Translations under genes and position numbers: made by a program
Notes under the pieces: model-generated
What the model saw: the letters and a program-made list of their open reading frames with translations, nothing else
Told to the model about the DNA's origin: nothing
Databases searched by the model: none
In this document: positions 1-34,860 of the stretch, piece by piece
Numbering within the stretch: the stretch's first letter is position 1
How the letters are laid out: each line of letters opens with the position of its first letter
DNA from: Nitrospira sp.
GTDB taxonomy: Bacteria; Nitrospirota; Nitrospiria; Nitrospirales; Nitrospiraceae
Reading direction: 5' to 3'
DNA length: 34,860 nucleotides
Assembly: GCA_021323395.1 (NCBI GenBank)
Contig: JAJONL010000014.1
Location: forward strand, 1 to 34,860

Positions 1-770
1 TCAGCCTGGCGACGTGTGCATGGCTCGTCAGCATCGTCAAACGCGATGTGAGCATCGTAGATGGCGTATGGGCCATGATATTCCTCGCCGCTGCAATAGT
101 ATACGCAACCGGTGCAGAACCCTATACGGGACGGACAATGCTGATCCTCGCACTGGTCTTGCTCTGGGCCCTGCGCCTGTCCGGTCATATCATCCACCGC
201 AACTGGGGCGAGCCTGAGGACCGGCGCTATCGAGAGATCCGCCGGAAATACGAACCCCATTTCGCACTCAAAAGTCTGGGCATCATCTTCTGGTTTCAGG
301 CGGGACTGGCGTGGATCGTTTCGATGCCTCTATGGCCGGCTCTCACCGTACCGGTCGAGGCGGGGCTATTCGATGTGCTGGCGGTGACAGTATGGACCCT
401 CGGTATGGTCTTCGAAGGCATTGGGGACTGGCAGCTGTCACGATTCAAGGTCGATCCGGCGAACCACGGCAAGGTGATGGACCGCGGGTTTTGGCGCTAC
501 ACCCGCCACCCAAACTACTTCGGCGAGGGCCTGATCTGGTGGGGCTTCTTCTTCTTTGCTCTGACGGCCGGGGCTTGGTGGACGGTCGTGGGGCCGCTGC
601 TCCTCACCTACATGCTTCTGAAATTCTCAGGTGTGACGCTGGTGGAGCGGACCATCGTGGAGCGGCGACCTGCCTATCGAGAGTATATCGACCGTACCAA
701 TGCCTTCATCCCTGGTTTCCCGAAACAGGGTACGCCGGCTTCCGTTCCAGGAAAGAGGCGCGATGAGTAG
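1..770 (+). CDS. DUF1295 family membrane protein, 5' end cut by the window
   Basis: Polytopic inner-membrane protein of the DUF1295 family, which has the steroid 5-alpha-reductase/isoprenylcysteine methyltransferase fold. The signature near the C-terminus is RGFWRYTRHPNYFGEGLIWW, the cofactor-site region of this fold. The first available start is a GTG at 48, but the frame stays open to the left edge and encodes SLATCAWLVSIVKRD directly before VSIVDGVW. Family members normally carry a W..S...RDVSIVDG stretch inside the protein, so I infer that the true start lies left of the window and the gene is partial here. Several hydrophobic segments are visible. The stop overlaps the next start (763), indicating co-transcription. 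The family's reaction is not established. Its place in a cluster with a flavoprotein and a lipid methyltransferase suggests a role in membrane lipid modification. Confidence 0.85.
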   Translation, partial: SLATCAWLVSIVKRDVSIVDGVWAMIFLAAAIVYATGAEPYTGRTMLILALVLLWALRLSGHIIHRNWGEPEDRRYREIRRKYEPHFALKSLGIIFWFQAGLAWIVSMPLWPALTVPVEAGLFDVLAVTVWTLGMVFEGIGDWQLSRFKVDPANHGKVMDRGFWRYTRHPNYFGEGLIWWGFFFFALTAGAWWTVVGPLLLTYMLLKFSGVTLVERTIVERRPAYREYIDRTNAFIPGFPKQGTPASVPGKRRDE

Positions 771-1434
771 AAGATGTGTTGTGACGAGCGGATCTCGTAT
801 GACGATGGCGATCCTTGTGTTCCTGCTGTGCCTGGCAGGTCTTTCCCTGCCGGCGTGGAGCGCCACCTCGCAGACCTATGACTTCAAGGTCTTTCTCGGC
901 AAGGATGAGATCGGCCGCCAGCGCTTTGAGGTGTCTTCGGAAGGCGAGCGGACCCAGGTCCGGATAGAGGCGCAGTTCAAGGTCACGTTCCTGTACATCA
1001 CCGTCTACACGTACCGGCATACCAACGTCGAAACCTGGGAGGGTGCATGCCTCCGCGAGATTCGCGCCGAGACGGATGATAACGGCGATTCCTTCTTCGT
1101 GAACGGAATCTTACAGAGCGGGCAGTTGCAGGTGCGGACACAGGCCGGGACTTGGAGCGGCGAGGGCTGCTTCAAGACCTTTGCCTACTGGAATCCTGAG
1201 TGGGTCACCGGCGAACGATTGCTGAATTCGCAGACCGGCGAACTGCAGCCGGTGTCTCTTCGCGTGGTGGGGGAGGAATCGATCCCCGTGCTGGGAGTTC
1301 CGACACGAACCACCCACCGCCGGATCATCACGGACAAGTTCGCCGTCGATCTCTGGTACACCTTGAACGGCAGATGGGTTGCGCTGCAATCCACCACGAA
1401 GAAGGGCGATACCCTTCGCTATACGCTCCAGTGA
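763..1434 (+). CDS. DUF6134-like secreted protein
   Basis: Predicted exported protein of 223 residues. The ATG at 763 was chosen because it overlaps the previous stop (768-770) and follows a purine-rich ribosome site (aaagagg, about 753-759). A frame extension back to 700 would bury the signal peptide. The N-terminus has basic residues, then a hydrophobic core (MAILVFLLCLAGLSLPAWSA) that fits signal peptidase I cleavage near residue 35. The mature part begins YDFKVFLGKDEIGRQRFEV, then a beta-rich stretch, EAQFKVTFLYITVYTYRHTN, and an ETWEGACL segment. This is the pattern I associate with DUF6134. Members have no known enzymatic function. It sits between the DUF1295 gene and a lipocalin lipoprotein, so I infer an envelope role linked to lipid handling. 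The family name is from memory; export is better supported. Confidence 0.75.
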   Translation: MSRRCVVTSGSRMTMAILVFLLCLAGLSLPAWSATSQTYDFKVFLGKDEIGRQRFEVSSEGERTQVRIEAQFKVTFLYITVYTYRHTNVETWEGACLREIRAETDDNGDSFFVNGILQSGQLQVRTQAGTWSGEGCFKTFAYWNPEWVTGERLLNSQTGELQPVSLRVVGEESIPVLGVPTRTTHRRIITDKFAVDLWYTLNGRWVALQSTTKKGDTLRYTLQ

Positions 1435-1441
1435 GGGAACT

Positions 1442-1909
1442 ATGTCTTCTGTAAGGCCATCATTCTGCATGCTCCTTCTGTTCTTCATGCTTGCAGCCTG
1501 CAGCAGTCCTCCACCAATTCACACCGCGAAGGCCGTCGATTTGGAGCGGTTCATGGGGGACTGGTACGTCATCGCCAATATTCCGACCTTTATCGAAACG
1601 GATGCCTACAACGCCATGGAGTCCTATCGCTTGGATCAGGACGGAACCGTGGCCACGACCTTTAGTTTCCGCGCGGGCGGCTTTGAGGGGGAGCGCAAGA
1701 CCTATCATCCGACCGGCTATATCATCGACAAGCAGTCGAATGCCGCCTATGAGCAGACCATCATCGGCCGTCTCCAGCGCGATTACGTCTGGCTGATGGC
1801 CCGGACCCCGCAGGTCTCTGAAGCCGACTACCAACGGTTCCTGAACATCATTGCGGAGGAAGGCTACGATGTCTCCAAAGTCCGAAGGGTACCACAACGA
1901 TGGAACTGA
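1442..1909 (+). CDS. Lipocalin-family lipoprotein (Blc-like) with apparent internal deletion
   Basis: Bacterial lipocalin of the Blc type, a lipoprotein thought to bind fatty acids or lysophospholipids. The ATG at 1442 lies 7 bases after the previous stop with gaggg just upstream. Residues 1-20 form a lipoprotein signal ending LAAC, with Cys20 as the lipidation site. The lipocalin signature GDWYVIANIP starts at residue 39, and the conserved RDYVWLMARTP and the C-terminal GYDVSKVRRVPQRW are present. At 155 residues it is shorter than E. coli Blc (177). Between YIIDKQSNA (about residue 101) and AYEQTIIGR the usual stretch with a tryptophan/proline core and the following strand is missing, about 16-20 residues by comparison with Blc. 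The frame is intact, so this looks like an in-frame deletion rather than a frameshift. Whether the barrel still closes is unknown. Confidence 0.88.
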   Translation: MSSVRPSFCMLLLFFMLAACSSPPPIHTAKAVDLERFMGDWYVIANIPTFIETDAYNAMESYRLDQDGTVATTFSFRAGGFEGERKTYHPTGYIIDKQSNAAYEQTIIGRLQRDYVWLMARTPQVSEADYQRFLNIIAEEGYDVSKVRRVPQRWN

Positions 1910-2056
1910 TCTGGTGGCCTATTCTGCGATCCGACCCGGGTGGATCCGATCAGAGGCTGAAGGACGGACTCCTGCACCACGGGGACGGTGGCTAGGCAAA
2001 AGAATCCATCCGACAGGCTTCTCCGTAGAGGAGAGGTATGAGAGGAATATGCCGTC

Positions 2057-2473
2057 GTGCAATCGGTTGTTGAACGATTCAAACATGCCTATGGCCGCTG
2101 GAAGGTGCACTCCCTAGGATTACTGAGCGAGCTGTACAGCGACGACGTTGAGTTTCAAGATCCCTTTCGTCAGATCGCAGGGCTCCCCGCGCTCAGGCAA
2201 TACCTGGCAGACCTGTATGCGCACGTGGATTCCTGCACGTTTTCTTTCGAGAACGAAATCGTGCAAGGCGATCACGCGGTGCTGATGTGGACGATGCTCC
2301 TGAAGCACCCAAAATTGAACGGCGGAGACGTGGTGAGGGTGCCCGGCTCGACGCACATTCGATTTCACGGCAAGGTCTCTTATCACCGGGACTACTTCGA
2401 TGCCGGTGCGATGCTCTACGAGCAGCTTCCGCTGATTGGAAAGGTGATCCGGATCATCAAGGGTCGAGTCTGA
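2057..2473 (+). CDS. NTF2-like (SnoaL-type) protein
   Basis: Small protein of 138 residues with the nuclear-transport-factor-2/SnoaL fold pattern: an N-terminal helix, LYSDDVEFQDPF near residues 26-37, a helix (LRQYLADLYAHV), then a run of beta strands including YHRDYFDAGAMLYEQLP. Such proteins act as small isomerases, cyclases or binding modules, usually in the cytoplasm; no signal peptide is seen. The start is a GTG. The in-frame stop at 2039 leaves no other start, and agaggaa at 2041-2047 is a good ribosome site 9 bases before it. It is separated from the lipocalin by 147 bases in which I see no gene, and it ends 3 bases before the dehydrogenase. Proteins of this type commonly accompany the dehydrogenase/flavoprotein/DUF1365/methyltransferase set. 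The substrate is unknown. Confidence 0.8.
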   Translation: MQSVVERFKHAYGRWKVHSLGLLSELYSDDVEFQDPFRQIAGLPALRQYLADLYAHVDSCTFSFENEIVQGDHAVLMWTMLLKHPKLNGGDVVRVPGSTHIRFHGKVSYHRDYFDAGAMLYEQLPLIGKVIRIIKGRV

Positions 2474-2476
2474 ACC

Positions 2477-3247
2477 ATGAGTCGAATCAGCGTCACAGGG
2501 CGACGGGTTTGGGTGACCGGTGCCTCGTCCGGCATTGGCCGAGCGGTCACGGTGGAGCTCGCTCGTCGAGGCGCCCTCGTCATCGCTTCCGCGCGTCACG
2601 AGCCGGAGCTCAGCAAGCTTGCCCGTGAGTGTGGCGGCGACCGCGTCGTGGCGCTTCCGTTTGATGTGACCGACCGCCCGGCTACCCAGCGAGCGACGGA
2701 TGAGATCCATCGGCGCTGGGGCAGGCTGGACGTTGCGTTCTTCAACGCCGGTACCTGTGAGTATGTCGAGGTCACGAAGTTTGACAGCGCTGTATTCGAA
2801 CGGATGATACGCACCAACTTCCTGAGCATGGTGTATGGCATTGAGGCGGTGCTGCCGCTGCTGCGGCAGTCGCCGGCGCCGCAACTCGTGGGGATGAGCA
2901 GTACGGTGGCCTATCGAGGATTGCCGCGCTCGGAAGCCTATGGGGCCTCGAAGGCGGCGATCAAGAATCTTTTCGAGTCGCTGCAAATCGATCTCTTTCC
3001 CGAGAGTATCAGTGTGTCGGCCGTGTGTCCGGGGTTTGTGCGGACACCACTGACTGACCGGAACGATTTTCAGATGCCGTTCAGGATCGAAGCTGATGAC
3101 GCCGCCAGACGAATCGTCGACGGGATCGAGGCCAGGAAGCCGGAGATTCATTTTCCGAGGCGATTCAGCCTCCTCTTCAAGCTGCTGACCCTGCTCCCGG
3201 GCCGGTTGTACATCCGTCTGTGCGCCCAGATGGTGATGCGACCATGA
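2477..3247 (+). CDS. Short-chain dehydrogenase/reductase (SDR)
   Basis: Classical SDR oxidoreductase of 256 residues that uses NAD(P)H. Visible motifs are the dinucleotide-binding TGASSGIG (residues 14-21), NAG (90-92), the structural Asn114, catalytic Ser142 and the YxxxK pair Tyr155/Lys159 (YGASK), so the active site is complete. Arg40 at the end of the second strand (SAR) hints at a preference for NADP, which is an inference. The C-terminus is hydrophobic (LLFKLLTLLPGRLYIRL), as in SDRs acting on lipid substrates. The ATG at 2477 is 3 bases after the previous stop, and the stop overlaps the next start (ATGA at 3244-3247), so translation is probably coupled. The substrate is unknown; the neighbours suggest an acyl-chain or membrane-derived ketone. 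Confidence 0.93.
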   Translation: MSRISVTGRRVWVTGASSGIGRAVTVELARRGALVIASARHEPELSKLARECGGDRVVALPFDVTDRPATQRATDEIHRRWGRLDVAFFNAGTCEYVEVTKFDSAVFERMIRTNFLSMVYGIEAVLPLLRQSPAPQLVGMSSTVAYRGLPRSEAYGASKAAIKNLFESLQIDLFPESISVSAVCPGFVRTPLTDRNDFQMPFRIEADDAARRIVDGIEARKPEIHFPRRFSLLFKLLTLLPGRLYIRLCAQMVMRP

Positions 3248-4497
3248 AACTGGCCATCGTGGGAACCGGCATTGCGGGCATGACGGCGGCTCACCTGCTG
3301 CATCAAGATCATGACCTCACCATTTTCGAAGCCAGTGACTACATCGGCGGCCATACCAACACGGTTGAAGTGGAACAGCAGGGAAGGACCTATGCGGTCG
3401 ATACGGGATTCATCGTGTTCAACGACTGGACCTACCCGCACTTCATCGCCCTGCTGGATCGCCTGGGGGTCGCCTCGCAGCCGAGCGACATGAGTTTCAG
3501 TGTCCGTTGCGAGCAGACCGGCCTGGAGTACAACGGCACCTCATTGAACAGCCTGTTCGCCCAGCGGCGGAATCTGCTGCGGCCGTCCTTCTATCGCATG
3601 ATCCGCGACATCCTGCGTTTCAACCGGGAATCGGTCGCGCTCCTGGATGAGCCTGGCCCCGGTCCCTCTTTGGGAGTCTATTTGGAACAGAACCGCTACT
3701 CCGACACCTTTATTCGGAACTATATCGTTCCCATGGGAGGGGCGATCTGGTCGGCCGGTCACGCTACGATGTGGGAGTTTCCGGCGCGGTATCTCGTCCG
3801 GTTTTTTAAGAACCACGGCATGTTGTCGGTTGGCGCGCGGCCTACCTGGCGCGTCATCACCGGCGGATCGCAACGCTATGTTGAACCGCTGGTGCGTCCC
3901 TTCCGCGATCGCATCCGGCTCCAATCGCCCGTGGAATCGATCAGCCGCTATCCGGATCGGGTCGACGTGCGGGGGCGCGACCAGCGCGGGACGTATCAGA
4001 CGGAACGATTCGACGGAGTCGTCCTCGCCTGCCATAGCGACCAGGCGCTGGCGTTGCTGGCGGATCCGTCACCCTTGGAGAAGGAGATTCTTGGCGCCAT
4101 CCGTTATCAACCGAACGAGGCAGTCCTGCATACGGATCGCTCCCTCCTGCCCAGACGCCGCCTTGCCTGGGCCGCCTGGAACTATCACTTGTTACCGACG
4201 CAGCCGGATCGCGCAATGGTGACGTATCACATGAATCAGCTCCAGGGACTGGCGGCACCCTGTGAATTTTGCGTCACGCTGAACCATACGGATGCGATCA
4301 ATCCCGCGACGATCCTCAAACGAATGACCTATCACCATCCTCTCTATACCCCCGAGACGATTGCCGCGCAACAGCGACATGGGGAGATCAACGGGAGTAC
4401 CAGAACCTTTTACTGCGGGGCCTATTGGGGGTTCGGGTTTCACGAAGACGGCGTGAAGAGCGCCATGTCCGCCTGCCGCGCGATGGGGAAGGGTTAG
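3244..4497 (+). CDS. FAD-dependent oxidoreductase, COG2907 (amine-oxidase fold)
   Basis: Flavoprotein of 417 residues. The N-terminus MKLAIVGTGIAGMTAAHLL gives the Rossmann GxGxxG (Gly7, 9, 12) followed by an acidic strand end (IFEASDYIGGH), the classic FAD site of the amine oxidase/phytoene desaturase superfamily. The family-typical VDTGFIVFNDWTYPHF and a C-terminal YCGAYWGFGFHEDG flavin-contact segment are present. The ATG at 3244 was preferred over earlier in-frame codons because the Rossmann strand starts at once and the ATG overlaps the SDR stop. It is followed after 3 bases by the DUF1365 gene and then a CFA-like methyltransferase, a trio found together in many bacteria. In Rhodobacter, as I recall, a related flavin dehydrogenase takes part in making furan fatty acids from methylated acyl chains. 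The same role here is inference. Confidence 0.93.
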   Translation: MKLAIVGTGIAGMTAAHLLHQDHDLTIFEASDYIGGHTNTVEVEQQGRTYAVDTGFIVFNDWTYPHFIALLDRLGVASQPSDMSFSVRCEQTGLEYNGTSLNSLFAQRRNLLRPSFYRMIRDILRFNRESVALLDEPGPGPSLGVYLEQNRYSDTFIRNYIVPMGGAIWSAGHATMWEFPARYLVRFFKNHGMLSVGARPTWRVITGGSQRYVEPLVRPFRDRIRLQSPVESISRYPDRVDVRGRDQRGTYQTERFDGVVLACHSDQALALLADPSPLEKEILGAIRYQPNEAVLHTDRSLLPRRRLAWAAWNYHLLPTQPDRAMVTYHMNQLQGLAAPCEFCVTLNHTDAINPATILKRMTYHHPLYTPETIAAQQRHGEINGSTRTFYCGAYWGFGFHEDGVKSAMSACRAMGKG

Positions 4498-4500
4498 AGG

Positions 4501-5286
4501 ATGAAGAGCTGCGTCTACGAGGGGACGGTAAGGCACCGCCGCAGCGCGCCGGTCCATCACGCGTTCCAGTATTCGATCTTCATGATGTACCTGGATCTGG
4601 CGGAGTTGCCGGACCTGTTCCGCAAGCGGTGGCTCTGGTCCGCTCAGAGACCCAATGTCGCCTGGTTCAGTCAGGACGACCACCTGGGAGATCCGCAGAT
4701 CCCGTTGGATCACAACGTGCGCGACCTCGTCGAGGCGAAGACGGGTCAGCGGCCGGCCGGTCCGATCCGCCTGCTGACACATCTTCGTTACTTTGGGTAT
4801 GGATTCAATCCGGTCAGTTTTTATTTTTGTTTCGACCCTACCGACAACCTGGTTGAAACCATCGTGGCCGAAGTCACGAACACGCCCTGGGGCGAACAAC
4901 ACTGTTATGTGTTGGGGGAGTCGCTGGACGAGGGCATCGGCCGTCGTTACCGCTATCGATTCGGCAAGCAGTTCCATGTCTCACCATTCATGGACATGCA
5001 TGTGGATTACGATTGGCGGTTCAGCAGCCCCGGCGGCAGGTTAGCGGTGCATATGGAGAATCTGCGCGGAGGGGAACGGTTCTTCGATGCCACAATGGTC
5101 CTGCGCCGGCAGGAGATCACCGCGGGTTCACTCGCACGGGTCCTGGTGCGGTATCCGCTGATGACGATGCGGGTCATCGGAGCTATCCACTGGCAAGCGT
5201 TGTGTTTGTGGCTGAAGCGCTGTCCGTTGGTTCCCCATCCTAGAACGCCCAGTCACTCCGTTGATGCAAGGAGGACATCCGGATGA
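4501..5286 (+). CDS. DUF1365 family protein
   Basis: Protein of 261 residues belonging to DUF1365. It opens with the family pattern VYEGTVRHRRSAPVHHAFQY, followed by LLTHLRYFGYGFNPVSFYFC and EVTNTPWGEQHCYVL, then KQFHVSPFMDMHVDYDWRF, all hallmarks of the family. There is no signal peptide; conserved aromatic and histidine residues dominate. The biochemical activity is not settled, but the family almost always travels with a COG2907 flavoprotein and a CFA-type methyltransferase. It starts 3 bases after the flavoprotein stop, and its own stop overlaps the methyltransferase start (5283-5286), so the three are probably translated together. The last 25 or so residues after the LWLKRCPLVPHP segment look unconserved. 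A role in oxidising or modifying the methylated acyl chain is inferred only from context. Confidence 0.92.
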   Translation: MKSCVYEGTVRHRRSAPVHHAFQYSIFMMYLDLAELPDLFRKRWLWSAQRPNVAWFSQDDHLGDPQIPLDHNVRDLVEAKTGQRPAGPIRLLTHLRYFGYGFNPVSFYFCFDPTDNLVETIVAEVTNTPWGEQHCYVLGESLDEGIGRRYRYRFGKQFHVSPFMDMHVDYDWRFSSPGGRLAVHMENLRGGERFFDATMVLRRQEITAGSLARVLVRYPLMTMRVIGAIHWQALCLWLKRCPLVPHPRTPSHSVDARRTSG

Positions 5287-6590
5287 ATGACCTCGTGCCG
5301 ACCGAATGCTCTCCCAGGCTGGACCAGAGTCCATTAAACACCGGGACCTCCGAGTTGTCCCCGGGCCTGTTGGTCGCGATCGCCCGACGCCTCGTGTTCG
5401 CCCGGTTGCGCCGGATCACTCACGGAACCATGACGGTTGTTGAGGGCGACAGGAGCACGGCGTTCGGTAACCCCTCGTCGCGATCCGTACTCCGGCCGAC
5501 GATTACCATCCAGGATTCCGGTTGTTATCTGGACATAGCTTGGAGCGGCACGGTCGGAGCGGGGGAAAGTTATGCGCGTGGCGCCTGGCAATGCGATGAT
5601 CTCACAGGACTCATCCGGCTGTTTGTCCTGAACCGCCACCTTGTCGACGGCATGGAGCGGGGACTCGCGCGGTTTTCCGCTCCGCTGCTCAAAGCCGCTC
5701 ACCGCCTGCGCCGGAATACCAAAACAGGGAGCCGTCAGAACATCGCGGCCCATTACGATCTCAGCAACGAGTTCTTCTCTCTGATGCTGGACGAAACCAT
5801 GATGTACTCCTGTGCCTATTTCCAACGGCCCGACAGCACGCTGGAGGAGGCAGCGCGCTGCAAGATCGACTTGATCTGTCGCAAGCTTCACCTTTCCAAG
5901 AACGACCACCTCGTTGAAATCGGATCCGGGTGGGGTGGTTTGGCCTGCCATGCCGCGGAAACCTACGGCTGCCGGGTGACCACGGCGACGATTTCCCGCG
6001 CGCAGCATGAGGCGGCCGTCCGCCGGGTCCGAGAGGCCGGCTTGTCGGATCGGGTGAGGGTGCTGCTCACGGATTATCGAGACTTGCCCGCTCTCGGGAC
6101 GAAGTTCGACAAATTGGTGTCGGTCGAAATGATCGAGGCCGTGGGACATGAATATTACCTGACCTTCTTCGAGGTCTGCAGTCGATTACTCAAGCCTGAC
6201 GGTCTGATGCTGGTCCAGGCGATCACCATCGATGAGCGGTATTACGAACAGGCGAAACGGTCGGTCGATTTTATCCAGCGTTTCATTTTCCCCGGCAGTT
6301 GCATTCCCTCGGTGAACAGTTTGTGTCAGGCCATGGCGGAGGCCTCGGATCTCAGTCTGCTGCATCTGCAGGATATCGGGGCGCACTATCCGCCGACCCT
6401 GAGGGGCTGGCGAGACAACATCCGGCGTAACCTGACACATGTGCGACAGCTTGGGTTTCGTCCTGAGTTCCTGCGTCTCTGGGAGTTCTACCTGTCCTAC
6501 TGCGAAGGCGGGTTTCTCGAGCGGTCGATTTCAACCGCCCATCTGCTGTTTGCCAAAGCGGGCTGGCGGCAGGATCCCCTGACGGGATGA
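5283..6590 (+). CDS. Cyclopropane-fatty-acid-synthase-like SAM methyltransferase
   Basis: SAM-dependent lipid methyltransferase of the CFA synthase family (COG2230), 435 residues. It would transfer a methyl group to the double bond of an unsaturated phospholipid acyl chain. Visible are SCAYF with Cys177, the SAM loop VEIGSGWGG (residues 211-219), Glu285 in EMIEAVGHEYY, HYPPTL with Tyr369 and YCEGGF with Cys407, matching positions of E. coli CFA synthase. The active-site His of true CFA synthases (in HTIG) is replaced: the segment here reads LVQAITID with Gln312, and the EH dyad is EA. This places it in the second COG2230 subgroup, which may add a plain methyl branch rather than close a cyclopropane ring (inference). 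It is the last gene of the operon. I see no clear terminator after it. Confidence 0.92.
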   Translation: MNDLVPTECSPRLDQSPLNTGTSELSPGLLVAIARRLVFARLRRITHGTMTVVEGDRSTAFGNPSSRSVLRPTITIQDSGCYLDIAWSGTVGAGESYARGAWQCDDLTGLIRLFVLNRHLVDGMERGLARFSAPLLKAAHRLRRNTKTGSRQNIAAHYDLSNEFFSLMLDETMMYSCAYFQRPDSTLEEAARCKIDLICRKLHLSKNDHLVEIGSGWGGLACHAAETYGCRVTTATISRAQHEAAVRRVREAGLSDRVRVLLTDYRDLPALGTKFDKLVSVEMIEAVGHEYYLTFFEVCSRLLKPDGLMLVQAITIDERYYEQAKRSVDFIQRFIFPGSCIPSVNSLCQAMAEASDLSLLHLQDIGAHYPPTLRGWRDNIRRNLTHVRQLGFRPEFLRLWEFYLSYCEGGFLERSISTAHLLFAKAGWRQDPLTG

Positions 6591-6686
6591 ATAGCCGAAT
6601 CGCTGATGGAGTGGACCGCGGTTCTCGATGGTTGCGTTATTCCTAGCTGAAAGCTGGACTGGTGTTGAGCCCCATCGGGTTGAACG

Positions 6687-6715
6687 TTCCATCCGTATGC
6701 TGACCCGTGTAAAAT
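6687..6715 (+). promoter_or_regulatory. Possible sigma-70 promoter for pyrE
   Basis: A TTCCAT (6687-6692) and a TAAAAT (6710-6715) are separated by 17 bases in the 199-base gap between the lipid operon and pyrE. The -10 is good and the -35 is weak. This is only a sequence match. Confidence 0.22.
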
Positions 6716-6789
6716 CAACCTCCCTTGGGAATCAGTCACCAAGCAGCGGTGGATTCACCAAGGCAGACCGACTAGGGGGCGTAACAGAC

Positions 6790-7359
6790 ATGATGATGCA
6801 AGACGAACTGGTCGATGCTTTTCACAGGACTCAATCATTTAAATGGGATCCGAAGGGAGGGTTCAAGCTCGCGTCGGGGATGACGAGTCCCTTTTATGTC
6901 GATTGCCGGACGTTGATGGCGTTTCCTCATGCTCGCCGCCTGGTCGCACAGCTGGCCCATGAAGTGACGCGAGACCTGGAGGTCGATTGTCTCGGAGGTT
7001 TGGAAATTGGGGCGATCTCCATTGCCACCAGCATTTCGGACTTTGCCTATGCGGCGAGCCCTCGTCGGGAGTGGCGCACATTTTTTGTGCGAAAGCAGGC
7101 CAAAGATCATGGCCTGGGCCGGCTCGTCGAAGGGGTCGTGCAGGCAGGCGATCGCGCGTTGATCGTGGATGACGTGCTCACGAGCGGGGGGTCAGTACTC
7201 AAGGCCCTTGTCGCGGCCCGCGAGGCTGGACTACAAGTACGGGACGTACTCGTGATCGTGGACCGCAAGGAGCAGGATGGTCGGGCCCGTATTGAGAAGG
7301 AACAGGTCCGGGTGCGGAGCCTGCTGACCATAGACGACTTGGTGAAGGGGCGAGGGTGA
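6790..7359 (+). CDS. pyrE: Orotate phosphoribosyltransferase
   Basis: Transfers phosphoribose from PRPP to orotate, giving orotidine 5'-phosphate in pyrimidine synthesis; cytoplasmic. It has 189 residues, close to the usual bacterial PyrE length. The PRPP loop ALIVDDVLTSGGS (about residues 123-135) and the catalytic flexible loop VRKQAKDHG with Arg101, Lys102, Lys105 and His107 are intact. FKLASGMTSPFYVDCR near residue 25 is the orotate-binding N-terminal motif. Three consecutive ATG codons begin at 6790; I chose the first, with aggggg at about 6773-6778 as the ribosome site. An open frame back to 6628 has no PyrE similarity. No other pyrimidine gene is nearby, so it is a stand-alone gene here. 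The 86-base convergent gap after it shows no obvious terminator. Confidence 0.95.
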   Translation: MMMQDELVDAFHRTQSFKWDPKGGFKLASGMTSPFYVDCRTLMAFPHARRLVAQLAHEVTRDLEVDCLGGLEIGAISIATSISDFAYAASPRREWRTFFVRKQAKDHGLGRLVEGVVQAGDRALIVDDVLTSGGSVLKALVAAREAGLQVRDVLVIVDRKEQDGRARIEKEQVRVRSLLTIDDLVKGRG

Positions 7360-7445
7360 CTACGGTTACGTTGCGGCGGGTAGCCAGCGCATGCTCATTC
7401 ATAACATGGGGAGCACAGAGCGTCGCGCCTTGTCCCACCAGTGAT

Positions 7446-7757
7446 TCACTTGCACTGAAATTGAATCCCCCATCGTCGCTCTTCCACGACGTCGCTTGAT
7501 CCCGCGACCGGGCTGGCCTGACGGAGCCTGCCCTTGGTTTCCCCTTCGCGGATGGTCGTGTACCCCCCGGGGCATTTCTGTAACATGAGGTTCGTGGCGT
7601 CCTTACGAAATGCGGAGAGCAGGTTGCCCTGCTCGCCTCGATAGGGGTAGACGACCACGCCCCCATTGTCGAAGTCCTTGACCAGGATCGCCCCATCGCC
7701 GCAGCCCCAGGCCGCCAGCAACATGGCCGACAAACAGACGCTTGACCATTTTTTCAT
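7446..7757 (-). CDS. Small predicted lipoprotein, unknown function
   Basis: Protein of 103 residues with a lipoprotein-like leader: MKKW, a hydrophobic stretch, then LLAAWGC with Cys19 as the probable lipidation site, predicting an envelope location. The mature part contains GGVVVYPYRGEQGNLLSAF, a CPGGYTTIREGE segment and the C-terminal EERRWGIQFQC. I associate this pattern with small conserved Nitrospira proteins, but I cannot name a family. Two cysteines (in KCPGG and near the end) could form a disulfide. The ATG at 7757 is divergent from the rhodanese gene across a 63-base gap that holds a palindrome. No enzymatic motif is seen and the function is unknown. Confidence 0.72.
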   Translation of the reverse strand: MKKWSSVCLSAMLLAAWGCGDGAILVKDFDNGGVVVYPYRGEQGNLLSAFRKDATNLMLQKCPGGYTTIREGETKGRLRQASPVAGSSDVVEERRWGIQFQCK

Positions 7758-7771
7758 AGGGCCCCTATCAT
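7742..7771 (+). promoter_or_regulatory. Candidate sigma-70 promoter of the rhodanese gene
   Basis: TTGACC (7742-7747) and TATCAT (7766-7771) with an 18-base spacer would start transcription near 7778, about 43 bases before the rhodanese ATG. The -35 lies inside the first codons of the divergent lipoprotein gene, so the two genes share control DNA. Confidence 0.38.
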
Positions 7772-7782
7772 AGACTGTCTAT
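7770..7782. promoter_or_regulatory. Perfect 13-base palindrome in divergent promoter region, possible operator
   Basis: ATAGAC-T-GTCTAT is a perfect inverted repeat with a one-base centre. It overlaps the predicted -10 end and start point of the rhodanese promoter and lies 12 bases upstream of the divergent lipoprotein start. That position suits a repressor site acting on both genes. No regulator gene is adjacent. Confidence 0.35.
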
Positions 7783-7820
7783 CAAATATTTTTCCTGTCC
7801 TCAGCAAAGGAGAGGTGACC

Positions 7821-8246
7821 ATGAGATATCTCATTCCTATCGCGTGCGGCGTTGTTTTGTGTGGCCTTCTTGTGAGTGGAACGCAGGAGACCTTCGCCCA
7901 CCATTCCTACGTGCTGAGCGTACAACAGCTACGAGCCGGCCTGGTCAAGGCGCCGTCGACCAACGCCAAAGGGTTTGTGCTCGTAGACGTGCGGTCTCCT
8001 GAGGAACATGCCTCCGGCATGATTCCAGGGACCGACCTGAACATCGACTTTCGCGAGCTGAAGGCCAGGCACCGCGAGCTTGGCGCGAAGTTGGATGACC
8101 ACATCGTCGTGTATTGTCAGTCCGGCCACCGCAGTAATATTGCGGCAGAGACGTTGGCCGATCTGGGCTACACGCATGTGTACAATGTCGTGGGCAGCAT
8201 GAATGCCTGGACCGAAGCCGGATTTCCTGTCGCATCGGCTCGCTAA
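7821..8246 (+). CDS. Periplasmic single-domain rhodanese
   Basis: Rhodanese-like sulfurtransferase of 141 residues with an export signal. The ATG at 7821 is preceded by an excellent ribosome site (aaggag, 7807-7812); an in-frame GTG at 7815 sits inside that region and was rejected. The N-terminus has a hydrophobic segment (IPIACGVVLCGLLVSG) followed by TFAHH, suggesting cleavage near residue 27. The rhodanese fold is marked by VLVDVRSPEEHASGMIPG, and the active-site loop YCQSGHRS has the catalytic Cys99. The DLGYTHVYNVVGSMNAW C-terminal motif is complete. Such proteins carry persulfide sulfur or act in redox and thiol chemistry. The substrate here is unknown, and the neighbours (a lipoprotein and a glycosidase-like protein) do not suggest a pathway. 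Confidence 0.92.
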   Translation: MRYLIPIACGVVLCGLLVSGTQETFAHHSYVLSVQQLRAGLVKAPSTNAKGFVLVDVRSPEEHASGMIPGTDLNIDFRELKARHRELGAKLDDHIVVYCQSGHRSNIAAETLADLGYTHVYNVVGSMNAWTEAGFPVASAR

Positions 8247-8257
8247 CTTCAGGCCGC

Positions 8258-9184
8258 TCATCGGGGTCGGGAAGACATTGAAGCAGGGGAAGACGAGAGA
8301 TCTCGCATTCCGGCCCGCGGGCTGATGCCGATCACGGTGGGAAGACCGATGTGGAGTCCGAAGTTGCCTTCCAGCAACGGCCGCCATCCGTTGTGCGACG
8401 GCACGTCCTGGACGGCACGGAGCAGGTCGGGACTGCCGATGATATCGGAGGAGGAACCACCGTCCATGGCCATGGCCTGCTGAATGGAGGGTATCTGCCG
8501 ATGCAGGCAGTCGGCGAGGTCATGTAACGAGACGATGTCGGCTGTCTTCATGACGAGAATGGCTCCCGTATTGTCTTCTGCGACGACCGTTTGATACGCC
8601 CGTTTTCCACTGTCCCGCACCCGGAGTTTGCCGGTGTGGTCGAGCAGCATCAAGGATTGGGCAGCTTCCAGATAACTGGGCGAGTCCTCCGCAAACCCCT
8701 CAAAGGCAAGGTCCAACACCCGAGCTTTCCTCTGTTTACTGTCGGTCGGTTCCGCTGCGAACAACCCCTGCCACGAGCGGTGCTTCTTGCCGCCGAGGGA
8801 TCGGCCCCCTTTGAGCAAAAGGCCTAGGTACGAGTAATCCTCACGGAATAATCCCGCGTTGAAGACGATGTAGGCGTCAGTACGTTGTTGCCATCCTGTG
8901 ATGGAGAGCGGAGTAGGGAGTCCTTCATCTCGGTAGTGGTGAATCGAGAACCGAAATCGATCCGGGTCGACCTGTAGCATGAGCATCGCCGGGACTTGAG
9001 GGCAGGCTTTCACGGGATCCCACATCGTCACCTGGATGCCGGCGGTCAATCGCTCCCAGGATACCTCGCTCGCGGCCGCCGATCCAGGCAAAGAGCAGTG
9101 ACACATCCAGACGGCGATCAAGCAGACGCCCAGATCTTTCAGGCGCTGAATCAGGGGTGAGGTCTGCAGGAGGTCGTCGAGCAT
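8258..9184 (-). CDS. Phosphodiester glycosidase (NAGPA)-domain exported protein
   Basis: Protein of 308 residues related to the phosphodiester glycosidase domain (NAGPA, the uncovering-enzyme family), which can cleave sugar phosphodiesters in cell-envelope material. The ATG at 9184 was chosen because aaggag lies 9 bases upstream; the frame continues to 9259 without a ribosome site. A hydrophobic N-terminal segment (LGVCLIAVWMCHCSLPGSA) suggests export. Family marks are YIVFNAGLF (residues 106-113, the usual NGGFF position), RAYQTVVAEDNTGAILVM, and the hallmark MAMDGGSSS with DGGSSS at 241-246. The C-terminal 20 residues are low in complexity and serine-rich. It is convergent with the rhodanese gene, with only 11 bases between stops. 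The exact substrate is unknown. Confidence 0.85.
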   Translation of the reverse strand: MLDDLLQTSPLIQRLKDLGVCLIAVWMCHCSLPGSAAASEVSWERLTAGIQVTMWDPVKACPQVPAMLMLQVDPDRFRFSIHHYRDEGLPTPLSITGWQQRTDAYIVFNAGLFREDYSYLGLLLKGGRSLGGKKHRSWQGLFAAEPTDSKQRKARVLDLAFEGFAEDSPSYLEAAQSLMLLDHTGKLRVRDSGKRAYQTVVAEDNTGAILVMKTADIVSLHDLADCLHRQIPSIQQAMAMDGGSSSDIIGSPDLLRAVQDVPSHNGWRPLLEGNFGLHIGLPTVIGISPRAGMRDLSSSPASMSSRPR

Positions 9185-9266
9185 CAGCGCCGGCTCCTTC
9201 ATCGATGCCACAGCGGGAAGCCTCAGTGTCTGCGGGCTCCCAGTATAAAAAGGATACACACCGGGG

Positions 9267-10949
9267 TCAATTCCGGCCTTGTCCCCTGGCGGTGAGGCAC
9301 TGTTCCGCGTTACGAGGCCCGGGCGAGCTGGAAATAGCGCCGGATGGAGACGGCGACCCTCGTGAGGGGCCCGCAGCCGGAGCGGATGAGTCGAGCAGGG
9401 CCCGCACCGTGCGCAGCAATAGTTCCGGGGTGAAGGGCTTTTGCAGGAACGTGGTTCGATGCGGATCCATGCCTCTATTGACGCAGATGTCGTCCAGATA
9501 GCCTGACATGAAGAGTACTCTCAGATTCGGTTTGATGACGGAGAGATGCTGGGCCAGTTCGCGGCCGTTCATGCCCGGCATGACGACGTCCGTCAGGAGC
9601 AGGTCTACGTGCAGATTTTGCTGCGTGGCGGTGAGACAAGCTTCGACTCCGTTGTTCGCTTCAAGGACCTGATATCCGATTTTGGTCAGCTCATTGCGGA
9701 CAAGATCACGGACATTCGTATCATCTTCGACGAGGAGAATGGTTTCCGAGCTCTGGCGAAGGCTGCCTTGCGATTCCATGACACTCGCCGTCAGGGCTTG
9801 TGGATCGGCGCGAGGAAAATAGAGGTCGAAGGTGGTGCCATGCCCGATCTGACTCCAGACATCGATCCCGCCGCCGCAGGTCGTCATGATGCCGAATACG
9901 GTCGAGAGCCCCAGTCCGGCACCCTCGTGCTTCGCTTTCGTCGTAAAAAACGGCTCAAACAGGTGCGCCAGGACGTCGGCATCCATCCCGGATCCGGTAT
10001 CGGTCACCGTCAGTCTGACGTACTGCCCGAGCGGCAGCGGTTGGAGATGGTGCATGGGCGTGCGGGTGAGTTCGGTCCGAAACGTTTCGATCGCCAATAA
10101 CCCGCCGTTCGGCATCGCCTCCCGGGCATTGACGACCAGGTTCAGGATGACCTGCTCAAGTTGATCGGGATCGGCTTTCACATGACCGTCGTGTGGATCG
10201 GGTCGGATGACCAGTTGAATGTCCTCGCCGATCAGGCTCCGGAGCCTGCCTTCGGCATTGCCGATGACTGAATTCAGCGAGCAGACCGTCGGCTCCCACG
10301 TTTGCTTCCGACTGAAGGCCATAAGTTGTCGAATCAACGTGGCCGCGCGTTCGCCCGCTTTCTGCATTTCTTCGATCTGGGTTCGAATGGGATGACTTGA
10401 GGCGAGTTCTTTTAGAATATCGTGACTACGACTCATAATGACCGCGAGGAAATCGTTGAAATCGCGCGCGAGCCCTCCGGCGAGACGGCCGACGGCTTCC
10501 ATTTTCTGGGCCTGCCGAAACTGTTTTTCACTGACTCGCAGCGCGTCTTCGGCCCGCCTGCGCTCGAGTCGTTCGTCGAAATCCCGTAGCATTCGTTTGA
10601 TGGACGGAACCAGTCTGTCCAAACGTTGCTTGAAGATGTAGTCCGTAGCCCCGCGTTGCATGAGACCGATGGTGAGTTCTTCTCCCTGGGCGCTCGAGAC
10701 GAATACAAACGGCATGTCGGGGTGTAACGCGCGGGTCAGGGCAAGGGCGGTGGCTCCGTCAAATCCCGGAAGCGAGGTGTCGGAAAGAATGAAACTGCAC
10801 CCATCTTGTCGCAGCGCGGCTAGAAACTCTTCGCGTGTTTGGGCTCGCTTCGGGTGACAGGGAATGCCCGCATCTCGCAGGGTCGCGCAGATGAGGTCCG
10901 CATCGGCGGAGCTGCTTTCCAAGTGGATGAATCGCAAGGGCTCAGTCAT
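9267..10949 (-). CDS. Hybrid sensor kinase homologue with receivers at both ends and His-to-Arg change
   Basis: Signalling protein of 560 residues, cytoplasmic (no membrane segment). The N-terminal receiver (about 5-120) has Asp57 in ILSDTSLPGFDG. It is followed by a short coiled coil (ERLERRRAEDALRVSEKQF), a DHp/HATPase core (about 145-380) and a C-terminal receiver (about 403-520) with Asp454 in LLTDVVMPGMNG and Lys504. In the DHp helix the usual LAGGxAHDFNN reads LAGGLARDFND: the phospho-acceptor His is Arg162 and the second Asn is Asp. The ATP site is intact: N-box ILNLVVNAREAM (Asn270, Asn274), DTGSGMD and GAGLGLS. It therefore probably cannot autophosphorylate at the normal site, yet it may bind ATP and receive phosphate on its receivers. 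It lies 35 bases after the Rcp1-like receiver gene and is probably in the same transcript. Confidence 0.93.
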   Translation of the reverse strand: MTEPLRFIHLESSSADADLICATLRDAGIPCHPKRAQTREEFLAALRQDGCSFILSDTSLPGFDGATALALTRALHPDMPFVFVSSAQGEELTIGLMQRGATDYIFKQRLDRLVPSIKRMLRDFDERLERRRAEDALRVSEKQFRQAQKMEAVGRLAGGLARDFNDFLAVIMSRSHDILKELASSHPIRTQIEEMQKAGERAATLIRQLMAFSRKQTWEPTVCSLNSVIGNAEGRLRSLIGEDIQLVIRPDPHDGHVKADPDQLEQVILNLVVNAREAMPNGGLLAIETFRTELTRTPMHHLQPLPLGQYVRLTVTDTGSGMDADVLAHLFEPFFTTKAKHEGAGLGLSTVFGIMTTCGGGIDVWSQIGHGTTFDLYFPRADPQALTASVMESQGSLRQSSETILLVEDDTNVRDLVRNELTKIGYQVLEANNGVEACLTATQQNLHVDLLLTDVVMPGMNGRELAQHLSVIKPNLRVLFMSGYLDDICVNRGMDPHRTTFLQKPFTPELLLRTVRALLDSSAPAAGPSRGSPSPSGAISSSPGPRNAEQCLTARGQGRN

Positions 10950-10984
10950 GAGGTGGATTGGGATGAAAGTACCCGAAGAAGGGG

Positions 10985-11452
10985 TTAGCTGGATCGTCCC
11001 GCCCCGCGGCTCGCCCCTTCAGGAGGAGGTTCGTTAATCATTCCCCAGAACACACCAAGCTCTTTGACGGCCTTGAGAAACTGATGAAACTCGACCGGCT
11101 TCACCACATAGGCGTTGGCTCCGAGCGCATAACTTTCGACGAGATCCCGCTCTTCGCGCGAGGACGTGAGCATCACGACCGGGATGGGTCTCAATGCGGC
11201 ATCGCCCTTGATCGTCCGTAAGACTTCGAGCCCATCGACCTTGGGCATTTTCAAGTCGAGGAGGACGACGGACGGATTTCCCTGCAAGCGCGCCTTAAAA
11301 GTTCCCCGGCAATAGAGATAATCGAGCACTTCGGCGCCGTCGTGACAGAGAATGACCTTGTCGGCGAGATGGTGCTCTTCCATGGCGGCCAGGGCCAGTT
11401 CGGCATCGCGCGGATTGTCTTCGGCTAGAAGAATAGGTTTGGAAGCGGTCAT
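10985..11452 (-). CDS. Stand-alone response regulator receiver (Rcp1-like)
   Basis: Single receiver domain of 155 residues without an output domain. The acidic pair Glu11-Asp12 (LLAEDNPRDAEL), the phospho-acceptor Asp66 in VVLLDLKMPKVDG, Thr96 (VVMLTSSREERD) and Lys118 (YVVKPVEF) are all present. The insertion-rich sequence with DYLYCRG after the second strand and LRTIKGD after the phosphorylation site is typical of Rcp1-type regulators, which partner phytochrome-like kinases. Its start overlaps the stop of the CHASE3 kinase (11449-11452), so that kinase is the likely partner. The C-terminal tail after the FWGMINEPP segment is unstructured-looking. The output is presumably protein-protein contact, possibly with the downstream hybrid protein. 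Confidence 0.95.
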   Translation of the reverse strand: MTASKPILLAEDNPRDAELALAAMEEHHLADKVILCHDGAEVLDYLYCRGTFKARLQGNPSVVLLDLKMPKVDGLEVLRTIKGDAALRPIPVVMLTSSREERDLVESYALGANAYVVKPVEFHQFLKAVKELGVFWGMINEPPPEGASRGAGRSS

Positions 11453-12963
11453 GCTGCCGGCCTTGTCATCGGGAGGCTGACGTAAAAGGTGGCCCCTTCG
11501 CCGAGGGCGCCTTCAGCCCACGTTCTCCCACCGTGCCGGTGAATGATGCGGCGTACGTTGGCCAGTCCGATGCCGGTGCCGTCGAATTCATCGGCTCGAT
11601 GGAGTCTTTGGAAGACGCCAAACAGTTTGTTGGCATAACGCATGTCAAATCCTACCCCGTTATCACGCACAAACACCACTGTTTCATCCTGGCTGGCCTG
11701 ACGGCTTCCGATCTCGATCATGGCTTGAGAGCGAGTGCCCGTAAACTTGACGGCATTGCCCACGAGATTCGAAAACACCTGCCGTAGCATCGCTGCGTCC
11801 CCGGTGACGTCCGGGAGTTGAGCGATTGTCCACGAGATCGTTCTATCTTGCAAGTCATGTTGCAGATCGTGCAGCACAGACGCGATCAATTGGTTGAGAT
11901 TGACCGTGCCATGCAGCATTTCCTGGCGTCCCATGCGAGAAAACACCAGCAGATCATCAATGAGTTGCCCCATTCTGGTGGCTGACTCCGAGATCGTCTG
12001 CAGATACCGCTTGGATTTGTCGTCCAACGATAAGGCGGCAGCCTTGGCGAGGAGCGAGGCATAGCCGTCAATGTGACGCAGAGGGGCGCGCAAATCATGG
12101 GACACCGAGTAACTGAAGGCTTCCAATTCCTTATTGGCAGCCTCTAAGAGTTCTCCGCGGCGCTGGAGCTCGTCGGCGACTCGTCGACGCGCGGTCACGT
12201 CATGACGAATCAGATAATACACGGCAGCCAGTAAGACGAATAGCAGTAAAGCGCCGATGGTCAGCAGAATAATGCTGGAGCGTGTTGTTGCGGTCGATTC
12301 GATGACGCGCTCTGCGAGGGCTTTGGTTTCCTCCTGTTCCATTTGTGCCTGCAGATGCCGGCCGGCATCGAGTTCTGTCTTGGCGACTCCGGCGAGGGCC
12401 ATGGCTCTCACCGACTCGAAACCCGTCTTGTTGCGGAGGTCGATCGCCGCGCGCTCCTTCTGCAGTTGCCGGGCGATCAATTCTCCGAGTTGGTCCACGC
12501 GTGCCCGCTGTGGACTCAGGTCGTCGCTGAGTTCCCGTAGATAGCCGAGGTATTCGGGCGCGCGTCCGCGGAAGGTATTATAGGAAGCGAGGTACTCATC
12601 GTCTCCGGTGACTAAGTACCTCCGGTGGCCGCTTTCCGCTTCGTCCATACTTTCACTGGTTGCGGCCAGAAACTGTATGAATTCGTGACTTCGCTGATCC
12701 AGCTGCCCGTTCCGAATCAAGATGGTCATGTTCCGGTAGGAAATGGCGGAGATCACCAGGATGCCGGTAAAGACGAGCCCGAAGCCGGCCAGCACGCGAT
12801 GCTCGATGGACCTGTCCTGAAAGGCGTGGACCAACCGGGCAAGCAGCGTGTCCTGCCTCAGGAGGCGCTCAGCCCACGTGGAGCTGGGAAGCGCAGATTT
12901 CTGGTCGAGGTCGACGGCGTGCTGGCTTGTTGGTTCGTCCATACCCCTAGGATGCCTCAGCAT
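11449..12963 (-). CDS. CHASE3-domain membrane sensor histidine kinase
   Basis: Sensor kinase of up to 504 residues. A cytoplasmic N-terminal stretch is followed by TM1 (about 57-76), a periplasmic CHASE3-type helical domain (about 77-229; MDEAESGHRRYLVTGDDEYLA is typical), TM2 (about 230-252), a coiled coil and a kinase core. His289 in YSVSHDLRAPLRHIDGY is the phospho-acceptor. The N-box (LRQVFSNLVGNAVKFT), DNGVGFD and GTGIGLA are intact, so this is the one kinase in the window with a complete catalytic set. The DHp/HATPase type resembles phytochrome-like kinases, which fits the Rcp1-like receiver next door. The ATG at 12963 is used; a second ATG at 12942 is equally possible because neither has a convincing ribosome site. 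The ligand is unknown. Confidence 0.93.
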   Translation of the reverse strand: MLRHPRGMDEPTSQHAVDLDQKSALPSSTWAERLLRQDTLLARLVHAFQDRSIEHRVLAGFGLVFTGILVISAISYRNMTILIRNGQLDQRSHEFIQFLAATSESMDEAESGHRRYLVTGDDEYLASYNTFRGRAPEYLGYLRELSDDLSPQRARVDQLGELIARQLQKERAAIDLRNKTGFESVRAMALAGVAKTELDAGRHLQAQMEQEETKALAERVIESTATTRSSIILLTIGALLLFVLLAAVYYLIRHDVTARRRVADELQRRGELLEAANKELEAFSYSVSHDLRAPLRHIDGYASLLAKAAALSLDDKSKRYLQTISESATRMGQLIDDLLVFSRMGRQEMLHGTVNLNQLIASVLHDLQHDLQDRTISWTIAQLPDVTGDAAMLRQVFSNLVGNAVKFTGTRSQAMIEIGSRQASQDETVVFVRDNGVGFDMRYANKLFGVFQRLHRADEFDGTGIGLANVRRIIHRHGGRTWAEGALGEGATFYVSLPMTRPAA

Positions 12964-13095
12964 GCTCGATGACAGATCAGGAGTGCTTCGTAAACTGTAG
13001 CCCGCCCAGCGGATGACTGCAAACCGTATTCTAGCAGAGGGGGTCGAGAGGCGAAGGAATTTGATGGAATCGCGCGAGGGGACAGAAATGGTCTC

Positions 13096-14592
13096 CTACC
13101 CTCCAAAGGGGGTCGCGGGCGGAGGCATCGAGGCCGAAGGAGCCATGAAGTGAGAAAACATGAGGGTTGCAGCCACGGCCCAATCGAGGAACGGTTGAGG
13201 ATAAATGCCGATCACGAGCGTTCCAGCGAGTCCGACGTAAATCACCGCCCGCAGGGGACCCGTGGTTTTGATGGGAGACGTATCCAGCGGTTCGCTGATG
13301 TACATTTTCTTGACGACGATCAAATAGTAGTACATCGAGATGACAATGTTGATCAGCCCAACCGTGATGAGGACGTAGAGTCCTTCCTTGATCGCCGCGA
13401 CAAAAATATAGAGCTTGCCGATGAACCCAGCGAGCGGAGGAACGCCGGCCAAAGAGAGCAGGAAAAGGAGCATGGCAAACGCCAGAAACGGTGAACGCCG
13501 ATTCAGTCCGCTGTAGTCGTCGATTTCATCGCTGCCGACCGCATTGCTGATCGCCATGATGACTGCGAAGGCCCCCAGGTTTGCGAACAGGTACGTCAGC
13601 AGGTAGAACAGAATGGAATCGGTTCCCATTTTTGTCCCGGCGGCGAGACCGATCAGCACGTTTCCCACTTGCGCGATGCCTGAATAGGCCAGCAGTCGCT
13701 TGATGTTCCGTTGACTGATGGCCACGATATTGCCGTACGTCATCGAGAGAATGGAGGCCGCGACGATAAGCAACGTCCAGGCCGGCTTAAAGGTGGCCAG
13801 CGCCACCAGGAACAAACGCAGCAGAATCGCAAAGGCGGCCACTTTGGGAGCGATCGACAAAAAGGCGGTGACCGGCGTGGGGGCGCCCTGGTAGGTGTCG
13901 GGAATCCAAGAATGGAATGGCACGGCGCCGATTTTGAATCCCAAAGCCGCAAAAATGAGCAGGAAGCCGATGACCAAACCGGTGGTCGGGGTGGCCCCGC
14001 TCATGTCCGAGAAGACCAGTTTGCCGGTTTCACCGAAGACCAGACTGATACCGTAGGCCAACAATCCTGCCGCAAAGACGCCCAGGATGAAGAACTTCAG
14101 CCCGGCCTCGTTGGAGGCCATATCTTCGCGCAGATAGGACACCAGCACGTAAAAGCCAAATGTCGCGAATTCGAGGGTGACAAAGAGAGACAAGAGGTCA
14201 TTGGCCGAGGCCATGAACATCATGCCCAGTGCCGACATCGCGACGAGGAAATAATATTCGCCACGGAAAAATGAGAAGCGATGCACGTAATCGATCGACA
14301 GGAGAATAACCAAGATCGTCGCCAGCAGGATCAGGACCTTGAAGAAAATGGCCAAGCGATCCAGGACGAACATCTTGCCGAACAGGGTGCCGGTCAGGCC
14401 GGTGATGTCAAACCAAACCAGGCAGGCCAGGGTCATGGTGAGCCCTAGAATGGTGAGATAGGCCAGCTGCTCCTGCACGATTCGTTTAAAGGAAAAATCG
14501 GCGATCAGGACGACGCAGAGCCAGGCTGTGAGAAACAGCTCCGGCAGCAGCAGCAGCAGATCACTGGCTGAAAGCGTCAGGGAGAACGTCAT
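13096..14592 (-). CDS. nuoN: NADH-quinone oxidoreductase subunit N
   Basis: Antiporter-like membrane subunit of complex I, 498 residues with about 14 transmembrane helices. It sits next to the quinone module in the membrane arm and takes part in proton translocation. The TM5 glutamate (Glu141 in FVTLEFATFGF) and the TM7 lysine (Lys220 in ALGFKIGAVPFHSW) are in place, as is the following PDTYQGAPTPVTAF motif, so it looks functional. The ATG at 14592 overlaps the stop of the second nuoM (14589-14592). It is the last gene of the nuo operon. No obvious rho-independent terminator lies in the 132 bases before the CHASE3 kinase gene, so some read-through is possible. Confidence 0.97.
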   Translation of the reverse strand: MTFSLTLSASDLLLLLPELFLTAWLCVVLIADFSFKRIVQEQLAYLTILGLTMTLACLVWFDITGLTGTLFGKMFVLDRLAIFFKVLILLATILVILLSIDYVHRFSFFRGEYYFLVAMSALGMMFMASANDLLSLFVTLEFATFGFYVLVSYLREDMASNEAGLKFFILGVFAAGLLAYGISLVFGETGKLVFSDMSGATPTTGLVIGFLLIFAALGFKIGAVPFHSWIPDTYQGAPTPVTAFLSIAPKVAAFAILLRLFLVALATFKPAWTLLIVAASILSMTYGNIVAISQRNIKRLLAYSGIAQVGNVLIGLAAGTKMGTDSILFYLLTYLFANLGAFAVIMAISNAVGSDEIDDYSGLNRRSPFLAFAMLLFLLSLAGVPPLAGFIGKLYIFVAAIKEGLYVLITVGLINIVISMYYYLIVVKKMYISEPLDTSPIKTTGPLRAVIYVGLAGTLVIGIYPQPFLDWAVAATLMFSHFMAPSASMPPPATPFGG

Positions 14593-16241
14593 TGTGGCGC
14601 CACCTTCGCAATGGCCTCAGGGGCCGTGGGGGGCATAAGGGGCAAGGCCGCGCGAGATTTATCCCGCGAATGCTCCGCGACCGGGACGACCTTGGTAATG
14701 CGGGCTATCAACGGATCAACACCGGATCGGACGACTGAGTAGAGATGGCCAGGAAAAATCCCGAAGCTGATACTGACCGTGATCATGATCAGGAGCGGCA
14801 GGCGATCGACGACGGTCACCGCATCGTGGGAATGACTGTATTTCTCCGCCATCGATCCATAGAAGAGCCCGCGCATCATCTTGAAGAGATAGGCCATGGT
14901 CAGGACGATGCCCAGGACGGCGATCACGACCTGGAAGGGGTATTTGTTCCAGCTGCCGACGATGATCATGACCTCGGCGATGAAGTTCACGGTGCCGGGC
15001 ATGCCGATCGAGGCCATGCAGCCGATGATGAAGGCGGCGGAGATGAACGGCATTCGATTGGAGAGGCCTCCGAGCGATGGGATATCGCGAGTATGCGTTT
15101 GGTCGTAGACCCAGCCGGCCATGGCGAACAGCATTCCGGTGGCCATGGCGTGAGCGAACATATAGATGACGGCTCCGCTCAGGCTGATGTAATCCAGCGC
15201 CGCCATGCCGAGGAAGACATAGCCCATGTGGCTGGAACTGGAATAGCCGATCACATACTTGGTGTCTTTCGCGTAATACGCGACCAGCCCCCCGTAAATG
15301 ATGCTGAAGATGCAGAGGACGGCGGCGATCGGCATGAGCTCGCGCGTCGTCTCGGGCAGGATCTCAAAGGCGACACGAATGATGGAGAAATGTCCCAGCT
15401 TCATGAGTACGCCGGCATGCAACATGCTGGTCGCCGCCGGCGCGGCCGCGTGCCCGACCGGCGACCAGGAATGCAACGGCCAAATCGGGGCGATCGACGC
15501 AAATCCAAAAAAGATCAAGAGCCAGATGACCGTCGCCAGAGGGCCAGAGAAATGGGCCTGCTCGCGCAGAACTAAGATATCAAAGGTGTTGAGCCCCGAG
15601 AATTTATAAATGAGCAGAATGCCCATCAAGGCCACGACGGCAAAGGCGGAAAGAAATAAGACCAACTTCATGGCCGCGTATTCTTTGCTATTCGCGCCGA
15701 AATTGAAGATGAAGCCCACCGAGTCTCGCTGCTTCAAGCCTTCGGGATCCGTCATCTCGAGATATTTCTTGGTATGACTGCCCCACATGCCCAGAAGGAG
15801 ATACATGGGGATGACCGACATTTCATAAAAGAAATACAGGAAAAAGAGGTCCAGTGATATGAAGACGCCGATGGTGGCGGCGGCCAGGATCAAGATCCAG
15901 ATGTAAAACTCTTTAATGCGATCTTTGATGTGCCACGAGACGAAGATGCCGGCGAAGAGCAGGATGGAGGAGGCAAGCACCAGCGGCGTGCCGATGCCGT
16001 CCACGCCGAGGTGCAGCGCGATTCCCAACTGGCGTGACCATTCAATCCGCTGAATAAATTGAAAACCGCCTCGGAGCGGATCGTACGCGTAGAATAAATA
16101 GATCGAGGCAATCAAGGAGATGAAGGCGGAACCAGCGGCGATGCCTCGCACCAATGAGAGTTGCCGGTTGGAGACGAAGATCAGGGTCAGGGCACCGGCA
16201 AAAGGGGCAAACAAAATGATGAGCAGTGTGTATTCAGCCAT
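14589..16241 (-). CDS. nuoM: Second NADH-quinone oxidoreductase subunit M (divergent, fourth pump)
   Basis: Second NuoM-type antiporter-like subunit, 550 residues. It follows the first nuoM after 3 bases and precedes nuoN with a 4-base overlap. Conserved helices are visible, with the TM5 glutamate Glu140 (FFYEMSVIPMYLLLGMWG), Lys192 (YAAMKLVLF), Lys281 in TM8 (AGVLMKLGHF) and a TM12 glutamate (NFIAEVMIIVG). The TM7 position that is lysine in other pumping subunits (FAFKAPVFPFHTW in the first NuoM) is Ser249 here: FGFASIAPIWPLHSW. The next motif, normally WLPDAxVExP, reads WSPVGHAAAP. A loop of about 25 residues (about 155-185) is inserted after TM5, and the C-terminus is extended by about 40 polar residues. 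It fits the fourth antiporter subunit of the described 2M complex I cassettes. Its pumping ability is uncertain. Confidence 0.94.
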   Translation of the reverse strand: MAEYTLLIILFAPFAGALTLIFVSNRQLSLVRGIAAGSAFISLIASIYLFYAYDPLRGGFQFIQRIEWSRQLGIALHLGVDGIGTPLVLASSILLFAGIFVSWHIKDRIKEFYIWILILAAATIGVFISLDLFFLYFFYEMSVIPMYLLLGMWGSHTKKYLEMTDPEGLKQRDSVGFIFNFGANSKEYAAMKLVLFLSAFAVVALMGILLIYKFSGLNTFDILVLREQAHFSGPLATVIWLLIFFGFASIAPIWPLHSWSPVGHAAAPAATSMLHAGVLMKLGHFSIIRVAFEILPETTRELMPIAAVLCIFSIIYGGLVAYYAKDTKYVIGYSSSSHMGYVFLGMAALDYISLSGAVIYMFAHAMATGMLFAMAGWVYDQTHTRDIPSLGGLSNRMPFISAAFIIGCMASIGMPGTVNFIAEVMIIVGSWNKYPFQVVIAVLGIVLTMAYLFKMMRGLFYGSMAEKYSHSHDAVTVVDRLPLLIMITVSISFGIFPGHLYSVVRSGVDPLIARITKVVPVAEHSRDKSRAALPLMPPTAPEAIAKVAPQ

Positions 16242-16244
16242 GGT

Positions 16245-17810
16245 CTACTTTTGCTTCGTCGGCACATGGACGACGCTCTCTACGGAGGCCAGTTTCGCTC
16301 GATCGAGCCGATCGACGAGAGCTTGAATGGATCCATTCATCATGCGCAGGAACGGTGAAGGATAGAGGCCGATCCACAAGATCATGATCGACAGCGAGAG
16401 CGCAATGGTGATCTCCCGCATGTGCAAATCTTTGATCGCCGCTGAGACATTCTTGGTCAGCGGCCCGAGCATCGCGCGCTCGTAATACCAGAGAAAATAG
16501 GCCGCGCCGAAGATGACGCCGAGAACCGCCACGGCGCCATACCACCATTTCGCCTTAAACGCGCCGAGGAGGATCAGGAATTCTCCGACGAACCCGTTCG
16601 TGCCGGGCAGTCCAATGGACGCCATGCCGATCAACAGGAGAAAGGTGGCCAGGAGGGGGACCTGTTTCGCAAATCCTCCGAAGGCGGAGAGGTGAGAGCT
16701 TTGCTGCCTGGTCGATAAGAATCCCGCCATAAAAAAGAGGCCGGCGGTGCTGAATCCCAGGTTGATCATGGTCAAGAGGCTGCCTTGCAGGCCTTGAAAG
16801 TTCAGGGCGAAGAGCCCGACCACGACAAAGCCAAGGTGGCTGATGCTGCTGAATGCGAGGAGACGTTTGAAGTCCGATTGCACCAACGCCACGACCGCAC
16901 CATAGAGAATCGCTGTCAGAGCCAGCACCATCACGATGGCGACCACGCCCTCGCTTTTTGACGCGTCGGGCACCAATGGAAAGGTGAATCGAAGGAATCC
17001 ATAGGTACCCAATTTCATGCCCGCCAGCATGACGGCCATCCCGATGGGGCCTTCCACCAGCGCATCCGGCAGCCAGGTATGAAACGGGAACACCGGCGCC
17101 TTGAAGGCAAATCCCATGAACATGAGCCAGAAGATCAGAATTTGCTGGGACAGTGGAATGGGGATAGACAGCAATTGCAGGAGGTCGAACGAGTAGACGT
17201 CGTCGAGGTGATGCGTCACGGCCCATTGGTGATAATTGATATCGAGCAGCGCAATGCCTACCAGCATGAAGACGCTTCCCAATAACGTATAGAGGACATA
17301 CTTGAGCGCCGCGTAGTGACGTTCCGGTCCGCCGCCCCACAACTTGATCAAGAAATAGCTGGGGATGAGCATGAGCTCCCAGAAGACGAAGAACAGGATC
17401 AGATCGATGGACACAAAGATCCCGATCGTGGTGGTCTCCAGCGCCAGGAGCGCCATGAAGTACAGCCGAACCTGGTTGCGCACCGTGTCCCAGGAATAAA
17501 TGACGACCAGCACGGTGAGGAAGGCCGTGAGGCCGACGAAGAGCACACTGATCCCATCGACAGCGAGGTGATAACCGATGCCGAGCGCTGGCATCCATCG
17601 GGCATGTTCGGCGAACTGCATGGCTGCGGAATCCGGCACGAAGCGCAGCAGCACGAGGATCGCCAGCGCCAGCTCCACCAACGTGATGCCCAGCGCCGTC
17701 GTTTTCACAAGATCTTCGTCTTCGATCAACCAGAGGAGGGCCGCCCCGGCCAACGGAAGGAAAACCAGATATGAGAGTATGGGAAAGCCGAAACTAAACT
17801 CTTCAAGCAT
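16245..17810 (-). CDS. nuoM: NADH-quinone oxidoreductase subunit M
   Basis: Canonical antiporter-like subunit of complex I, 521 residues with about 14 transmembrane helices, translocating protons in the membrane arm. Key residues are present: Glu145 in FFVFWELMLIPSYFLI, Lys170 in YAALKYVLYTLLGS, Lys237 in FAFKAPVFPFHTWLPDA, Lys266 in AGMKLGTYGF and a TM12 glutamate in GFVGEFLILLGAF. This is the complete set expected of NuoM, in contrast to the next gene. It begins at the ATG at 17810, 23 bases after the nuoL stop, and ends 3 bases before the second nuoM. The two NuoM proteins are clearly different in sequence, so they are not a recent duplication. Confidence 0.97.
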   Translation of the reverse strand: MLEEFSFGFPILSYLVFLPLAGAALLWLIEDEDLVKTTALGITLVELALAILVLLRFVPDSAAMQFAEHARWMPALGIGYHLAVDGISVLFVGLTAFLTVLVVIYSWDTVRNQVRLYFMALLALETTTIGIFVSIDLILFFVFWELMLIPSYFLIKLWGGGPERHYAALKYVLYTLLGSVFMLVGIALLDINYHQWAVTHHLDDVYSFDLLQLLSIPIPLSQQILIFWLMFMGFAFKAPVFPFHTWLPDALVEGPIGMAVMLAGMKLGTYGFLRFTFPLVPDASKSEGVVAIVMVLALTAILYGAVVALVQSDFKRLLAFSSISHLGFVVVGLFALNFQGLQGSLLTMINLGFSTAGLFFMAGFLSTRQQSSHLSAFGGFAKQVPLLATFLLLIGMASIGLPGTNGFVGEFLILLGAFKAKWWYGAVAVLGVIFGAAYFLWYYERAMLGPLTKNVSAAIKDLHMREITIALSLSIMILWIGLYPSPFLRMMNGSIQALVDRLDRAKLASVESVVHVPTKQK

Positions 17811-17833
17811 CGTGTATCAGAAACTCCACAGCG

Positions 17834-19837
17834 TCAGCGTGACGAGTACCCGGTGGAACCGGATCCAGTCCAAATGAGAAGAACGATGTGCACGAGAATA
17901 AATAGCCCGGCCACTATAATGGCCGCATACTGGTGCACCATGCCGGTTTGGAGGCGTCGCCAAGAGCGAGCCAGCAGGTGGTTGGCATAGCCGATAATGT
18001 TCAAGAACGCGTAGACGACGTGTTTTTCCGTCCAGGTAATGGCGGCCGAGCTCACGTCGGTTCCACGGTCGACCGAACGGACAAGGCCGTCGATGATGGT
18101 TCGATCGAACCAATCGCAGAATTGCCCCAATCGCTTGGTAGGTTCCACAAACAGGGTGTCGTAGAGTTCGTCGACATAGTACTTGTTGAGCAGGGTCGCG
18201 TAGACACCGGGCATTCGGCCGGCCAGCGCATCCACCGTGGTGGATTGGCCGCTGTAGAAATAATGAGCGAGCCCCCAACCCAGGAGCGCGATGATGGTGG
18301 CGGTACCCATTAAGGCCAACATCAGGGCCGGGGCGGTCGCATGCTCCTCACCGGCCACTCCTGCTACGGAATGGAGGAAATGATGAAACCAACCGTTTTC
18401 CGGCGGTACGCCGGGAAACCCGCCGATGACCGAGAGCGTGGCCAAGACCACCAGAGGGCCGATCATTACCATTGGGGATTCGTGCACATGCGCGGCGGTG
18501 TGATGATCCACACGTGAGCTGCCGTAGAATGTGAGGTATGTCAGACGGAACATATAAAACGACGTCAGGAAGGCGCCGACCGCGGCCATGCCATAGAGCA
18601 CATAATGTTGATGGACGAACGCATGGCCCATGATCTCGTCCTTGCTCCAGAAGCCCGCCAACGGCGGAATACCCGCAATGGCGATCGTCCCGATCAGAAA
18701 GAGCATGTGCGTCCAGGGAATTCTGGACTTCAAGGCGCCCATCTTGCGGATATCCTGCTCGCCGGACAGGGCGTGGATGACAGATCCAGCGGACAGAAAG
18801 AGCAAAGCTTTGAAAAAGGCGTGGGTCATCAGGTGGAAGACCGCAGCCGTATAGGCTCCGAGACCACACCCCAGAAACATATACCCGAGTTGGCTCACGG
18901 TCGAATAGGCCAGAACCCGCTTGATGTCGGTTTGGACCAGTCCGATCGTCGCTGCGAAGAGTGCCGTGAGTCCGCCGATCCAGGCCACAGTCGTCATGGC
19001 AACAGGCGAGAGATCGAAAATCGCATGGTTGCGGACGATCATATAGACACCGGCTGTGACCATGGTGGCGGCATGGATAAGCGCGCTGACCGGAGTCGGA
19101 CCTTCCATGGCATCGGGCAGCCAGGTATAGAGCGGAAGCTGCGCAGACTTTCCAACGGCGCCGATCAACAGGCAGAGCGCGATGGCTGTGGCCATTTCCG
19201 GCGACAACTGCGCGGCATTTTGCATGACCTGTGTGTAGTCCAGTGTGCCGAAATTGACGAACACCAGAAAGATCGCCAGCAGAAATCCGGCATCACCGAT
19301 TCGATTGACCACGAACGCTTTCGTGGCCGCTTTGGCGGCGGAAACTTTGTCGTAGTAGTAGCCGATCAGAAGATACGAGCAGAGCCCGACGCCTTCCCAG
19401 CCGATGAACAGGACGACATAGTTGTTACCCATCACGAGCAACAACATCGACACCATGAAGAGATTCATGTACACGAAGAATCGCGTAAAGCCAGATTCTC
19501 CATGCATGTAGCCCACGGAATATACATGGATGAGGAAGCCCACCCCCGTGATCACCAACAGCATGATGCAGGTCAAGGAATCGATTAAAAAGGCAAGGTT
19601 AATCGTGAGATCGCCGCCGAAGATCCACTTGTACGCCACCACCTCACGGGCTGCTCCAGTTCGCAGAACGTCTGTGAATACGGCTACAGAGCAAAGGAAT
19701 GAAAGTAGGACGGATCCCCAGGCGATCCGGTGTGCCAAGTCGTGGGAATAACGATGCCCGAGAAGACCGTTCACGAGGACGGCCATCAGCGGAAACAGCG
19801 GAATCAGTTTGACGATCAGATCGATAGAGTCGGACAC
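17834..19837 (-). CDS. nuoL: NADH-quinone oxidoreductase subunit L with lengthened lateral helix
   Basis: Distal antiporter-like subunit of complex I, 667 residues (E. coli NuoL has 613). Pumping residues are intact: Glu148 in IGWEGVGLCSYLLIGY, Lys230 in GAVGKSAQLPLYTWLPDAM and His255. The C-terminal region holds the amphipathic lateral helix that runs along the other antiporter subunits. Between IIDGLV (ending at residue 586) and the conserved RRLQTG about 40 residues are present where ordinary NuoL proteins have about 15-20, so the helix is longer by some 20-25 residues. This is what is needed to span an extra subunit. The start is a GTG at 19837, one base after the nuoK stop; an overlapping ATG at 19839 is out of frame. 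Confidence 0.96.
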   Translation of the reverse strand: MSDSIDLIVKLIPLFPLMAVLVNGLLGHRYSHDLAHRIAWGSVLLSFLCSVAVFTDVLRTGAAREVVAYKWIFGGDLTINLAFLIDSLTCIMLLVITGVGFLIHVYSVGYMHGESGFTRFFVYMNLFMVSMLLLVMGNNYVVLFIGWEGVGLCSYLLIGYYYDKVSAAKAATKAFVVNRIGDAGFLLAIFLVFVNFGTLDYTQVMQNAAQLSPEMATAIALCLLIGAVGKSAQLPLYTWLPDAMEGPTPVSALIHAATMVTAGVYMIVRNHAIFDLSPVAMTTVAWIGGLTALFAATIGLVQTDIKRVLAYSTVSQLGYMFLGCGLGAYTAAVFHLMTHAFFKALLFLSAGSVIHALSGEQDIRKMGALKSRIPWTHMLFLIGTIAIAGIPPLAGFWSKDEIMGHAFVHQHYVLYGMAAVGAFLTSFYMFRLTYLTFYGSSRVDHHTAAHVHESPMVMIGPLVVLATLSVIGGFPGVPPENGWFHHFLHSVAGVAGEEHATAPALMLALMGTATIIALLGWGLAHYFYSGQSTTVDALAGRMPGVYATLLNKYYVDELYDTLFVEPTKRLGQFCDWFDRTIIDGLVRSVDRGTDVSSAAITWTEKHVVYAFLNIIGYANHLLARSWRRLQTGMVHQYAAIIVAGLFILVHIVLLIWTGSGSTGYSSR

Positions 19838-19838
19838 A

Positions 19839-20141
19839 TTACCACTTCAAGAGATTCATTTCATCGACGTTGGTCGAAATTTTTCCGCGGAAGACGACAA
19901 TGATAATGGCCAATCCAATGGCCGCTTCTCCCGCTGCGATCGCAATGACGAAGAGCGCGACGATCTGACCTTGCATGGAGTCGAGATGATGGGAGAAGGC
20001 GACCAGATTGATAGTGGCCGCATTCAGCATGATTTCAACGGACATCAGCACGATGATGAAATTGCGTCGGATCAGTACTCCGAGCAATCCCGTCACAAAG
20101 AGAATCGCACTCACGGTGACATATGCAGAAAGAGGAATCAT
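19839..20141 (-). CDS. nuoK: NADH-quinone oxidoreductase subunit K
   Basis: Small three-helix membrane subunit of complex I, homologous to MrpC, forming part of the proton path near the quinone module. It has exactly 100 residues from the ATG at 20141, the usual NuoK length; the frame runs on to 20216, but that part has no NuoK similarity and overlaps the upstream gene. The two membrane glutamates needed for coupling are present, Glu36 (MSVEIMLNAATINLVAF) and Glu72 (AAGEAAIGLAI). It follows the SMR exporter gene after 8 bases and is followed by nuoL after 1 base. Confidence 0.96.
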   Translation of the reverse strand: MIPLSAYVTVSAILFVTGLLGVLIRRNFIIVLMSVEIMLNAATINLVAFSHHLDSMQGQIVALFVIAIAAGEAAIGLAIIIVVFRGKISTNVDEMNLLKW

Positions 20142-20149
20142 GGGGTCCG

Positions 20150-20467
20150 TTACGAACTCGAAAGCTTGAGAGAAACGATTCCTGTAATGATTAGAACGAT
20201 GCTGAAAATTCTCCATCCATCACGCGATTCTCCGAGCAGCACTATGCCTAAGATCGCGGTGCCGGCCGCACCGATTCCGGTCCAAACAGCATATCCGGTA
20301 CCGACAGGAATGGTCTTCAGTGCCACCGCGAGCAACCACACGCTCACAAGCATCGACAGGGTGAACAGGACAGTCGGCCAGAGACGCGAAAATCCTTCCG
20401 TGTATTTCAACGCAATGGCCCACCCGATTTCAAAAATGCCTGCTACCACTAAAAGAACCCAAGCCAT
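20150..20467 (-). CDS. gdx: SMR-family guanidinium exporter (Gdx/SugE type) inside the nuo operon
   Basis: Four-helix small multidrug resistance protein of 105 residues, working as a dual-topology dimer that exchanges cations for protons across the inner membrane. The sequence is of the Gdx (SugE) type rather than EmrE: Glu13 (central proton/substrate carboxylate), Trp16, Ser42, Tyr59 and Trp62 match the guanidinium-binding residues known for Gdx, and KTIPVGTGYAVWTGIGA is the typical TM3 segment. It lies between nuoJ (9-base gap) and nuoK (8-base gap) on the same strand, so it is almost certainly co-transcribed with complex I. There is no room for the guanidine riboswitch that often controls gdx. 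The ATG at 20467 follows an agagag ribosome site. Its role among respiratory genes is unexplained; export of guanidinium or a related cation is the best guess. Confidence 0.93.
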   Translation of the reverse strand: MAWVLLVVAGIFEIGWAIALKYTEGFSRLWPTVLFTLSMLVSVWLLAVALKTIPVGTGYAVWTGIGAAGTAILGIVLLGESRDGWRIFSIVLIITGIVSLKLSSS

Positions 20468-20476
20468 GTTGCTCTC

Positions 20477-21001
20477 TTAACGATCAGGGTTATGCTTGGC
20501 TATGCTTGGGGTTTTGGCTAGGACAATAGCGCCGACGATCGCTGCCGTCAGGAACATCCCAATGATCTCGAATTGCAGCAGGTACTCGCTGAACATCTTG
20601 ATCCCGACGGCGTGCGCGTCTCCTTGCTGCAGAATCGCCGCTGCCGGGGCATCGCCTTTTGCGCCACCGAACGGGGATCGCACTAGCAAGAATAGGAGAT
20701 ACCCCAGTCCCATAGCCGCAGGAGCGAGCAAGTAGGGCGTCTTAGTGTGGAAGTAACGGTCCTCCGTCTTGAGGTTCAGCAACATGAGGACAAATAAATA
20801 CAGCACCAAAATCGCGCCTGCGTACACGATGACTTGGACGGCCCATAAGAATTCGGCGTTCAGCATGATGAACAGACCCGACACGTGCAGTAGCAGGGCC
20901 AGGAGCGCTAAGCCGCATTGCACCGGGTGTTTGAGCGACACGGTCAGAATGCCGGCGACAATACTCACCACTGCGAAATACGCGAAAAACACAAAAGCCA
21001 T
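20477..21001 (-). CDS. nuoJ: NADH-quinone oxidoreductase subunit J
   Basis: Five-helix membrane subunit of complex I, 174 residues. The family core VQVIVYAGAILVLYLFVLML, a TM3 with the pi-bulge region important for coupling, is present, as is the N-terminal pair of helices (VVSIVAGILTVSLKHPVQCGL). The C-terminal helix (FEIIGMFLTAAIVGAIVLAK) is also typical. A polar loop rich in Gly and Ala (FGGAKGDAPAAAILQQGDA) separates helices 4 and 5. The ATG at 21001 lies 10 bases after the nuoI stop. Downstream the order is broken: gdx comes next instead of nuoK. Confidence 0.96.
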   Translation of the reverse strand: MAFVFFAYFAVVSIVAGILTVSLKHPVQCGLALLALLLHVSGLFIMLNAEFLWAVQVIVYAGAILVLYLFVLMLLNLKTEDRYFHTKTPYLLAPAAMGLGYLLFLLVRSPFGGAKGDAPAAAILQQGDAHAVGIKMFSEYLLQFEIIGMFLTAAIVGAIVLAKTPSIAKHNPDR

Positions 21002-21011
21002 AACAGCCTGA

Positions 21012-21599
21012 TCAACTCAAATGTTTGGGTTGTGATTGCGTGGGTTTGAGAACCGACTGCGGAAAGTAATAACGATACTCTCGGCTCTCGTCCGAGTTTT
21101 TTTCTTGGTTATGGGCGTACAGATATTTTTTGGCGTCTTCAAGATGGCGTTCACCTATCTCATAGAGCCGTTTTTTGTCGAAGAGGAGAGTCCGTTTGTC
21201 GTGGGTGGAATATTCATACATTTTGGTCATTGCCAGCGCGTTGACGGGGCACGCTTCCACACAGTAGCCGCAAAACACGCATTTGGTGATATCGATGTAG
21301 AACTCTGCGGCATAACGCTGGAGGGGGCGCTCGGGGTCTTCGTGGCTGATCACCTTGATGCAACGGGACGGACAGGCTGCTTCACAGAGGTCACAGCCCA
21401 CGCAGCGTTCCCGGCCGTCCTCGTACCGCAGTAACCCCAGAGCGCCGCGGTGACCGTCCGGAATAGTCCGCTGCTCCCGCGGATATTGGAAGGTGATCGG
21501 TCGATGGAACATGTGCTTGAAGGTCACCTTCATGGCGTCCCAAATTTCGTAAAACAAGGCCGCCTGAAGAAGTTTTTTGGTCCACGCCCCGACACTCAT
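21012..21599 (-). CDS. nuoI: NADH-quinone oxidoreductase subunit I (two [4Fe-4S] clusters)
   Basis: Ferredoxin-like subunit of the peripheral arm, 195 residues, carrying clusters N6a and N6b that pass electrons from NuoG to NuoB. Both motifs are intact: CVGCDLCEAACP (Cys66, 69, 72, 76) and CVFCGYCVEACP (Cys107, 110, 113, 117). An N-terminal amphipathic stretch (KVTFKHMFHRPITFQYP) anchors it to the membrane arm. The ATG at 21599 was preferred because gaggg lies 7 bases upstream; an ATG at 21620 would add seven residues but lacks a ribosome site. It directly follows nuoG, where nuoH would normally intervene. The C-terminus is extended by a polar tail rich in Ser, Lys and Gln. Confidence 0.95.
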   Translation of the reverse strand: MSVGAWTKKLLQAALFYEIWDAMKVTFKHMFHRPITFQYPREQRTIPDGHRGALGLLRYEDGRERCVGCDLCEAACPSRCIKVISHEDPERPLQRYAAEFYIDITKCVFCGYCVEACPVNALAMTKMYEYSTHDKRTLLFDKKRLYEIGERHLEDAKKYLYAHNQEKNSDESREYRYYFPQSVLKPTQSQPKHLS

Positions 21600-21643
21600 T
21601 CTCACACCCTCATACAACATCCAAAAGACGAACGAGCTTACTC

Positions 21644-24349
21644 TTACCCACCGACCTTTTCAATCTTCACCCCTGTGGATTTGAAGTACGGCACTCCCGT
21701 CACACTGTCGACTTCCACAGTCATTAAATCTTTCACCGGAGGCTCATTGAAATGTTCCGGGTAGAAACAACAGCCTGGCAAGACGTCGGGGTCTATCCTC
21801 ACGCCTAGCTGCACCGAGCCATGTGGCGAAGTCATCCGAATGGTGGTCTGCTCGTTGAGCCCGAGCCGCTGCAGGTCAGCCGGATTCATGCGCAGTCGAG
21901 CACTATTGGGCTCGATATTGATAAGCCCTGACGCTCGCGTAGACAGTTTACCGGAGTGATACAGCAGTTGACCTGTCACGAGCGTGAAGGGCCGCGCGGC
22001 CTCACTCGACGATTCTGTCGGCTGGATACGATACCGAGTTGCGACTTCGGTCGTATAGCCGTTTGATAGATAGGCGTCGGCCGAGGGGGTGATACGACGG
22101 GGCTGGCCGAGGTTATAATACCCCGGGAGTAGTTTCATGATTTCATCCTGCACGTCTTGTGCAGATTCATAGTGCCATTCGTACCCAAGACCGTTCGCCA
22201 GTGCAGTCATTATGTGCCAGTCCGGCAGACTTTCTCCCACTTGATCGAGCGCTTGGCGCACACGTAGGACTTTGCCTTCCAGATTGGTAAAGGTGCCGTC
22301 TTTTTCGGCATAGGTTGCCGCGGGGAGAACGATGTGCGCCATCTCGGCTGTTTCGGTGAGGAAGGGATCTTGAACGATCAGAAGTTGCAATTTTTCAAGG
22401 GTCCCCTTCGCCTCTAAGGAGGCCGGCAGCGTCGCCACGGGATTTTCTCCGATGACATAGAGGGCCTTGATCTGACCGCTTCGGATGCGTGCCAGAATTT
22501 CCAGAAGATTGGCCCCGCTGCCGATGGCGGGAAGGGTGACATCCCAGGCTTTCCCGAATCGTTCCCGCGCGATGGGGTCGTCGAAACGTGCCTGTCCTGG
22601 TAAGAACTCCGGCGCGACACCCATGTCGACCGCACCCTGCTCGTTGATTTCTTCCGTCACCGTCGTGACGCCGCATCCTGGTTGGCCGAGTTTGCCCGTG
22701 ATCCATGCGAGGTCAATGAGCTTCAGAACATTGTGGTAGCCGTTCGGGCGACGGACGATGCCTTCCGCGCACAGCGCGATGGCCCGGGGAGCTTCTGCGA
22801 AAATGGCCGCGGCTTCTCGAATCTGCTCGACAGCAATGCCGGTTCGAGCGGACACTTGCTCCAGCGATACCTGGTCGAGGGCCTGCTTCAAGGCCGCGAA
22901 TGCCTGCGGATGCCGCCCGGTGCTGGGCTCATCGATCAAGTCTTGCTCGATAACAGATTTAACCAGCCCGTCGATCAGTAATCCCTCCGTGCCCGGTTTT
23001 ACTAAGAGCGGGTGTGACGCGAGTTGAGCGATGTTGGTATTGGCCGAATCGACGACGATGACCTGTGCCTTGTACACCCGGATCGCTTCTTTGATGCGGA
23101 CGGAGGTCAACGGATTGGTCTCTGTAATATTGGAGCCAATCACAAGCACGGCTTTGGCCTTGGTCAGGTCCTCCCAGTCATTGAGCGGCCGTCCGATACC
23201 CACGGCATGCCGCACGGCATGTACATAATTGAGATGACCGTAGCGGGCGCTGCTGTCGAGTTGATTGGTCCGGAATCCGGCACGCATGAGTTTTTGAAAT
23301 AGGTACAGTTCCTCATTGGTGCAGCGTGCGGTGATGAGCCCGGCAATCGATTCAGGGCCGTGCTTACGATGGATGTCGGACAGCCGATCGATCACGGTTT
23401 GCATGGTGTCAAGCCAGGGTGTTTCAGTCAGCGAGTCGTTTTGACGCACCAGAGGCTGCCGCAAGCGTTGTTCACTGTCGATGTACTGAAACCCGAATCG
23501 TCCGCGGACGCAAATCCCGCCGTGGCCCTTGCTGGTTTCCGCCCGGTCACCCCATTTATTCTTCCAGGACAGCGGGGAGGTGACTCGGACGACTTCCGTG
23601 TCTTTGGTTTCGAGATACATCTGGCAGCCATCGCCACAATAATTGCAGGTGGTCGTGGTTTTCTTCATCTGCCAGGGTTTATAGAGATACTTGGAATATT
23701 TGTTCGTGATCGCACCGACGGGGCACACGGCCAGGCAGTCACCACAGAATTCGCAAGCCAGGGGTTGATCGCCTTTGGGTACAACCTGGTTAAAGCCGCC
23801 CTTTTTCATAAACTGCAGGGCGTCGATCATCAAGACGTCCTTGCAGACGTTGATACATTCGGCACAGGCGATGCAACGATTCATGTTGAAGTCGAGCACC
23901 AGGCTGCGCGTGTCTTCCGGAATAAATTTTTGTTTGGCGTTGGCGAGGTTGGTCACGCCATGCTGAAAGGCCATGTCCTGCAGTTCGCAATGTCCATCGG
24001 CATCGCAGACCGGACAATCCAGCGGATGGACGGAGAGGTGCTTTTCGACGGCTTTTTTTCGGGCCGCAAAGAGATCGTCGCCTTCCGTGCGGACAACCAT
24101 GCCGGACGCGGCCTTGGCGGTGCACGACCGGACCGGTGCCTTTTTGCCTTCCTGCATGACGAGACACATGCCGCAGGACCCGAATGGATCGAAGGTATAG
24201 TGGTAGCACATGGCAGGAATGATTTTGCCCGTGCTGGCGATCACGTCATAAAGCGAGACGCCGTCTTTTGCCGCGACCGTTCGTCCATCGATGGACAGTT
24301 CGATCGTCGCGGCTTCGACGTCTGGATTGGTCGCTGGTTTCAAACCCAT
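21644..24349 (-). CDS. nuoG: NADH-quinone oxidoreductase subunit G (iron-sulfur, molybdopterin-fold)
   Basis: Large peripheral-arm subunit of 901 residues. In order: a [2Fe-2S] domain with Cys48, Cys59, Cys62 and Cys76; the HxxxCxxCxxxxxC motif with His108, Cys112, Cys115 and Cys121 (cluster N5); two ferredoxin motifs, CIACAECINVC (159-169) and CEFCGDCLAVC (199-209); the N7-type set Cys235, Cys238, Cys242 and Cys280; and a molybdopterin-oxidoreductase fold to the end. Two ferredoxin motifs plus N7 resemble formate-dehydrogenase-type NuoG proteins. nuoE and nuoF, which supply NADH electrons, are missing from the 81-base gap before it, so the electron donor is uncertain. The ATG at 24349 follows a gaggta ribosome site. 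There is no nuoH before nuoI, only a gap of 44 bases. Confidence 0.95.
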   Translation of the reverse strand: MGLKPATNPDVEAATIELSIDGRTVAAKDGVSLYDVIASTGKIIPAMCYHYTFDPFGSCGMCLVMQEGKKAPVRSCTAKAASGMVVRTEGDDLFAARKKAVEKHLSVHPLDCPVCDADGHCELQDMAFQHGVTNLANAKQKFIPEDTRSLVLDFNMNRCIACAECINVCKDVLMIDALQFMKKGGFNQVVPKGDQPLACEFCGDCLAVCPVGAITNKYSKYLYKPWQMKKTTTTCNYCGDGCQMYLETKDTEVVRVTSPLSWKNKWGDRAETSKGHGGICVRGRFGFQYIDSEQRLRQPLVRQNDSLTETPWLDTMQTVIDRLSDIHRKHGPESIAGLITARCTNEELYLFQKLMRAGFRTNQLDSSARYGHLNYVHAVRHAVGIGRPLNDWEDLTKAKAVLVIGSNITETNPLTSVRIKEAIRVYKAQVIVVDSANTNIAQLASHPLLVKPGTEGLLIDGLVKSVIEQDLIDEPSTGRHPQAFAALKQALDQVSLEQVSARTGIAVEQIREAAAIFAEAPRAIALCAEGIVRRPNGYHNVLKLIDLAWITGKLGQPGCGVTTVTEEINEQGAVDMGVAPEFLPGQARFDDPIARERFGKAWDVTLPAIGSGANLLEILARIRSGQIKALYVIGENPVATLPASLEAKGTLEKLQLLIVQDPFLTETAEMAHIVLPAATYAEKDGTFTNLEGKVLRVRQALDQVGESLPDWHIMTALANGLGYEWHYESAQDVQDEIMKLLPGYYNLGQPRRITPSADAYLSNGYTTEVATRYRIQPTESSSEAARPFTLVTGQLLYHSGKLSTRASGLINIEPNSARLRMNPADLQRLGLNEQTTIRMTSPHGSVQLGVRIDPDVLPGCCFYPEHFNEPPVKDLMTVEVDSVTGVPYFKSTGVKIEKVGG

Positions 24350-24430
24350 GTAGTTACCTCAAGTCAAAAGCGATCGGGCGACAGCACGCGCTGCTGACCC
24401 GTCACTTTCTCCTTTGTGCTATATCGGTGT

Positions 24431-25678
24431 TCATCGATCGCATTCCCCCATGACGATATCGTAGGTGCCGAAGATCGTCACGGCGTCGGCAATCATGTAG
24501 CCTCTGGACATATGATCAAACGCCCCCATGTGAATAAACGAGGGAGCACGGATTTTCAACCGGTATGGCTTTCCGCCGCCCGTGCTGACGATATAGAACC
24601 CCAACTCACCTTTATGCGCTTCGGTGCCGCAATAAATTTCTCCCGGAGGGGCATTGAATCCTTGGGAGAACAGTTTGAACTGCTGAATCATGGACTCGAG
24701 ATTGGTGAACACTCGCTCCTTGGGCGGCAGGGTCACACTGGGCACATCCGCCATGATGGGACCGTCCTGGATTTGCTCCAGACACTGGCGGATGATCTTG
24801 ACGCTTTCATATAACTCTTGGACCCGAATCCAATAGCGATCGTAAGTATCGCCGTTCTTCCCGACGGGGACACTGAACTCACATTTGGGATAGGCGGAGT
24901 AGGGTTCATATTTGCGAAGGTCGTAGTCGACGCCCGATCCGCGGAGCGTGGGTCCGCTTAATCCGAAACTCAAGGCATCCTCTGCCGAAATGACCGCCAC
25001 ACCTTTTGTTCGCGCCAGCCAGATGCGATTCTTCTCCAGGAAGATGACATATTCATCGATCTTCGGAGGAAAGTAATCCAGGAACTGCCGAAGCTTGGCA
25101 AACAGAGACGGCGTGAAGTCCCGCTCGACGCCGCCAATTCGATACCAGCTGGTCGTGAGGCGGGCACCGCACAGTTCATCGAACCAATCAAGCAGGATCT
25201 CGCGGTCCCGGAAGCAGTAGAAGAAGACGGTCATGGCTCCGATATCGAGGGCCTGTGTGCCGAGCCAGAACTGGTGGCCGATGATGCGCTGGATTTCTGC
25301 GACGATGGTGCGCAGGTATTCGGCGCGATCCGGCACCGTGATGTTCATCAATTTTTCGACGGCTCGACAATAGGCAAAGTTATTGTACATCGCGCACACA
25401 TAATCGAGGCGATCGGTGTGCGGAATGAACTGGTGATAAGTCCCTTCCTCGGCCAGCTTTTCCACCCCTCGATGGAGAAAGCCCATCACCGGTGTCGACT
25501 TGACCAGCCGCTCCCCCTCCAGCTCAAGCACGACTTTGAGTACTCCGTGAGTACTGGGATGTTGTGGCCCCATGTTCAGCAGGAGCTCTTCGGTCCGTAG
25601 CGTAGGAAGCGTCGCGCTTTCCGGGTGCTCGGGGTCGATTTTATAGACTGTGGTTCGTTGGTCTTCGAACTGTGCCAT
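24431..25678 (-). CDS. nuoD: NADH-quinone oxidoreductase subunit D
   Basis: 49-kDa-type subunit of complex I, 415 residues, related to the large subunit of NiFe hydrogenases and forming the quinone pocket with NuoB. The N-terminal LLNMGPQHPSTHGVLKVVLE contains the quinone-site histidines (GPQHPSTHG), followed by GFLHRGVEKLAE and the C-terminal GTYDIVMGECDR typical of NuoD. The ATG at 25678 (MAQFEDQRTT) gives the normal length; an extension to 25750 would overlap nuoC and was rejected. It is separate from nuoC, not fused as in E. coli, with a 29-base gap. An 81-base gap without a gene separates it from nuoG, where nuoE and nuoF would usually lie. Confidence 0.96.
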   Translation of the reverse strand: MAQFEDQRTTVYKIDPEHPESATLPTLRTEELLLNMGPQHPSTHGVLKVVLELEGERLVKSTPVMGFLHRGVEKLAEEGTYHQFIPHTDRLDYVCAMYNNFAYCRAVEKLMNITVPDRAEYLRTIVAEIQRIIGHQFWLGTQALDIGAMTVFFYCFRDREILLDWFDELCGARLTTSWYRIGGVERDFTPSLFAKLRQFLDYFPPKIDEYVIFLEKNRIWLARTKGVAVISAEDALSFGLSGPTLRGSGVDYDLRKYEPYSAYPKCEFSVPVGKNGDTYDRYWIRVQELYESVKIIRQCLEQIQDGPIMADVPSVTLPPKERVFTNLESMIQQFKLFSQGFNAPPGEIYCGTEAHKGELGFYIVSTGGGKPYRLKIRAPSFIHMGAFDHMSRGYMIADAVTIFGTYDIVMGECDR

Positions 25679-25707
25679 GATTGTCCAGTGATCTAAAAAA
25701 AGCGTCC

Positions 25708-26205
25708 CTAGCGGGTCGGCTCGTCCAAGAACTCGAATGTATCGCGCCATCCTTTGCCGCGAAGGGGGAAATCTTTGCGGAGGGGATAGCCCTCTTCATA
25801 CTCGTCCGGCATCAAAATTCGACGAAGGTCCGGATGGTTGCGAAACCGGATTCCCATCATGTCGTACACTTCTCGCTCCATGAAGTCGGCGCCCCGCCAG
25901 ATATCAGTCAAGGAATCCACCACCGCATCCGATTCCGGAACTCGAGTTTTTAGGCGGATACGCTGGCGTGTCCGAATTGAATAGACCTCGTAGACCACCT
26001 CGAAGCGCTCCTCGTCATCCGGCCAGTCGACCGAGCTCACGTGCACGATGTAATCGAACCGCAAGGAAGGGTCGTCACGAAGAAATCGCGCCACGTCGTG
26101 CAAGGCTTCCCGCTTGACGATGACGGCGACATCCCCCCGCCACTCCGTCGCCTTGATAAAAGGGCCGGGGAACGTTTCCTCGATGCGTGTCGCCAGGTGA
26201 CTCAT
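25708..26205 (-). CDS. nuoC: NADH-quinone oxidoreductase subunit C
   Basis: 30-kDa-type subunit of the peripheral arm, 165 residues, with no cofactor; it braces NuoD and NuoB/NuoI. The family signature EREVYDMMGIRFRNHPDLRR, followed by ILMPDEYEEGYPLRKDFPL, is complete. The ATG at 26205 lies 16 bases after the nuoB stop. Length and motifs are ordinary. It precedes nuoD after 29 bases. Confidence 0.96.
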   Translation of the reverse strand: MSHLATRIEETFPGPFIKATEWRGDVAVIVKREALHDVARFLRDDPSLRFDYIVHVSSVDWPDDEERFEVVYEVYSIRTRQRIRLKTRVPESDAVVDSLTDIWRGADFMEREVYDMMGIRFRNHPDLRRILMPDEYEEGYPLRKDFPLRGKGWRDTFEFLDEPTR

Positions 26206-26221
26206 AGAATGTTCGCTGCCG

Positions 26222-26749
26222 CTAGGCTTTCAGGGCACCCTTCACTTCTTTGGGCTGCGTGAGGAACACGCGCTTCTGCATGATGCGCTCTTGGAGTTTC
26301 AGAATGCCATCGAATAAGGCTTCTGGAGTCGGGGGACAACCAGGCACATAGATATCGACCGGCACAAACCGGTCGACTCCCTGCACCACGCTATAGCTGT
26401 CGTAAATATTGCCCGATGTGGCGCACGAGCCCATGGCAATCACATACTTTGGCTCCGGCATCTGGTCATAAATTTTCCGAATGACAGGGGCCATGCGTCG
26501 ACAGACAGTACCGGCGACGATCATGAGGTCGGATTGCCGGGGGGAGGCTCGAAAGACCCCGGCTCCGTATCGATCCATGTCATATCGGGACGACACGGCG
26601 GCGATCATTTCAATGGCGCAACAGGCCAAGCCGAATGTCATCGGCCACAATGAGCCTTTGCGAGCCCAATTGACCGCCTTTTCCACGGTCAGGGTAATCA
26701 CGTCGGGACTTCCGTCCTTGTCGTGACCTCCCAGCTGAATCAATCCCAT
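26222..26749 (-). CDS. nuoB: NADH-quinone oxidoreductase subunit B
   Basis: PSST subunit of 175 residues that carries cluster N2, the last iron-sulfur cluster before quinone. The ligands are Cys43 and Cys44 (GLACCAIEM), Cys109 (AMGSCA) and Cys138 (VPGCPPTPE), all present. The ATG at 26749 overlaps the end of nuoA by 10 bases. The N-terminus ([10 protein letters not shown]) is short and soluble. Length and motifs are ordinary for the family. Confidence 0.97.
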
Positions 26750-27123
26750 TCCAAAGCTCCTTTTCGCCAGGCGTAGACATAGGCGACGAGGAAGAGACCG
26801 ATGAAGATCAACATTTCCACGAGACCAATCAGGCCAATCTTGCTAAAGACAATGGCCCAAGGATAGAGAAAGATCACTTCCACATCAAAAATCACAAACA
26901 GCATGGCGAAGATGTAATACCGAACCGGAAACGGCATCCGAGCATCCGAAAAGGGCTCAGACCCGCACTCGTAAGTCGACAATTTTTCGGGCTCCGGGTA
27001 CTTCGGCTGAACGAAATAGCTGATTAATAGAGTGCCTGCTCCGAAAACAAGGGCGATGAACACGAAGAGCAGAATAGGAAAATATCGGCTCAGGTACTCT
27101 AAAAGGAGCTCGGAACCGGCCAT
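26740..27123 (-). CDS. nuoA: NADH-quinone oxidoreductase subunit A, first gene of the nuo operon
   Basis: Three-helix membrane subunit of complex I, 127 residues, lying near the quinone cavity. Family marks are [20 protein letters not shown] in the loop and [15 protein letters not shown] in TM2. The ATG at 27123 is preferred: gagg at 27133-27136 lies 9 bases upstream. An ATG two codons earlier (27129) is too close to that site, and the frame's farther TTG is unlikely. It is the first gene of a minus-strand operon reaching to about 13096, and a good promoter match lies about 40 bases upstream. Confidence 0.96.
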
Positions 27124-27167
27124 TGGCATGAACCTCAATGGGTTTGAGGACTTATAAGGAGGTCGGA

Positions 27168-27197
27168 ATCTTAGCCCTTGCCTATTTTTAATAGCAA
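27168..27197 (-). promoter_or_regulatory. Candidate promoter of the nuo operon
   Basis: On the minus strand TTGCTA (27197-27192) and TAAGAT (27173-27168) are separated by 18 bases, predicting a start near 27161 and a short leader before nuoA. Both boxes match the sigma-70 consensus at 4 of 6 or better. Confidence 0.42.
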
Positions 27198-27296
27198 GCG
27201 CACAAAGGACCTAGGGGTCAGTCCCGAAAGTCCTAGAACCTGAATACTGTCGAGCAGTTAGATCGCGGCTAAGGATGAGGCCGAGGCGTTGCGTGT

Positions 27297-27578
27297 TTAG
27301 GTGTCACCGGCGACATGTCTATGGGCGAATGGCTGTTCATTGAGCCTGACACCATCTTGTTGGACGGGGTTCTCAAACCGCTTGGTGGGGACCCGGCATT
27401 GACGTCCCATTCGGAAGCCATAGGCGTCGCAAGCCGAACCTTTGTCCGGCGGGGCATCTGCGTATTGATGCGGCGTTTCTCCATTACTTTCCTCGCTGCT
27501 GCTGCCGCCCCTTTGTCGCGGTGGTTTCGACCAACAACTCATCAGCAATGAAGTCACCATAGCACTTAGTCTAACCAT
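27297..27578 (-). CDS. Possible small lipoprotein, doubtful gene
   Basis: An open frame of 93 residues in the otherwise empty gap upstream of nuoA. From the ATG at 27578 it begins MVRLSAMVTSLLMSCWSKPP, a basic start, hydrophobic run and lipobox-like LMSC, followed by a polar Ser/Glu-rich linker and a compact part with two Cys (SACDAYGF and RQCRVP). This would predict a tiny envelope lipoprotein. Against it, no ribosome site is visible before either ATG (27578 or 27560), I recognise no family, and other frames over the same DNA are also open. If real, it would be transcribed toward nuoA from a separate promoter. Confidence 0.33.
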   Translation of the reverse strand: MVRLSAMVTSLLMSCWSKPPRQRGGSSSEESNGETPHQYADAPPDKGSACDAYGFRMGRQCRVPTKRFENPVQQDGVRLNEQPFAHRHVAGDT

Positions 27579-27609
27579 CAAGCAAACGCCGGACTGGCGC
27601 CCCTTTTTC

Positions 27610-27637
27610 TTGACAACACTCTTCTGTTTGCTAAGGT
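27610..27637 (+). promoter_or_regulatory. Candidate promoter of the OmpA-family gene
   Basis: A perfect -35 TTGACA (27610-27615) is followed after 16 bases by TAAGGT (27632-27637), giving a start near 27644, about 40 bases before the ATG at 27686. Confidence 0.45.
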
Positions 27638-27685
27638 TGCTACAGGCAAACCCTCCTAGATGTGACCAACATGAGGACATTACCC

Positions 27686-29233
27686 ATGCGCGCCAGTTTG
27701 ATCATCCTGTCCTGCAGTCTTGCCGCCGTAGTGGCCATGCCGGCCCAAGCCCAGAACGCTCAAAGCGTGCGGTTGGGTGAAGCGGCACTGACTTTCGCCG
27801 CCGGCTCGATACGACAGGACATGCCGTTGGATGGAGTCGTCAATCTAATCACCGGAGACAACCAGCTCAGCGGCAACCGAATGATGATCGGTTGGACGGA
27901 GACCGATACGCTGTACCTCAAACTGAAGAATCCCGGCGACGCTGCCCTGGGCGACCTCTACACCGTATACCGGCGCTCACGTAAAGTGTTTCACCCCATT
28001 ACCAAGCAGTACATGGGCTATATCATTAATCGGTTGGGAGTCGTTCAAGTCATCCAACTCGACCCGAAGGTGGTTGGTGTGCGGGTGGTGCGCTCTTATG
28101 CCCCATTCTCGCCCGGCGATCCGGTCATGCGATTCACTCCGCCTCCGGTCGAGGATGTTACAGAGAACGCTGTAGCGGGAGCTGACGTGGAGGCCATGGT
28201 CGTTGAACTGCAGGCCGATAAAAATATGTCCCTCGTGTCGCAGGGCAATCTGGTCTACCTGGACAAAGGGCAAGATGACGGCTTTCGCGCCGGCGATTTC
28301 CTGGAAGTATTCCGCACCGGGGGCGGTCTTCCTGAGCGGAAAATCGGCATCGTCAAGCTCCTCTCGACAGAGCCGCACACGGCGGCTGCGGTGTTATCCA
28401 AGGCCACGGCCCGAGTCCAGATCGGTGATCGCCTTCGATCCAGACATGCTTCGGCTGTTGACGCGATGTCATCCCACGAGGGGGATTTCAATTCTCCTGT
28501 AGCCATCGCGCAACCGGGGACGGCTGCGAGTAGCCATAGCGCTGTATCTTCTTCAATAGAGGCTCCCACTCTCGGCAAAGGACGGACCGAGCGAACTCAG
28601 GGCACCACAACGATCAATCTGGACGATTTAGCGGATCAGTTGGAATATGAATCCGGAGAAGTGAAGGTGAAACCAGCGGGCGTCCCAATCCTCCGGCAAT
28701 TGACGGAGTATCTCAAAGCCACGGCACACCATCAGCAGGTTCGGGTGGAAGGTCACTCTGACAATATGGAAATCGGGCCAACCCTCAAGGGGCAGTTTCC
28801 GACAAATTGGGAATTGTCCAAGGCGCGCGCGGCCGATATCGTGCGGTATCTGATCGAGAAGGGTGGCATGGATTCGGCCAGGCTTTCTGCCGTGGGATAT
28901 GGTGCGAGCCGCCCTGTCGCCAGCAATACGACCGAGGAGGGCCGCAAGAAGAACCGCCGCATTGAGGTGGTCATCGAGTCGTCCGAAGATGGACCGACGG
29001 CACAGCCAGTTATGATCCCGGCACGGGTGGAACAGATCAAACCGGCGCAGGTGAGTCGTAACGACATGGGTGTCCTGCCTGTTGATGCGACAGGTGTTGT
29101 GTCGGTCCCCATAGCTCCGGTAGTACCGGCCGCTTCGGATGCCCCGAGTGATCATAGCGCTTCTCCTTCCGGAAACTCCGAGCCGGCCGCGCCTGTGGGA
29201 AGCGAGTCGGTGCCGGTTCCACCTGGTTTGTAA
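27686..29233 (+). CDS. OmpA-family envelope protein with duplicated N-terminal module
   Basis: Exported protein of 515 residues. The ATG at 27686 follows gagga with an 8-base gap and starts a signal peptide (MRASLIILSCSLAAVVAMPAQAQ); earlier in-frame starts lack a ribosome site. Two similar beta-rich modules follow, about 62-150 and 180-252. Each has a LYLKLK or VYLDKG strand, a GD(L/F)xxV(Y/F)R turn and a closing (P/I)GDxxxR, resembling FlgT C-terminal or LysM-like folds. After a low-complexity linker comes an OmpA/MotB peptidoglycan-binding domain (about 310-432) with VEGHSDN, TNWELSKARA, VGYGASRP and NRRIEV. The tail is Pro/Ala/Ser-rich. It is predicted to link the outer envelope to peptidoglycan. 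It is divergent from the nuo operon. The exact role is unknown. Confidence 0.9.
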   Translation: MRASLIILSCSLAAVVAMPAQAQNAQSVRLGEAALTFAAGSIRQDMPLDGVVNLITGDNQLSGNRMMIGWTETDTLYLKLKNPGDAALGDLYTVYRRSRKVFHPITKQYMGYIINRLGVVQVIQLDPKVVGVRVVRSYAPFSPGDPVMRFTPPPVEDVTENAVAGADVEAMVVELQADKNMSLVSQGNLVYLDKGQDDGFRAGDFLEVFRTGGGLPERKIGIVKLLSTEPHTAAAVLSKATARVQIGDRLRSRHASAVDAMSSHEGDFNSPVAIAQPGTAASSHSAVSSSIEAPTLGKGRTERTQGTTTINLDDLADQLEYESGEVKVKPAGVPILRQLTEYLKATAHHQQVRVEGHSDNMEIGPTLKGQFPTNWELSKARAADIVRYLIEKGGMDSARLSAVGYGASRPVASNTTEEGRKKNRRIEVVIESSEDGPTAQPVMIPARVEQIKPAQVSRNDMGVLPVDATGVVSVPIAPVVPAASDAPSDHSASPSGNSEPAAPVGSESVPVPPGL

Positions 29234-29250
29234 GCCATTACGACGGCTGT

Positions 29251-29264
29251 CTCCCTGACGGGAG
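29251..29264 (+). terminator. Weak hairpin after the OmpA-family gene
   Basis: CTCCC-TGAC-GGGAG forms a 5-base-pair stem 17 bases after the stop. The following tract is pyrimidine-rich (C runs, then TTCTTTT) rather than a clean U-tract, so termination is uncertain. Confidence 0.28.
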
Positions 29265-29333
29265 TCAACCCCCCTTGGCCTGCTTTCTTTTCCCCCCTGA
29301 TCGCATGGTTAAACGTCTGTTTCTATTCCGTCA

Positions 29334-29362
29334 TTGTTGCCCCTAACTGGTGTTGCTAGAAT
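29334..29362 (+). promoter_or_regulatory. Candidate promoter of priA, implying a nearly leaderless mRNA
   Basis: TTGTTG (29334-29339) and TAGAAT (29357-29362) have a 17-base spacer. The predicted start falls at about 29368-29369, on or next to the priA ATG at 29368. No ribosome site precedes that ATG. Confidence 0.4.
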
Positions 29363-29367
29363 GGCGC

Positions 29368-31746
29368 ATGTTCGATCCACGTTCATCTGCGACCGCCATC
29401 TCCTCTACGGTCTATCCAGCCTATGTTGATGTGGTACTCCCACGCCGGCTCCGCCGGCCCTTTACTTATCTGATTCCGCCTGAACTCCAGGGCAAAGTAG
29501 AGGTGGGACAATCAGTCATTGTCCCATTCGGGACTCAAACTCTTCCTGGGCTTATCATTGCGGTCTATTCCCTGCTTCCGGCCGGGGCGCCGGATCAGGG
29601 TTTGAAAGCCGTTTGCTCGCTCGCTGAGGCATCCCCGGATCAGTATCTGACCTCCAGTCAAATAGAATTGAGCCGCTGGGTAGCCGACCGGTATGCCGCG
29701 CCCTGGGGCCAATGTATCAGGCTTGTTTTGCCCCCGGTTTGCCAAGCTGACCGAGTTCAGCCGCGGTATTTTCTTACGCAACAAGGGTTGGACCGTTTGT
29801 CATCCGCCCCCGAGGAACTTGGCAAGGCAGAGACGCAATTGCTGATGCGCCTTTCGCGTCGTCCCAAAGGCATCACTGCGGCCGGGCTCGCACCAGTCGA
29901 CAAGGTGCATGTGGTGTCTGCCTTGCAGACATTGCTCAATAAGGGGCTGATCGTTCGTCAGGACGCGGTGGGAACCCTGCGAGCCACTCGTTCTGGGAAG
30001 AAGGAGATTGGAAGAAACAATGAGCCCCTTCCCGAGCAGTTCGCGTTCGATTCATCGGCAAATCCCCCCGTCGAGGCGGCATCGTGGCCGGCTACTGTCG
30101 ATCAGGGGCTTTCGCGGGGTGCATTTGTTTCCCTTCTGATCCATGCGGGTGGTGACATCAAACTGTGGTGTCTGATGAAGGCGGTTCAGGCTACGCTTCG
30201 GCGCGGGCGTCGCGTGCTGATCATCACGGGAGATGTGGAGCGTGCCAATCGCCTGGCCGAAGTGCTCGCGGCCGCGGGAGAGCAGCCGCTGCGGTTGCAT
30301 AGCGGCTTATCGGTGAGAGACCGGGCGGTAGTATGGTGGTCGGTGCATGATGCATCGACGACGATTGTGGTCGGTACGCGCATGGCAGTCTTTGCGCCCA
30401 TTGAGAGACTGGGGTTGGTATGGGTAGAGGGAGAGGAAGATGCCTCGCTGAAAGAGGAGCAGGTACCTCGCTACCATGCTCGGGAGGTGGCACGGCGCCG
30501 GGCGGTTTGCGATGACGCGCTGTTAGTCTTGGCCTCCAGTCATCCTTCGCTCGAAAGTTGGGGGGCAGTTCAGAAAGACGAGATGACGGCCTGTGTCTAT
30601 CGCGACCATGCAATCTCACCACGTGTGCACGTGATCGATCCGAAGGGTTATCCGGAAGACACTGCGATGGGAACGTTGCTGACATCTCCTCTCCGTGAAG
30701 GCCTGCGTGACGCTCTTCGACAGAAAGCCCTGGCAATTGTGTATCTGAACCGCAAAGGGTTTGCCGGTGTGCTGCATTGCCGAGATTGCGGGACCGCGCC
30801 GCGCTGTGATGCCTGTAGCGTCACATTGACGTTCTATAGACGCAGCAATCACATGCGTTGCCACTATTGTGGCCGGACCAAAGCTGTTCCGGACCACTGC
30901 AGTCAGTGCCGGTCTCACAAGCTGGAGCCGGTGGGATCGGGCACGGAGCGACTTGAAGAGGCGGTGCGGCGTATGTTCCCGCAGGCTCGCGTTGGGCGTG
31001 TGGATAGCGAGACGATCCGCCGCCGGTCCGATGCGCGGGCGTTTCAGCGTCTGCTTGCCGCAGGCGACCTCGATATCGTGATTGGCACGCAAATGTTGTT
31101 TCACCTAGGCCTCCGGGCACAAGCAGCCTTCGTGGCTGTGCCGGATGCGGATGCGGGACTCCATGTTGCGGATTTTCGATCGGCGGAGCGGATGTACCAC
31201 GGCCTTGTCGATGCCGTCGAACTGGCTCGACCGGCACTGGCTGGGGGAGTAGTCATGGTGCAGACCCGTTTCACGGATCATCATGCGATGATAGCCCTGG
31301 CCAAGGGCGATCATTCCCTCTTTCTCGGGCCAGAACTGACGTTCCGGCGGATGCTGCAATACCCGCCGTATAGACATCTGGTGAGGCTGGATGTGTCGGG
31401 GACGCTTGAGCCGGCTGTGGCTCAAGGGGCCCACCATTGGGCGGAACTATTGCGGGAGAAGGTTGCTGGGGGAGAGATACAAGGATCGAAGGATGGCCGG
31501 CCGTCGGTTCTCCCTCAGGGAGTCGCGACGGTGTGTGGAGAGGAGGAAGGGACCGTTATCCTTGGACCTTCTCCGGCGCCCCATGCCAAGGCGAGAGGCC
31601 GGCATTGCTGGCAGATTCTGTTGAAGGTGCTCTCGCTTCAAACAGGAACGGAAATGGCCATCAGCACAGTTGAAGTGCTTGAACGAGGACCGCGGCGAGG
31701 TGCGCTTCGGTTCGATATCGATGTCGATCCGATTACCATGGGGTGA
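29368..31746 (+). CDS. priA: PriA (primosomal protein N') homologue lacking ATPase motifs
   Basis: Replication restart protein homologue of 792 residues. PriA normally binds stalled forks and unwinds DNA with ATP. Clearly kept are the 3'-end-binding N-terminal domain (YVDVVLPRRLRRPFTYLIP), the eight zinc cysteines (471, 474, 480, 483, 498, 501, 511, 514), YLNRKGFAGVLHCRDCG, EPVGSGTERLEE and ADFRSAER. The ATPase core is degenerate: Walker A (GVTGSGKTE in PriA) reads HAGGDIKLW (259-267), the DEEH box reads VEGEED (353-358), the AKGHDFP segment after GTQM reads LFHLGL, and QVAGRAGR reads DAVELARPA. The frame is fully open, so this is a diverged protein and not a recent pseudogene. Actinobacterial PriA proteins also lack these motifs, so a structural loader role is plausible. 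The ATG at 29368 is the only sensible start. Confidence 0.92.
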   Translation: MFDPRSSATAISSTVYPAYVDVVLPRRLRRPFTYLIPPELQGKVEVGQSVIVPFGTQTLPGLIIAVYSLLPAGAPDQGLKAVCSLAEASPDQYLTSSQIELSRWVADRYAAPWGQCIRLVLPPVCQADRVQPRYFLTQQGLDRLSSAPEELGKAETQLLMRLSRRPKGITAAGLAPVDKVHVVSALQTLLNKGLIVRQDAVGTLRATRSGKKEIGRNNEPLPEQFAFDSSANPPVEAASWPATVDQGLSRGAFVSLLIHAGGDIKLWCLMKAVQATLRRGRRVLIITGDVERANRLAEVLAAAGEQPLRLHSGLSVRDRAVVWWSVHDASTTIVVGTRMAVFAPIERLGLVWVEGEEDASLKEEQVPRYHAREVARRRAVCDDALLVLASSHPSLESWGAVQKDEMTACVYRDHAISPRVHVIDPKGYPEDTAMGTLLTSPLREGLRDALRQKALAIVYLNRKGFAGVLHCRDCGTAPRCDACSVTLTFYRRSNHMRCHYCGRTKAVPDHCSQCRSHKLEPVGSGTERLEEAVRRMFPQARVGRVDSETIRRRSDARAFQRLLAAGDLDIVIGTQMLFHLGLRAQAAFVAVPDADAGLHVADFRSAERMYHGLVDAVELARPALAGGVVMVQTRFTDHHAMIALAKGDHSLFLGPELTFRRMLQYPPYRHLVRLDVSGTLEPAVAQGAHHWAELLREKVAGGEIQGSKDGRPSVLPQGVATVCGEEEGTVILGPSPAPHAKARGRHCWQILLKVLSLQTGTEMAISTVEVLERGPRRGALRFDIDVDPITMG

Positions 31747-31774
31747 AGGTCTTCAACGGCCTCTTCGTTTTTTT
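31745..31774 (+). terminator. Probable rho-independent terminator after priA
   Basis: GAAGG (31745-31749) can pair with CC-T-CTTC (31760-31766) with one bulged T, followed by seven T residues (31768-31774). It starts at the priA stop and overlaps the 3' end of the convergent membrane-protein gene. The stem is short, so confidence is moderate. Confidence 0.38.
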
Positions 31775-32187
31775 GGGCTTCGAGCTGATGTGGATTCCCT
31801 ATTCGATGGCGGCGAAGAAGGGGCACTCCGCTCCCGCTCACGTTTAAAGAGTCCGAAGGCAAAGGTCACCCAGAACACAGACGAGAAGAGACCAAAGAGA
31901 ACGGCATTGAGTATGGTTCCCATTTGCTCTTCGGTCGGCTGGCTGCCTCCCATCCTGATTTGAATCATCGTCACAATCGGCCAGACCATGCTTTCAATCC
32001 CGAGCGCCATGGTCGTCCAGGCCCAGACAGCTCCTATGCTTCGTGCCTGCCTCCAAAGGAACGTGCTCGCGCCCACAGCAAAGATGCCCGTCCAGATGGG
32101 GTTTGCCTGTTCCCACATCACAAACGCTCCGACTGCGATGACCATTCCTCCAAGTATCGAATGTAGTTGTGGCGTCCACCACGTCAT
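31753..32187 (-). CDS. Small four-helix membrane protein, unknown function
   Basis: Protein of 144 residues with four predicted transmembrane segments: LHSILGGMVIAVGAFVMW, NPIWTGIFAVGASTFLW, WAWTTMALGIESMVWPIVTM and LNAVLFGLFSSVFWVTFAFG, then a basic Ser/Arg-rich cytoplasmic tail. Tryptophans cluster at helix ends. I do not recognise a named family and see no catalytic motif. The ATG at 32187 has only a weak ribosome site. It is convergent with priA, with stops 6 bases apart, and lies 117 bases downstream of the receiver gene on the same strand, with nothing notable between. The function is unknown. Confidence 0.75.
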   Translation of the reverse strand: MTWWTPQLHSILGGMVIAVGAFVMWEQANPIWTGIFAVGASTFLWRQARSIGAVWAWTTMALGIESMVWPIVTMIQIRMGGSQPTEEQMGTILNAVLFGLFSSVFWVTFAFGLFKRERERSAPSSPPSNRESTSARSPKKRRGR

Positions 32188-32304
32188 GGGAATGATCGCT
32201 TCTTTTCAGTGAGGGAGACCAAGGATGTCAGTGTGCGGATCGGCTGCCTCGAAGTCAATGCGGCGAGTGCTTGGGGTTACGATCGGGGACGATAATGAGA
32301 CAGG

Positions 32305-32676
32305 TCAGCGGACGATCTCGGTGTGTACGGCGTCCAGGAGCTGTTGCATCTCGAAAGGCTTCTGAAGGGTGCGGCGAGCCCCGAGCATGCGCGCCACATC
32401 TAGGAAGTTGAGAATGCCGATCATGTCGCTCCCACCTGTGATGGCCATGATCCGCGCGTCTGGGAATTCCCGGCGAAGTGTCAAAATACTTTCGAGCCCG
32501 TCCTGGTCGGGCATGAGGATGTCCATGATGACCAGGTCTGCCGGAAATTGACGATATCGAGTCAGGCCTTCTTTCCCGTCACAGGCTTCGTGGACATGAT
32601 AGCCCGCTTGTTCCAATGTTTCACGAATGAGCCGACGTATAGCCTCTTCATCGTCCACAACTAACACCGATGGCAT
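32305..32676 (-). CDS. Single-domain response regulator
   Basis: CheY-like receiver of 123 residues without an output domain. The acidic pair Asp8-Asp9 (VLVVDDEEAIRRL), phospho-acceptor Asp52 (VIMDILMPDQDG), Thr80 (IMAITGGSD) and Lys106 (LQKPF) are complete, so it should accept phosphate. The ATG at 32676 has gagga 6 bases upstream. It lies 99 bases downstream of the PAS sensor kinase on the same strand, making that kinase the natural partner. That kinase, however, has a damaged ATP site, so phosphate may come from another kinase. Signalling output would be by protein contact. Confidence 0.94.
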   Translation of the reverse strand: MPSVLVVDDEEAIRRLIRETLEQAGYHVHEACDGKEGLTRYRQFPADLVIMDILMPDQDGLESILTLRREFPDARIMAITGGSDMIGILNFLDVARMLGARRTLQKPFEMQQLLDAVHTEIVR

Positions 32677-32775
32677 AACGGTCCTCGTAGTCGTTCAGTC
32701 CTCTAAAAATGTTCGGGTCTTATGTGCGGGGATCACGAACGTCGTGTCTGATTCCCATCTCACGTCAGTGTGAAT

Positions 32776-34383
32776 CTACCGCTCCTTCTCATGCTCGGCA
32801 AGAAATTCTTTCCGGTCCGACAACGTGGGAGAATCCTTGTGGCCCGGTTCGGTACCCACCGCTGGACAAGGGTGAGAAATTGCGGGTAAATATACTTCAA
32901 TGGTGGTGCCCTGTGCGACGGTGCTGGTCGCGCGAAAGGTGCCGCCATGCTCGCTCACGATATGGGGCAGGCCTGAGAGGCCCACCTCTGTCGTTCTGTC
33001 CCCGTCGCCGGACATCAAGAACGGGTCGAATAAGCGAGGCTGAACGCCGGAGCTGATTCCTTCGCCGCTGTCTGAGACGATAAGACGGACGTAATGTCCA
33101 GGCGGAAGCGGCAGGTCGTAGCCACTCGCCGGGCCGGAAAGTTCAATATTGTCCAGGCGCACTTCCAGGATCCCACCGCTCATCCGCATAGCCTGCTCCG
33201 CGTGAGCGAGGAGACTGACGCATACGTGGTGAATTTGAGTGGGGTCGGCAAAAACCGGTTTCGTTGCTCCCGGGATCCATTCGCGGAGGGTGATGATCTC
33301 CGGTAACTTTCCCCTCAAAACACGGAGCGTTTCTTTGAGGAGGATATCCAGTGACACCGGCTGTCTTGCGTTGTTTCCCTGGCGACCGAACATGAGCATT
33401 TGGGTGACCAAATCACGCGCCCGTTTGGATGCGAGTATGACCTGCTGCACGTGTCCATGGGCGCGACTGTCCGGCACGAGCAGTGGCAGGGTCAGATCCG
33501 AGAAGCCCAAGATGGCGGTCAGGCAATTGTTGAATTCATGGGCGATGCCGCCGGCAAGCGTTGCCATGGCCGCATTTTTTTTGCCTTGCTGCAGTTGGGC
33601 TTCGGTTGTTTTTCGGGTCGTGATGTCGGTGATGATCACCTGAACGGCGTGGTGCCCATCGAACACGATCGGCGCCGAGACCATCTCCACCTCCACCGGC
33701 GTTCCATCAGGCCGTATAAATCGCTGATCGAGGGGCGCAGAAGGTTCTGAGGAGCGTACATTTTCTGGTGTCCCAAGCCCGTGAATGAACTCATCTGAAA
33801 AACACTCCGAAAGTGGTCGGCCTTCAATGTCCTGTGCCGAGGCGATTCCAAAGAGACGCAGGCCTGCCTGATTGACGAACAAAATATTTCCTTCCGCATG
33901 TACGAGGATCGCATGGGGAGACAGGAGAATTAGGCTCCGATACCGTTCCTCGCTTGCGTGCAGAGCTTCCATCGCCGACTGTCGTGGGGTGACGTCGCGG
34001 ACCATACCTACGTAACCTGTCAGAGCTCCTCCGTCGGCACGTAACGGAAACGCTTCCGTCATGACCCAGCGGATTGATCCATCGGATCGTCGAAAGCGAA
34101 ATTCACGTGCAAAGCTCCGATGGTCGCTTATGGCGGCTGTCCATTCCGCATTGATGAGGGCATAATCTTCCGGGAAGAGGGCAGAGAGCCAGGATTCGCC
34201 GGCTGTAGCTGGGATCGGGAGCCCGGCAATGCGGCGGAGTCGATCATTGAGATAGAGCGTGTGGCCTTCGGGATCTGCCAGGAAAATACCGATGGATGCC
34301 TCGCCGGAAAGGGTGCGTACGAAGGCTTCGACGGTCGATTGAGCTGCCGGCGGGAGGCCTGGCACGAGTTCCGGCGAACTCAC
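32776..34383 (-). CDS. PAS-PAS sensor kinase homologue with degenerate ATP-binding domain
   Basis: Soluble sensor of 535 residues: PAS domain 1 (about 18-134, ending MVRDVTPRQ), PAS domain 2 (about 143-258, ending IITDITTRKTTEAQ), DHp and HATPase-like region. The phospho-acceptor His282 is intact in LAGGIAHEFNNCLTAILG. The N-box, normally xxNLxxNAxxAM, reads VCVSLLAHAEQAM: both Asn are replaced, by Ser390 and His394. The G2 box GTGLGLS is EVGLSG, while DSGEGIS remains. ATP binding is therefore doubtful, and it may act as a phosphate relay, phosphatase or scaffold. The start is a GTG at 34383 with a strong ggaggag ribosome site 8 bases upstream. A single receiver gene follows after 99 bases. 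Confidence 0.93.
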   Translation of the reverse strand: MSSPELVPGLPPAAQSTVEAFVRTLSGEASIGIFLADPEGHTLYLNDRLRRIAGLPIPATAGESWLSALFPEDYALINAEWTAAISDHRSFAREFRFRRSDGSIRWVMTEAFPLRADGGALTGYVGMVRDVTPRQSAMEALHASEERYRSLILLSPHAILVHAEGNILFVNQAGLRLFGIASAQDIEGRPLSECFSDEFIHGLGTPENVRSSEPSAPLDQRFIRPDGTPVEVEMVSAPIVFDGHHAVQVIITDITTRKTTEAQLQQGKKNAAMATLAGGIAHEFNNCLTAILGFSDLTLPLLVPDSRAHGHVQQVILASKRARDLVTQMLMFGRQGNNARQPVSLDILLKETLRVLRGKLPEIITLREWIPGATKPVFADPTQIHHVCVSLLAHAEQAMRMSGGILEVRLDNIELSGPASGYDLPLPPGHYVRLIVSDSGEGISSGVQPRLFDPFLMSGDGDRTTEVGLSGLPHIVSEHGGTFRATSTVAQGTTIEVYLPAISHPCPAVGTEPGHKDSPTLSDRKEFLAEHEKER

Positions 34384-34860
34384 GGGCGACTCCTCCGCGG
34401 ATGGAAAGCGTGCTGGCTCATTTGGAAACAGTCTCCCGGAAAGGGGTGCTGGTGACGAGTACGTAAGCGTGGATCATAACATCATGCCGGAGGAGGCCGG
34501 TAGAGAAGATTGACAAATTGCACGATAATTGGGCTCTGGGTGGATAGGGCCGTTTGTCCCTATGGAGCGGCCCGTCGTTCCAGTCCGCAGGATGCAGGAT
34601 GGACTGGAGAATGGCCAGTGCCGGACTTGCGAGCGTTCTCGGACCGGCGCGTCCAGCTGGTCGAATCCTGCGTGCATGATTGATGGGTCAGCGGGTCTAG
34701 ATTAGTCTGAGATGGTAAACGGTCCGATTATCCGGCTGGGCGAGCAGTGTAAGGGGAAGAATACTCGAGAGAGCGCCTCTGAGAAGGAAGGTTTTGCGGC
34801 GGTGCTCTCGATGAGATTTGTTTGGATCAGGGAGTCTCCGGGTTGGTGCCGAAGGCGGGA
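34384..34860. other. Region without a convincing gene
   Basis: These 477 bases between the PAS kinase start and the window edge show no frame with recognisable protein similarity. A 67-codon frame on the minus strand (34474-34677) has no ribosome site and no known pattern. The stretch holds the kinase ribosome site, the heptamer-loop hairpin near 34580 and a TTGACA at 34510 with no correctly spaced -10. Confidence 0.5.
34579..34608. repeat. Hairpin whose loop is a perfect tandem heptamer
   Basis: TCCAGTCC (34579-34586) and GGACTGGA (34601-34608) are perfect inverse complements, 8 base pairs. The 14-base loop is exactly two copies of GCAGGAT (34587-34593 and 34594-34600). No T-run follows on either strand, so it does not look like a standard terminator. 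Confidence 0.6.

Follow-up and report, generated by a model that had tools for sequence, protein, structure and literature searches.

The PriA pseudohelicase is a kind of protein already known, from Deinococcus radiodurans. The PriA of that bacterium has no ATPase activity and does not unwind DNA, and it binds single-stranded DNA, forks and DnaB (Lopper et al. 2015, PMC4504706). The same study describes PriA as well conserved and its unwinding as useful, names Deinococcus-Thermus as the lineage that stands out from this pattern, and leaves open whether another helicase substitutes for PriA in D. radiodurans (PMC4504706). The PriA proteins of E. coli and Klebsiella (4nl4, 6dgd, 8fak) are active 3'-5' helicases with motifs I-VI intact. 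Judged by titles, and within a literature search whose coverage leaves out most subscription journals, no on-topic paper on Nitrospira PriA or its primosome and no PriA pseudohelicase paper besides the Deinococcus one were found, and the same search brought up no biochemical work on a PriA from Nitrospirota.

The window, which is the whole stretch of 34,860 nucleotides of Nitrospira DNA analysed here, contains a priA gene that shares with the E. coli and Klebsiella proteins the domain order, the zinc region and the predicted fold, but is motif-less (Table 1). The reading frame opens with a GTG codon and runs for 798 codons with no internal stop. A sequence-only reading of this DNA had described an open frame of about 790 codons beginning at 29368; the frame is indeed open, although that position is an in-frame ATG at codon 7 and the start lies upstream, at the GTG at 29350. 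The protein matches the PriA equivalog model of NCBIfam over its whole length and above the cut-off of 230 bits, and the Pfam domains PF17764, PF18319 and PF18074 all score above cut-off in the canonical PriA order. These matches and the open frame bear out the description of the protein as a full-length PriA homologue, and the eight cysteines and the PF17764 match agree with the zinc cysteines and DNA-binding N-terminus that the reading regarded as kept. By contrast with this set, no helicase or ATPase domain was detected in the protein at E ≤ 1 in the Pfam search. The proposed search for a second, motif-complete PriA was run on the window genome, which is 99.68% complete, and found none; the window protein is its sole copy. 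We consider the window protein to be an orthologous PriA turned predicted pseudohelicase.

Table 1. Positions of priA and of its domains and motif sites in the window (residue numbers refer to the 798-residue protein).
Feature	Position	Strand	Evidence
priA, 798 aa, helicase motifs lost	29350..31746	+	ORF; TIGR00595 353 bits
3'-DNA-binding domain, residues 27-128, retained	29428..29733	+	PF17764 70 bits; predicted fold
Motif I (P-loop) site, residues 263-273 LIHAGGDIKLW, GxTGSGKT absent	30136..30168	+	4nl4 alignment
Motif II/aromatic-rich-loop region, residues 358-379 WVEGEEDASLKEEQVPRYHARE, DEEH degenerate, RYHAR kept	30421..30486	+	alignment
Motif III site, residues 393-403 VLASSHPSLES, GSATPS lost	30526..30558	+	alignment
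Motif IV region, residues 463-473, LNRKGFA kept	30736..30768	+	alignment
Cysteine-rich zinc region, residues 477-520, 8/8 Cys kept	30778..30909	+	PF18319; lowest dN/dS within gene
Motif V region, residues 576-597, GTQM kept, AKGHDFPxVTLV replaced	31075..31140	+	alignment
Segment DADAGLHVADFRSAERMYH, residues 599-617, retained	31144..31200	+	alignment; 0.97 conserved within genus
Motif VI (arginine finger) site, residues 618-628 GLVDAVELARP, QVAGRAGR absent	31201..31233	+	alignment
PriA C-terminal domain, residues 673-794, retained	31366..31731	+	PF18074

The motif sites were located by aligning the protein to the solved Klebsiella PriA (4nl4). At motif I, GITGSGKTEVY of the reference is replaced by HAGGDIKLWCL, at motif III GSATPALE by ASSHPSLE, and at motif VI QVSGRAGRAG by DAVELARPAL; the reference segment GTQMLAKGHHFPDV corresponds to GTQMLFHLGLRAQA. 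At motif II, DEEHDSSYK becomes EGEEDASLK, so that DEEH reads EGEE and an acidic residue is kept at the first position. The features expected of an active PriA/SF2 helicase, namely Walker A, the DEEH of motif II, the GSATPS of motif III and the arginine fingers of motif VI, are therefore all lost or degenerate. What is kept comprises the eight cysteines, RYHAR, NRKG, GTQM and the DADAGL/DFRSAER residues. The claim that every ATPase/helicase motif is lost thus holds for the P-loop, for the segment after GTQM and for QVAGRAGR, and has to be softened for motif II, which is degenerate and in which the first-position acidic residue survives. Likewise, the structural motifs described as retained are so in RYHAR, NRKG and GTQM, but YKQ of the aromatic-rich-loop region is lost.

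An AlphaFold2 model of the window PriA (pLDDT 82.8) was computed from a 33-sequence alignment that included intact PriA. The solved structure that matches best is 8fak_H, E. coli PriA bound to a fork, with a Z score of 33.8 over 632 residues at 2.6 Å and a TM-score of 0.90 on the target, and no fold closer than PriA itself was found when the model was compared to the PDB. The intact sequences in the alignment could have pulled the model toward the canonical form, and the predicted fold is for that reason not independent evidence of function.

The loss extends well beyond the window. The order (families f1-f3) contributed PriA from 83 loci in the window's own family and 14 from outside that family; further members of the class and phylum were added, and motifs were tallied on one common alignment. 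The arginines of motif VI are missing in 97/97 PriA of the order and the P-loop in all 96 that cover that column, while the eight zinc cysteines are present in all 97; the same motif loss is seen in N. moscoviensis (L132). The sequence-only reading had named intact motifs in close relatives as the sign that would speak for sequencing error or recent decay. Every scorable PriA of the order lacks the motifs, and the reading's own test consequently does not overturn it. If a pseudohelicase is defined as a PriA ortholog whose catalytic motifs are defective lineage-wide, the order carries one, and as judged from the motifs the motor parts of PriA (ATP use and DNA unwinding) are lost across the whole order of Nitrospira. 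In the class, the P-loop is also lost in the three PriA of family f8, one of which is a fragment ending upstream of motif VI, and the P-loop, DE and RR are present in all PriA of families f4, f5, f6, f7, f9 and f10. Many other PriA elsewhere in the phylum are motif-intact.

The tree supports given here are SH-aLRT values from quick searches, with no bootstraps. In a tree built without the motif columns, the lost PriA of the order and of f8 form one clade (98) inside intact Nitrospirota; this single origin has its support of 98 in that tree, and smaller taxon samples place f8 without resolution. A second loss comprises 39 proteins of 13 other Nitrospirota families (f15, f21, f23, f25-f31, f33, f35, f38), which form a separate clade with a support of 100 in a tree that left out f25; L250, L253, L255 and L257 are examples of it. 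A tree constrained to unite these two clades is worse by 42.8 log units and is moderately rejected (p-AU 0.023). Family f37 includes a genome whose PriA has the P-loop and no motif VI, and the PriA of a second f37 genome, G354 (L243), has lost the P-loop, retains near-intact motifs II and III and contains one in-frame TAA, possibly a case of recent or ongoing motif loss. The loss in the window's order probably happened once, at the root of the order or close to it, and is one of at least three in Nitrospirota.

The comparison with D. radiodurans reveals both a likeness and a difference. In both lineages a PriA ortholog defective in Walker A and Walker B is retained lineage-wide. In Deinococcus, however, Walker A can still be recognised as a box in which Arg has taken the place of Lys, whereas in Nitrospira, from a different phylum and with a pseudohelicase predicted from sequence, the whole P-loop is erased together with motifs III, V and VI. 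Because the Walker A box is erased and not point-changed, the Nitrospira protein classes as a PriA pseudohelicase by sequence and not as the Deinococcus sequence type. The conservation pattern is consistent with fork binding and DnaB interaction in Nitrospira PriA, and we consider it probable that the protein serves as an ATP-independent scaffold for fork recognition and DnaB loading. In such a scheme PriA would grip abandoned forks through its 3'-binding domain, the two lobes of the helicase fold and the zinc region, and would deliver DnaB to the template of the lagging strand in an ATP-independent step, with DciA as the likely DnaB loader. The clearing of the lagging strand would either be unneeded, as at gapped forks, or fall to RecG or to a PcrA-like helicase of SF1. 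Candidates thus exist for the other helicase on which, according to the sequence-only reading, restart would rely, but forks that need no unwinding are just as possible.

The candidate partners were found widely: DciA in 57/58 genomes searched, and RecG in 42/42, above cut-off in 39. In E. coli the set further includes PriB, DnaT and DnaC. Canonical PcrA/UvrD has no representative in the window's order or in f8. The best PcrA match in the window genome (G000) reaches 453 bits and is not much higher elsewhere in its clade, compared to about 840-905 bits in most relatives of the class. The UvrD family is represented in this clade and f8 by a diverged relative of about 700 residues, a putative PcrA-like SF1 helicase, and in most members by an AddA/RecB-like protein of about 1130-1190 residues. 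A general rule by which the PriA motor and PcrA/UvrD are lost together was considered and rejected, since strong PcrA matches persist in most of the other lost clade and in family f20 PriA is intact, yet the PcrA match is weaker; the association is thus limited to one clade. Five Nitrospirota genomes (G070, G125, G144, G280 and G325; 87-99% complete) have no PriA recognisable even by profile search, and the few family members that lack it, such as G070 (99% complete), suggest that PriA may be dispensable.

The motor loss, the weakly conserved winged-helix region (0.61 within the genus, with high dN/dS in most genus pairs) and the clade-wide absence of canonical PcrA/UvrD suggest a remodelled fork biology, in which PriA would have been repurposed for another fork- or D-loop-binding role, such as the regulation of recombination, and restart would be independent of PriA. 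This reading is unlikely, as the most conserved parts of the protein are precisely the PriA DNA-binding parts and the zinc platform, and the D. radiodurans pseudohelicase still binds DnaB (PMC4504706). The equivalents of the SSB pocket, which we take to be Trp82, Arg697 and Gln701, are variable even among intact PriA and are therefore uninformative.

A residual ATPase, that is, a slow or regulated helicase hydrolysing ATP through a diverged site, is very improbable. The first Walker B position is often acidic, and most members of the order have E or D there, but the Gly-Lys-Thr of the P-loop is gone in all scorable members, the arginines of motif VI are gone in all, and K230R by itself abolishes the ATPase of E. 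coli PriA (cited in PMC4504706). The P-loop site also varies freely: its conservation within the genus is 0.69, the least of the motif sites, against 0.95 for the motif II region and 0.97 for the DADAGL-DFRSAER segment. A site less conserved than its surroundings is what would be expected if ATP binding had been freed from selection and the rest kept. Binding of ATP through a non-canonical site is possible on sequence grounds.

Many actinobacterial PriA have lost the same helicase motifs, in agreement with the comparable loss to which the sequence-only reading had pointed; of the 49 PriA examined in the phylum of the actinobacterial locus, 25 are lost and 24, about half, intact, and nearly all retain the zinc cysteine pairs. 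This likeness could have arisen by transfer of priA from actinobacteria or Deinococcus-Thermus, but such an origin is most improbable. The tree, in which Deinococcus was left out, places the window protein in Nitrospirota, and the 12 lost actinobacterial PriA that were placed form their own clade (98), which is more divergent; furthermore, the window protein scores 413 bits on a general model of PriA, compared to 179 for the best-scoring PRK14873 PriA model. On the tree of Nitrospirota and actinobacteria, with motif columns removed, the minimum number of changes of state is five. The choice between convergent loss and a wider non-helicase class, which had been left standing, falls, on these five changes and on the rejected joining of the two lost clades of Nitrospirota, on the side of convergence. 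PriA motif loss is, as traced on these trees, repeated and convergent, having occurred at least three times in Nitrospirota and also in actinobacteria.

Purifying selection on the motif-less PriA is strong. Among 27 genomes of the genus, the closest pairs give a priA dN/dS of 0.15-0.33. The window gene gives 0.13-0.22 against its 26 genus relatives, a rough estimate with dS above 1 in nearly all pairs, and 0.22 at a dS of 0.76 against its nearest relative; the lowest values within priA (0-0.15) are those of the zinc region. That selection maintains a non-helicase PriA, as had been proposed, is upheld by dN/dS well below 1 and by the frame, open in all 27 members. An origin of the loss in sequencing error, faulty assembly or recent decay into a pseudogene, for which the sole point is the longer branch of the window protein (0.27 versus 0.06 for its nearest relative), is refuted by the order-wide loss in constrained relatives with open frames and has a negligible probability.

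Repeated loss of the motor motifs has affected a group of major ecological weight, the nitrite-oxidising Nitrospira, while the DNA-binding and zinc parts are under strong selection. Intact and motif-less PriA within one class constitute a natural separation-of-function set, with which the purpose of the PriA helicase activity becomes testable by comparison. In genomes with a motif-less protein, the activity part of the annotation 'PriA helicase' is probably wrong. More tentatively, and with doubt outweighing confidence, PriA motor loss may be common and repeated, with at least three independent losses in Nitrospirota; restart may normally be a motor-free scaffold reaction in which PriA unwinding is accessory; and the window's clade, which also lost canonical PcrA/UvrD, may have rebuilt its set of fork-processing helicases.

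Elsewhere in the window, inspection of the translations by eye located complex I (nuo) genes at 13096-26749 on the minus strand, with two adjacent NuoM-like subunits in the cluster (14589-16241 and 16245-17810, minus strand). A further cluster at 2477-6590 on the plus strand, also recognised by eye, looks like a set of genes for an SDR, an FAD oxidoreductase, a DUF1365-like protein and a cyclopropane fatty acid synthase.
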